A model generated the notes under the pieces. It was not told where the DNA came from, did not search any database, and saw only the letters and a program-made list of their open reading frames with translations. The position numbers were made by a program, and so were the translations under genes. Shown piece by piece: positions 1 to 64,000 of a DNA stretch of 64,000 nt. The stretch is from Picocystis sp. L7 (Eukaryota; Chlorophyta; Picocystophyceae; Picocystales; Picocystaceae), in the NCBI GenBank assembly GCA_020975725.1, contig QXJR01000005.1, positions 310,001 through 374,000 on the forward strand. The letters run 5' to 3'. Position 1 is the stretch's first letter. Every line of letters starts with the position of its first letter.

Positions 1-494
1 TGAGTCCCTTACACCCTCGGTATTTAACCAAGAGGGCATGGCTTCATAGGAGGTCCAGGCCTCCCTCGCGCAACAATCCAAAGAATCGACCGATAGATTG
101 ACATTGGTTCAACGAACGTTTCGTGAGACGAAACAACCTATGCGTCCGAGAAACGAGCAACTGAACTCAACAAACTCGTGTCAACCACAACAAAATAGAC
201 CAATGATAAACCAGTGGACAAACAAACCTACGCGACTATGTAAAGAGCGCGACACCTTACCTGTAAACAGAACTTAGAACCTGACACAAGATCAACAACG
301 CGCCTTCTTCCTCCATCGAGCTCCACGAGTAGCTCTTGTACACGTAACGAGCTTCATCGTCAACGTAACGTCACACCGGATCAGCAAGTGAACGTACGGA
401 AGGAGAGAAAGAAACTCCACCAACTAGTTCACAACAGGTTCAGAACAGTGAACACTGCAGATATATACTAGAGGGAAGAAGACCCTCTTTTAAC
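1..494 (+). other. Leader/LTR-side sequence of Copia A, no gene
   Basis: No open reading frame of note is present. The stretch is A- and C-rich and leads directly into the copia gag. A TATA-like run (atatata) lies near 462-468, about 30 bases before the gag start. It is probably the LTR and untranslated leader of Copia A, but only one end is in the window, so the LTR edges cannot be set. Confidence 0.45.
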
Positions 495-1421
495 ATGTTA
501 AGCGCCTTGAAATTGAGTAAAGATATGACTGATCCAGCACATATCAATGGTGTACCAAATCTAAATGGAGAAAATTGGAAGGAGTGGTTTTTCATGATGG
601 AAAACCACGTGGTTCTCAATGGACTGTGGGAGGTGACAAAGGACAATCCCATAGAAGAGGAAAAGAAGGAAGAGGAAAAGAAGGAAGAGAAAACAAAACA
701 AAAAATGAATTCAGCAAAGATCAGAATTCTGAACACAATTTCAATGGACTATGTGGACAATGTGATGCACTGTACCACACCACATGAATTATGGATGGCT
801 ATAAAAGCCATATATCAAGAAACTGGATACCTGCGAGAACGATCGCTGAAAGCTGCACTCAGCAGATTCAAAAAATATCCTGATCAAAGCATCGAGCAAT
901 ACATGAACAAGTTAGTACAAATAGTCAACGAGCTCAAACCGATTGGTGTGACCACTCTTGAAAAGGATGTGATCACAATAGCACTCAATGGCTTACCTGC
1001 AAATTATAATAATCTCACCACTGTCGTGGACCATATGACAGTGACTTTGACATTGGCTGAGATCAAGATATCACTTGTACATGAGGAAGTCAAACTGAAC
1101 TTGAACGTGAGCTACATGCTCAAAGAAGCTTCACCTGTAAAACTTGCAGACAAAAACAAGGTACAGTGTCAATACTATAAAAAACTCCGCCACATTCTCG
1201 ATGACTGCTGGCAATTCCAGAAAGACTATGGCAAACTAGATACCAAAAGAAGCATGCCAAAGAGTAAAGGTAAGTACAAAGGAAACAAACCTTTGAATAC
1301 CATCAGATTGATGGCACTAGCTGCGGAACTGGAAACCACCAACCAACAAAACAAGATCATAGATTCGGGAGCCTCATGGCACATGACTAGACAAAAAGAC
1401 ATTCTCAAAGTCACTACAATA
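1..1421 (+). mobile_element. Ty1/copia element fragment (Copia A), 5' part
   Basis: This is the upstream part of a copia-type LTR retrotransposon. Coding begins near 495 with a gag of the UBN2 type (opening MLSALKLSKDMTDPAHING, then LNGENWKEWFFMMENHV). A zinc-knuckle-like segment follows around 1163-1210, and an aspartic protease signature (IIDSGASWHMT) lies near 1360-1392. A Lys/Glu-rich stretch sits at about residues 53-70. The element stops where the Harbinger transposon begins at 1422, and no integrase or reverse transcriptase of this copy is seen. It is a broken, old-looking fossil. Copia membership is secure from the gag plus protease order. Confidence 0.85.
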
Positions 1422-1462
1422 GAGGTATTCGGATTTGCCAAAATATTTTTTTCGCTTCGGAT
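1422..1462 (+). repeat. Harbinger left terminal inverted repeat
   Basis: It begins GAGGTATTCGG and runs through an AAAATATTTTTTT block. It matches the reverse complement of 4603-4643 with only a few mismatches. A related subterminal copy of the GGTATTCGGATTT word occurs inverted near 4548-4562. Confidence 0.88.
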
Positions 1463-1737
1463 TTCGCCCCGATTTTTGACCGTTGGCTCTCCCGAACCGA
1501 AGAGAATATTTTTTTTCCGGAAAACTGCCCCTATTAGCGAACTATTTTGGGGGCTCCTCCGCGCATTCTGTTCGGAGACGGGTGGTGGGGTGGGGTGCTT
1601 GTATAACGCAATCCGTCGTCCTTTACACGTGCTATGAGGAAAATATTCCGCTTGAGAGGGTTGGACACACCGGATCCCTTTCCTCCGCGGCATGGAGCCA
1701 CTAAAAGAGCGCGGGAAGGAGGGGAAGGAGCGACGTC

Positions 1738-2916
1738 ATGCCGCAGCGGAAAGGCAGGGTCCTGGAAATCATGGAGATGGAGCGCTTTCGAGTGCGTATC
1801 GTCCATCTCCGTGTCGTGATGATGGTGGTGGCGGACGGGGATCCGGACCTCCTCATGGCGTTCACGGCCATGCTGGACGTGCTCGCGAGCGAATGCGAGG
1901 AGCGCCTGCGGACGCTCCATGAATGGTGGAGTCCGAGAGCTCCACCGGCGAGTCCTGGACGAAGTGCAGAGTCGTTCACGGATGACGAGCTGCGAGGGAG
2001 CTTTCGGTTTGGGAGGGACGCAATCGCGGAACTCCTAGGCCTCCTTGAGTTCCCAACCGTGCTGCGATCGGCGAGCGGGCGGCGGTTTGGATGCGAGGAA
2101 GCCTTTCTGCTTTTGCTGCGGCGTTTAGGTGGGCGCGAGCGGGGATTGGAACTAGCGCAGGTATTCGGTCGATCGCCACCTGCCATTTCAGAAATGTATA
2201 ACGTGGCGTTGGACCACGTTTTTTTGCACGTTGCATCTGCAATGCGATTGGAGATTTGGGAGGAGCACTTGCCTGCGTTCGCACGTGTGCTGCGTGAGCG
2301 TGGTTGTCCCGAAGGACATTGTTTTGGATTTATTGACGGAACGATGTTCACGATTTGCAGGCCCACTGTGGGACAGGAAGCCATGTACAATGGCTGGAAG
2401 CGACAACACAAGGTAAAATACCAATGTGTTGTCCTTCCAAATTTTCTGATTGGTGACTGGTTTGGGCCCGCAGCAGGACGTGCGCACGACTCGCAGGTGC
2501 TAGCAGACTCGAATTTGGTGGCGCTGTTGCAAGGGATGCGAGGTCGGCTGGACGTCGAACTCTGCGTGTACGGGGATCCGGCGTACCCCGTACACGACGT
2601 GCTTCTACGTGCGCCCAAAGGAAGGATGACGAATGCGATGGAGGCGTACGCAACGCTAATGTCCCACTACCGGGAAAGCGTCGAATGGGTTTTTGGGAAA
2701 ATGGGCGAGGTTTGGCCGTTTGTGACGGACGTTAGACGAAAGACGACTGGATCGCGTGCGACGAGTAAAGAGGATTGTGTAGCTGCGTTGCTGACAAACT
2801 ACCATACTTGCAGGTATGGTGGTGTGGCCAATAGGTACTTCGATACCTTGCCACCCTCCATGAGTGAGTACCGTGCCATGTACCACCTCCACTTGGACAA
2901 TCAGAACATGCAATGA
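1738..2916 (+). CDS. Harbinger (HARBI1-like) DDE transposase
   Basis: A 392-residue protein. The N-terminal half has a helix-turn-helix-like region (about 80-160, FTDDELRGSFRFGRDAIAEL). The C-terminal half is a DDE_Tnp_4 nuclease: first Asp in FGFIDGT (about D200), second in VYGDPAYP (about D280) and Glu in ESVEWVFG (about E316). The AHDSQV segment (about 250) is also typical of the family. It should cut and rejoin DNA at the element's inverted repeats, in the nucleus, with help from the accessory protein. Length is normal for the family and no break is visible. The first ATG with good context at 1738 was taken as start; a start some codons further in (M12 or M14) is possible. Confidence 0.92.
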   Translation: MPQRKGRVLEIMEMERFRVRIVHLRVVMMVVADGDPDLLMAFTAMLDVLASECEERLRTLHEWWSPRAPPASPGRSAESFTDDELRGSFRFGRDAIAELLGLLEFPTVLRSASGRRFGCEEAFLLLLRRLGGRERGLELAQVFGRSPPAISEMYNVALDHVFLHVASAMRLEIWEEHLPAFARVLRERGCPEGHCFGFIDGTMFTICRPTVGQEAMYNGWKRQHKVKYQCVVLPNFLIGDWFGPAAGRAHDSQVLADSNLVALLQGMRGRLDVELCVYGDPAYPVHDVLLRAPKGRMTNAMEAYATLMSHYRESVEWVFGKMGEVWPFVTDVRRKTTGSRATSKEDCVAALLTNYHTCRYGGVANRYFDTLPPSMSEYRAMYHLHLDNQNMQ

Positions 2917-2938
2917 CACGGCACTTGGAGGAGGAGCA

Positions 2939-3175
2939 ACAACGGTGGATGGATGGACTTGCTGGTGCTACAGCGGTAAATGGATGGATGGACTTGCCGG
3001 TGCAGCAGCCGTAAATGGATGGATGGACTTGCTGGTGCAGCAGCGGTGGATGGATGGATGGATGGATGGAGCAGCAGTAGTAGCGGTGGATGGATGGATG
3101 GAGCTGCTGGAGCAGCAGGAGCAGCAAGAATAGATGGATGAAGCTGTTGGAGCAGCAGCTGCAATGGTGGATGGA
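2939..3175. repeat. GGATGGATGG minisatellite inside the Harbinger element
   Basis: About 240 bp of imperfect tandem units of roughly 36 bp, each built from TGGATGGATGGA plus a CTGCTGG/AGCAGCAG block. The units sit between the 3' ends of the two convergent genes. The repeat yields low-complexity ORFs in several frames on both strands, which are not genes. Confidence 0.85.
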
Positions 3176-3432
3176 GTGTATTGTAGGGGCAACGCCTATG
3201 TTGACGAATATAAGCGAGACCATAAGCCTCGTTCACGCACGGTGAACGAGGCTATTGTTATTGAATAATCAAGTATCGTATTCAAATTTTAATATTTCTT
3301 ACCGTCTTCCCGTTTGCTCGAATGACCTTGACGCAATTTCCTGACTTCGTGAACGCGAGAATGTTGGGACGATTATTGCGAACTCGTGCAACAAAGGAAG
3401 GCACAACAATATAGGTTCATTACACGTTCGTT
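3176..3432. other. Spacer between convergent Harbinger genes
   Basis: AT-richer sequence downstream of the minisatellite. It contains a short inverted word pair around 3227-3252 (cctcgttcac / gtgaacgagg), a hairpin that could act in 3'-end formation of either convergent transcript. No gene was seen. Confidence 0.4.
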
Positions 3433-4287
3433 TCAATTGTCGACGTTGGCAGCTTTTTCGTCGCTGACGGACGAAGCCTTAGGAGCGTCCTTCGACCTAG
3501 AGGTGTTGACATTTCGCATCTTCATGCGATGGGCCGCCACGGCTGCTTCCACAAAAGCGTCCTCGGATCCTGGGTGCTCGCCTAGCGTGGGATGGTTGGC
3601 GTGCAGTTGTACCTTCGTCAACCACTCCATCCTCGCGCTTCGTTCGATGAACGATTCTATTGCGACTGCAGCGAAGTCCTCCGCGGCTTTGAGCTTCACG
3701 GCGAATTCCGTGCCACTCCCTCGCCGTCCGGTCCGTCCTCCACTACTCCCGCTTCCTCCAGATCGCCGCGGTTTTTTCGCATGCCTCTCCATCGATCGCT
3801 TCGGCGCATCCTTCGCATGGCCATCTAGTCGCGCCAACTTCGAAGCCTTTCCTTCCTTCTCGGTCGCGCGCTCAGTGTCCACGTGTTCCTGGAGATCCAA
3901 CAAGTGTTGTGCACCGGCTTCCAGGTCGGTGTGCATTCGAGCCCCTCCGAGACCGGTGGCAGCGAGGGCCTCGCGGTTCAGACCCTTCTGCCTGCGCATG
4001 AGGTCCTTCACCCGCCTCCGCACAGCCGGTATCGAGAGATCGAATCCATCAAAAAGGCCATCGCCACGACTGCTTAATGCTCGAATGAGGCTCGCCCATG
4101 CCGCATTCACCTCCTTGTGGGTGCGCTTGCCAGTCGGGCAGCACTCATCCAAGTAGATCTGATTGACGAGCGCCATTTTGTGCGCCTCCTTCCAGACGTT
4201 CCGGTTCTTCTTCTGCAATGCAACGACGAGCTCCTCAGTGGCGTCCGCATTGATGTCGATTTCCGCCAAAGGCTGGCTCGCTACCAT
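3433..4287 (-). CDS. Harbinger accessory Myb/SANT-like protein
   Basis: A 284-residue ORF running towards the transposase gene. Residues about 20-110 look like the trihelix/Myb-like DNA-binding module that PIF/Harbinger elements use as their second protein (NRNVWKEAHKMALVNQIYLD, then VNAAWASLIRALSSRG). The middle is charged and low in complexity (RSGGSGSSGGRTGRRGSG). The C-terminal part is helical with an Ala-rich AVKLKAAEDFAAVAIESF. In known Harbinger systems this partner binds the transposase, carries it into the nucleus and helps it find the termini. The assignment rests on position, size and the weak Myb-like pattern. Confidence 0.72.
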   Translation of the reverse strand: MVASQPLAEIDINADATEELVVALQKKNRNVWKEAHKMALVNQIYLDECCPTGKRTHKEVNAAWASLIRALSSRGDGLFDGFDLSIPAVRRRVKDLMRRQKGLNREALAATGLGGARMHTDLEAGAQHLLDLQEHVDTERATEKEGKASKLARLDGHAKDAPKRSMERHAKKPRRSGGSGSSGGRTGRRGSGTEFAVKLKAAEDFAAVAIESFIERSARMEWLTKVQLHANHPTLGEHPGSEDAFVEAAVAAHRMKMRNVNTSRSKDAPKASSVSDEKAANVDN

Positions 4288-4602
4288 AGCGTCTATCTTG
4301 CGCTCGGTTCAAACGTCGTCGACCCGCTCAAGCAGTCCTGCTTCCTCTTCGAGCCATGCCTTGCAGCATAATTGGATGTGTAGGTGTAATTGCTCCATTT
4401 CGATAGGATGCCATGTGCGTATGGAAACGAACAGTCCGACCATTCCCGCCAAAACCAGACCACCCTTACTTTCCCTATTAATTGCCCGAATCCTTGCAGT
4501 CGTCGCAGAGGAAGGGGTCCCCCATCATCGCAGTCTTTTCCGGGGAGAAAATCCGAATACCTGTTCGAGGCCGAAAATATTTTTTTCGTTAAGGGAGTTC
4601 AA

Positions 4603-4643
4603 AACCAAAGCGAAAAAAATATTTTGGCAAATCTGAATACCTC
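4603..4643 (-). repeat. Harbinger right terminal inverted repeat
   Basis: Reverse complement of the left repeat, ending GAATACCTC at 4643. The outer 9 bases match perfectly and the whole repeat differs by one to three bases by eye. Confidence 0.88.
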
Positions 4644-5605
4644 TACTATATCGAGAAATACTTGAAAAAGGTGAAGGAGGAAGGAGCGAAGCTCACTTCC
4701 TTGATGACGGGATCGCTAGCTACAGTGCATGTTGCGCATGCATTTGCACGGTTGCGTGGAGGGATGTGTAGGTACAATTCAAGGGGAAAGTATACCCAAC
4801 AACTAATCAAGCGGTCGAAGCGAGAACAAGCCTCAACCTCGAACATCGACGAAGACATCGTGGATGCCGATATTACCTGTTTGAAAGTGTCACAACGCCG
4901 GGCAATCATGGAAGCATTTGATCCATTGCATGGGATGGCCTTTTCGGTATGCTTTCAAAGCCTAATGAGAGGAGATACTCTGAGAACTTGCCAAATGTCA
5001 CGCATGAAACTTGATGAGTAAGAACATTCGAGCCCGGACAAATTGCCATTGTTGTACTTGTATGCTCCAACAAAGAGTTCGGGTGGGCAAATATGTCGCC
5101 ATGGCTTGGCTCGTCATGTGGATGTTTCCCTTTGTGCAAGGGGAGCACTTTGCCGGTACTTCATGTGGAAATATGACGTGAAGGGTGATACTTTCCCGGA
5201 CCTCCGTGTGGACAGTAGGGAATGGATGAGCACAAATAATCTCTATGGAGTGACGGCGCAAGGAATGGACCTAGCGTTTCGTCGAGTATTTGCTCTTCTG
5301 GGACTCACTCTCAAGAAGACGACGCACATGCCAAAATATGGAGCAAGCCATCTTCAACGATCGCCGTTCATGCCGGATGATGAGATACAGAGCCTTGGGT
5401 ATTGGAACGATATGAATAGAGCCAAACTAAGCTCGGTGATGATGGATGCATACCTTGCAGTGAATCCTAAAGCTTGCATGCATGTTGCGGAACATCCCAG
5501 CCATGAGTTTGTACTCCTACCAAGACAACGCGAAGAGCCACCAAAAGTGCTTCTAGATATGGTATTTCCTCAGCTCGACGAAATGAAAGCAAACGTTGCG
5601 GAACG

Positions 5606-5616
5606 TGCACGAGCAC
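5606..5616 (+). repeat. MULE target-site duplication, left
   Basis: TGCACGAGCAC, repeated exactly at 9348-9358. Eleven bases is within the 8-11 bp usual for Mutator-like elements. Confidence 0.93.
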
Positions 5617-6256
5617 GGTAGGTGCGGACAGGGGTACCGTAAAAGGTGGTCGTCTGGGTACCGTAAAACCCCCTCTCAAACCTTGCTGGAGCGAATCCGC
5701 GTCGGGAGGGGCGACTTAACTTCTCGAACCCGAACGATACGAAGACGAATCCGGGTCTAGAACCGAAACCCTCTCGGTTCGGATGGGAACCTGTACGTCC
5801 GATCGTTCTCCCTTTCAGACCAGGTCCCGTTTTTCGCCATGTTGGACAACTGCCGAAGAGGCAGATCCGACGTGCACGAAGCAGGCGACGACCACGGACG
5901 GACGTCGGCGCCGACGTCACGGATGGACAGGAGACGAACGAAGTCGTGGACGGAACGAAGGAGATCCACCGGCCAAGGGCAGGGAGACGGGTTTGCTAGG
6001 CATCGGGAGGAGCCTTGGAGAGGTCGTGAAGAGCGCAGAGGCGTTCTGCACTCTCCACGCTTCTGCCACGGCCACGAAAAAAAAAAGGGGGAAGCAGGCA
6101 TCTACACCGCGTCGGCCACCTGCGGCTAAAGCATCAAGGACGCCTACGATGTGCTGATGGAAAGGGAAGTTAAGGGGAGGACGGTGCCTGCTCCAAGTAG
6201 GAGGAGTGCAGGCCTCGCGAAATCTCGGGAAGGCATACGGGATGGTGATTTCCCGC
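5617..6256 (+). repeat. MULE left terminal inverted repeat
   Basis: About 640 bp, inverse of 8708-9347. Because the transposase N-terminus is encoded in the right repeat, this copy carries a mirror 124-codon ORF at 5783-6157 that is a repeat image and not a gene. An A10 tract occurs near 6077. Confidence 0.93.
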
Positions 6257-6430
6257 ATGACTAGGATTTCAAAGTACAATGTTTCTATCTTGTTAAAAGA
6301 TGTTGGTATGTATTGCCCCTGCCCAAGTAAGTCAACCCCAATGGAGATGACATTGTTAGCCATGCTTCTGACGTTTCTTTGCTTGGCATTGCACATGCCT
6401 CCTTTGATGCATGTGGTGGAACTTGCGTAG

Positions 6431-9181
6431 TTACTGTCCATATGATGCGAAGTCCGTGTGTTCCATTTGTGTGGCATTATCCCTTCCTACTTCTTTCGCC
6501 AAGTGGTTGTAGAATTCCTGATGTTTGCAGCGTAGGACATATAGTGAATGTTTGCAGAACCCTTTATCATGATACTCATCACATGTTCCACGCACCTTCA
6601 ACCAGTATCTTTCATCATCTTCAACGCAACAAGTCCAGAATCGCACTCGTCTTGCAAATGCATCAAAGTTTTCGTTGGATGATGGTGTGTGGATATCTTG
6701 ACGGTTATTCAAACCGTTTGCTTTTTGGCCAATGATATTGGACATGGCACTCTGGACTTGCCCAAGATGTTCGGCGTGGAGGGCCTGCTGTGTTTTCAGA
6801 ATATTCTTCGACAGAAAGCTTTCTTTCGTATCGTCTTCTAGGTTCTTTGTCCCCTCAATTTGGCATTGCAAGTTATCCAGCTCAAAGCTACTTTCTGGAT
6901 ACTTTAAGTTTTCTGCCAGTGCCAACCGAGTTGCCTTTACAAGTGCACATTCGAGAAACGAGTTCGACGGGAACATGGTCATATTGGTACCCCAAACTAG
7001 GTGACATAAACCCAGGTATTTTGAGTCTAGCTTGGCATATTTTTCCACCAACTCTATCTCCTTCACGGTTGGCATACGGGCTTCAAGCTTCATAATCCGT
7101 TCCACTTCCATTGCTCGTGAAAGGCTCCCCAAAGTATGACGATCAAGCATAGAGGTTAAAGCCTCGTTGAGTGGTTTCCTATGCTTCATTCCTGCCCCTT
7201 GTAGTCCTTGAGATGATGAGACACGATTGCCCCTCAAGGAAGACTTGAAGACTTGATGATTCCTCTCCCCCCCATGGTTGCTTCTTGCGACGAACATTTC
7301 CTTACGGTCACACATGGCCCAAGTCTTTGCGTCGTTTGTAAAGGAGCTTCTTTCTAGATATCTGATAACTTTCTCCTCCCCGCAATCAATCCATTTTTGT
7401 TTGAACAAGTTGATAGCTCTGTCACGCCCATCTTCGAAATTGAGGTCCTTGATCAATGATAAATCTGACACAATTAATTTGTGATTGTTCTTGTCATTGA
7501 CATATGTCCTTAAAACAGAATGAAACTTTCCAAGCTGAGAATTGTTTTTCACCCCACTACTTCTCCAAAGATGGGCATAACAATTCAAGATTGTGAATTC
7601 CTTGATTTCTTGTTGGGCACAAAATGCATGAATTCCGGATCGCAATGCTAAGCTCCCATCCACAATGAAGAATACTTGTTTGTTCCTTAATGCTACACAA
7701 GATTCCTCAACACTAGCTGCCAAAGCATTGAGGCAATAAAGAATGCTTTCGGTGCACTCTTCATGAATGAATGCCTTCAATATGGGGAAGTCGCTATGCA
7801 TCTTGTCCACCACACTTATAGACAAAAGTTTATGTGAATCATCCTCAACGACCTTGAATGTGGAATCAATGGCAAATTGAACAACACTAGATTTAGTGAC
7901 ATAGGTGCGAAAAAGTGATATCATATGATTTGTTGTGAAGATTATAAAGAACCTTTCATCAGCCGTTGAAACCTTCCAATCTAAAATGAAGGGCTCATGC
8001 ATATCTTCAATCATATCCATCGATGCCACCTTGTGCTTGTAGAGTTGATTGTACACGGCTGCTAAACTCGTGTGTTTAGCTTGGTCTTGAGAAAGACACC
8101 ATCTTCTAAAGCTTCTTAACGACTGTTTTTTGACTTTCCAACCAGAAAGGTCGTCTCCCGTTGCATTTTTGAGCACCGTGTCGAGATATCCCACACCTAT
8201 ATTTCTGGAAATGTGCGGGGCTAGAATGTCCTTCACGACTTGCGGTACACCACGCACCTTTCCATGATTGGATGTATTGGAATCTTTTCTCTCATGCGCA
8301 TGTTTCCCAGCCCGTTGAAACACAAGCATCGATGGCTGTCCATGTACACTCAACCTTTTTCTGACCAATCGTGCTAATGCCTTGCAACCAATTTTTTTCT
8401 GTGAACATCTCCATGACATCACAAGTGCGATGCCTTTTGAGGTGTATTTGATAGCAGAGCCTAGGTCTGTGCGGGGTGTCCAAGTGGTTGGTGAATCGAT
8501 GTCGGATGACAACAGAGCATTCTGCAGCCACATGGTTTCATCGGCATCCAGTTCCTTCGCAATCCCTGGGCTTTCCCTTTCGTAGACGACCACCCAGTCC
8601 TCTCGTGTTCGTGGCATGCCTGCGGCAGCGTCGACCGTTTGAAGAGTCTTCGTGGTTGTCCACGAAGCAGTAACTCTGAACCACCCGCCCCAGCGAGCGT
8701 AGAAAAGGCGGGAAATCACCATCCCGTATGCCTTCCCGAGATTTCGCGAGGCCTGCACTCCTCCTGCTTGGAGCAGGCACCGTCCTCCCCTTAACTTCCC
8801 TTTACAACAGCACATCGTAGGCGTCCTTGATGCTTTAGCCGCAGGTGGCCGACGCGGTGTAGATGCCTGCTTCCCCCTTTTTTTTTTCGTGGCCGTGGCA
8901 GAAGCGTGGAGAGTGCAGAACGCCTCTGCGCTCTTCACGACCTCTCCAAGGCTCCTCCCGATGCCTAGCAAACCCGTCTCCCTGCCCTTGGCCGGTGGAT
9001 CTCCTTCGTTCCGTCCACGACTTCGTTCGTCTCCTGTCCATCCGTGACGTCGGCGCCGACGTCCGTCCGTGGTCGTCGCCTGCTTCGTGCACGTCGGATC
9101 TGCCTCTTCGGCAGTTGTCCAACATGGCGAAAAACGGGACCTGGTCTGAAAGGGAGAACGATCGGACGTACAGGTTCCCAT
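6431..9181 (-). CDS. MULE transposase
   Basis: A 916-residue ORF. Residues 1-158 are read from the right inverted repeat and are Arg/Thr-rich, so the true start may lie further in. Residues about 240-275 resemble a FLYWCH/FAR1 zinc finger (WRCSQKKIGCKA). The catalytic core shows Asp in FAIDSTFKV (about D439), Asp in FFIVDGSLALRSGI (about D508) and Glu in SNHGGERNHQVFK (about E639). The tail has a SWIM-type zinc signature (RGTCDEYHDKGFCKH, about 865-878). It should cut and integrate the element via its inverted repeats. No break is visible. Confidence 0.92.
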   Translation of the reverse strand: MGTCTSDRSPFQTRSRFSPCWTTAEEADPTCTKQATTTDGRRRRRHGWTGDERSRGRNEGDPPAKGRETGLLGIGRSLGEVVKSAEAFCTLHASATATKKKRGKQASTPRRPPAAKASRTPTMCCCKGKLRGGRCLLQAGGVQASRNLGKAYGMVISRLFYARWGGWFRVTASWTTTKTLQTVDAAAGMPRTREDWVVVYERESPGIAKELDADETMWLQNALLSSDIDSPTTWTPRTDLGSAIKYTSKGIALVMSWRCSQKKIGCKALARLVRKRLSVHGQPSMLVFQRAGKHAHERKDSNTSNHGKVRGVPQVVKDILAPHISRNIGVGYLDTVLKNATGDDLSGWKVKKQSLRSFRRWCLSQDQAKHTSLAAVYNQLYKHKVASMDMIEDMHEPFILDWKVSTADERFFIIFTTNHMISLFRTYVTKSSVVQFAIDSTFKVVEDDSHKLLSISVVDKMHSDFPILKAFIHEECTESILYCLNALAASVEESCVALRNKQVFFIVDGSLALRSGIHAFCAQQEIKEFTILNCYAHLWRSSGVKNNSQLGKFHSVLRTYVNDKNNHKLIVSDLSLIKDLNFEDGRDRAINLFKQKWIDCGEEKVIRYLERSSFTNDAKTWAMCDRKEMFVARSNHGGERNHQVFKSSLRGNRVSSSQGLQGAGMKHRKPLNEALTSMLDRHTLGSLSRAMEVERIMKLEARMPTVKEIELVEKYAKLDSKYLGLCHLVWGTNMTMFPSNSFLECALVKATRLALAENLKYPESSFELDNLQCQIEGTKNLEDDTKESFLSKNILKTQQALHAEHLGQVQSAMSNIIGQKANGLNNRQDIHTPSSNENFDAFARRVRFWTCCVEDDERYWLKVRGTCDEYHDKGFCKHSLYVLRCKHQEFYNHLAKEVGRDNATQMEHTDFASYGQ

Positions 9182-9347
9182 CCGAACCGAGAGGGTTTCG
9201 GTTCTAGACCCGGATTCGCCTTCGTATCGTTCGGGTTCGAGAAGTTAAGTCGCCCCTCCCGACGCGGATTCGCTCCAGCGAGGTTTGAGAGGGGGTTTTA
9301 CGGTACCCAGACGACCACCTTTTACGGTACCCCTGTCCGCACCTACC
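8708..9347 (-). repeat. MULE right terminal inverted repeat
   Basis: Inverse of 5617-6256. It contains the first roughly 158 codons of the transposase ORF as annotated, so promoter and leader of the transposase must lie in or near this repeat. Confidence 0.93.
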
Positions 9348-9358
9348 TGCACGAGCAC
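9348..9358 (+). repeat. MULE target-site duplication, right
   Basis: TGCACGAGCAC, identical to 5606-5616. Directly after it the Crypton-like frame continues as PSANHRAVMNFLDVLDF. Confidence 0.93.
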
Positions 9359-10032
9359 CTAGTGCCAACCACCGGGCAGTCATGAATTTTTTGGATGTGT
9401 TGGATTTTGCAAGGAAGTGCTTCTTGCAGGTTATGGCTGTGTTGCAAGAGGAAGGATTCAAAAGCGAGGCATTCTCACACCGCGTCTTTTGCCATGGGGC
9501 ATGGAAAGTGTTCAAGCTAAGAGTGCTGAAACGAATCGAGTTGTTCAAGGCCACGCCACTACCCGACAGGACACAACAATCGAATGCATCGGAGGTAGTG
9601 AAACAAGTTGCACCAATGTCGGAGAAAATTACATCCATGGGAAGCCAACTTGACTTGATGACGCAGATATTGAAAGGTTGGGAGACTTGTGACCGACCCA
9701 TTACACAACCACGCAATCTAGCGGTGGCTCCAAATTTGCAAAGGACGAGAGCGTGTCCAACGGCACCTGTGAACACGAAGGACTTTACGTCCTTACGCCA
9801 TTTGTGGGCATGTTTGGTGGACCCAGGCGACGATTCTCCTTGCATGTCCTACATGGAGGCAGAGGCCTTGTCACCCACGTGGCGGAAAGATCTGCCCGGA
9901 AGCAGTAGGAGGCGCAAGTTTTGGGCGAAGCTGAAGCGTTTGCACCACAGAGTCCAATTGTCTGTGGACGATGGCTTGGTCGCGACGGTAGAAGCTGCAT
10001 TAGACCACCTGGAAGAGCACATGGAAGTCTAG

Positions 10033-10616
10033 GAGGGAAGACTCGGCTCCCTCCTCATGCAGCTTGAGGCGCGGAAGATCCCTCTACCAGGGACTCGCTC
10101 GTGACTTTGCACCGGTCACACGCCCCCTCCTTCACCTTGCAATTCATTCCATCTACCAGCCATTCCACCTCGCGCGAGACAGGCGTCTAGCTGCTTCCGC
10201 TGCGCCTGGTTCGACGCATGGCTCGTCCGTCTCTCCGTCCTCCTCGATCGGTCTTCCTGTCGCCACGCGTGCTGGTCCCTCGTTTCCCCTCCCTTCCTTC
10301 CCACGAGTGGTGGAAGCGTTTGCGAGTCCAGCACGCGCAGCGATCAACGCCAGTCCGCGGTTGTCCTGCTCCGGCTTCGCGTGGTTGGTCTGTCGCGGTG
10401 CGATCGGCCGCGACCTCGGTCTTCCCCTCGTCCTTGCTTCCCCCCTACCCCGGGACGGAAAAGTCCCTCCGGGATAGTGGAATCACTCACTTCTACCAGG
10501 ATCCCCCATGGCCTTGGAGATGGATCGCTAGATTGGGACAGTCGGAAGAGGAAATCCGATCGATAGGCCTTTTCGCCTCGGTTTCGATGGTGGAAGGTTC
10601 GATCCTTGCGTAGGAT
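10033..10616. other. No gene seen
   Basis: GC-rich sequence between the end of the Crypton-like gene and the copia LTR. Several short ORFs on both strands look like composition artefacts (Arg/Ser/Pro-rich). It may hold the 3' end of the Crypton-like element, but no terminal repeat was found. Confidence 0.4.
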
Positions 10617-10919
10617 TGTTGAAAGGATCCGCTGTTTAACCGCAAGGTTAACAGGCAGCGTTGGAGGACTTGGGTTCGTGAAGGTCCTTGGGAGTTCGGA
10701 GCACGGAGGAGCGAGATTGGAAAGAGTGTAGTACATGCATTCAAGGCGTGGCCCCTTAGGCCCTACTAGCCGCCACAATGCCTACGTGGCGTTGTGGATC
10801 GGGTATTCTATCCACAGCCGCGGTCGAACGTGCGGCTGTCCTGGTCGGAGGGGACGACCTGCACGACCAGTCCCTCCGAGAATAAACTCCATAGAACTGG
10901 CCCTGCACTTAACTTTTCA
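10617..10919 (-). repeat. Copia B 3' LTR
   Basis: About 303 bp with TGTTGAAAGG at its plus-strand left end and CTTTTCA at the right. A purine-rich tract (CTGAGGGAGAGTAT on the minus strand) adjoins it at the internal side. A diverged solo copy lies at 47597-47902. Confidence 0.8.
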
Positions 10920-11415
10920 ATACTCTCCCTCAGGACCTGTTCCATTCCTTGTTAACTCAGGTAACTGCACAAGTCCAATCTGCTTAACACTAGCACCAAA
11001 TTTCTGAACACTGGTGGGTTTTGTGAGGAAATCTGCCAACATTTCTGTTGTTGGGCAATATTTGAACTGCACCTCACGTCTCATAATCCTCTCACGGACG
11101 AAGTGGTGAGCAATGTCAATATGTTTTCTCCATTGGATGGACTTCACATCATTCAGCATCTTGATGCAGGCCTGGTTATCACACTTCATGTTAACAGTGT
11201 GAATTTTGCCCCTGGAGTTAAGTCCGTTAATTAACCTCTTCAGCCAGAGGGCTTCTTTGACTGCTGCTGCTGCTGCTTGGTACTCTGCCTCTGCTGTGGA
11301 GGTAGATACGGTCTTCTGCATTTTGCTCTGCCAAGAGATTAAACTCCCATTCAGGAAGAACAGGTAACCTGTCCTGGATTTCCTTGTTAACTTGTCTGCT
11401 CCATAGTCTGCATCA

Positions 11416-12062
11416 TGTAAGGGACTCATCGTCCCAGGCCCCCCATCGAGGAGCCTCTTTCTCCCCTTACTGTCCTCAGCCGCCCACACAAGGGCAGGGG
11501 ACTCGGATTTGCATGCTTGAATGGATGGTTGGGGTTGGGGTATTCCCTTACAGTAGGGAAACCCCCACCTGTACCAGACGGACCGGGGCGAGGTTCCCCC
11601 TCACGGGATCCTCGGTTCAGCACCGATCGGTGCCCCGACCAGGTGGAGGTTTCGACCCCCAGGTCGGCTGCCCTCCACACGATCCGGTGCTCGAAACCGG
11701 GGGATCGAATCTACTGGCTCGATCCGATCGAGGGATCGAACGGCCAGGAGCGCCCCAGCCGGATGCATCGACCAGGTCGCCGGTGCTCCACCATCCGATG
11801 GAGCACAGGAGCCGCCAGGAGATCTTGGCCCTTGGCCGTCTTGGGCGGATAAGGCCTGGCGAGACCATCCCCCTGTGCGAGACCTCTCTAGGACCTCTCA
11901 CGGGACTTTGTAATCGAACCAGAACCTTCCTGACTCCAGCTCTCAAGCGTGCTCAGGTTCTCCACGCGACCACACCAGCCACCTTGCTCCGCCTCACGAA
12001 AAGTGCTTTCATCCAAGCTTACCGCACGGTGATTTGCCGTGCGAGTAACAAGAACCACAACA
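11416..12062 (+). repeat. Gypsy A 5' LTR
   Basis: 647 bp, starting TGTAAGGGACTC and ending GAACCACAACA. Pairs with 18141-18787, one difference noticed. Confidence 0.95.
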
Positions 12063-12086
12063 GAGTGTACGGTTCCATCGATCGTG

Positions 12087-13142
12087 ATGCCCGAAGCAAC
12101 CGTGGACGACACCACCTCAGTGGAAGTCCTCATGGAACGGATAAAAGAGTTGGAAGAGGAGTTGGCCAATGCTCAGCCATCTCCTGAAGACCACAATCCA
12201 AAGCATGTCCCAGCTGAATTCAGCGACATGTTCGAAGCATTACGCAAATCTGGGGCTGTCAAGGGCATCGAATTGCCCACGCCCACGATCTTCACTGGTG
12301 AAGAACTCAAGAAAGACCCCTATGCCTTGCATAGGTGGTACAAGGAAGTGTCTTGCTGGGTAAAAGCAAGAGTTGGCAAGGACATACCACAAGCTGCCAT
12401 GGCGTTGCAAACGCTTGGCGGTACGGCAAGACTGGCCATGGAGAACAGGGAGTCATCTCATCCCGGACAGTTGAAATCAATCGATGCGATCTTCCAGGCC
12501 CTCTTGGACATCTTCCAAAGATGTGATCCAGGCCCAAAGGCATACGATGAGTTCTTACGAACTCGTATGCGCCCTGAAGAAACAGCCGTTGATTTCCTCA
12601 ACAGGTTGTTGTCCCTTTCTGTGGTCATCAACAGCAGCAAGGACCCAACAGTCCACCGTATTACCGACGAAGAACTTGCTGCCCGCTTCCGTGCAGGACT
12701 GCCGGGGTGGATGATGCAACAGCTTCGCGAAAAGCATCAGTTGCTGGTCAGCCTCCATCAAGTTCCAGATGTGAGTGCATGGGGACTGGCAGGAACCGCA
12801 ATGGAGATTGAACAAAACAGATCCCATGACCAGGTGACCACAAGGAAATTCAAGAAAAAGTATGTCCCCGGACGTACGAATGCCGTTCTGGACAGCAGGG
12901 TCCAACATCACCAGCCCAACAGGCAGCAGCGCTCATCGAAGCGATTTCAAGACCTGGAGGAACAAGACAAGGATGCCATCAGGGCTCTCCAGGAAGACCT
13001 CAAGCCTTATGAACTGAAGGCCACACTGCCTTCTGGGATTCTCAAGCGATGCCGCGAGTTGTCGGTCTGCGAATCATGCCACCGATACGGACACAACAGC
13101 AAAGGGTGCAAAGCCCGCGATGTGTTCAGTCCAAAAAACTAG
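12087..13142 (+). CDS. Gypsy A gag
   Basis: About 351 residues from the first ATG after the LTR. An N-terminal coiled-coil stretch (LMERIKELEEELANAQ) is followed by a retrotransposon-gag capsid region (HRWYKEVSCWVKARVGKDIP, then DEFLRTRMRPEETAVDFLNR). Near the end is one zinc knuckle of CX2CX4HX4C form (CESCHRYGHNSKGC). The gene ends in Pro-Lys-Asn and a stop, with the heptamer AAAAAAC at 13133-13139. Pol lies in the -1 frame, which fits the programmed -1 frameshift known for this superfamily. The product should form the virus-like particle. Confidence 0.88.
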   Translation: MPEATVDDTTSVEVLMERIKELEEELANAQPSPEDHNPKHVPAEFSDMFEALRKSGAVKGIELPTPTIFTGEELKKDPYALHRWYKEVSCWVKARVGKDIPQAAMALQTLGGTARLAMENRESSHPGQLKSIDAIFQALLDIFQRCDPGPKAYDEFLRTRMRPEETAVDFLNRLLSLSVVINSSKDPTVHRITDEELAARFRAGLPGWMMQQLREKHQLLVSLHQVPDVSAWGLAGTAMEIEQNRSHDQVTTRKFKKKYVPGRTNAVLDSRVQHHQPNRQQRSSKRFQDLEEQDKDAIRALQEDLKPYELKATLPSGILKRCRELSVCESCHRYGHNSKGCKARDVFSPKN

Positions 13143-16100
13143 GCAAACTCCAGCGGTCAATGGGGCTTGACCGCATGGAGCCGGGAGCGTCAGCGAACGC
13201 TCCCCCAAGTATGGATCTGCCCCCTTTGAAAGATCCAGAAACCAAGCAAACAGATTGGCAGGCTATGCAGGAGCACGCTGTCCGTAATCGCCGACCAGGG
13301 CAAGTGCTGCCACTGCATACCATCAACAACCTTACACCAAGAAAAGAATTTCTCACCTCGCAGTGTTCGTTTGCCCACAGACGATCTCCGGTGAACAGTC
13401 AAGCCTACCTAGATACTCTATCCAGTTTCTCCTTTGTGACGCCCCAGCTCTTACGAAGGATTCAAGAGTCCGATACCAGGGGCACAACCGGGAGGACAAC
13501 CCAAGAATTTGTGGAATTTGGAGTTGCTGTGGGTAGCAACATCCACAAAGCACCCATCGTGAATCTGCAAATCAAGATCGACAGTTTCTGTGTGTGGCAC
13601 GACTTCGGAGTGGCCCCCATACAAGAGTTCGAATGTATACTGGGCAGTGACTTCTCGAATGCTTATCTCCAGGTGCTCAATTGGCAGCAAAGAAAAATGG
13701 TCCTGCTGGACTCAGCAGGAAAGCGCCACACCGTTCACGGGGACGGCAAGTTCATCCAGGCACGACGGCTCGACTTAGTCGTCCCTGCCGCTGAAGTTCG
13801 AAAAGCCGTTCGCACACCAGGATGCCTTTACCTGATCGTACAACCGCAAGACGCTCGATGGGAGCTTGAAGCTGAAGAACAGGAGCTCCAGTTGGAAAAA
13901 AGCCAACTCAGCTCACAGGTAACACTCACAAAACAGGAACAGCAGCGATTGCAGGATTTGCTGGACTCATATGCAGACTGCTTCCAGCCCCGGAAGGAAC
14001 CACCCACTGAACGAGTCCCGGGTGAAAACTTCAGCATCCCGTTACAACCAGGAACATCACCCCAGTTCACCCAATATTACAGGCTATCGCCATCGGAGCG
14101 CGAGGAGTTACGCAAATTGCTTGCAGAATATGTGGATGCAGGAAAGATGGATATTTGTGCTGGCTCAGCATGGGGGGCGCCCGTGATCCTCGTTCCGAAG
14201 AAGGACGGTGGATGGCGCGTCGTCTTTGACTATCGTAAACTGAACAACGTTGCGATCAAAGACAGATATCCCCTACCGCCCATCGACGATTTCTTGCAAG
14301 GTCTTGGTGGATCCCAGTTCTTTTCAGCAATGGATGCATTGGATGGGTTTCACCAGCTGCCCATGAACCCAGCAGACATTGACAAGACTGTAGTACAGAC
14401 CCCTTTTGGTAGCTACACCTGGAGGGTGATGCCAATGGGAATTGCAAATGCACCTGCAGCTTTTCAAAGGATGATGAATAGAATCTTCGGTCACTTGACC
14501 TTTGCCAAGGTCTATGTGGACGATATTGTGATTCACTCCAGTAGCAAGGAAGCCCACTTCCAGCATCTGGAGGAGTTGTTGCAGGTGTGCAGGACTGCCG
14601 ACATCCGCTTGAAGCGGTCAAAATGTCATTTTTTCTGTACCACTCTGGACTGGGTAGGTTTCCGCATCGAAAACCAAGAGCTGCGATGTTCGCCCCAAAA
14701 GCTCAACAAGATACAGCATTTCCCCAAGCCAAGGACACAGAAAGAAAATATGGCCTTTCTTGGCCTCTGCCAGTTCTATCTCAGATTTGTGCCACACTAT
14801 TCAGACATTGCAGCCCCACTTACAGAATTGAACAAGAAAAAATACGCTCACGATTTCCAACGCTATTGGATGGAACAGCATGATCAAGCCTTCCAGCAAC
14901 TCGTAAAGCATCTCACCACTGCCCCAGCACTGGTGCTGTTCAATGAGGATCGCCCCACTCGGGTAGAGACCGATGCGTCCAGCATTGGGATGGGGGCTGT
15001 GCTGCAGCAAGAAATCGCCCCAGGCGAGTGGCGGCCAGTCGAATATTGGAGTCGCAAGTTCAATGCAGCCCAGCGTAACTATCACGCTGCGGAACGCGAG
15101 ACTTGCGCTATCGTCTACGCACTGGCGCATTGGAGACATCTGCTATTTGGGTGCCCATTTACTGTCATCACCGACAACACAGCATCCAAATACTTGACAA
15201 CCAAAAGTGTCCAACAGTTATCGCCACGCGATGCCCGCTGGATCGAAAAGTTAGCGTACTACGCTCCGTTCAGCGTAGAGTATCGCCCTGGAAAAGAAAA
15301 TGTGGGAGCCGACTATTTCTCCCGTCATCCGGTGAACGATGCAGCAGTACCGTTACGAACAATGACGATCCTGGACCTCTGTGCAGGAATGGGCACGACA
15401 CTTCGCGCCCTCGAACTGGCCATACCTGAAGATGGAGCACTCACTATCAATTACATTGCAGTGGAACAAGATCCAGATTGTAGAGCAGTAATTCAAAGGG
15501 TCTTCAACTCAGTACACTTGACCCGTCCTGGACTCTTCATACGGGAAGATATATTCAGATATGGAAACGACGTGCGCACCCTTGCGCATCGCCGGAAACT
15601 TCCCACGGTGGACTTGCTGATTGCAGGAGTACCCTGCCAGCCATTCTCACGTGCCAACACTTCAACCACAGACCCGCCATTGGGCCTGCGTGACGCACGA
15701 GAGTTATTCACAGCCATCAGGGACATACGAACCCGTATACCAACAGAACACTCCTACATCGTAGAGTGTACTCCGTTCGCAGCCCACCTGCAGAATGATC
15801 TGGAGCGCATCAGCGAGTGGTTGGGAGAACCGCAGGAACACCACATGGATGAATACTCCCCGCAGCAGCGAACAAGACTTTGCTGGACGAATCTTCCACC
15901 GCCGAAACCCGATCATGACTTGCTGTCCACAGTACCGCTTACGTGGCAGGACTGCCTGGAAGAGGGATCGACGCCCCCGCTCGATTCACGGGGCCTGCCC
16001 CGCTTAAAATGCCCAACACTCATGGCTTCCGCCAACAGTCACAGTGACCGTTCGCGTACCACCTGGGTAGTGGGACAAGACAATCTTCTGCGCGAACTTT

Positions 16101-18106
16101 CCATCCAGGAGCGCGAAAAACTGGTAGGCATGCAGCCTGAAGATACTGCAGGGCACAGAATCACACCTGCAGCAAGACGACGAATGTGCGGCAATGCGTT
16201 CCCCGTCGGCTGGCTCGCTGTCCTTATTGCAGACATGCACAAGCTGTGAAATCGTACACTGCTAGGTACCCGTAGTGCAGATAATACAACTTGTGGTTCT
16301 GTGAACGCAATACGGACGCAGCGCAGCTCGTCCAACGACAATGGGTCAGCAGCACACATCACCAACGTACCGCTGCTATCGCGTATTCGCACAGCAATCT
16401 TGCATGACAAAGACTATCAAAACAAACTGAAGCATCCACCTCCAGGTTACATCTGCAGAGATGGCCTCTTATTCCGCGACAACGCAACATCACCACTGGG
16501 ACACTATGCAGGACCAGCAATTCTCCAAGCCCCCTTGGACAACGCTCTCCGCCAAGACATGCTCCACCTGGTGCACGATCGCGCCCACTTTGGCGCCCAT
16601 CGTACATATGAAGCTGCCCGCCGACACTTTTATTGGCCCGGCATGAAGGCCCACATCAAGCAGTTTGTGGCACGGTGTCCCACCTGCCAGAGGATGAAGC
16701 CTACAAACACCAGCCGTGCGCGCCCGCAGCTGCCAGAAATGAGGTATTATCCACATCCTTTTCATACAGTAGTGCTTGATGTGGTAGAAGGCCTGCCACT
16801 CACCCCTGATCATCACAATGCAGTGATCACGGTAGTGGATCGGCTTACGAAGTTCGCTGTTTACGTTCCCATACATACCGATAATGGTCCAGCCTATCGG
16901 AAGCTGTTCGCTGCTTATTGCACAGCTTTGGGGTCTAGCCACAAGACAGGCACCCCTTATCATTCACAGTCTCAAGGTCCGGTCGAACACCAACATCGCA
17001 CGCTGTTGCAGACACTGCGAACGATGACCGATAAACCAGAGAATTGGGATCAGTATTTGCAGGCCGCAGCGCACGCATACAACGACAGCGTGCACTCGCT
17101 TTTGGAACGCAGCCCCTTTGAAATGCTATATGGCTGCCCTTCCCGCCTACCGTGGCACCTGCAGTTGGTGATTACTGGTACTGAAACAAGAAATCTGCTT
17201 ACTTCCCCAAACAAAATGATCACTGGATTGCTTACAGCACAGAGAAAAGTATACAGTGCCATTCAAGACTTACTGGTGGACCGCGCCAAACAACAGGCTG
17301 CCTCCACCCAACATCTTCCTGCTCGTACGTTCAAGCCTGGTGATTGGGTAAAGTTACAATACGGACTGAAGGACACGCAGGATCGCCCGAAGCTCGAACC
17401 TTACTGGGAAGGACCGTACTGCATCGATAAAGCACTTGGCAATGATGCATACAGTTTAGTGCTGCCCCCTGGCACACGCTTTCAGAACCGCTTTCACGTG
17501 GACCGCCTGCTACCATGGATTGATTCAGATCTGTCCCTCTTTCCATTGGACCATCCTATACAGCCCTTGGACAGTCTTCCCACCTCAGTGCAGGAGACAA
17601 CGATGGATCGATGGCCAGTTGCACGGTACTTGGTGCGAGACTTTTCACAGTTTCCTGCAAAGGCAATACGCTACTGGGTTCGCGGACACGATCAGCAAAC
17701 TTACTGGATTGATGAAGATGCAACAATCCTGGATGAAATATTGGACTTGGAAGAAACTAATGGATGCTTGCCGGAGTGCGGCATCAGCAAACGCAATCGT
17801 CATGCAGTGGAACAACACAAGCAGGGTGCATACCTGCTTACACCGAATCCAGTACTGCAAAACACCTGGACTTGGACATCCATGCCTTACAGCACCCGTC
17901 AACGACAGCAGTGGCAGCCACCTACCAAACTTCCTGGATCAGTGGTTATGGACGCTTTTGAAGTGGATCAAGGCGTGCAACATTATCAAGGCATCGTTCA
18001 ATCGGATGGACATACCGTACTTTGGACAGACGGTTACAAGACTCGCCACACAACAACAGAGGTCAGAAGCATGCTTTACAACCCTGTTGCGGTGGCATAC
18101 AGCTAG
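13140..18106 (+). other. Gypsy A pol region
   Basis: Parts in order. Protease-like region with AYLDTLSSFSFVT (about 13400-13440). Reverse transcriptase (about 14020-14720) with WGAPVILVPKKDGGWRVVFD, PLPPIDDFL and the catalytic KVYVDDIVIH. RNase H (about 14930-15330) with RVETDASSIGMGAVL. DNA methyltransferase (about 15362-16240). Integrase (about 16400-17150) with an HHCC zinc finger (HFGAHRTYEAARRHF, CPTCQRMKP), LDVVEGLPLT and [11 protein letters not shown]. Then a GPY-like segment (LEPYWEGPYCIDKAL) and the C-terminal module ending near QGIVQSDGHTVLWTDG. Together these copy the RNA and integrate the DNA. Confidence 0.9.
15362..16240 (+). other. C5-cytosine DNA methyltransferase domain in gypsy A pol
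   Basis: About 293 residues placed between RNase H and integrase. Visible motifs: I, ILDLCAGMGTTLRALE (SAM binding); a YIAVEQDPDC acidic strand (II); IV, IAGVPCQPFSRAN with the catalytic Cys; VI, VECTPFAAHL; VIII, QRTRLCWTNL; IX, LSIQEREKLVGMQPED; X, RRRMCGNAFPVGWLA. This is the full permutation-free order of the family, and the domain would transfer methyl from SAM to cytosine C5. The stretch between VIII and X (about 95 residues) is short for a target recognition domain. What DNA it methylates is unknown; silencing of rivals or self-regulation are guesses. Confidence 0.92.
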
Positions 18107-18140
18107 TGTTTTCTTGCTGCTACGCAGGGAACCGGGAGAC

Positions 18141-18787
18141 TGTAAGGGACTCATCGTCCCAGGCCCCCCATCGAGGAGCCTCTTTCTCCCCTTACTGTCC
18201 TCAGCCGCCCACACAAGGGCAGGGGACTCGGATTTGCATGCTTGAATGGATGGTTGGGGTTGGGGTATTCCCTTACAGTAGGGAAACCCCCACCTGTACC
18301 AGACGGACCGGGGCGAGGTTCCCCCTCACGGGATCCTCGGTTCAGCACCGATCGGTGCCCCGACCAGGTGGAGGTTTCGACCCCCAGGTCGGCTGCCCTC
18401 CACACGATCCGGTGCTCGAAACCGGGGGATCGAATCTACTGGCTCGATCCGATCGAGGGATCGAACGGCCAGGAGCGCCCCAGCCGGATGCATCGACCAG
18501 GTCGCCGGTGCTCCACCATCCGATGGAGCACAGGAGCCGCCAGGAGATCTTGGCCCTTGGCCGTCTTGGGCGGATAAGGCCTCGCGAGACCATCCCCCTG
18601 TGCGAGACCTCTCTAGGACCTCTCACGGGACTTTGTAATCGAACCAGAACCTTCCTGACTCCAGCTCTCAAGCGTGCTCAGGTTCTCCACGCGACCACAC
18701 CAGCCACCTTGCTCCGCCTCACGAAAAGTGCTTTCATCCAAGCTTACCGCACGGTGATTTGCCGTGCGAGTAACAAGAACCACAACA
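18141..18787 (+). repeat. Gypsy A 3' LTR
   Basis: 647 bp, near-identical to 11416-12062. The preceding purine tract CAGGGAACCGGGAGAC is shared in form with elements B and C. Confidence 0.95.
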
Positions 18788-18791
18788 ATCA

Positions 18792-21320
18792 TAGTAACCA
18801 GTGAGGTTAAAGATATCACTATCTGCATCGAAATCATCTAAACTGTCATCGATACGATTTCCAAGAACCAGGCCCAGGTCCATTGTGCCTCTCAAGTACT
18901 TGAGTACTGACTTTGCTGCATTCATGTGCTCCATACTTGGCGTGTCCATGAATCTTGACAGGTGTGACACTTCATGGCACAAATCTGACCTGGTGGTGGT
19001 GGCCAAGTAGAGTAGTGAGCCCATGAGTACTTGATAGGATTGTTGAGGGGTTGTAGGTTCATTCTCTAGTGGAGTAAAGTGGTGTTCCAGAGGTACCTGC
19101 TTAACCCTGCAGTTTTCCATGTTGAACTGCTTAATTAACTGCCTTATCTTCTCATGCTCATTGAGTGTGAGTATCCTGTTTTTTTTCTGTCCCTATGAAC
19201 CACTATGCCACAGAAGAAACTCACAGCTCCTAGGTCTTTGGCTTGGAATCCCTTGCAGATGCTCTCAATGACTTCTTCAATCATATGGGTATCTTCTGCT
19301 ACAAGGAGTATGTCATCCACATAGATGCACAGGATGCACTCCTTGCCTGTTTCTTGGTTAACTTTTTGTAAAATGGTGTCCTTTATTGGGTTAACCACGA
19401 ATCCCAACTCTTTGGTTAACATGTTAATCAGATGGAGGAACCAGAGTCTTGGAGCCTGTTTCAGGCCATACGAACTCTTGTTGAGTTTGAGAACCAGATG
19501 GTTGTTTCCATCTAATTCTTTTCCTTTGAGTCCATCAGGTATTTGGATGTAGATAGGTTCATCCAATTCTGCATTTAAGAAGGCAGTTTTGATGTCCACC
19601 TGCCTGATTTCATAGTCCTTCAAGGCTGCATGAGTTAAGTAAACTCGCTGGGTTACCTTACCAAAGGTAGGGGCAAACACCTCCTGGTAGTCCAAACCTT
19701 CACGTTGCTCGAAGCCACGCACGCACAGGCGGGCTTTGTAGCGCTCCACGTCGCCACCACCGTCGCGTTTCACCTTGAAGACCCACGTGGTGGTGAGGGC
19801 CTTGCGTGCTGGAGGAAGCTCGGTGAGCGTCCAGGTCTCGTTGGCCACCAGCGAGGTGAGTTCTTCGTGGATGGCTTCTTTCCAGAGGTCGGCGTCCGAT
19901 CTTCGCATTGCGTTGGCGTAGCCTGAGAATTCGTCGCTGACCATCCAATCGTCCTTCCAGGTTCTCTTCAAAGCTTTGCTTGAGCGAGGACACAGGTTGT
20001 ACCCATGCGTTGGGTTTGCTGGAGGTGCTAGACTGGATGCTGGATTGGATGCTGGAGGTGAGGCTGGAGCCTGCAGCTGCATTTCTTGCTGGGTACCAAG
20101 TGGAGATGGTGAAGAAGGTGCTTGAACATGATGAGCACCTTTTCCATCATCTAGTATGCCTGCTAGATCGTCATTTCTGCTACTGCTGGAATGCTGAAGG
20201 TGCTGTTGGATTGCCGGTGTAGATTGTGGATTGCCCGTAGTTTGAGCAATGGCCTGGTTGGGTGGTGAAGAAGGTACTTGGCTTTGCTGATTACCTCGTC
20301 CATCACCTACATAATCAGGTTGACCAGGTGGAACTTGCTCGAGATTTGCTGGTGATTGCGGGTGAATGGACTGCTCGCTGCCGAAAGTTTGTGGAAATTC
20401 TGCACCTGCAAAATACTCGGGACTCCTCTCCCCGTTTGGTGATCCCGTAAGGTCCAAAGCGCTTGGACCCTGTGGAATCACTGAACCATCTAGACCGTAA
20501 CTGGAGCGGAGTTTGGAGAGTTGAAGCTGCGGAGGCTCAGGGAAGAGTTCAGGGAGGACCTGACCTTCCAAATCTTGCTGAGTTTGATTTGCTGCAGGTC
20601 CAGGAGTGCTCTCCACAAACTCCACATTTTTGCTGAGCACAATTTGGTCCTTTACAAGGACACGGTAAGTTGAGCTGTTTCCATAGCCCAAAAAAGTTCC
20701 CTTGACTGACTTTGGTCCGAACTTTCCAATGCGTTTTTCTGCAGGTATGAGCACCCAAGCCTGACAACCGAATGTTCGCAGGTTGTGTAGGCTTGGTTCC
20801 TTGTTGGTCAGCAATTCAATTGGGCATTTGCCTTCTACTGATGCCTTCACAGGCAGGCGGTTTCGAATGTAGTTGGCACATCGGATGGCCTCTCCCCAGA
20901 AGGTACGAGGCAGTTTGGATGACAGCAGCAATGCACGCGCACTTTCGTCGAGTGTGCGGTGCAATCTTTCTGCTGCATTTTGCTATGGTGTATACCCAGC
21001 AGTTGTTTCATGGGCTATGCCGTTTGATTGTAAGAATTTTTTGAGTTCAGCATTCACGAACTCTGAACCTTGATCTGTTTGCACGGCTTTCACTGTCTGA
21101 CCTGGGGAAACCTTTTCAAAGGTGTGTATCCCTTCCATGAGTGCACCAGCTACACTCGATTTGTTCGGCAGCAAGTACGCCTGACTTGCTTTGCTGCCTT
21201 GGTCATCGATGGAGAGGTAATATCCGTGACCAGATATACTTTCTACCTCCATGGGACCTACCAGATCCGCATACAAAAGATTAAGTGGGGCATATTTGTA
21301 TCCACTGGGTTTGTATGGTT
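18792..21320 (-). other. Copia B integrase and reverse transcriptase region
   Basis: Minus-strand copia pol parts. The integrase core shows a Asp in YADLVGPMEV and TDQGSEFVN downstream. It is followed by the TFWGEAIRCANYIRNRLPV and FGCQAWVLIP blocks, and a Pro/Gln/Ser-rich linker. The reverse transcriptase has TTWVFKVKRDG, VDIKTAFLNAELDEPIYI, SSYGLKQAPRLW and the catalytic YVDDILLVAED (about 19296-19325). The block GSLLYLATTTRSDL leads towards RNase H. This order, integrase before RT, is diagnostic for copia. Confidence 0.88.
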
Positions 21321-22082
21321 GCGCCCAGCCCTCTCGAGACACCTGTCTTGCCGAGGTTATCTTTTGACGATGAGGAATATTCCCTCAGTCGCGAGGCTTT
21401 TGAGAGGTTTTGAATCATATTCGGGCAATTTACTTGGGACTTGTTTGCATCCGTGCACAATGCCCAATGTCTGACCTTCTTCACACGGGAGACAAATGCT
21501 CTCGCCCAAGAATGGGCTGGTCTCGGCAACTTGTGGGCACATCCACCTTGTTGCCTCATAGATTCCGTGGTGGGCAAGCTCGAGGCCGAACCAAGAGCCC
21601 TTGTGACCATGATTACTCCGCATTGGCCAAAGGTTCCTTGGTTCCCTCGCCTGCAGCATCTCGCTACCTACCAGGAGGTACTAGGGAGGCATGAGGGAAT
21701 ATTCTCGGATGCCCAAGGAAGGCCCTTGCCTTCCCCTCACTGGGACGTCCTCCTCAGCCATGTCCCTAGGCGGATGCAGGGCCAGGACTAACCCGAATAG
21801 GGACCGGTTTGTCCCCCTTACTAAGAAGGGCTCTGTGGCTGATGAACCGGATAAATACGTGGCTTAGCCACGGGCGGAATACCCAATGGAGTTAAGATGT
21901 AATATTAATTGCGGCGAAAGGGAACAACAACGAGAGAACAACGTTCCCTGACGTTCCGCCCAACCGTCTTGGCTGCCGCGGCGACGCCAACGAACGCACG
22001 AACGAACGCGAACGCGCGTCGACGCCACCACCCTCGTCGTCTTCGCGTCACAGGAAAAGGAGGTGGGCGCCCAAACGCCACA
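21316..22082 (+). repeat. Gypsy D 5' LTR
   Basis: About 767 bp, ending CGCCACA. The left edge is set by where similarity to the 3' copy begins (TGGTTGCGCCC here, TGTTGCGCCC there) and is uncertain by about 10 bp. Confidence 0.75.
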
Positions 22083-24830
22083 CCGTTCAACGAGCCTTCC
22101 GCCAGCGAGTGGCGGCGAAGACATGGCGAAGAAAAAAGGAGCGAGCGAGGGACGCGCCGGCAATGCCGACGGTCAACGACCCCTCGCCGCTTCGACGGTG
22201 GTGGCTCTCGGCATTGCCGACGCCAAGCGAGAACGCGCGTGCCCGGAGAGAGGCGCCGTGCCTCCACGAACCTCTCGTGAGGGTTTCGTGGAGGAGGCGA
22301 ACGAAAAGGAGCGGAAAATGGCTTCGAAAGCCACGCTCGCCGCTCCCACCTCCCAGCAGAAGAAGCCTCGTGCTTCTGGAGGTGGTGGAGAGGCTATCGA
22401 ACCTGTTCGCACCCCCACGGCCTTGGCCATGGCGTCTCCGGACGACGGTGCGCTCGAGGGTTTCGAAACCCTCGAGCACCATGGGAAAAAGGCCAAAAGA
22501 TCGGCTGCGAAAGCCGATCTGGTCTCCTCGGACGCACGGAAGCTGCGTCGTGCCTCCGAGGCTCCTGCTCGACCTGTCGCGCGTGCCGATCGGCGTGTCG
22601 ATCGCACCGATCGCACCGATCATGCGCGCGTCGTCGCGCGCGCGAGCGCCGACGTGAATCGAGCGATCCGATTGGCTGATGCCCCAATTCCTAGCTCGCC
22701 ATTGGCTAAACCCTCTAGTGGGACTGCCCCATTGGCCATTGAGCCTGATAAGCCTCGAACCCGAACGAGGAAGGCTCGAGCCCAAAACGAAGGGTCAGAG
22801 ACCGGGTCCATGGATGAGAGCGCGGGTGAGAGCCTACCGCCGACCCGCCTCGAGAATCTTCTCTCCGAAGGAGAGGTCCAAGCCAAGCAAGAACCCGAAG
22901 CGGACTTGCTTGAGCCACACACCGAGGAACAACTCCGGTACGTGAATCGGCCTCTTCGTGTCTGGATTTTGGAGTGGAAGGCCGAACCGAGTTGTCTCAC
23001 GGACGACGACTTCGAGCCGTGAAAGAGTTGAAAAACTCCTACTCCCGCGAGTGTCGTATACTCGCTCGGAGAGTGGCTCCCGCCACCTCCAAAAGAAGAA
23101 AGATTCCATCCAAAGGTCGCGCACGAACATGTTGCGAGACCTAGCTCAACTCGAAAAGCTCTACGATCACGAGCTCGCTTGCCGTGAAGTAGGTGCCGAG
23201 GAAGAGCGCGAGCGCATTGGGTTAAAGCGGCAACGTGAAGTTGCTGGCTTTGTGAACGCCCGTAACGAGAAGTTGCGTACTATGGCTGCGCTTCCTCCGC
23301 ACGAGGCTCACAAGCTATATACCAATGCGATGGACTTGTTCGACTTTCTTCGAGAGTCGCAACCAAAAGGGTCTTTCACCCAATTGGCCCAAACGGCGTT
23401 CCAAGAATCTGCGCTCGATCTATTCGTAGATCCTCCGCACGAGGAAAGTCATGGTGCACGCGATAAATTTATCGAACGTGCCCTGGTTCGTGTAGGTCAA
23501 GTGGAGGAGCCACATGACGTGCGCCCTCCGGTTGCGACGGCCCTTGATCCAGAGAGGATCACGCGTGCCACACTTCCCCTGCCGCCGACCTTCGACGGTA
23601 CGAGGCTCGACCGTCGTTCTTTGAGAGATTGGCTCCAAGTGGTCCGAGACTTCACGTCCGGTCAATCCGACAAGGAAGAAGCGCAAGTCGCCCTTGCTGC
23701 ACGCTACCCTATAGGGAGTGCGCAGAGATTCTACAAATAGGCCACGCAAGCACATCCGCCAACCACTTGGAAGCAATTTTCAAGTGTTTTACGTTGTCAC
23801 TACTACCCAGACGATGTCGGATGGCAATGCGTCTCCGAGCTCGCCCGTGGCTACCAACGCCAAGGCGAGAGTGCGGAAGACTTCCATTTCCGCATGCGCA
23901 AAGAAGTCGAAGCGGCCATGGAATCCGCTGATCCATTCTTGCGTGCCTCACGTACCCCGGAGGCCCAGCATAGGTTCTGGGAGCATTTCTTCCTCATAAT
24001 GTTTCGAGCAAAGCTCCGCCCTCAATTGGGGAGGCCCCTTGACGACCACATTCGGCAAGCTCATAGAGTAGGTCAGGAAATTGTCAATGGAGAACAACTT
24101 CTCCGCGAGGTGAAACACTTCGAAGGACAACTCCCCTCCGAACCCCAAGGGCATCTAGGTGGTGGGAAAGGCAAAGGAAAATCTCCTCTTATGCCGAACC
24201 CTACAAAGGCTCCCACTTATGCACGTATAGCAGGACCGGGAAGCGGCCAACCTCGTTACGACCCGGGCCCAACTCCTCAAGGGTGGCCTCATGAAGCAAT
24301 GGTGCAGATTCCACCGTTGGCGTTAACCTTCGGGCAACTTCAAGCTGCCCAAGGTTGGACAAGGCCCCAAGGAGGTCCTTCGCAAGCTCCGCTGGCTCCA
24401 AACCAGCGCGCCTTTAAGCCCGGCAGCAAGAAGAAAACCCGTCGTGGCGCCTCCTCGTATAAAGGTACGATGTTGAGTAGCGATTTGCCTAAGGAGCTTC
24501 AAGCTCTAGATGACCTAGCACGGTCGGCAGACCGTGAATTGCTCGCTATGTCAATGCCAAGGCAAAGGGAAAGGACGTATGTAAATCCTTCCAACTGCGC
24601 GGTATGTAGTGAAGCACCTAAGTGTGCATTATGTAATAGGACTTTGGATAATTGTGCTTCTGAAAACCGCTATCCTTGCCCTCCTCCATTGCACGCTTCG
24701 GTCCCGGTGGAAACTCCCAAAGTGGACGCACCCCCAGAGTTCCCACTAAGTCCGGGAGAGTTGCACCCTCCCCTTCACTTGACACCATCGAGCGTAAACC
24801 CCCCGCCTACCATCGGCACGCTTTGCGAGT
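22083..24830 (+). other. Gypsy D gag region
   Basis: A long, basic N-terminal extension rich in Lys, Arg and Ala (for example DRRVDRTDRTDHARVVAR) precedes a retrotransposon-gag capsid region. The latter is recognised by LPPTFDGTRLDRRSLRDWLQ, HYYPDDVGWQCVSEL and FRMRKEVEAAME (about 23580-23930). A cysteine cluster (CAVCSEAPKCALCNRTLDNC, about 24597-24656) lies where a nucleic-acid-binding knuckle would be, but its spacing is not the standard CCHC. Such an extended gag is longer than usual for gypsy elements. Confidence 0.7.
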
Positions 24831-27800
24831 TTAGCTCCGGACTATGCACGAGCATGGTCGTGACGCTTTCCATAGCGGGGTTGCCGGCAAAAGCCTTTGT
24901 CGACACAGGCGCTACTCATAACTTCGTAAGCTCTAGTTTTCATGAGCGCGTGTGCGGTGCCGACCCAAAGGGTCGAACATCCACCCCTAAGGACGAAAAC
25001 CTTACGTACCGCTTAGGTATAGGTGAGACCTTGCACAAGGCACCCCTCGTGGAATTGACCTTTACCATAGACAAGGTCACAATCCAGAGGCCTTTCGCGG
25101 TATGGCCTCTCAACACTTATGATGTTGTGTTGGGAATGGACTTTCTGGTCTCTTACCACGCGAGCTTAGAGTTCCCTAGGAACGTTCTAACGTTTCTTTA
25201 CCAGGGGAAGAAGCATGAACTTTGTAGCGATTCCAAGTTCGCCTCAAAGCATGGGCTAGACGCGTATTGCTCGATGCATGAAGCCGCCCACATCTTACAT
25301 GCAAGCCGCAAGGTTCGCGAAGGTAGTCTTTTCGTGCTCATCCAACGTCTACCCGACTTGGAACATGAGGAGGATGATCTCCGTGAAAGGATAGGTACCC
25401 TCACCCTCTCTGAGGATCACTCTCACTTCCCAAAATAAGAAACGCCTCGACAAGCTCCTCCGTAAGTATGCATCGATTTTTCGTAGCAAAGAGGAAAGCT
25501 TCGCCTTACCTCCTGAACGAGTACCAGGAGAGGTGTGCCGCATACCCTTGGACACCGCCTAAACCGGACCCAAGAGTCGGCCACCCATTCGTCTCTCTCC
25601 GGAGAAGACCAAGGCCTGTTGAGAGCTCATAGACCAATTGCTCAAAGACGGCAAGATGGCGCATTCGCCCGGATCGCCATTCGGAGCCCCGGTGCTCCTC
25701 ATCCCAAAAAAGGATGGGTGCTACCGCATTGTCTTTGACTATCGCATGCTGAATAATCTCACGATCAAGGACAAGTATCCTTTACCCGTGATTGATGACT
25801 TGCTCTTAGATTTGAGCACCTCGAAGTTCTTCTCGTCCTTTGATGTAAAAGACGGGTTTTACAACATGCTTGTGGCCCCAGAGGATCAATACAAAACAGC
25901 ATGCGTGAAGCCATTTGGTCAGTTCGTATGGCGTGTCATGCCAATGGGCTTGGCAAACGCCCCCTCCATCTTTCAGCGGATGATGAATCGCATCGTCTCC
26001 CCGCTCACGAACATCAAGGCGTATATGGATGACATTCTCATTCATTGTGGGTCGGAGGCTGACCACTTGGATCACCTTGAGGCTTTCTTCCAACGGTGCA
26101 AGGCAGAGCATATCGTGCTTGCCAAGGAGAAGACATCACTCTTCAAGAAAGCCCTCGACTACGCCGATTTCCATATTGGCGATGGCCGAGCGATGATGCA
26201 AAAGCGTCACGTGGAAAAAATTGAGAAATTTCCTCGGCCAACTAGCATCAAGGAGAATCAAAGCTTCTTAGGCTTGTGCAATTATTACTCCTCCTTCATA
26301 AAGGATTTCCCCACTCTCGCTGCTCCTCTTTCGGACATCAATAGAAAGGCGTTTAAAGGAGACTTTGTTGGCTCCTGGATTGAGGTTCAAGAGGACGCTT
26401 TTCGGCGCCTCACAGCTGCTCTCATACAAGAGCCCGTCCTCGTCCAATACGATCCGAACAAAGAGACACGTGTAGAGACGGATGCTAGTAAGATCGCCAC
26501 CGGCGCGATTCTTCCTCAACTACATGAGGATGGCAAGTGGCATCCGGTTGCTTACTACGGGCGAAAAGTCAATGATGCCCAACGCAACTACTCCACAGCT
26601 GAGCAAGAGACTCTTGCTATTTTGCAAAGTCTCGTCAAGTGGAAGCATCTTCTGCAAGGACGCTCCTTCACTGTCTTAAGCGGCAACACTGCGTCCAAAT
26701 ACTTGCAAACGAAGAATGCTGATCAACTCTCCTCTCGGGAGATCCGCTGGCTAGACGCCTTGGCTGAGTTTACCCCTTTCGAGGTCCAGTACCGTCAAGG
26801 CATCGCCAACCCTGGAGCGGACGCTCTCAGTCGCACCGATTGGGACAGGGGCCAAGTTTTCCGTGTCCTCAACGTTGGGCCACCCACGGATGACTCGATC
26901 CCCTCCTTGGAAGAGATCTTGTGGATCGAGCCCACGCTTTCCCTGGATCTAGCGGTCATAGGTACCTGTCGATCCAAAGCTGCTCGCGAACGTTGGATGC
27001 TGCAATATGATCGGGCACGCCTAAAGGCCCGCGTTCGATGGCGTACAAGCCGTCCCCTCCGTTTTGAGACGACTTCCTTAGCGGAGATAGCCAACCGCAA
27101 GCGGCTCCCGCAAGCTCATGTTGTGCTCTTAGCAGATGACAAGCACCTTGACGTGCCCGCTTGCGACCGACTCCTCAGTAGATTCCCTGCCTCTACCCAC
27201 GTGATTCACTCAGCCACGTATAATGGAACGTGTGCTCGCGCTACCAAGTCTTATGTGCTTGCGTCCGGCCTCACTGTGCGCACTACGTTGCAAGTCAACC
27301 AAGGTCCTGATCTCAGGCTGATCACCTTAGCAGATCTCCTCCGGCGGTCGATGCCTTTGCTCACCATCCCAGCACTCGTTGAACCGCCTCCCGGGCCAGC
27401 TCTTCGAGCTATGGGTGGTTCCCTTGAGAATCCATCGGTTGACCCCCAGGAGGAAGATTTGTATACATTGGTGCAATGTGCCAGTGAGAAAGACAAAGCT
27501 TACCAAGATCTTGTAGCCTCACCACCACCACAACACGAAGTTCGAGACAGACTCGTGTGGCGCACGGATCGTGTTAGTTTGGTGGTGCCGAATGATGCTG
27601 CAGTGCGACAACGACTTGTGGACCGTGTCCACTCCGATGCCCATTTTGGCGCCCAACGCACCTATGAGCAATGCCGACAACATTTTGTTTGGCAGGGTAT
27701 GAAGTCTTATATTATCGACTTCGTCCGTACTTGCCCACGCTGCCAGCTCCTAAAGCCGAGCAATCGACCTGCGAAGCATCTCGTCCACATGCAAGAGATC

Positions 27801-28350
27801 TTCCCTTACCCCTTCCATACGATTGCGGTAGACGAAGTGGTCGGACTTCCCGTCACTTCGAGAGGTCACAATGCAGTGTTGACCGTGACATGCCGGTTCT
27901 CCAAGTACGCTCTATACTTTCCGATGCACACCGACTTGGCAACGCACGACGTGGCCAAAGTGCTCATGGACCGAGTAATCCATCAATTCGGAAGTCCGCG
28001 CATTGTCCTTACCGACAACGGGCCCCGATTTCGAGAGCTCTTTGATCCGTTCTTGATCGAGCTTGGGGCCAAGCATAAAAGTGTTGCGCCATACCATAGC
28101 CACACGCAAGGAGGAGTGGAGGTACAACACCGTACCCTTCTATCCACCCTTCGGGCATTAGCAACATCCCGGCCGGATGTAGAGTGGGACGAACTGCTCC
28201 AAACAGCGTCCTTCTCCTACAACACATCGGTGCATAGAGTTACTGGCTACTCTCCTCATTACGTTCTCTTCGGTACAAACGCCAGTTTGCTGTGGACATG
28301 TTCCCTCCGAGAGAATGCAGACCCTGCGTGCAAGCGACTCCATTCGCTGT
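24831..28350 (+). other. Gypsy D protease, RT, RNase H, linker and integrase
   Basis: Parts in order. Aspartic protease with KAFVDTGATHNFVSSSF (about 24890-24940). Reverse transcriptase (about 25560-26300) with APVLLIPKKDGCYRIVFDYR and AYMDDILIH. RNase H (about 26460-26830) with RVETDASKIATGAIL. A linker of about 200 residues at 26840-27470, occupying the place held by the methyltransferase in A, B and C but lacking its motifs. Integrase (about 27600-28350) with HFGAQRTYEQCRQHF, CPRCQLLKPSN, VDEVVGLP and LTDNGPRF. The catalytic signatures of RT, protease and integrase are all readable. Confidence 0.87.
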
Positions 28351-29444
28351 TTGACGCTCGCCGAGAGCTCTACGCTCAAGTGCAAAAACGACACGCCCTC
28401 TATCAACAACAAGTTGAAGATAGATTGAACCGCCAAAGGCAGGTTCGACGCTTTCGCGTCGGGGATAAAGTCAAACTGCAACGCGGTCTGAAGTCCTCCA
28501 GGGACAAAGGAAAGGTCGAGAGCTACTATGTAGGGCCGTACACCATTGGGAAGGTGTTACCATAGGGAGCTTACCGCTTGGTTCTACCCGACGGCACTCG
28601 ACATTCGGCAACGGTGAATATTGAACGCCTGCATCCCTGGCATGAGAGCGAACATTCCAAGTTCCCCCATCGCGAACTTACTCCTGAACCTCAAACGGTT
28701 CCTCTCCCAAATGGATCAGAAGAAACGCGTTTCCAGGTGGAGCGCTTCTACATACGTGATTGGACCACTTTTCCACCTAGGTACTATGTCCAATTTGCTT
28801 GTTGCGCCGATGCCCCTCTTCACGAACATCGCGGGTTTGTAGAGGAAACGTCGGATCTCATTGACCACGTTTGTGAGATCGAGGAACTCCTCGGGCACTT
28901 CCCCGAGCAAGGCATCACCGCACGCAACAAGGGTCGCGTGTCTCGCTACAAGTCCAAATTTTATCACCAGAAGAGGCTCATCCTTAAGGATACGTGGCCG
29001 GACGCTCTACCATACACTAGCCTAAGGAAGCCGCGCTTTGCGAAACCGCCAAGTACGAACTTCGTTGGGCAAGTCGTGCAAGCAAGGTTCTTGCTCGAGC
29101 TCATGGACTGCTCAACTCGCCTAGAGTTTTGGACTGGCCTTGTGGAACGCTTTCGAAAAGCGGCGAAATTTTCTCACGCTACTTACGTCATCCGGTGGAC
29201 GGACGGGACTACTTCCTTCTACCGTCCCGATGACGCACACACGATCCTATTTGGTCTTGTGGCGGCCGTGTACGGCCAAGCTCCCCTCGTCTCGCCAGAG
29301 CCACTCGACGATCGGGCTGAGTTGCGCTTAATGGTGGTCCGGGAGGGTGTTGCGCCCACCCCTCTCAAGACACCTGTCTTGCCGAGGTTATCCTTTGACG
29401 ATGAGGAATATTCCCTCAGTCGCGAGGCTTTTGAGAGGTTTTGA
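28351..29444 (+). other. Gypsy D C-terminal module
   Basis: After a GPY-type segment (VESYYVGPYTIGKVL) comes the same C-terminal module as in A, B and C. It shows a FYIRDWTTFPPRYYVQF block, an acidic EIEELLGHFPEQGITARNKG block and a final Tudor/chromo-like TYVIRWTDGTTSFYRPDDAHTI segment. The coding tail runs into the 3' LTR. Function is unknown; by position it may steer integration or bind chromatin. Confidence 0.7.
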
Positions 29445-30113
29445 ATCATATTCGGGCAATTTACTTGGGACTTGTTTGCATCCGTGCACAATGCCCAATG
29501 TCTGACCTTCTTCACACGGGAGACAAATGCTCTCGCCCAAGAATGGGCTGGTCTCGGCAACTTGTGGGCACATCCACCTTGTTGCCTCATAGATTCCGTG
29601 GTGGGCAAGCTCGAGGCCGAACCAAGAGCCCTTGTGACCATGATTACTCCGCATTGGCCAAAGGTTCCTTGGTTCCCTCGCCTGCAGCATCTCGCTACCT
29701 ACCAGGAGGTACTAGGGAGGCATGAGGGAATATTCTCGGATGCCCAAGGAAGGCCCTTGCCTTCCCCTCACTGGGACGTCCTCCTCAGCCATGTCCCTAG
29801 GCGGATGCAGGGCCAGGACTAACCCGAATAGGGACCGGTTTGTCCCCCTTACTAAGAAGGGCTCTGTGGCTGATGAACCGGATAAATACGTGGCTTAGCC
29901 ACGGGCGGAATACCCAATGGAGTTAAGATGTAATATTAATTGCGGCGAAAGGGAACAACAACGAGAGAACAACGTTCCCTGACGTTCCGCCCAACCGTCT
30001 TGGCTGCCGCGGCGACTTCAACGAACGCACGAACGAGCGCGAACGCACGTCGACGCCACCACCCTCGTCGTCTTCGCGCCACAGGAAAAGGAGGTGGGCG
30101 CGCAAGCGCCACA
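29348..30113 (+). repeat. Gypsy D 3' LTR
   Basis: About 766 bp, starting TGTTGCGCCC and ending GCGCCACA. The central ~600 bp seem identical to the 5' copy; differences lie at both ends. Confidence 0.75.
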
Positions 30114-30122
30114 ATCTGTAAG

Positions 30123-32290
30123 GGCAGCCTGCTGGTGAGGGGATAGCCGATAATAATTCCTGTACTGCGGGGTCGCATTTTCAGTGAGCTGTATTTTGAA
30201 GGCCTCTCCGCTGACACGCTCTGGCGGTAGCTGCGTAAGAGGCTCAAATAAGCCCTTATATCGGTGGTTGATCAGTCGGTCCAACCGGTACTGATCGCTG
30301 TGGTCCAGCTCCCATTCATCGCTGACTTTTGTCCGCATGTGGTCAAGGTGTGCTTCTTCATCGATAATTTCTGGTCTGGGATCCAGAGGCTGTATCATAA
30401 GCAATAGACAGCCTGGGTCCTGTACCGCCTTCCGAGCTTTGCATATGGGGAGAATAAGTCCAACTTTGTGGATGCGATGAACTGGTGGTCTCCATACATA
30501 GTGTGCTTCATGCCACCGTTGTTCTTTAAGACCATCCGGTGGTTCTGCTAGTCTAGGACCATCAGGTGTTTGTCACAGAAGGTCCCCACTAATATGCAAT
30601 CAAATGTCTCCAGTGGTGCAACTGCGAAGGGCACCTGGCCACGGAAGCCATCGATCGTAAAGGTGGCCTGAACTACTGGGGCTGTATGAACCTGCTGGCC
30701 TACACCTACTGTGAATTGCATAGTATCACCAGTGTTCTTCCAGGTCACCCCAAATGGGTTGGTTGATTGTAATTCATGAATTAACTTCTCGCTGATGAAT
30801 AAGTAGCTCGCTAATGTATCCAAATAGGCCTGTGTCCTAATCTTGTTTGCTTCCATTTCAAAGAAAGTTTCTGCAGGTAGGAATTCCCGCCTAGGCCTTA
30901 CATTACTCAATGAGTTCAGGCAGACAAGAGTCCTTTCATTGTTAACCAGAGCTGCTGCTGGACTCGCTCCTGACTCCGCTCCGGTAGTTTGGGTCACTAG
31001 GCGGAGTGTACTCATTTTTTGGGGGCACAAATCACAAATGCCATTTTGCACGAGGGCTGATCGTGACCGCATCGGCGGTAGCGTCGACATAGCCCATGTA
31101 CGAGGCACATATTCTTCTCTTCCTGTGACAGCTTGGCTCCAAGCGGTTTGTTCGATAGCTGAGTCTCCACTTTTATGATGGCACTTTTCTGTCCATCATC
31201 GAGATCGTCGAATCGCTTTCGCTCTCTTTTCGCGAAACTGTTGTCTTGGTATTTTTCTTCCGTGGCGTTGGCATTGCAGCCGCTACTGGCTTTCGCGTGG
31301 GTCCCAAATCGGGACGTTGCTCGCTATTGCGACGGGTTGTAACGTAGTGATTCTTCCATTGTCCATGAGTTGTCTTGGTCTCTTTGCGGGGCTTTTCAGC
31401 AACTTCCTTTTCTAGCTTGAATATGACCGATGCCAAGTTTTCAGATTCCATAATCCGAACTTTATCCACATCAATCAAATGATCTTGGTGTTTATATGAC
31501 GCTTGCTGGAGGTTGGCTGGCAGCACATGCCGGAGTCTTGCTTATAAATCGACTTCCGTTAAACTGCGGCACACAGGAGATGAGCTTGTGTTGGCGACAA
31601 ATGTCAATTGCACTAGCCGGTTCAAAAACTGTAAAGCATTTTCGCCCCGGCCCATACGAGTAGTATGGAATTTGCGCTATGCTTCAGGGCCTGGGTCTTG
31701 ATTCTGGAACGTACGGCGGAGGTAAGCGTACAATTCTTCCACCGATTTGAGGGCACCTCGATCGCGCATAACGAGATTCTGCACCATTGATTTTGCTGTG
31801 CCTCCCAAAGCTTGACTGATCGCAAGTACCAACTGCTCCTTTGGACGGTCGAGAGCGTACGTTTGGCACCAACACAAACCATTGCGATACCAGTAAGTTA
31901 ACGCATATGGATATTCATCAAGCTCCAGTCCAGTGAATTTTCCAGGCTTCTCTAGGGAAACCTTTTGAATATTCTTTGAGTCCTGGAGGGCTGTTCCATA
32001 CAATGTGGTGAGATGAGGAAGTCCCTCTTCCTCGGAGGGCGCATGCGTCCCTCCTACGGTTGTCACTTGCTGATTTTCTTGGTTCTCATCGGTGATATTT
32101 TGTTCTTCGCCATCAGTTGGGTTTGTTTGCAAGGCTTCAAGCTGACCTTCGAGCTCAGCAATGCGCTCTTGGAGCGTGCTTCGCATGGCTCGTTCTTCTT
32201 CCAAGTCCCTACGGAGCGAACCCATTCGAGTTGTGTGCTCCGGATCTTCCATTTACTTGAACGTACGGCAGTCTTCTCTCAAGTACAAGC
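30123..32290 (-). other. Array B unit 1 (partial): gag, protease, start of RT
   Basis: The gag region (about 31170-32290) opens MEDPEHTTRMGSLRRDLEEE with a coiled coil and a capsid part (YPYALTYWYRNGLCWCQTYA). A protease region lies near 30550-31020 (AYLDTLASYLFISEKLI). The first part of the reverse transcriptase reaches up to NYYRLSPHQQAALK near 30130. The unit ends at gypsy D and repeats 37147-39314. Confidence 0.88.
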
Positions 32291-32298
32291 TTAGACAG

Positions 32299-33027
32299 TG
32301 TTGCAAAAGCGTCCGTGAGTTTTGGACACTCACACACGTGCCTTGGAGGAGAGCGTGTGACGGGAAGGAGCCGGTGCACCGGTCTTGGGCGAGGGTCCTC
32401 GCACTCGCGGACAAAGCTCCCTTCTAGCCGGCTCGAGGCGTGGTGCCTAGCGAGGTCGACCTCCCGGTGGTTGGGCAAGCGCGTAGGCCTCAGCAAGTCG
32501 TCGAGAGAGGACGGAAGGAGGCGCGCTGGTGGTTGGCAAAGTCAAATTCTATCTCAAAGCAAAGAGGGACGATAGGTCTACCTCTCTCACCGCCTCTCAC
32601 TGGCGGTTGGAATTGGAGCAAAGGGGGTGTCTTATCCGCCTTCGTCCTCCTCTAAGTCACACCTGACCGTCCATTTTGCTCGCCCCGGGGCGACTGTGAG
32701 CTGTCACTTGCTGGACACCGTTCAGCCCCCTCAGGCCCACCCCTCACAATTGTGGATTGGGACGGGGTCGGCGGGTTCCCTTCGGTCTGTCTCGATCAAA
32801 GTCCCCGGCTCTCCTTACAGGAAGCCCGTTCTGATCGGGGGCGACCGTGCTTCAATGCGACCGGGGGAAACTGGTTCTGGTTCCGGAACGGTACTGTCGT
32901 TGTATTCCAAAGGGATATCATATCCCTTACTCGATGGGTAGCCTCGATGGTTCGGACCCGTAAGCCAGGGTCTCGACGGACCCTGGTGGGCCTCGTTCAC
33001 AGGAGGAGGCCAGTGCCTTATGCAACA
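32299..33027 (-). repeat. Array B LTR 1
   Basis: 729 bp bounded by the inverted ends TGTTGCA and TGCAACA. It joins the integrase end of unit 2 to the gag of unit 1. Two differences from LTR 2 were noticed (near 32862 and 32962). Confidence 0.9.
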
Positions 33028-33055
33028 CTCTCCCGGCTCCCTGGGACGAACCCGG

Positions 33056-36000
33056 CTATACCTGAAAGTCATAGATGTATGCTATGGGGTCATACAACAT
33101 TGATCTGATCTGGTCTGCAAGATAGTAGTCTTTCTTGCCATCTGTCCATAGCACCTCAAAGAGCCCATTGTCTTCATCTGTCACCAACCCCTGATAATAA
33201 GCTGACTTGTCCTGCCCCTCATGGAAAAGCTCATGCACAACTGCGCCGGTTAGGTCGGTCCGTTGCGGCTTGCGTGGCCGCTGTTTGGTCTGAAAAGGTA
33301 GCTTAGTGAATGGCCAGGTGTTGATCATAATTGGGCTGGGTGACTGCAGGTAGGTAGTTTTCTTATGCGTCTGAACTGCTTCATAGTTAGCATCTGTGAT
33401 ACCCTGTTCTAGAATACACCCATTGTGTTCTTCCAGTGGTAAAAAATCATCCAACAAAGCTGCTGTTTCATCCACCCAGAAGTAGCGTTGCGAAGGATCT
33501 GAGAGATTGCTTTCCACCAAATAGCGTACTGGCCTCGCTGGGAACGCGGAGAAATCGCGCAGCAGGTAGCGTCGTATGCGGTACAGCCTTGACTCGGTAC
33601 GCATAGCATCTGTATCCGGCAGCGGGGACGCTTGCAGTTGTCGGTCTTCGTCCGTCGGATATAACGTGAGGTCTGAATCTGTCCAGTGTTCAAGGCGATC
33701 AGCGTGGATTCGTTCTGAAAATGCAGAGCCAGGTGGTAAGTCCAGTTCGTAACAGCCGTTCCTCAGCGCCCGTTTAATGACATAAGGGCCAACAAAGTAT
33801 GGGTCGAGCTTATGTTTGTCAGCAGGCCCCTTAAGACCATATTGCACCTTCACCTTGTCCCCAGCTTCAAATGTTTTCTTCGGTCGATGCGCGGCAGCGG
33901 CAACCATGCGCTCTGCAGCTTTACGCAAATTGGCCTGGATAGTGTCGTAGACCGATCGGTGCTGTTTTAATAAACTGGTTACCCGGCGGTCGAATGTCGT
34001 TACGATGTCTGATTGATTAGTGCCCTCTACGGTTGGAATCTGCAAATGCCAGGGCAGTCTGGATGGACATCCAAATAATAGCTGAAAGGGTGAGAAGTTA
34101 GTAGCTGTATGCACCGAATCGTTGTATGCGTGAGCTGCTGCTTGTAAGAACAGATCCCATTGGTGCTTATCAGAGCATGTTGTTCTCAGCGTTTGCAGGA
34201 GCGTGCGATGCTGTCGCTCTGCTCCTCCCTGCGATTGAGAATGATATGGAGTGCCAGTAACATGGCGGACTCCCAAAGCTGCACAGAAAGCTTGAAACAA
34301 CGATCGGTAGGCGGGCCCGTTGTCGGTATGTATATGAACTGGAGTGTGGTACTTGTACACCAGGTTATCCATTAAGCACTGAGCCTGACGATGCGCACTC
34401 CATGTGGAGTGGATCGGTATATAGATAGCCAACTTCGTGAAGCGGTCCACCACTGTCAAGACAGCATTATGGCCAAGAGCAGTGAGCGGTAGATTTTCAA
34501 CCACATCTATCACAACAGTATGGAAAGGATATGGAAAGAACCTGAACTCTGGGCAAAGCTGACTGTGTCGGGACCGGTTACTGGGCTTCTGCAGTTGGCA
34601 CACAGGGCAGCGTGCGACGAAGAGTTCGACGTGTCTCTTCAGGTCCTTCCACGTGAAGTGTCTTGAGGCATCTGCATAAGTTCTCGCTGAACCAAAGTGT
34701 CGCTGATCATGAACCATGTGTAGCAGCTCCTGTTTGAGGCTATTGTCCGTAGGCACCACCAGTACTGGCTATGCATTGTCACTGGTTGTAAAAAGAAGGT
34801 GGTTCTTGGCAATATGGTCTTCAGTTAGAGAATGAAGAAGCTCCTGGTAACTGGCATCATTGTCGGCAGCGGTGCGTATACGCTCCAGTAGAGTAGGTGG
34901 CTCCCCTTGCGTAGCGCAGAGCATTGAGCGCACCGATCGTGGCGTAGTAATTGACGCGATCGATCCACACACAGTCCCTGCTGGACTGCGGCATGCTAGC
35001 GGTCTAAGCGTCCGTGTGTGAATTTGCCAACGCAGCAGCATGTGGGCAATCCATCCAACTGGAAATGCATTACCACACATGCGCTGCCGGCTCGCATCGC
35101 TTACGTTCGCTGCAGCAGTATCACCAGGCTGCATCCCAACCAATCGCTCTCGTTCGTTAACGCTCAGCGGGCGAAGTTCGCCTCCTTCATCATGGACCCA
35201 GGTGGTTTTCGCACGATCGCTGTGCGACCGTGAGCTGGCCATCAAAGTTGGACATTTCAAGCGAGGTCGATTCAGATCATCGCGTTGGACGGTTGCACCA
35301 GCATCCAAGCACTCCTGCCAGGTAAGAGGTATTGGTCCCATCGAGAGCTGAGGTTCCTGCAGGGGGGGTAGTGAGGTCCAGCATAACCTTGTACGAGCCT
35401 GCGCCCCATACTGTGACAGGTCCTCAACTACTGGGGATCCAAACCATTCAGCAATCGTGTCCAGGTGAGATTCCAGGTGAGTAGCAAATGGGGTGCACTC
35501 TAATATAAAGTCCGGACTGTTCAAGCGCTTGTGTATATTAGCAAGTGCAGTGAACAGCTCTCGTTGGTCAAACAGTCCCAGGGGAGGTTTGCCTTGGTCT
35601 GTGTTCGCTCGCGAAAAGGGCTGGCAGGGTACTCCTGCTATAAGTAAGTGTACCTTGGGGAGTTTTCGCCGCTGCCCTAATATGGTCACATCATTGCCGT
35701 AACGGAATATGTCTTTACGCGTAAACAGCCCTGGACGGGCGAGTCGTACTTGATTGAACACCCTCTGTATGACGCTGCGGCAATCTGGGTCCCTTTCGAC
35801 GGCAATGTAATCGATCGTAATATCTGTGGATGGAGGCAGAGCAATTTCCAAAGCGCGTAGCGTTGTACCCATACCAGCACACAGATCAGTATGCAGTAGA
35901 CTGATCCATTGTCCACCTTAGCCGAATGGCGCGATGAGTAGTCTGCCCCAGTATTTTCTGATCCTAGTCTACACTCAACAATGAAGGGGGCAAAGTAGGC

Positions 36001-39000
36001 TAATTTCTCAATCCATCGCATCTCGCGCGGAGACAACTGCTCTGTAGACTTGGTGTTGAGGAAATGGCTGGCTTTGTTATCCATAAGTACGGTGAAGTGC
36101 TGACCAAACAACAAGTGCCTCCAATGCTGCAGAGCATACAGGATGGCACAGGTTTCCTTCTCTGCTGGATGATAATTCTGTTGGGCTTGATTCAGCTTCT
36201 TTGACCAATATTCAACTGGGTGCCACTCCCCTTGCTCATCCTCCTGCATCGGAACTGCTCCCATGCCGATATCCGAAGCATCCGTCTCGACCCGGATCGG
36301 TCAGTCCTCATCGAAGAGTGCCAGGACAGGTGCGTTCGTGAGTGTTGCAAGCAGCTTGTTATAAGCTTCTTCTTGTGGGCCTTTCCAGTAGGATGTGAAC
36401 CCATGTTTCATCGATGCCTAGTTCAACTCAGTCAATGGGGCTGTAAGTTCCGCATAATGCGGAACGAACCGCATATAGAATTGGCAAAGCACAAGGAAGG
36501 CCATATTATCGCGTTGCGACTGCGGTCGCGGGAACTGCTGGATCTTGGTAAGTAGGTGGTTGGTACAGGCCAACTGTCCATTACGTATCGGAAAGCCTAC
36601 CTACTCCAAAGTACTTCCGAAAAAGTGACAGTTTGATCGTTGTAGCCGGATGTCGGCCTGTTCGCAGGTAGCGAATAATTCCTCAAGGTGTTGGAAATGC
36701 TGTTCTTTTGTTTCAGAATGCACCAATATGTCATCCATGTACACCTTTAAGTAGAGCAGGTGACCAAATATTCTGTTCATCATGCGCTGAAACATCGCAG
36801 GTGCGTTGGCAGCACCCATGGGCATGACCTTCCACACATAGGATCCAAAGGGTGTGACCACTGCAGTTTTATCGATGTCGGCAGGATCCTTCCTAACCTG
36901 GTGGAACCCATCCAAAGCATCCAGCGAGGAAAAGTATTTCGCACCTCTCAAGTTCTGCAGGTAGTAATCTATACGGGGCAGCGGATATCTATCCTTGAGA
37001 GTAACATTGTTAAGCAGGCGGTAGTCAAACACGACCCGCCAGCCCCCGTCTTTCTTCGGTACTAGGATTACTGGGGCTCCCCAGCTGGAGCCAGCACAAA
37101 GGTCCATTTTACCAGCATCGACGTATTCACTGATTAACTCCTTCAAGGCAGCCTGCTGGTGAGGGGATAGCCGATAATAATTCCTGTACTGCGGGGTCGC
37201 ATTTTCAGTGAGCTGTATTTTGAAGGCCTCTCCGCTGACACGCTCTGGCGGTAGCTGCGTAAGAGGCTCAAATAAGCCCTTATATCGGTGGTTGATCAGT
37301 CGGTCCAACCGGTACTGATCGCTGTGGTCCAGCTCCCATTCATCGCTGACTTTTGTCCGCATGTGGTCAAGGTGTGCTTCTTCATCGATAATTTCTGGTC
37401 TGGGATCCAGAGGCTGTATCATAAGCAATAGACAGCCTGGGTCCTGTACCGCCTTCCGAGCTTTGCATATGGGGAGAATAAGTCCAACTTTGTGGATGCG
37501 ATGAACTGGTGGTCTCCATACATAGTGTGCTTCATGCCACCGTTGTTCTTTAAGACCATCCGGTGGTTCTGCTAGTCTAGGACCATCAGGTGTTTGTCAC
37601 AGAAGGTCCCCACTAATATGCAATCAAATGTCTCCAGTGGTGCAACTGCGAAGGGCACCTGGCCACGGAAGCCATCGATCGTAAAGGTGGCCTGAACTAC
37701 TGGGGCTGTATGAACCTGCTGGCCTACACCTACTGTGAATTGCATAGTATCACCAGTGTTCTTCCAGGTCACCCCAAATGGGTTGGTTGATTGTAATTCA
37801 TGAATTAACTTCTCGCTGATGAATAAGTAGCTCGCTAATGTATCCAAATAGGCCTGTGTCCTAATCTTGTTTGCTTCCATTTCAAAGAAAGTTTCTGCAG
37901 GTAGGAATTCCCGCCTAGGCCTTACATTACTCAATGAGTTCAGGCAGACAAGAGTCCTTTCATTGTTAACCAGAGCTGCTGCTGGACTCGCTCCTGACTC
38001 CGCTCCGGTAGTTTGGGTCACTAGGCGGAGTGTACTCATTTTTTGGGGGCACAAATCACAAATGCCATTTTGCACGAGGGCTGATCGTGACCGCATCGGC
38101 GGTAGCGTCGACATAGCCCATGTACGAGGCACATATTCTTCTCTTCCTGTGACAGCTTGGCTCCAAGCGGTTTGTTCGATAGCTGAGTCTCCACTTTTAT
38201 GATGGCACTTTTCTGTCCATCATCGAGATCGTCGAATCGCTTTCGCTCTCTTTTCGCGAAACTGTTGTCTTGGTATTTTTCTTCCGTGGCGTTGGCATTG
38301 CAGCCGCTACTGGCTTTCGCGTGGGTCCCAAATCGGGACGTTGCTCGCTATTGCGACGGGTTGTAACGTAGTGATTCTTCCATTGTCCATGAGTTGTCTT
38401 GGTCTCTTTGCGGGGCTTTTCAGCAACTTCCTTTTCTAGCTTGAATATGACCGATGCCAAGTTTTCAGATTCCATAATCCGAACTTTATCCACATCAATC
38501 AAATGATCTTGGTGTTTATATGACGCTTGCTGGAGGTTGGCTGGCAGCACATGCCGGAGTCTTGCTTATAAATCGACTTCCGTTAAACTGCGGCACACAG
38601 GAGATGAGCTTGTGTTGGCGACAAATGTCAATTGCACTAGCCGGTTCAAAAACTGTAAAGCATTTTCGCCCCGGCGCATACGAGTAGTATGGAATTTGCG
38701 CTATGCTTCAGGGCCTGGGTCTTGATTCTGGAACGTACGGCGGAGGTAAGCGTACAATTCTTCCACCGATTTGAGGGCACCTCGATCGCGCATAACGAGA
38801 TTCTGCACCATTGATTTTGCTGTGCCTCCCAAAGCTTGACTGATCGCAAGTACCAACTGCTCCTTTGGACGGTCGAGAGCGTACGTTTGGCACCAACACA
38901 AACCATTGCGATACCAGTAAGTTAACGCATATGGATATTCATCAAGCTCCAGTCCAGTGAATTTTCCAGGCTTCTCTAGGGAAACCTTTTGAATATTCTT

Positions 39001-39276
39001 TGAGTCCTGGAGGGCTGTTCCATACAATGTGGTGAGATGAGGAAGTCCCTCTTCCTCGGAGGGCGCATGCGTCCCTCCTACGGTTGTCACTTGCTGATTT
39101 TCTTGGTTCTCATCGGTGATATTTTGTTCTTCGCCATCAGTTGGGTTTGTTTGCAAGGCTTCAAGCTGACCTTCGAGCTCAGCAATGCGCTCTTGGAGCG
39201 TGCTTCGCATGGCTCGTTCTTCTTCCAAGTCCCTACGGAGCGAACCCATTCGAGTTGTGTGCTCCGGATCTTCCAT
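33056..39276 (-). other. Array B unit 2: complete set of gag and pol parts
   Basis: Parts on the minus strand, approximate: gag 38200-39276, protease 37570-38050, reverse transcriptase 36600-37430 (VILVPKKDGGWRVVFDYR, KVYMDDILVHS), RNase H 35930-36320, DNA methyltransferase 34990-35910, integrase 34000-34760 ([47 protein letters not shown]), and C-terminal module 33056-33900 ending in [21 protein letters not shown]. The product order is the same as in gypsy C. A dead copy. Confidence 0.9.
34990..35910 (-). other. C5-cytosine DNA methyltransferase domain, array B unit 2
   Basis: The same module as in gypsy A and C: GTTLRALEIALP (end of motif I), DYIAVERDPDC, LIAGVPCQPFSRANTD (IV), ILECTPFATHL (VI), QARTRLCWTSL (VIII), LSVNERERLVGMQPGD (IX) and RQRMCGNAFPVGWIA (X). 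The amino acids around each motif are kept although the element is dead, so decay is recent compared with the divergence of A, B and C. Confidence 0.9.
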
Positions 39277-39322
39277 TTACTTGAACGTACGGCAGTCTTC
39301 TCTCAAGTACAAGCTTAGACAG

Positions 39323-40051
39323 TGTTGCAAAAGCGTCCGTGAGTTTTGGACACTCACACACGTGCCTTGGAGGAGAGCGTGTGACGGGAAGGAGCCGGTG
39401 CACCGGTCTTGGGCGAGGGTCCTCGCACTCGCGGACAAAGCTCCCTTCTAGCCGGCTCGAGGCGTGGTGCCTAGCGAGGTCGACCTCCCGGTGGTTGGGC
39501 AAGCGCGTAGGCCTCAGCAAGTCGTCGAGAGAGGACGGAAGGAGGCGCGCTGGTGGTTGGCAAAGTCAAATTCTATCTCAAAGCAAAGAGGGACGATAGG
39601 TCTACCTCTCTCACCGCCTCTCACTGGCGGTTGGAATTGGAGCAAAGGGGGTGTCTTATCCGCCTTCGTCCTCCTCTAAGTCACACCTGACCGTCCATTT
39701 TGCTCGCCCCGGGGCGACTGTGAGCTGTCACTTGCTGGACACCGTTCAGCCCCCTCAGGCCCACCCCTCACAATTGTGGATTGGGACGGGGTCGGCGGGT
39801 TCCCTTCGGTCTGTCTCGATCAAAGTCCCCGGCTCTCCTTACAGGAAGCCCGTTCTGATCGGGGGCGACCGTGCTTCAATGCGACCCGGGGAAACTGGTT
39901 CTGGTTCCGGAACGGTACTGTCGTTGTATTCCAAAGGGATATCATATCCCTTACTCGATGGGTAGCCTCGATGGTTCGGACCCCTAAGCCAGGGTCTCGA
40001 CGGACCCTGGTGGGCCTCGTTCACAGGAGGAGGCCAGTGCCTTATGCAACA
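39323..40051 (-). repeat. Array B LTR 2
   Basis: 729 bp, the 7024-bp-shifted copy of 32299-33027, between unit 3 (right) and unit 2 (left). Confidence 0.9.
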
Positions 40052-40079
40052 CTCTCCCGGCTCCCTGGGACGAACCCGG

Positions 40080-43000
40080 CTATACCTGAAAGTCATAGAT
40101 GTATGCTATGGGGTCATACAACATTGATCTGATCTGGTCTGCAAGATAGTAGTCTTTCTTGCCATCTGTCCATAGCACCTCAAAGAGCCCATTGTCTTCA
40201 TCTGTCACCAACCCCTGATAATAAGCTGACTTGTCCTGCCCCTCATGGAAAAGCTCATGCACAACTGCGCCGGTTAGGTCGGTCCGTTGCGGCTTGCGTG
40301 GCCGCTGTTTGGTCTGAAAAGGTAGCTTAGTGAATGGCCAGGTGTTGATCATAATTGGGCTGGGTGACTGCAGGTAGGTAGTTTTCTTATGCGTCTGAAC
40401 TGCTTCATAGTTAGCATCTGTGATACCCTGTTCTAGAATACACCCATTGTGTTCTTCCAGTGGTAAAAAATCATCCAACAAAGCTGCTGTTTCATCCACC
40501 CAGAAGTAGCGTTGCGAAGGATCTGAGAGATTGCTTTCCACCAAATAGCGTACTGGCCTCGCTGGGAACGCGGAGAAATCGCGCAGCAGGTAGCGTCGTA
40601 TGCGGTACAGCCTTGACTCGGTACGCATAGCATCTGTATCCGGCAGCGGGGACGCTTGCAGTTGTCGGTCTTCGTCCGTCGGATATAACGTGAGGTCTGA
40701 ATCTGTCCAGTGTTCAAGGCGATCAGCGTGGATTCGTTCTGAAAATGCAGAGCCAGGTGGTAAGTCCAGTTCGTAACAGCCGTTCCTCAGCGCCCGTTTA
40801 ATGACATAAGGGCCAACAAAGTATGGGTCGAGCTTATGTTTGTCAGCAGGCCCCTTAAGACCATATTGCACCTTCACCTTGTCCCCAGCTTCAAATGTTT
40901 TCTTCGGTCGATGCGCGGCAGCGGCAACCATGCGCTCTGCAGCTTTACGCAAATTGGCCTGGATAGTGTCGTAGACCGATCGGTGCTGTTTTAATAAACT
41001 GGTTACCCGGCGGTCGAATGTCGTTACGATGTCTGATTGATTAGTGCCCTCTACGGTTGGAATCTGCAAATGCCAGGGCAGTCTGGATGGACATCCAAAT
41101 AATAGCTGAAAGGGTGAGAAGTTAGTAGCTGTATGCACCGAATCGTTGTATGCGTGAGCTGCTGCTTGTAAGAACAGATCCCATTGGTGCTTATCAGAGC
41201 ATGTTGTTCTCAGCGTTTGCAGGAGCGTGCGATGCTGTCGCTCTGCTCCTCCCTGCGATTGAGAATGATATGGAGTGCCAGTAACATGGCGGACTCCCAA
41301 AGCTGCACAGAAAGCTTGAAACAACGATCGGTAGGCGGGCCCGTTGTCGGTATGTATATGAACTGGAGTGTGGTACTTGTACACCAGGTTATCCATTAAG
41401 CACTGAGCCTGACGATGCGCACTCCATGTGGAGTGGATCGGTATATAGATAGCCAACTTCGTGAAGCGGTCCACCACTGTCAAGACAGCATTATGGCCAA
41501 GAGCAGTGAGCGGTAGATTTTCAACCACATCTATCACAACAGTATGGAAAGGATATGGAAAGAACCTGAACTCTGGGCAAAGCTGACTGTGTCGGGACCG
41601 GTTACTGGGCTTCTGCAGTTGGCACACAGGGCAGCGTGCGACGAAGAGTTCGACGTGTCTCTTCAGGTCCTTCCACGTGAAGTGTCTTGAGGCATCTGCA
41701 TAAGTTCTCGCTGAACCAAAGTGTCGCTGATCATGAACCATGTGTAGCAGCTCCTGTTTGAGGCTATTGTCCGTAGGCACCACCAGTACTGGCTATGCAT
41801 TGTCACTGGTTGTAAAAAGAAGGTGGTTCTTGGCAATATGGTCTTCAGTTAGAGAATGAAGAAGCTCCTGGTAACTGGCATCATTGTCGGCAGCGGTGCG
41901 TATACGCTCCAGTAGAGTAGGTGGCTCCCCTTGCGTAGCGCAGAGCATTGAGCGCACCGATCGTGGCGTAGTAATTGACGCGATCGATCCACACACAGTC
42001 CCTGCTGGACTGCGGCATGCTAGCGGTCTAAGCGTCCGTGTGTGAATTTGCCAACGCAGCAGCATGTGGGCAATCCATCCAACTGGAAATGCATTACCAC
42101 ACATGCGCTGCCGGCTCGCATCGCTTACGTTCGCTGCAGCAGTATCACCAGGCTGCATCCCAACCAATCGCTCTCGTTCGTTAACGCTCAGCGGGCGAAG
42201 TTCGCCTCCTTCATCATGGACCCAGGTGGTTTTCGCACGATCGCTGTGCGACCGTGAGCTGGCCATCAAAGTTGGACATTTCAAGCGAGGTCGATTCAGA
42301 TCATCGCGTTGGACGGTTGCACCAGCATCCAAGCACTCCTGCCAGGTAAGAGGTATTGGTCCCATCGAGAGCTGAGGTTCCTGCAGGGGGGGTAGTGAGG
42401 TCCAGCATAACCTTGTACGAGCCTGCGCCCCATACTGTGACAGGTCCTCAACTACTGGGGATCCAAACCATTCAGCAATCGTGTCCAGGTGAGATTCCAG
42501 GTGAGTAGCAAATGGGGTGCACTCTAATATAAAGTCCGGACTGTTCAAGCGCTTGTGTATATTAGCAAGTGCAGTGAACAGCTCTCGTTGGTCAAACAGT
42601 CCCAGGGGAGGTTTGCCTTGGTCTGTGTTCGCTCGCGAAAAGGGCTGGCAGGGTACTCCTGCTATAAGTAAGTGTACCTTGGGGAGTTTTCGCCGCTGCC
42701 CTAATATGGTCACATCATTGCCGTAACGGAATATGTCTTTACGCGTAAACAGCCCTGGACGGGCGAGTCGTACTTGATTGAACACCCTCTGTATGACGCT
42801 GCGGCAATCTGGGTCCCTTTCGACGGCAATGTAATCGATCGTAATATCTGTGGATGGAGGCAGAGCAATTTCCAAAGCGCGTAGCGTTGTACCCATACCA
42901 GCACACAGATCAGTATGCAGTAGACTGATCCATTGTCCACCTTAGCCGAATGGCGCGATGAGTAGTCTGCCCCAGTATTTTCTGATCCTAGTCTACACTC

Positions 43001-46000
43001 AACAATGAAGGGGGCAAAGTAGGCTAATTTCTCAATCCATCGCATCTCGCGCGGAGACAACTGCTCTGTAGACTTGGTGTTGAGGAAATGGCTGGCTTTG
43101 TTATCCATAAGTACGGTGAAGTGCTGACCAAACAACAAGTGCCTCCAATGCTGCAGAGCATACAGGATGGCACAGGTTTCCTTCTCTGCTGGATGATAAT
43201 TCTGTTGGGCTTGATTCAGCTTCTTTGACCAATATTCAACTGGGTGCCACTCCCCTTGCTCATCCTCCTGCATCGGAACTGCTCCCATGCCGATATCCGA
43301 AGCATCCGTCTCGACCCGGATCGGTCAGTCCTCATCGAAGAGTGCCAGGACAGGTGCGTTCGTGAGTGTTGCAAGCAGCTTGTTATAAGCTTCTTCTTGT
43401 GGGCCTTTCCAGTAGGATGTGAACCCATGTTTCATCGATGCCTAGTTCAACTCAGTCAATGGGGCTGTAAGTTCCGCATAATGCGGAACGAACCGCATAT
43501 AGAATTGGCAAAGCACAAGGAAGGCCATATTATCGCGTTGCGACTGCGGTCGCGGGAACTGCTGGATCTTGGTAAGTAGGTGGTTGGTACAGGCCAACTG
43601 TCCATTACGTATCGGAAAGCCTACCTACTCCAAAGTACTTCCGAAAAAGTGACAGTTTGATCGTTGTAGCCGGATGTCGGCCTGTTCGCAGGTAGCGAAT
43701 AATTCCTCAAGGTGTTGGAAATGCTGTTCTTTTGTTTCAGAATGCACCAATATGTCATCCATGTACACCTTTAAGTAGAGCAGGTGACCAAATATTCTGT
43801 TCATCATGCGCTGAAACATCGCAGGTGCGTTGGCAGCACCCATGGGCATGACCTTCCACACATAGGATCCAAAGGGTGTGACCACTGCAGTTTTATCGAT
43901 GTCGGCAGGATCCTTCCTAACCTGGTGGAACCCATCCAAAGCATCCAGCGAGGAAAAGTATTTCGCACCTCTCAAGTTCTGCAGGTAGTAATCTATACGG
44001 GGCAGCGGATATCTATCCTTGAGAGTAACATTGTTAAGCAGGCGGTAGTCAAACACGACCCGCCAGCCCCCGTCTTTCTTCGGTACTAGGATTACTGGGG
44101 CTCCCCAGCTGGAGCCAGCACAAAGGTCCATTTTACCAGCATCGACGTATTCACTGATTAACTCCTTCAAGGCAGCCTGCTGGTGAGGGGATAGCCGATA
44201 ATAATTCCTGTACTGCGGGGTCGCATTTTCAGTGAGCTGTATTTTGAAGGCCTCTCCGCTGACACGCTCTGGCGGTAGCTGCGTAAGAGGCTCAAATAAG
44301 CCCTTATATCGGTGGTTGATCAGTCGGTCCAACCGGTACTGATCGCTGTGGTCCAGCTCCCATTCATCGCTGACTTTTGTCCGCATGTGGTCAAGGTGTG
44401 CTTCTTCATCGATAATTTCTGGTCTGGGATCCAGAGGCTGTATCATAAGCAATAGACAGCCTGGGTCCTGTACCGCCTTCCGAGCTTTGCATATGGGGAG
44501 AATAAGTCCAACTTTGTGGATGCGATGAACTGGTGGTCTCCATACATAGTGTGCTTCATGCCACCGTTGTTCTTTAAGACCATCCGGTGGTTCTGCTAGT
44601 CTAGGACCATCAGGTGTTTGTCACAGAAGGTCCCCACTAATATGCAATCAAATGTCTCCAGTGGTGCAACTGCGAAGGGCACCTGGCCACGGAAGCCATC
44701 GATCGTAAAGGTGGCCTGAACTACTGGGGCTGTATGAACCTGCTGGCCTACACCTACTGTGAATTGCATAGTATCACCAGTGTTCTTCCAGGTCACCCCA
44801 AATGGGTTGGTTGATTGTAATTCATGAATTAACTTCTCGCTGATGAATAAGTAGCTCGCTAATGTATCCAAATAGGCCTGTGTCCTAATCTTGTTTGCTT
44901 CCATTTCAAAGAAAGTTTCTGCAGGTAGGAATTCCCGCCTAGGCCTTACATTACTCAATGAGTTCAGGCAGACAAGAGTCCTTTCATTGTTAACCAGAGC
45001 TGCTGCTGGACTCGCTCCTGACTCCGCTCCGGTAGTTTGGGTCACTAGGCGGAGTGTACTCATTTTTTGGGGGCACAAATCACAAATGCCATTTTGCACG
45101 AGGGCTGATCGTGACCGCATCGGCGGTAGCGTCGACATAGCCCATGTACGAGGCACATATTCTTCTCTTCCTGTGACAGCTTGGCTCCAAGCGGTTTGTT
45201 CGATAGCTGAGTCTCCACTTTTATGATGGCACTTTTCTGTCCATCATCGAGATCGTCGAATCGCTTTCGCTCTCTTTTCGCGAAACTGTTGTCTTGGTAT
45301 TTTTCTTCCGTGGCGTTGGCATTGCAGCCGCTACTGGCTTTCGCGTGGGTCCCAAATCGGGACGTTGCTCGCTATTGCGACGGGTTGTAACGTAGTGATT
45401 CTTCCATTGTCCATGAGTTGTCTTGGTCTCTTTGCGGGGCTTTTCAGCAACTTCCTTTTCTAGCTTGAATATGACCGATGCCAAGTTTTCAGATTCCATA
45501 ATCCGAACTTTATCCACATCAATCAAATGATCTTGGTGTTTATATGACGCTTGCTGGAGGTTGGCTGGCAGCACATGCCGGAGTCTTGCTTATAAATCGA
45601 CTTCCGTTAAACTGCGGCACACAGGAGATGAGCTTGTGTTGGCGACAAATGTCAATTGCACTAGCCGGTTCAAAAACTGTAAAGCATTTTCGCCCCGGCG
45701 CATACGAGTAGTATGGAATTTGCGCTATGCTTCAGGGCCTGGGTCTTGATTCTGGAACGTACGGCGGAGGTAAGCGTACAATTCTTCCACCGATTTGAGG
45801 GCACCTCGATCGCGCATAACGAGATTCTGCACCATTGATTTTGCTGTGCCTCCCAAAGCTTGACTGATCGCAAGTACCAACTGCTCCTTTGGACGGTCGA
45901 GAGCGTACGTTTGGCACCAACACAAACCATTGCGATACCAGTAAGTTAACGCATATGGATATTCATCAAGCTCCAGTCCAGTGAATTTTCCAGGCTTCTC

Positions 46001-46299
46001 TAGGGAAACCTTTTGAATATTCTTTGAGTCTTGGAGGGCTGTCCCAAACAATGTGGTGAGATGGGGAAGTCCCTCTTCCTTGGAGGAAGCGTGTGTCCCT
46101 CCTAAGGCTATCACATGCAGATTTTCTTGAGCAAGCTCTATCTCGTTTTGTTCTTCACCATCAGTTGGGTTTGTTTGCAAGGCTTCAAGCTGACCTTCGA
46201 GCTCAGCGGTTCGTCCTTGGAAGGTGGTCCTCATGGACCGTTCTTCTTCCAAGTCTCTACGGAGCGAACTCATCCGAGTAGTGTGCTCAGGGTCCTCCA
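40080..46299 (-). other. Array B unit 3: complete set of gag and pol parts
   Basis: The same parts as unit 2 shifted by 7024: gag about 45220-46299, protease 44600-45080, reverse transcriptase 43625-44452, RNase H 42950-43340, methyltransferase 42010-42930, integrase 41020-41783, C-terminal module 40080-40920. Left of about 46030 it matches unit 2 almost base for base. Right of that point, in the gag N-terminus, it is a different variant (DLEEERSMRTTFQGRTAE instead of DLEEERAMRSTLQERIAE). A dead copy. Confidence 0.9.
42010..42930 (-). other. C5-cytosine DNA methyltransferase domain, array B unit 3
   Basis: Duplicate of the domain at 34990-35910 with the same motifs (PCQPFSRAN, ECTPFATHL, RTRLCWTSL, CGNAFPVGW). 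No difference was noticed by eye, so it gives no independent evidence of conservation. Confidence 0.9.
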
Positions 46300-46346
46300 T
46301 TTCCTTGAGGGTATGGCAGTCTCCTCTTAAGTACAAGCTTAGACAG

Positions 46347-47080
46347 TATTGCAAATGCGTCCGTGAGTGCAGAACGCTCACACACGTGCCTTGGAGGAAA
46401 GTGTGTTGACGGGGAAAGGGGGCGGTCCACCGGCTCTTGTTGAGGGTCTACTCACTTGCGGATGAGGTCCTCCTTTTGCCGACTCGAGGCTTGGTGCCTA
46501 GCGAGGTCGGTCTCCTAGTGGTTGGGCAAGCGCGTTGGCCTCAACAAGTCGTGAAGAGAGGACGGAGGGAGGCTCGCTTGTGTTAGGCAAAGTCAAGAAG
46601 TGTATCACAAAACAAATAGGGACGATAGGTCTAGCTCTCTCACCGCCTCTCACTAGTGGTTGGACTCGGAGCAAAGGGGATGTCTCAGCCGCCTTCGTCT
46701 TCCTTAGAGTCGACCCTGACCGTCCATTTTGCTCGCCCCGGGGCGACGATGAGCTCTCACTTGTTCGACACCGCTCAGCCCTTGAGTCCCATCCCTCACG
46801 ATCGTGGATAGGGACTGGGTCGGTTGGTTCCCTTCGGTCTGTCTCGATCAAAGTCCCTTGTTCCCCTTACAGGAAGCCCGTTCTGATCGGGGTGGCCGTG
46901 CTTCAATAGGACTCGGGGGAAGCTGGTTCTGATCCCGGAACAATACCACCGTTGTATCCCAAAGGGGTATCATATCCCTTACTCGGTGGGCAGCCCTATT
47001 GGTTCGGACCCGTAAGCCAGGGTCCCATATGGACCCAAACGAGCCTCGTTCACAGGAGGAGGCCACTGCCTTATGCAATA
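46347..47080 (-). repeat. Array B outer (5') LTR, diverged variant
   Basis: About 734 bp with perfect inverted ends TATTGC and GCAATA. It is clearly homologous to LTRs 1 and 2 but carries many substitutions and small indels (roughly 10-15% by eye), while LTRs 1 and 2 are nearly identical. It is therefore not the normal partner LTR of the inner ones. Confidence 0.85.
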
Positions 47081-47596
47081 ATCTGCATCGACAAAGAGAA
47101 TGGTCCTGCATATTCTATGAAGAGGCCACAAGAAAATTTTCCCGCATCTGCGGTATCTAGGCGACTTTGCATGCTTCATGTTAACCTTGTTCACCTTCAA
47201 TAGCATGATTGCAATCTCGAGTGACCATAGACATTCCATGCGATAATGGGGTATGTCTTCACCAACTCAAACAAGGAATGGAGTCTTGGAGGATATTCCA
47301 TTCGATCTCTCGGATGCTTGATTGCTCAAAAGCTCCTTAAATAGTAAATCCGAATCACCAGCAAGCAATGTTGCAACGCACAATGGAGATGGTCGATCCT
47401 GCCATTGCGCAACTTCCGAGCGAAGCAAAGCGTGGAGAATACGTAGAATCAACAACCATCTACAAGATTTTGTAGATGGACCACTGTCGCACCACATAGT
47501 TTATCGGCACCACAACTCGTGCACCTCACCGTTGCACGATGTTAGAGGAATTCGTTTGTTGACCTTTTCTCGAAGACTCATGAGACGGGTGATGGC
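47081..47596. other. Host-like sequence, no gene called
   Basis: About 500 bp between the array and a solo copia LTR. Minus-strand open stretches (for example VAQWQDRPSPLCVATLLAG, about 47340-47400, and KHAKSPRYRRCGKIFLWPL near 47110-47170) look somewhat protein-like, but no family is recognised and frames are short. It could be remnants of a decayed host gene or simply intergenic DNA. Confidence 0.3.
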
Positions 47597-47902
47597 TGTT
47601 GAAAGGATCCGCTCTTTAACTACAAGGTTAACATGCAGAGTTGGAGGACCTGGGTTCGTGAAGGTCCATGGGAGTTCGGAGCACGGAGGAGCGAGGTTGG
47701 AAAGAGTGTACTACATGCATCCCAAGCGTGGCCCCTTAGTCCCTACTAGCCACCACAATGCCTACGTGGCATGGTGGATCGGGTATTCTATCCACAGCCA
47801 CGGTCGAACGTGCGGCTGTCCTGGTCGGAGGGGACGACCTCTGAGGACCAGTCCCTTTGAGAAGAAACTCCATAGATTTGGTCCCGCACTTAACTTTTCG
47901 AT
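47597..47902 (-). repeat. Solo LTR of the Copia B family
   Basis: About 306 bp matching 10617-10919 at roughly 88-90% by eye (GTTGAAAGGATCCGCT start, GGTCGGAGGGGACGACCT late). No internal copia sequence adjoins it on either side, so it is a solo LTR, likely left by LTR-LTR recombination. No clear target duplication was seen. Confidence 0.8.
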
Positions 47903-48424
47903 AATAGTACGTGAAACCGAGAAGGCGAAAAAACTTTCGTCAACTCCGAATCCTTCTGCTTAGAATCCACCTGTCCATTGGAATCCTCACTCAATTGAGG
48001 ATGAACATATCGAGAAGTAGCCGTTCCTCCATGCGAAATAGTAAAAAGTAAATATGTGAAAAGGCACCTTAACTCAAGTGTTTTGATACGTTGGAGTAAA
48101 GATATCTATATTGCTGAAAGACACTATGGAAAACTCGTTGACTTGTATAGATCTGGTGTCAATGCGCACATGACTGCACCTCACTCTAAAGAAGAAAGGG
48201 CACCTAGTTCAATACAACACGAAGCAGTTCTGCATGGGGAGCAATGGAAGTGGAGGTGCCCTTATGCAAAACAAACTTCCACAAACCCACGAACACGTGG
48301 CCAAAGGAACCATCATGATCTTAATCGTGCTTACACGAGTGACCAGCTATAATAACGAAGACAACTCCAACTTGATGTCTTGACAAACCGAGTAAGTCAC
48401 AAATCTTGAACTTGTGGAAGAGCT
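47903..48424. other. Downstream region of the host methyltransferase gene, no gene seen
   Basis: About 520 bp of AT-rich sequence after the stop codon (48425-48427) of the disrupted host gene. A 98-codon plus-strand ORF at 48056-48352 has no recognisable domain. The part next to 48425 should include the gene's 3' untranslated region. Confidence 0.4.
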
Positions 48425-48581
48425 TTATTTACCCTCCGAGAGAAGCGCCAAATGGGTCGAGCCTAGTAACACCGCTTTCAGAGTGTGCTTTGTCCATTCA
48501 AGAAATAGCTTTCCTCTAGGGTTAAGAGTGCTCATCCACACATCTAATGCTAGTTGTGGATCGAAAGGGTGATCAAGGGTG
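48425..48581 (-). pseudogene. Host SAM-dependent methyltransferase, 3' piece
   Basis: Last 50 codons plus stop of the host gene whose 5' piece is at 56418-57101. Reading starts directly after the left target duplication (48578-48581, CACC on the minus strand) and gives LDHPFDPQLALDVWMSTLNP, then RGKLFLEWTKH and a short tail. LDH.(F/Y)DP.LAL..WM..L.P.G.LF.EW is a typical run after the Rossmann acidic strand in a family of class I methyltransferases. It is separated from its 5' piece by the 7.8-kb gypsy C and so cannot be expressed as one normal exon. Confidence 0.82.
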
Positions 48582-49338
48582 TATTGCACAGCGTCCGTGG
48601 AGACACTGCCAATTCACACACGTTTTGGGCCTCAAGGCGGCCAAGATGCCAAGGGAAGAGGATGGAAACGCCTTGAAGGGCGCGTTTGTGGAGCGTCAGC
48701 CGTGTGGGACGGCTCCTGCTGACTTGTGCGAGTCTTGGCGGTGTTGAGAAGCCGCAGCAAGCTCGTGGTTGGTGGAGGCACGCACTTGAGAAGTCGTCAA
48801 GGCAAAAGTCTATTTTCAAGTCAAGTGAGGGGGGCCTCTAGTAGGCCCTCAAACCAGCAGCGGTTCAGGGTGGTACCCTTATCTCCATGGGGCGCCTGGT
48901 GGTCACGTGGCCCTGTCGCCCTCATCGGACGGTTGCACGACAGGCAAGCACGTGACCCAGATCCCCAGGGTGCTTCCCCACCCTTCGATCGACCTCGGGA
49001 GATTCGGGGGGATCCGGTCCCCCCTTCTGCCCGAGTCTCCTAGGGTTGCCCCGAACTGAGCCTGGGCTTCATCGGGTTCGCCCTGGGTCTATCCGGACGG
49101 CTGGTATTGGGGAGATCCCTCGTACCCTCGGACCGGGGTACCAAGGGCTTCCCATCCCCCGCCTTCCCAGGTCCTGAGTCGCACTCGTCCAGTTGGGGAG
49201 GGGTTACCCGTCCTGTACCTGACTTGATATCCAGCGATTCACAGCAAGCTCCAAGCTCGCTTATCTAGGCTACTGCTTGACAAGGATCTTTGTCAAGCAC
49301 CGGTTCCCATCGTAGGGGGGATCCTGCCCTGTGCAACA
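48582..49338 (-). repeat. Gypsy C 3' LTR
   Basis: 757 bp. On the minus strand it starts TGTTGCACAGGG and ends CTGTGCAATA, so it has TG...TA ends with a 10-bp near-perfect terminal inverted repeat. Confidence 0.93.
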
Positions 49339-49365
49339 CTCTCCCGGTTCCCGGCGAATGCCGCA

Positions 49366-52300
49366 TCATAGTTGGAAGTCATATACGTATGCGACGGGGT
49401 CATAGACCATGGCTCGTACTTGCTCTCCCAGGTAGTAGTCAATCTTACCGTCAGTCCATATGATTTTGTGTAGCCCGTCTTCAATGCTGTCAACCAAGCC
49501 TTGGAAGTAGGCTGGATCCGATCGATCGGGTGTATGAAAGAGTTCCTGAACCACTTGTCCTGCCAACTCGGTGGGTACGATAAATCTGGGGCGGCGCCGA
49601 GTCTGGAACGGCAATTTGGTGAAGGTCCAGGTGTTGACCATGATGGGACTGGGTGATTGAAGGTAAGCTGTCTTCTTGTGTGTGAACACAGCATTGTAGT
49701 TGCTGGGGGTAATTCCTTGTTCAGGTATGCATCCATTGGCTTCCTCCAGTAGCAGAAACTCTTCGAGCAAGGCTGCAGTTTCGTCGATCCAAAAGAAGCG
49801 TTGCGATGAATCAGTCAGGGAGCTTTCGACCCAGTACCGCACCGGTTGTGTGGGAAAGGTTGCGTAGTCGCGCAGCAGAAAACGGCGGATGCGATACGTT
49901 GCAGAATTGGTCTGCATATCCAATGTATCCGGCAACGGTGCACGGGCAGGCTGTAGATGTTCATCCATGGGGAACAAGGTGAGGTCTGAATCCACCCAAG
50001 GTTCAATGCGGTCAGCGTGAATGCGATCAGAAAACGCCGATCCAGGTGGTAAGTCCAACTGATAAGCACCATTTTGCAGAACTTTCTTGATTGTGTATGG
50101 CCCCACATAGTATGGATCTAATTTGTGTTTGTCAGTAGGACCTTTGAGTCCATACTGCACTTTTACCTTGTCTCCCTGTCGGAAGGATGTTGTCCGTCGC
50201 TTCGCAGTGGCCGCTTGCATGCGACGAGCGCCGTGAACCAGTTCCTGTAGGACGGCTTCGTAGACTCTGCGATGGCTGTCCAGCAGGTCTGATATGCGCG
50301 TATCGAAGCTGTCTACTGTAAGATCTGTAGCAGTAGCACCTATAGTAGGAAGCTGCAAGTGCCAAGGTAGCCTGGATGAACATCCAAAAAGCAATGCAAA
50401 GGGAGAATGCTTGGTTACTGAATGCACGGAGTCATTATAAGCGTGTGCTGCTGCCTGAAGGTATGCGTCCCATTGATGTTTATCATTACAGGTTGTACGT
50501 AAAGTTTGGAGTAGCGTGCGATGCTGACGCTCGGCTCCTCCCTGTGACTGAGAGTGATAAGGGGTACCTGTAACGTGACGGATGTTCAATGCAGCGCAGA
50601 ATGCCTTGAACAGCGCACGATAGGCAGGCCCATTGTCCGTATGGATGTGTACCGGTGTGTGATACCGATAAACCAGGTGATCCATCAGAAGCTGCGCTTG
50701 GCGATGTGCGCTCCAGGTTGAATGGATCGGCACATAAATCGCATACTTTGTAAATCGGTCGACAACCGTCAGGACAGCATTATGACCCTGAGCTGTGAGC
50801 GGTAGATTCTCGACCATGTCCATTACTACCGTATGGAACAGGTATGGGTGAAATTGTAGTTCTGGACATAACGAAGAATGTCGCGAACGATTCCCAGGTT
50901 TTTGGAGCTGGCAAACAGGACACCGGGCGACAAAATGTTCAATGTGGGATTTCATGTTGTCCCATGTAAAGTGACGAACAGCGTCAGCATGTGTACGTGT
51001 CACGCCAAAGTGTCGTGGGTCATGGATCATGTGCAGCAATTCCTGCCTCACAGAGTTATCCGCCGGTATAACCAATGACCATTGTTTGTTCTCTGTTGGG
51101 GCAAATAAGAGTGAGTCTTGGACCTTGTACCCTGCAGGTGGCTGTTGTAAGATGTCCTGGTACGTGGAATCAGCTTGGGCAGCATGGCGAATACGCTCCA
51201 GGATGGAGGGCGAGTCAACTGAAGTAGAATGTAGTGAGGACTGCGTTGGCTGTGGAGTTGTGATAGACGCGATAGAGCCACACACAGTCCCAGCAGGACT
51301 GCGGCTAGCTAGCGGTCGAAGCGTCCGTGTGTGGTTCAGCCATTGAGACACCATGTGAGCAATCCATCCTACAGGGAAGGCGTTGCCGCACATACGTCGC
51401 CGACTGGCATCACTGACATTCTTTGCAGCAGTGTCACCAGTCTGCATGCCAACGAGACGTTCACGTTCGCCGGTAGACAGCGGGCAAGGTTTCCCGTCGG
51501 TTCCGCGTACCCAGGTAGAGCGCAGTCGGTCGCTGTGGGACCGTGCGCTAGCCATCAGCGTTCGGCATTTGGTGCGGGGCTGATGTATTGCGTCCAGGGG
51601 TACTCGCGCCCCATCATCCAGGCAGTCTTGCCAAGTAACGGGAAGCGGGGCGAGGTCCAGCGCATTTCCTCGTTGACTTGGGAAAGAAGTCCAGCACAAT
51701 CGTGTGCGTGCTTGGGCACTGTAGTGGGACATGTCTTCCAGCATTGGCTCACCAAACCAATCGGTGATCTGTTCCAGATGAGGTTGTAGGTGAGCAGCAA
51801 AGGGGGTGCATTCCAGCACATAATCTGGATGCCCCAGCTTGTTGTGTAGTTGGGCCACGGCAGTAAAGAGTTCGCGCGTGTCGTACAGACCCAATGAAGG
51901 TTTTGATGCATTGGTGTTGGCCTTGGAGAAGGGCTGACACGGCACGCCAGCGACCATGAGATGCACTTGGGGCAGTTTTCTTCTGTGCACCAGAGTTTTG
52001 ACGTCATTCCCGTAGCGGAAAATATCCTTCCTCGTAAACAGGCCGGGCCTGGAAAGGCGAACGTGGTGGAACACACGGGATATTACGCTACGACAGTCCG
52101 GATCGGATTCAACTGCAATGTAATCCAGTACCACGTCAGATGTGGTAGGAATGATGAGCTCCAATGCCCGCAGTGTGGTTCCCATGCCAGCACAAAGATC
52201 GAGGATACAAAGGGTGTTTGCATCCTTTACTTTTGCTGAGTGCCGTGACAAATAGTCCGGGCCGATGTTTTCTGATCCAGGCCTGTATTCAATCGTAAAG

Positions 52301-54351
52301 GGTGCAAAGTAAGCAAGCTTTTCGATCCAGCGCATTTCTCGTGGCGATAGCTGTTCGGTAGCTTTGCTACCCAAGAACTGGCTGGCTTTGTTGTCCGTTA
52401 GCACGGTAAACTGCTGACCAAAGAGGAGATGCCGCCAGTGCTGCAGTGCGTACAGTATGGCGCACGTCTCCTTCTCAGCAGGGTGATAATTCTGCTGAGC
52501 GGTGTTGAATTTCTTCGACCAGTATTCTACGGGGCGCCAATCACCATTACAAGCCTGTTGCACGAGGGCAGCACCCATGCCTATGTCGGAGGCGTCTGTT
52601 TCGATGCGAATGGATCGATCTTCATCGAAAAGAGCCAGAACTGGTGCGGACGTGAGAGCTTTGACCATGTTACGGAAAGCTTCTTCTTGGGGCTGTTTCC
52701 AGTATGAAGTGAAGGCATGCTTCAGCGATGCTTGATTTAATTCAGTAAGCGGTGCAGCGAGCTCAGCATAATGGGGCACAAAGCGCATGTAAAACTGGCA
52801 CAGCCCCAGAAAGGCCATGTTTTCTCGCTGGGTCTGCGGGCGTGCAAAGTGCTGGATCTTAGACACCAGGTGGGCTGTACAAGCCAACTGACCGTCGCGA
52901 ATGCGAAAGCCAACCCATTCCAAAGTGCTTCTGAAGAAGTGGCATTTCGATCGTTTGAGGCGGATATCGGCTTGTTCACAGGTTGCAAAGAACTCTTCCA
53001 GGTGTTGGAAGTGTTCCTGTTTTGTTTCCGAGTGAACGAGGATATCGTCCATGTACACCTTCAGAAATAGGAGGTGTCCGAATACTCTGTTCATCATGCG
53101 CTGGAACATTGCCGGGGCGTTGGCTGCTCCCATGGGCATGACTTTCCATACGTACGATCCGAATGGAGTTACCACAGCAGTTTTGTCGATGTCCGCTGGG
53201 TCCACGCGAATCTGGTGAAACCCGTCCAACGCATCCAAAGAGGAAAAATACTTTGCTCCGCGCAGGCTCTGCAAGTAATCATCAATACGGGGCAGAGGGT
53301 ATCTATCCTTAACCGTGACGCTGTTGAGCAAACGGTAGTCGAATACTACCCTCCAGCCACCCTCTTTCTTTGGTACCAGAATGACAGGAGCTCCCCAACT
53401 GGATCCTGCACACAGATTCATCTTTCCGGCGTCCACATATTCAGCAATCAGCTCCTTCAGGGCTGCCTGTTGATGTGGAGACAACCTGTAGTAGTTCCTG
53501 TACTGCGGGGTCGCCCCCTCTACCAGCTGTATTTTAAAGGCTTCTCCGGGTACACGCTCCGGTGGCGGTTCGACACGTGGTTCAAACAAATGCTTGTAGC
53601 GTACATTCAGGAGATCGTCCAGACGTGCCTGGTCTGTTTCGTCCAACGGACATTCATCGCTGACTTGACTTCGCATGTGGGTCAAGTCAGTCTCTTCCTC
53701 AACTAGTTCTTTGCTTGCATCCAGTGGTTGCATCATCAGCAATAGACAACCAGGATGTTTGACTGCTTGTCGGGCCTCGCTTCGAGGCACAATCAGGTCC
53801 AGTTTGCGAGAAGCGATGAACTGCTGATCGCCGTAGACAGTATGTTTTGTGCTGTTGCTATCGCGCAGGATCATCCGATGTTGGGGCCAGTCCAAGGCCT
53901 CCAGGTACTGGTGGCAAAAGTTTGCCCCCAATATGCAGTCAAAGGTTTCTAACGGAGCCACTCCGAACTCGATGCGAGTTCGGAACCCGTCGATTGAGAA
54001 TGCAGCCCTGATTACTGGGGCAGTGTGGACCTTCTGGCCTACAGCCACGCTGTAATCGTAGGACGCTGTTGTGCACTCCCATGACACCCCTTCTGGGTCG
54101 GCCTGTCGCAAACTATCGTACAAGCGCTCGCTGATGAATGAGTAGCTGGCCAGGGTGTCCAAATAAGCTTGAGTCCTAATTTTTTGTGATTTTTTTCCAA
54201 AGTAAGTTTCAGCAGCAAGGAACTCTCCCCTAGGTCTGTTGCTAGCAACAGAATTCAGGTTGATGCATTCCTTCAACTTGGTAACCGGGGCGGCTGCCTG
54301 TTGCGCTCCCGGCTCCGTCCCGCTGACCGAAGTATCGGGACGGAGAGCCAT
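49366..54351 (-). CDS. Gypsy C pol: protease-RT-RNase H-DNA methyltransferase-integrase-reader
   Basis: A 1661-residue polyprotein, approximate residues. Protease region 50-160 (AYLDTLASYSFIS). Reverse transcriptase 275-480 (VILVPKKEGGWRVVFDYR; catalytic KVYMDDILVH near 430). RNase H 580-705 (RIETDASDIGMGAAL, GPDYLSRHSAK). C5 DNA methyltransferase 708-1010. Integrase 1100-1330 (HFGVTRTHADAVRHF with [45 protein letters not shown]). GPY-type segment about 1400-1450 (LDPYYVGPYTIKKVL). C-terminal module 1480-1661 with RFFWIDETAALLEEF and a Tudor-like QGLVDSIEDGLHKIIWTDGK. The start ATG overlaps the gag stop. A -1 frameshift at AAAAAAC, as known for such elements, would instead give a Gag-Pol fusion. 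Confidence 0.95.
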   Translation of the reverse strand: MALRPDTSVSGTEPGAQQAAAPVTKLKECINLNSVASNRPRGEFLAAETYFGKKSQKIRTQAYLDTLASYSFISERLYDSLRQADPEGVSWECTTASYDYSVAVGQKVHTAPVIRAAFSIDGFRTRIEFGVAPLETFDCILGANFCHQYLEALDWPQHRMILRDSNSTKHTVYGDQQFIASRKLDLIVPRSEARQAVKHPGCLLLMMQPLDASKELVEEETDLTHMRSQVSDECPLDETDQARLDDLLNVRYKHLFEPRVEPPPERVPGEAFKIQLVEGATPQYRNYYRLSPHQQAALKELIAEYVDAGKMNLCAGSSWGAPVILVPKKEGGWRVVFDYRLLNSVTVKDRYPLPRIDDYLQSLRGAKYFSSLDALDGFHQIRVDPADIDKTAVVTPFGSYVWKVMPMGAANAPAMFQRMMNRVFGHLLFLKVYMDDILVHSETKQEHFQHLEEFFATCEQADIRLKRSKCHFFRSTLEWVGFRIRDGQLACTAHLVSKIQHFARPQTQRENMAFLGLCQFYMRFVPHYAELAAPLTELNQASLKHAFTSYWKQPQEEAFRNMVKALTSAPVLALFDEDRSIRIETDASDIGMGAALVQQACNGDWRPVEYWSKKFNTAQQNYHPAEKETCAILYALQHWRHLLFGQQFTVLTDNKASQFLGSKATEQLSPREMRWIEKLAYFAPFTIEYRPGSENIGPDYLSRHSAKVKDANTLCILDLCAGMGTTLRALELIIPTTSDVVLDYIAVESDPDCRSVISRVFHHVRLSRPGLFTRKDIFRYGNDVKTLVHRRKLPQVHLMVAGVPCQPFSKANTNASKPSLGLYDTRELFTAVAQLHNKLGHPDYVLECTPFAAHLQPHLEQITDWFGEPMLEDMSHYSAQARTRLCWTSFPSQRGNALDLAPLPVTWQDCLDDGARVPLDAIHQPRTKCRTLMASARSHSDRLRSTWVRGTDGKPCPLSTGERERLVGMQTGDTAAKNVSDASRRRMCGNAFPVGWIAHMVSQWLNHTRTLRPLASRSPAGTVCGSIASITTPQPTQSSLHSTSVDSPSILERIRHAAQADSTYQDILQQPPAGYKVQDSLLFAPTENKQWSLVIPADNSVRQELLHMIHDPRHFGVTRTHADAVRHFTWDNMKSHIEHFVARCPVCQLQKPGNRSRHSSLCPELQFHPYLFHTVVMDMVENLPLTAQGHNAVLTVVDRFTKYAIYVPIHSTWSAHRQAQLLMDHLVYRYHTPVHIHTDNGPAYRALFKAFCAALNIRHVTGTPYHSQSQGGAERQHRTLLQTLRTTCNDKHQWDAYLQAAAHAYNDSVHSVTKHSPFALLFGCSSRLPWHLQLPTIGATATDLTVDSFDTRISDLLDSHRRVYEAVLQELVHGARRMQAATAKRRTTSFRQGDKVKVQYGLKGPTDKHKLDPYYVGPYTIKKVLQNGAYQLDLPPGSAFSDRIHADRIEPWVDSDLTLFPMDEHLQPARAPLPDTLDMQTNSATYRIRRFLLRDYATFPTQPVRYWVESSLTDSSQRFFWIDETAALLEEFLLLEEANGCIPEQGITPSNYNAVFTHKKTAYLQSPSPIMVNTWTFTKLPFQTRRRPRFIVPTELAGQVVQELFHTPDRSDPAYFQGLVDSIEDGLHKIIWTDGKIDYYLGEQVRAMVYDPVAYVYDFQL
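51330..52225 (-). other. C5-cytosine DNA methyltransferase domain in gypsy C pol
   Basis: Residues about 708-1010 of pol. Motif I CILDLCAGMGTTLRALE (about 710-726), II DYIAVESDPDC, IV MVAGVPCQPFSKAN (catalytic Cys about 804), VI VLECTPFAAHL (about 843-853), VIII QARTRLCWTSF (about 880-890), IX LSTGERERLVGMQTGD and X RRRMCGNAFPVGWIA (about 984-998). It resembles Dcm/DNMT catalytic domains in motif order; motif VI has Glu-Cys where ENV is usual. A basic-looking recognition stretch (KCRTLMASARSHSDRLRSTW) lies between VIII and IX. All residues expected for catalysis are visible. Confidence 0.94.
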
Positions 54352-54360
54352 CAGTTTTTT
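54349..54360 (-). promoter_or_regulatory. Putative -1 frameshift heptamer and stop/start overlap at the gag-pol joint
   Basis: The minus strand reads CCA-AAA-AAC-TGA-TGG. A-AAA-AAC in the gag frame is a classic -1 slippery heptamer, pol is open in the -1 frame, and TGATG could also allow re-initiation. Gypsy A has the same layout at 13133-13142. No mRNA structure downstream was tested. Confidence 0.6.
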
Positions 54361-55619
54361 GGTGCTCCCATTACGATTGCCATTTTGCAGCCGGACTGGT
54401 CATGTCCGTAACGGCGGCATCGTTGGCACAGGGAATGAGCTAAGCATAAGTTCTGCTCCTCTTGGGTAAGCTTTGCTCCCAGTGCCTTGCCTCCGAGCTG
54501 TTGCTGAGCTTTTGTAATGGACTGCTTCTGTTCATCCGAGAGATCGTCAAAGCGTTTTCGCTGCCGCTTCGCTGCTGCCATTTCCTTTGACAAAGTGGGA
54601 GGCTGAGCCGGTAGGGCAGCTGCCACTCCACCTGTGGGTGTTGGGCCAGCATGCTGGGTGCCATGAGCCGTGCGTGAAGACGGCTTGCGGCTAATCCACT
54701 TGCCAGCAGCATCCTTGGTTTCCCTGCCATTCTGCTCATGCATATCTCGGTCCAGCTTGAATATCACAGCAGCCAAATTTCCAGGTTGCATATCTGGAAC
54801 CTTGTCAACCTCAATAAGGTGATTCAGGTGCTTGTACAAAGCTCGTTGGAGGGAGCTGGGAAGGCCATGTTGTAGCCTGGCCGCGATGTCATCTTCAGTC
54901 AGCGTACGGCAGAGCGGCGAATAGCTTGCATTGACTACAAAGCTCAACTGGACCAGCCGATTGAGAAACTGTATTGCAATCTCTGTTCGGCGCATCCGGG
55001 TAGTGTGGAACTCTCGCCACGCTTCCGGTCCAGGGTCATGACTCTGGAAAGTCCGCTTGAGGTACGCAAAAAGGTCATCAACTGATCGTAGCGAGTTGGC
55101 ATCGCGCATGATCAAGTTCTGGACCATGGCCTTTGCCGTACCCGCCAGTGTTTGGTTGATCGCAAGAACCAGTTGTTCCATGGGGCGATCGTAGGCATAT
55201 GCTTGACACCAACACAACACATCGCGGTACCAGTAGGGCAACGCGTATGGGTTGTCTTCGAGTTCTGTCCCTGAGAACTTTTCCGGTCGTTCGAGAGACA
55301 CTTTTTGCAAATTCTTGGAGTCCTAGAGCGCAGAACCGTAGAGGCTCGTAAGACGAGGCAGCCCCTCTTCTTCCAACGGTGTGTGGGATGGTACGGGCTA
55401 TTCTTCCGACGCCGATGGCTTGCCCTTTACTTCCGGGAGCGTAAGCCCATCATTTGGTGTCTTCAAATCATCAGGTGGGGAAGCTTGTTTGGCTTGTAGG
55501 AGCTCCTGGACCTCCGCTAACTTTTCTTCAAGTCCCTCCCTCCGAGACTTTTCCTCCTCGAGGTTCCGTTCGAGGGCTTCCCATCTTTCTTCGCGCCCTT
55601 CTTCGTCCAAGGACGACAT
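54351..55619 (-). other. Gypsy C gag region
   Basis: An N-terminal coiled coil (RWEALERNLEEEKSRREGLE, about 55520-55590) is followed by the capsid region (YALPYWYRDVLCWCQAYAYD; WREFHTTRMRRTEIAIQFLN), a basic Pro/Ala-rich segment and one CX2CX4HX4C zinc knuckle (CQRCRRYGHDQSGC). It ends Pro-Lys-Asn-stop on AAAAAAC (54354-54360), with the pol ATG overlapping the stop as TGATG. The design is the same as the gag of gypsy A and B. Confidence 0.85.
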
Positions 55620-55660
55620 CCCTCAGGCTTCTTAGCGTCGTTGAGCTTCCGCTTCGACAG

Positions 55661-56417
55661 TATTGCACAGCGTCCGTGGAGACACTGCCAATTCCCACAC
55701 GTTTTGGGCCTCAAGGCGGCCAAGATGCCAAGGGAAGAGGATGGAAACGCCTTGAAGGGCGCGTTTGTGGAGCGTCAGCCGTGTGGGACGGCTCCTGCTG
55801 ACTTGTGCGAGTCTTGGCGGTGTTGAGAAGCCGCAGCAAGCTCGTGGTTGGTGGAAGCACGCACTTGAGAAGTCGTCAAGGCAAAAGTCTATTTTCAAGT
55901 CAAGTGAGGAGGGCCTCTAGTAGGCCCTCAAACCAGCAGCGGTTCAGGGTGGTACCCTTATCTCCATGGGGCGCCTGGTGGTCACGTGGCCCTGTCGCCC
56001 TCATCGGACGGTTGCACGACAGGCAAGCACGTGACCCAGATCCCCAGGGTGCTTCCCCACCCTTCGATCGACCTCAGGAGATTCGGGGGGATCCGGTCCC
56101 CCCTTCTGCCCGAGTCTCCTAGGGTTGCCCCGAACTGAGCCTGGGCTTCATCGGGTTCGCCCTGGGTCTATCCGGACGGCTGGTATTGGGGAGATCCCTC
56201 GTACCCTCGGACCGGGGTACCAAGGGCTTCCCATCCCCCGCCTTCCCAGGTCCTGAGTCGCACTCGTCCAGTTGGGGAGGGGTTACCCGTCCTGTACCTG
56301 ACTTGATATCCAGCGATTCACAGCAAGCTCCAAGCTCGCTTATCTAAGCTACTGCTTGACAAGGATCTTTGTCAAGCACCGGGTCCCATCGTAGGGGGGA
56401 TCCTGCCCTGTGCAACA
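55661..56417 (-). repeat. Gypsy C 5' LTR
   Basis: 757 bp, same ends as 48582-49338. The sequence just inside (CTGTCGAAGC on the minus strand) resembles that of array B (CTGTCTAAGC) and does not start with the TGG of a usual tRNA primer site. Confidence 0.93.
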
Positions 56418-57101
56418 AGTGTTGGAATAGATAAAGTCAAAATGCCCCTCCCATTCAGGCTTCTTCAAATAATAGTCCCACTGGATTGTATGTTCAAACT
56501 TAGTTGCAGTATCGGAGATTTCTGTTCCAAAGACATTTGAGTTTGGTAAAAGATCTCTGAAGATGCGCTGCTCCAAACCTCTCCTTGTCCCATGAGAAAC
56601 GCCGCACACCACTCCCTCAACTTTCATTTCATTCTTCATCCACTTGGCAATTGCTTCGATGGTACCTGCATCCACAAAATGCTCAGCTATCTTTCGCTTG
56701 TTACCATCAGTTTGTGTGCTGACACATTCTTGGTAGTTGAACTTGGCCAGGGAAAGCGACCATGATGACAAAAACACGAACGCCATTATCAACTTTGACG
56801 ATATACGTATCCTGCTTCTGACATTGAACAATTTTGTGTTTAATCCATTGTGATTATATCCATTTGTAAAGTGATCCGTCGAAGGCCGTTTTGAGGCGAG
56901 CAACACCATGAGGGCTCGATCAGCACTAGATGCGAATTTTCTACGGGTAGTAGAAAGTGTCACGCGTGTGCGAAGATGCCTAACGGATGGCCGCTCCCTC
57001 CCCCTTTTGAGTGTCCTCACAACAAATTGGCGTTTATATTGATACACAGTGTTCGGGACACAACCTCTTCTCCGAATGACGAACGACGAGGGAAAGCACA
57101 A
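56418..57101 (-). pseudogene. Host SAM-dependent methyltransferase, 5' piece, interrupted by gypsy C
   Basis: A host gene of up to 278 codons (228 here, 50 at 48425-48577). The Rossmann SAM-binding loop is GVVCGVSHGTRRGLEQ (about 163-178), the acidic strand is VFGTEISDTA (about 190-199), and FDFIYSNT (221-228) is the strand before the insertion. A hydrophobic stretch (LIMAFVFLSSWSLSLA, about 104-119) suggests a signal anchor or signal peptide, so the true start may be M106 (56786) and the basic first 105 residues may not be translated. The substrate is unknown; such proteins in algae are often secretory-pathway enzymes (inference). The recent gypsy C insertion disrupts it; another allele or paralog may be intact. 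Confidence 0.82.
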
Positions 57102-57304
57102 ATTCTACCAATTTGTCTCAACATGTTGTTCGTCCCCCGAACGGTTGCTTAACTTGTCTTAGCATTAACTTGCACAAGCTGAAACTCTCGATTGTGTGGC
57201 TTCTCAAATCAGACGGATGTTCTTCCATCTGCATCCATAACTTCGATCGCTTCTACAGCAACTGGCGGTATATGGCGGTCGGGAGTAGAGAACCATTGTG
57301 CGCA
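56787..57304. promoter_or_regulatory. Probable shared promoter region of the divergent methyltransferase genes
   Basis: If both genes start at their inner ATGs, just before their membrane segments (56786 minus, 57305 plus), about 520 bp separate them and would hold both promoters. No clear TATA box was recognised. The ORFs as opened by the most distal ATGs would lie only 11 bp apart, which is unlikely for two real transcripts. Confidence 0.4.
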
Positions 57305-58180
57305 ATGTTCAGTGCTAGGCTAGACATAGGGTCCGCGTTGCGAACAAGGGGAGCTTACAAACGAATACTCCTGCATATTTTGTTTGCATGGTTGCCTTCG
57401 ATACCGCGGTCGTTTTCGTTTTCGAGTTTCCGCTTTCGTGGTGGTAATGTATCTTCTCCCATGTCAATGGATGAAAAGGTAGAAAGTGGATCCCAGGAAT
57501 CAAAATATTTACGCTGTCGAAATACTTTTTTCGACTTAGGCGCGAAGAGTGGAGACACTCTGAAACGCTTGTTTTCGAAGAAAGCCGACCGTTCCCGCAA
57601 ATATCGTAGTATCGGAGCAGTGTTGCGGAAAACAAATCTTACCGTGGGGAGCATGTGTGTACTAAGCTTCGAGGGAAACCCACGTTTCAGCAGGCACCTT
57701 CAACTTTTCCAACGCAGACATGCACACGATTGTTTGCTTCTTGAAGTGTTCTCCGAAACTGCAGTGTACTTCAGAAATGAGAATGTAACGTTCTACCTCG
57801 ATAGTTTGAATTCTAAAACACAAGCAGGGAGTTCCTTAGTAAGCGAGAAAGTCACTTCAACCCAGAAGAATGCCGTGAGGATCCAAGGTGTTGACTTCGG
57901 CGAACTGCTTGAAAAAATATCAATCATTACACATGAATACTGGCATGGAGTCGTAATCGTGAAAATGGACCTGGAGGGCTTTGAATACAGCCTCCTGCGT
58001 AATCTAATCGCTCGAGGACTACTGTGCAAAAGTGTGGATTACCTTCTAGTTGAATTTCATGACATAGCGACCAAGTTCAGGGAGGATGTTGGGGTTCCTA
58101 GCCAGGTAGATAAACTGCTGAAGTGGCTAGCTAATGAAAATCAATGTAAAACAGAGGTTATTGATCTTGAAGGCACCTGA
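57305..58180 (+). CDS. FkbM-family methyltransferase
   Basis: A 291-residue protein from M57305; the frame is open from 57113. A hydrophobic segment (ILLHILFAWLPSIP) near the N-terminus suggests a type II membrane anchor, with the catalytic part in the secretory lumen. Class I methyltransferase signs: motif I FFDLGAKSGDTL (57527-57562), acidic strand CVLSFEGNP, and the family-typical VVIVKMDLEGFEYSLLRNL followed by VDYLLVEFHDI. FkbM enzymes O-methylate sugars or polyketides; the substrate here is unknown. It is divergent to the second methyltransferase gene. No intron or break was seen. Start choice rests on the position of the anchor. Confidence 0.85.
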   Translation: MFSARLDIGSALRTRGAYKRILLHILFAWLPSIPRSFSFSSFRFRGGNVSSPMSMDEKVESGSQESKYLRCRNTFFDLGAKSGDTLKRLFSKKADRSRKYRSIGAVLRKTNLTVGSMCVLSFEGNPRFSRHLQLFQRRHAHDCLLLEVFSETAVYFRNENVTFYLDSLNSKTQAGSSLVSEKVTSTQKNAVRIQGVDFGELLEKISIITHEYWHGVVIVKMDLEGFEYSLLRNLIARGLLCKSVDYLLVEFHDIATKFREDVGVPSQVDKLLKWLANENQCKTEVIDLEGT

Positions 58181-61100
58181 CTTGCAGCTTTCCTCTTGAG
58201 TGAATCAGAGCCTGTTGCTGGTAGGCATGCTACCCTTGGGGCTTAGTAAATCATATATCGTACGAGTCAAAAGCCTCAAGTAACCCCTCCTCGATCCAAT
58301 GTGATGTTCTCTGAGATTTGAATACCCCCTACACAGAAAGAACAATCTTTGAAGTTGGTGGAACACTTACGCATTCTGCATGTGATGTTCACATCCTATC
58401 AAGAGCTGTAGTTTGGTGCAAGTTGAGTTACTCGTGGTCGACACCAGCATTCATGCGGTCAGAAGCTGCTACTGTAGGATTTGTTTCCTGTTCAGCCAAC
58501 GTAATCAATAGACCACCAGAGGGCCCGCATTTTTTCTTTTGCATGGTTAGAGGTCTGTTCAAATTCCCTGCTACCAAGGGATTGTTCTTCTCAAAGGTTC
58601 ACAAGCAACACAATTCGATTGGACGCACTCGATGTGGGCTTTACACTTCAATCTACCACACCCTATCCTGGCATTCAGCAGATGTGTCAAGCAACATTCT
58701 CTCTTCATGCTTAGATTGCACTAACGAGAGCGACTAAACAAAGTACAGGAATTCCGGTAGATGGAGATAAACCAGCCATCCTAGAAGCTTTAAGAGAGGC
58801 CAAGGAAAATCTTGGTCAACCTACTGTTCTAATGCTGTTTCCAACGGTGTCAGCGGCCCTCCTTCAGCACAAATCACAAGGCTCTTAACAGAAGTTGCAC
58901 ATTATTTCAGAGTGGATTAATCCCAGACCTTTGTGCAAACCAATCGCACAAAGATGAACGAAGTCTGAAATGCTTGATGCATGTATTGTTGCTCGCACAC
59001 TGTGCATTGCCTTGTGAGCTACTCTCGCAGAATAGAGTTGATGGTAGATTGACCAGCCAAGAGATCGATCGGTAGACTTTGGTAGGACCAATCATCTGGT
59101 GGGTTGTGAGTGAACGTTGACAAGAAAATTTATCGACTTTTCTCCCAGCACCTTCTGGTGGGACTTCCTCCAAGAATGCCAAGTATGCAGGTTGAAGGAA
59201 ATGTGCCTTCGAAAGCCTTTGCGTTGTAAGCAGTAGGCTGTCTTCGACATGCTGACATCGAGAGCTCCCCAAGCAAGGAAAGCCGAAGGGGACTGAAGGA
59301 GGAACATTGCAGTCTTCGACGAGATGAGAAGCATACATGAGCTAAGTCCAATGCTGAAGACTCACCTGGTATGGATATCAGGTATCAGTGTGCTTGCAAG
59401 AGCATGGAATATCATTGAGGACACTTGATCCATTTGATCGGACATGTGCATTGGGTCATCATTTGCATCGATATGCTGTGCATTGAAGCATATTTGGGAT
59501 ACATCTATAGCTGAACATTTTGCTCGTGAAACAAAAGCCGTAGATGTGGACATCTCAGCTACTTAGATGTCAACCAGCTCTACTTTCTCTGCAAGAACAA
59601 GACAGTAACTGGACTGTAAAAATAGAGTTTGCTAGAACATTCAAAAGTCAGCTAAAGAAACATTCATGTAGCATTCCAACAAGCAGTACTAACCAACAAC
59701 TGCTCATTACGAGACACAGCAACGGGTGCAGCTATCATGTTGTCAGAAGGGATCATGTAGAGGAGTATCTGCCATGGTGCAGTGAAGCAAATATGTTATG
59801 TGCTCGAAACCCGAGTAGAAGGGAAGCCAGTCCTTCGAGCACACTTGAACAAGTGTTTACTTGGAGAAAAGGGGTTTGCAACAAATCAAATGATTTGCAC
59901 ATCCGAACAAAGCTTGAGCAGCACTTGCAACAATCGAGGATATGATGTTTTTGGTTAGCCTAAGGAAAATAGAAGCTTGTTGTAATTTGTTGAACGGGAT
60001 GAGAGTACTTGGAGAAATTCAAAAGCATGCAGCTTGCACTACCAATTGTGGTATGGTAGCAAAAGGGTGTTAAAAAGTGTTTGAAAGGTTGCAATTCAAG
60101 GGATACGAGAATTGTTGGCATTTTTTATTATGGAGAGCTAGGTAAGTTTCAAGCTGAGCAGCGATTGCGGAGGAGGGGATCTACATTCGTTCTATAGTTG
60201 GGCAATGGATAGAGATAACCAGAGTTTCTGAGGAATGTTTAGCCTTCTCAGTAGTTGAATTGCGCAAACTCTTTGTGCACTTGAAAGGTGAGTCAGGCCG
60301 GATTAGATGCAATTGATCTCAAGTAACTCTTTCCGGAATTTAGGGTTAAGAAGTCACGTAGTCTAGGAATTTTGCACGTATTTAATGACATGCCTGGTTC
60401 TCTCCTGTACTCCAGTTACATATTACTGGTTTTGAAAACTTTGACCACTTGAGAGGACATGGAATGATAGCGTCGTACATTCAAAGTGATTCTGTGTGAA
60501 ACTTGTTTCCCAATCCTTCAACTTTTGGGTTCGTATGGACTGGTCAGTGCCAAGAGTTGATTAATATGTCCACATTTTGCTGCAATCCAATGATTCTATG
60601 ATCGGATGCACAGTAGCGTTCCTGTTGGTGTATCAAAAGTCTGATTTTGTCCACCTGCTGTCGCCTGGACTGGCAATACAAGGACATGCTCTTGGGACTG
60701 TTTGCAATGAGCAATCCAAGAAACTTTGGTCGTGTGAAAACATGCATAGGTCTTGCCGGATTCGACAAGTTGCCCTCCTATTTTATGCACAGGCCTATGT
60801 GTGCTCCTTTGCTGAGCTACCAATCACAAACAATTGATGGCTCTTCAAAGCAAGAAGGGTCCTGGTGCTCAATCAAATTATCTCCTTTCTTGCAATGTCT
60901 GAGGAACAATGAAGGTTGACAGGATGGAGTGCTTGAGTCCCTTCAAGTAGCATCTTGAACGGTCATCGACTATTGACTGAAATATCTATCGCTCCTTTGT
61001 GTCTTATCATATAAACTTACCAACGTCACATTATTCCTGGCTTGAGCTCATGCAGTGTAAGGTCTCGATCAATGGGCAGTTGCATGGAATGCATGAACAG

Positions 61101-64000
61101 CGAAGAGTAGCATTGTACATGTCAAACTGCATCAAGATGAACTAGGTTCGCTCAACAACAGATAAAGCTGAGGAAATCTCCATAGATGTTGAGCCCTACA
61201 AAGAACTCCCTGCGAGATCAACGAGTGGCAAGCTCTATGGAGTATTCGTCAGGTGTGGAAAATCAGATGGAAAACATACCACTATTAGCTTCTGTGCCTT
61301 CAGATATCCGTAGAAGCATACACGTGATCTCAGCATTGGAGGGGGAAATTACCGGGATTATTCAATGTCTGGAGGTCATTGCCTCATGCCCAATGCTTCC
61401 GCCCTTGCTGCAAGTAGTACTCAAACAAAGCAGCAGTGGAGTGCATGCTGCATATTATGGTCACTTTTCGGAACCCTCTTACTTGGCTGTTTGACAAAGA
61501 TCTAGATGCTCCAGTCGCGGTGGATCACAAGAATCCCACACCCATTGCATAGTCTCATGCTCCTCCGGCAAGGCCCTCGTCCCTCAGATTCCCAATTTTC
61601 AAGTGTCGAACAGTTTTTACTACCAACATCTGGAATCCAGTAGCTGTTGCAAGCAAAAAACAGGCTTCCAATACCTAACACACAACTGTAACTGCCAGCA
61701 GCATGAACGATGAAAGTTGCACCGTAGAACTAGACAGGCTAGTTGTGTTCTCCATCACTTCGACAAGGTTGTCAACATGGCAGATATTATGGTAGACGAA
61801 AATCTTCACTGACTCCTCTTACGTTTCACAGAGTAAAATCACCCTAGCCCATCTTGAACGCTATGGGACATCAGTTGCTTTATGAATACAGATTTGTGTG
61901 GAATAAACAATAGTTTGTGCATCTTTACCTTCCTCACAACCTGTATCACAGATGTAGGTAGCAGTTTGTCATGAGCCAAATGTATTACACCATGGCCTCT
62001 TGATAACTCTTTGCGAGCGAAGAAGAAGATCCAGGGTAATGAAGTTCATTCGTATCTGTAGATTGTTACTGATTACTTGCCATGTACCTGTTCTTGTGAA
62101 GAAAACAATGGTGCTGAATCGAGGCAATCTTCTTCTTCAGCATCTTTCTCTTTCCAATGGAAAATTCAAAGGTCATTCTGCTTGTCTGAAGTGTGAAGAC
62201 ACCACACACAGTAAGAATTTGTTACGCTCACCGTAATCCCTCCCGGCCCGTGTTGTCTTCCAGCATTGTTTAACCTTCCTGTCCAAGAATTTGAGCGATC
62301 AGTCATTCATTTGAGAAGGACAGGCAAGGATTCTGGTCGCGTTTGATAGTTGAAAGCCTTGGACAACATTGCAAGAGCCTTGTACACAGACATGTTCCTT
62401 CATTATCATGAGAGTCTCAGTGCGGTGTTTGGTTGGACAAAGGTCTGGTCTACTTAAGTTTCTAGGAACTTTTCACATTCAAACGAAACCACCTATGCGT
62501 GGTGTGAAGGATAGGGAGTAGAGATAGAAGACAAACCCTCTGTCCTCACCCAGAGCCACAGAAGATAAGCATGTAAGCTCACCATATGCATGAAACCCAC
62601 GATAATCAAGTGTGGTTGGGTTCAACTGGTCTGAGCCGTATCTCGATGATTTGATTTTGGGAAAAGTATTTCCTGTCTGACCAACGTAAATCGACTTGGG
62701 CTGTTCCTAGTCTAACGTCTCGATTTCGAGCTAGCTTCTTCAATCCTTCGGATCAATAGGTGAGAGGGAATTTCTAAATCACTCCTTAAGTTTTCCCAGT
62801 TGCCTCCTAGGAGAAAAACTGCTAGAAAGCAAATGCGATTTTGGCAAAAATTCACCTGTGAATCAGAGTTTCCTTAAGGGATGTAAAGACAATGCTCTCA
62901 TCGGTGTCTCCTCTTGTAGCCGATCAACCTTGCACGTCTTTGGATGAAGCGCTAGCGAAGAGAGTAGCTGATGGCTTGGTTGGTTGCACACAATATCTGA
63001 GAGCTCCACCAGGGCAGCATCTTGGAGATTAGTAGCCGGGAACAAGAAGGGCAACGGAGAACACCTGGCTCTTTCTCTACAAATGATTGCTACATGAGAT
63101 GGGTGACTTTTACCTTCTGCACTAAGCACTCATCAGTTCGTCTCTGTGCGCGCTCTCTCCTAGATGTTGGCTCCTTATGGAATGTACACTTCCAGACCAT
63201 TGTTGAAGTCCTTTAGCTAGGAATAATATAGGAGAATAGCTAGCATTGACCTCATCACTACGCTACACCGATGCTTCCGGGACAACGACCAGAAGTCCTC
63301 CAGACGAAAACCGCACTTGCCATTTTACAGGGTATTCTCTCTCTTAACTTGGAGTTTTCTACATTCGTGCAACCTTCCAAACAAATATGACGGCAAAGCA
63401 TGACATTTGCTGCTGTGAGTTTCCTCTCCCGGGCAATATCAACACCATTCACGGTCAAAAAGTTTCTTCGAAAGGCTGCAAGTGGTTTCAAAGACAGTAA
63501 AGACCCTCTTGATCTACATCCTCACTGTTACCGTTTGGAAGAGGCGTTAAAGCTTTAAAAATGTTGCAAACACAATTCAAGTAACAAGTGAGTGGCATTC
63601 TTCGACACACTTGCAATACTTCCGGTATACTTCAGTGGACTCTCGACCTGTGAACTTTATTCGGGAAGACTTCCTCATGGCTGAACACAGTGAAGGCCAT
63701 GCCGGACTCTTTCATCTTACCTTGCTTGAGGTACACCAACTGGCAGTAAGGTCGACCAAGCTTTCAGAGAGTCAAACCTCCGGATGCGTCTCCAACATTA
63801 TTTCAAGACATTTCCAAGACAATGGCACCTGGTGGGAAATACCTTTGGTATTATGGTGACGTCAGCGGCAAGTCCACATGTTGCAAGTTCCCAATCAAAA
63901 GCAGTCACAGTATTGGTGGACAGATGACACCCATCCGGGATATGGTTGCACACTTTCCGTAAGACAAAAGCACCACTTGTGCTGTCTGCGAGGCAGTTCA
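58181..64000. other. Long AT-richer region without a confident gene
   Basis: About 5.8 kb. Open frames are short (under about 140 codons), lack domains and show no codon pattern on either strand. No LTRs, inverted repeats, tRNA or rRNA sequence was recognised. A few short stretches read like protein: 58711-58887 and about 61140-61318 (EEISIDVEPYKELPARSTSG and KLYGVFVRCGKSDGKHTTIS). These could be decayed genes, exons of an intron-bearing gene, or chance. The near part should include the 3' end of the FkbM transcript. Confidence 0.4.
58711..58887 (+). pseudogene. Protein-like fragment, possibly transketolase-type
   Basis: An open stretch with no ATG start reads GIPVDGDKPAILEALREAKE followed by NLGQPTVLML, then a stop. 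The VDG-x-PA-(x)n-AL-x-EAK-x-n-PT-x-L pattern is reminiscent of the segment in thiamine-diphosphate enzymes such as transketolase, but the match is short and the typical following T-x-G is absent. It may be a gene relic or an exon; low confidence. Confidence 0.2.

What the first reader, a model, noticed from the sequence alone, without database searches (positions are those of the whole stretch)
48582..56417. Whole-looking gypsy retrotransposon whose Pol contains a complete C5-cytosine DNA methyltransferase
The 1661-residue frame holds protease, RT, RNase H, a full methyltransferase (motifs I, II, IV, VI, VIII, IX, X) and integrase. LTRs are under 1% different, so the copy was recently mobile. 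A self-copying element that carries its own DNA-methylation writer could alter silencing of itself, its rivals or its host. I recall a report of methyltransferase capture by retrotransposons in dinoflagellates and a streptophyte alga, so novelty lies in lineage, placement and partners.
Basis: partly seen in the sequence, partly recalled or inferred. Interest (0 to 1): 0.92.

Follow-up and report, generated by a model that had tools for sequence, protein, structure and literature searches.

The report
Retrotransposon family carrying DNA-methylating enzyme
In a small green alga, a large family of self-copying LTR retrotransposons carries, inside its replication polyprotein, a conserved DNMT3-like enzyme for methylating DNA; single cases were known from other algae, but here there are many copies, many with whole genes, and the enzyme module seems to have passed between element lineages.

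The parts
55660..56417 (-). 5' LTR of element E1, 758 bp
   Evidence: direct repeat, 6 differences from the other LTR
48581..49338 (-). 3' LTR of E1, 758 bp
48576..48580 (.). left flank AGGGT, half of an imperfect 5-bp target-site duplication
56418..56422 (.). right flank AGTGT, other half
54351..55310 (-). Gag-like ORF, 319 aa, with a CCHC knuckle CQRCRRYGHDQSGC
   Evidence: no Pfam family matched
54354..54360 (-). A AAA AAC heptamer directly before the Gag stop; Pol lies in the -1 frame (probable frameshift site)
   Evidence: that it is slippery is recalled; same arrangement in E3
49366..54351 (-). Pol ORF, 1661 aa, intact
53842..54219 (-). protease-like region (weak)
   Evidence: PF13650 E 0.12; span by a profile built from the relatives themselves
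52672..53589 (-). reverse transcriptase
   Evidence: PF00078 1.6e-36; span
52252..52659 (-). RNase H
   Evidence: PF17919, PF17917
51307..52230 (-). DNMT3-like C5-cytosine methyltransferase; Cys of PCQ at Pol residue 805 (51937-51939)
   Evidence: PF00145, fold, invariant motifs
50152..51189 (-). integrase (zinc-binding and catalytic core)
   Evidence: PF17921, PF00665
49339..49352 (-). polypurine tract GGGAACCGGGAGAG before the 3' LTR; 13 of 14 bases shared with E3
11416..18787 (+). E3: second MT-bearing Gypsy, LTRs 647 bp with 1 difference, 4-bp TSD ATCA, Pol broken by a stop near the end of MT
30123..47078 (-). E5: tandem repeat (period 7024) of a broken MT-bearing element; MT at 34958-35899 and 41982-42923
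21318..30113 (+). E2: related Gypsy without PF00145; conserved segment 26805-27467 at the MT position

Best explanation
What it is (about 0.93): a young Ty3/Gypsy LTR retrotransposon from a large, old family in a green alga, whose Pol carries a DNMT3-like C5-cytosine methyltransferase between RNase H and integrase. How it works (about 0.4, inferred): Pol is made as a Gag-Pol fusion by -1 frameshifting at A AAA AAC, so that the methyltransferase is packaged with reverse transcriptase, RNase H and integrase. It methylates the double-stranded cDNA in the particle or the pre-integration complex; the new copy enters the genome already carrying 5mC, which host MET1 can maintain. This either lets the incoming DNA pass as self or damps its own expression and keeps copy number tolerable. 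Shown: domain order, intact frames, catalytic residues, selection, spread in the genome. Inferred: frameshift, packaging, catalysis, substrate and benefit. The MT module (perhaps with RNase H) has probably passed between Gypsy clades by recombination.
Against: No activity, methylome or expression data. MT elements overlap host genes and E2 in CpG depletion once protein and codon use are held fixed (A 0.62-0.80, B 0.74-0.76, C 0.67-0.80, E2 0.75, seven host genes 0.67-1.07); of the 6 LTR differences only 1 is at a CpG. E2, a sister element without a recognisable MT, has spread to about 30 copies, so MT is not needed for mobility. The yeast test of KnitGypsy-Dnmt3 in PMC5890265 found no activity (called inconclusive there). 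Motif VI reads ECT where ENV is usual (recalled).
Confidence: 0.45

Rival explanations
1. Trans-acting weapon or manipulator: the methyltransferase acts on other DNA, silencing rival elements, competing copies, host genes or DNA viruses.
For: Many copies with intact MT could give much enzyme. PMC6338049 (passages) proposes antiviral roles for retrotransposon methylases.
Against: No evidence of targets; MT is built into Pol between RNase H and integrase rather than made as a free protein; rival families such as E2 thrive (about 30 copies).
Confidence: 0.2
2. Non-catalytic role: the domain serves as a spacer, DNA-binding or integration-targeting part, as chromodomains do in other Gypsy elements.
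For: E2 keeps a conserved segment (omega 0.17) at the same place without PF00145; no chromodomain was matched in E1 Pol.
Against: Catalytic Cys and Glu invariant in 21 of 21 aligned Pols, PCQ in 26 of 27 rows of own-genome MT domains: more than binding needs.
Confidence: 0.15
3. RNA methylation: the enzyme acts on the element RNA, the primer tRNA or the RNA-DNA hybrid.
For: C5 enzymes of DNMT2 type act on tRNA (recalled); RNase H, which acts on hybrids, is the neighbouring domain.
Against: Sequence and fold are nearer DNMT3 than DNMT2.
Confidence: 0.08
4. Contaminant or assembly artefact: the element or domain does not belong to this genome.
Against: Clade A copies lie on 24 of 30 contigs, among them C1, C20 and C25 with the host DNMT genes and contigs with light-harvesting genes; purifying selection.
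Confidence: 0.02

Closest known systems
KnitGypsy-Dnmt3 of Klebsormidium nitens (de Mendoza et al. 2018, PMC5890265, parts 1-4 of 7 read)
   Same: LTR Gypsy domain set; DNMT3-type enzyme in the Pol polyprotein; several copies; purifying selection on the DNMT
   Different: There the repeats are arranged as in DIRS elements (figure legend); here plain flanking LTRs, more than 150 loci, three clades with probable module exchange, another green alga. No direct sequence comparison was possible, so shared ancestry of the two DNMTs is open
SymbioDIRS-Dnmt3 of Symbiodinium (same paper)
   Same: DNMT3-type domain in Pol; hundreds of DNMT loci of retrotransposons in one genus
   Different: DIRS element with tyrosine recombinase, dinoflagellate host; here Gypsy with rve integrase
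SymbioLINE-Dnmt of Symbiodinium (same paper)
   Same: Retrotransposon with a C5 DNMT
   Different: LINE, DNMT in ORF1, orphan DNMT class
DNMT3A/3B catalytic domain
   Different: Motif IV PCQPFS and motif VI ECT, against PCNDLS (alignment) and ENV (partly in that alignment, name recalled); no ADD or PWWP domain matched in Pol
Chromovirus-type Gypsy elements (recalled)
   Same: Gypsy Pol with an extra domain tied to chromatin or silencing
   Different: Chromodomain lies after the integrase (recalled) and none was matched here; here an enzyme before the integrase

Membership tests
Ty3/Gypsy LTR retrotransposon | flanking LTRs | tested here: met
   758 bp, 6 differences
Ty3/Gypsy LTR retrotransposon | Pol order RT - RNase H - integrase with rve core | tested here: met
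Ty3/Gypsy LTR retrotransposon | aspartic protease | tested here: inconclusive
   PF13650 E 0.12; DTL motif
Ty3/Gypsy LTR retrotransposon | target-site duplication and tRNA primer-binding site | tested here: inconclusive
   E1 TSD imperfect, E3 TSD perfect 4 bp; no TGG-type primer site seen
C5-cytosine methyltransferase | PF00145 above cut-off and motifs I, IV, VI, VIII, X | tested here: met
C5-cytosine methyltransferase | methylation activity | not testable with these tools
   needs an experiment
DNMT3 family | closest fold and sequence match to DNMT3 | tested here: met
DNMT3 family | grouping with eukaryotic DNMT3 in a tree | not tested
KnitGypsy-Dnmt3 | DNMT inside a Gypsy Pol | tested here: met
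KnitGypsy-Dnmt3 | DIRS-like repeat arrangement reported for it | tested here: not met
   one pair of direct flanking LTRs in 47500-57500, no inverted repeats found
KnitGypsy-Dnmt3 | DNMT sequence grouping with KnitGypsy | not tested
   KnitGypsy sequence not at hand; it did not appear by name or 47
SymbioDIRS-Dnmt3 | tyrosine recombinase in place of a DDE integrase | tested here: not met
   rve and H2C2 integrase domains found in Pol

The most novel reading that the evidence does not exclude
The methyltransferase is an exchangeable module that has moved between anciently separated Gypsy clades within green algae (clade C's MT comes from a clade A-like or P0017-like element), in a genome where the only DNMT3-like enzymes with unrearranged motif order that I found sit in retrotransposons. 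Repeated acquisition and long upkeep would mean that element-encoded de novo methylation is a selected strategy and not an accident, with E2 showing its later loss or replacement.
Probability: 0.45. Interest if true: 0.75.

Novelty: new variant of a known kind. Interest (0 to 1): 0.62.

Why it matters
Retrotransposons are usually the targets of DNA methylation. A compact genome with dozens of intact element-borne methyltransferases, a natural sister element that lacks the recognisable domain (E2), and three clades to compare makes it testable why an element should carry a methylation writer. It also extends the known cases to another green alga, and to whatever organisms the database relatives come from, and points to module exchange as a route of spread.

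Tried and rejected
Contamination or artefact: rejected, clade A copies lie on 24 of 30 contigs. Passenger domain: rejected by omega. Self-methylation footprint: raw CpG o/e first looked lower in MT elements (0.77-0.80) than in E2 (1.01), but with protein and codon use held fixed the groups overlap; dropped. Host gene as direct source: the host methyltransferases found are MET1, CMT (BAH + chromo), a PWWP type, DNMT2 and a DRM type with rearranged motifs; none is an unrearranged DNMT3, but one search scored only 123 of 177 candidates, so one could be missed. Viral source: 19 loci in viral contigs at 25-33% identity, none close. E2 segment as a decayed MT: hhalign E 3e-4 but probability 39, model pLDDT 37.7; inconclusive. 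Primer-binding site: the sequence after the 5' LTR (TGTCGAAGCGG) does not start with the recalled TGG; unresolved. Clade C inside clade A on MT: AU test not significant, p 0.40. RNase H as part of the exchanged block: A-C minus A-B +0.038, interval -0.041 to 0.118, not shown. Host species: the 18S search (RF01960) never returned a result, so the host rests on proteins.

Literature: nine searches; among the titles and abstracts listed I saw no report of such an element in a chlorophyte or in this family; only open-licence PMC papers are held, and most listed papers were not opened. PMC6338049 (passages) says loosely that DAM/DCM retrotransposons occur in green algae, citing work that I did not see. 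Passages only were also seen of PMC12344493, PMC9998398, PMC11244446, PMC12301720 and PMC12542154.

Full report

Expression. The Gag frame ends CCA AAA AAC TGA and Pol lies in the -1 frame; an ATG overlaps the stop (TGATG). Element E3 ends Gag with CCA AAA AAC TAG and also has Pol in -1, without such an ATG. A AAA AAC is a known -1 slippery heptamer (recalled). I infer a Gag-Pol fusion, so that the methyltransferase would be packaged; reinitiation at the ATG of E1 is not excluded.

Family. E1 is one of 9 copies of its subfamily at 94-100% MT identity, 5 of them with the full 1677-codon frame. Clade A has 122 scored matches (a lower bound: 194 candidates were seen, 122 scored). Of these 122, 55 sit in an open frame of at least 1660 aa without a stop, and 15 hold stops. 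Clade C has 21 matches at 67% or more (132 scored), clade B 9 loci at 75% or more (123 scored), and 2 loci are not in the list: 154 by my tally, a minimum. The window itself holds E1, E3, a tandem of broken copies (E5), and E2 without a recognisable MT. I fetched 26 stretches at PF00145 hits (20, 6); two of them proved to hold host genes instead (L009, L010). One search kept 27 rows of nearly complete MT domains in one frame, window copies included; two rows are second views of a domain in overlapping stretches (L011/L022). Broken domains were left out. PCQ is present in 26 of 27 rows, the motif VI pattern in 26 of 27, R-x-R in 27 of 27, and the GN motif in 22 of 27 by a narrow pattern. The six stretches were chosen for long open frames, so that six of six being intact is no estimate.

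Selection. With dS near 0.4-0.6, MT omega is 0.09-0.10 (clade A) and 0.14-0.15 (clade C); RT and INT of the same clade A pair give 0.02 and 0.06. Of the 45 pairs with all three domains only that pair was below the saturation limit used; over the 45 pairs raw pN/pS medians are RT 0.43, MT 0.45, INT 0.57. Pairs with dS under 0.16 give 0.21-0.70, as expected where dead copies are included.

Distribution. Clade A copies are on 24 contigs; 47 of 122 are on C3 and C4, 11.6% of the genome, but only 8 of those 47 are intact against 47 of 75 elsewhere. C3 and C4 look like places where old copies pile up.

Module exchange. Mean identity of clade A to clade C is RT 0.34, RH 0.43, MT 0.47, INT 0.30; to outgroup P0017 it is 0.48, 0.52, 0.48, 0.43; to clade B 0.40, 0.39, 0.35, 0.31. 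So clade C's MT is as close to clade A as P0017's is, while its RT and INT are far more distant. Path-length ratios MT/RT-RH are 1.93 within A, 2.45 within C, 1.79 A to B and 0.59 A to C; but they also fall where no exchange is proposed (A to P0017 1.30, A to P0019/20 1.01), so that saturation explains part. A column bootstrap gives A-C minus A-B +0.115 (0.069 to 0.159) for MT, -0.062 (-0.116 to -0.004) for RT, -0.010 (-0.048 to 0.029) for INT and +0.038 (-0.041 to 0.118) for RNase H. Exchange of MT is the simplest reading; whether RNase H went with it is not shown. Uneven rates are an alternative. On MT the AU test does not reject clade A as one clade, p 0.40.

Sister element E2. With P0019/P0020 as outgroup it groups with clade A by RT-RNase H (88/82) and integrase (97/96), inside the MT-bearing set, yet has no PF00145. 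A segment at the MT position, in about 30 copies (33 matches), is under purifying selection (omega 0.16-0.18 for the window copy against five others) and resembles the MT amino half only weakly. Its fold could not be predicted. Loss or replacement of MT is likely; decay from MT is unproven.

Relatives elsewhere. Twenty Pol proteins in a 5.8-billion-protein set match the domain; 18 of 20 bear PF00145 in the table, P0019 and P0020 do not but are hit by the domain and match PF00145 when their domain is scanned. P0018 ends before the integrase. Most have no name. P0001 is 91% identical over Pol, and the host MET1 has an 88% relative from the same type of source (P0086), so a sister species probably has the family. 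P0019 and P0020 (26-27% identity over Pol) have ENV in motif VI and may be an independent case. Viral contigs gave only distant enzymes.

Host. The host MET1 is 100% identical to a EukProt protein labelled Pavlova lutheri, but the other hits with an organism's name among the 120 listed of 816 are green algae or land plants, best Coccomyxa, Micractinium, Trebouxia and Picochlorum at 47-49%, and its LHCII matches green-type chains best apart from two LHCI chains of entry 9vfj. I take the host to be a green alga and the label to be a mix-up. It also has CMT, PWWP-type, DNMT2 and a DRM-type gene. Sarre et al. 2025 (PMC12344493, passages read) found DRM only in streptophytes, so the class of green alga is left open.

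Known work. De Mendoza et al. 2018 (PMC5890265; parts 1-4 of 7 of the text read) described KnitGypsy-Dnmt3, SymbioDIRS-Dnmt3 and SymbioLINE-Dnmt, their purifying selection, and CG methylation in yeast by SymbioDIRS enzymes. The present family shares the idea and differs in repeat structure, host, and apparent module exchange; KnitGypsy copy number is said there to be lower than in Symbiodinium. KnitGypsy appears in no other held paper.

Mechanism. I favour methylation of the element's own cDNA in the particle, kept by host MET1 (about 0.4). Trans action on other DNA (0.2), a non-catalytic role (0.15) and RNA methylation (0.08) remain. Sequence alone cannot decide, and the CpG tests did not help.

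Noticed in passing
window 26805-27467 (element E2): A segment of about 200 aa between RNase H and integrase, in about 30 copies, omega about 0.17, no Pfam family; weak likeness to the MT amino half.
   Followed up: partly
window 30123-47078: Tandem repeat with period 7024 of a broken MT-bearing retrotransposon.
   Followed up: partly
L064 1837-3042 minus (C20): Host DRM-type (motif-rearranged) methyltransferase, best PDB match DRM at 133.8 bits, beside CMT and PWWP-type genes; DRM was reported only from streptophytes (PMC12344493 passages).
   Followed up: partly
database proteins P0004, P0021, P0029, P0085: EukProt entries labelled Pavlova lutheri hold sequences of this green alga (MET1 100% identical, one MT piece 97%): the label is probably wrong or the culture mixed.
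   Followed up: partly
G000 contigs C3 and C4: Two contigs hold 47 of 122 clade A copies but only 8 of the 55 intact ones.
   Followed up: partly
window 57113-58177 plus: FkbM-type methyltransferase gene (PF05050) where G+C falls to about 0.44 right of 58 kb.
   Followed up: no
L009 1-1863 minus: Copia-type Gag/integrase ORF beside the host CMT gene.
   Followed up: no
window 5605-6256 and 8708-9358: Inverted repeat of about 650 bp at 98.8%.
   Followed up: no
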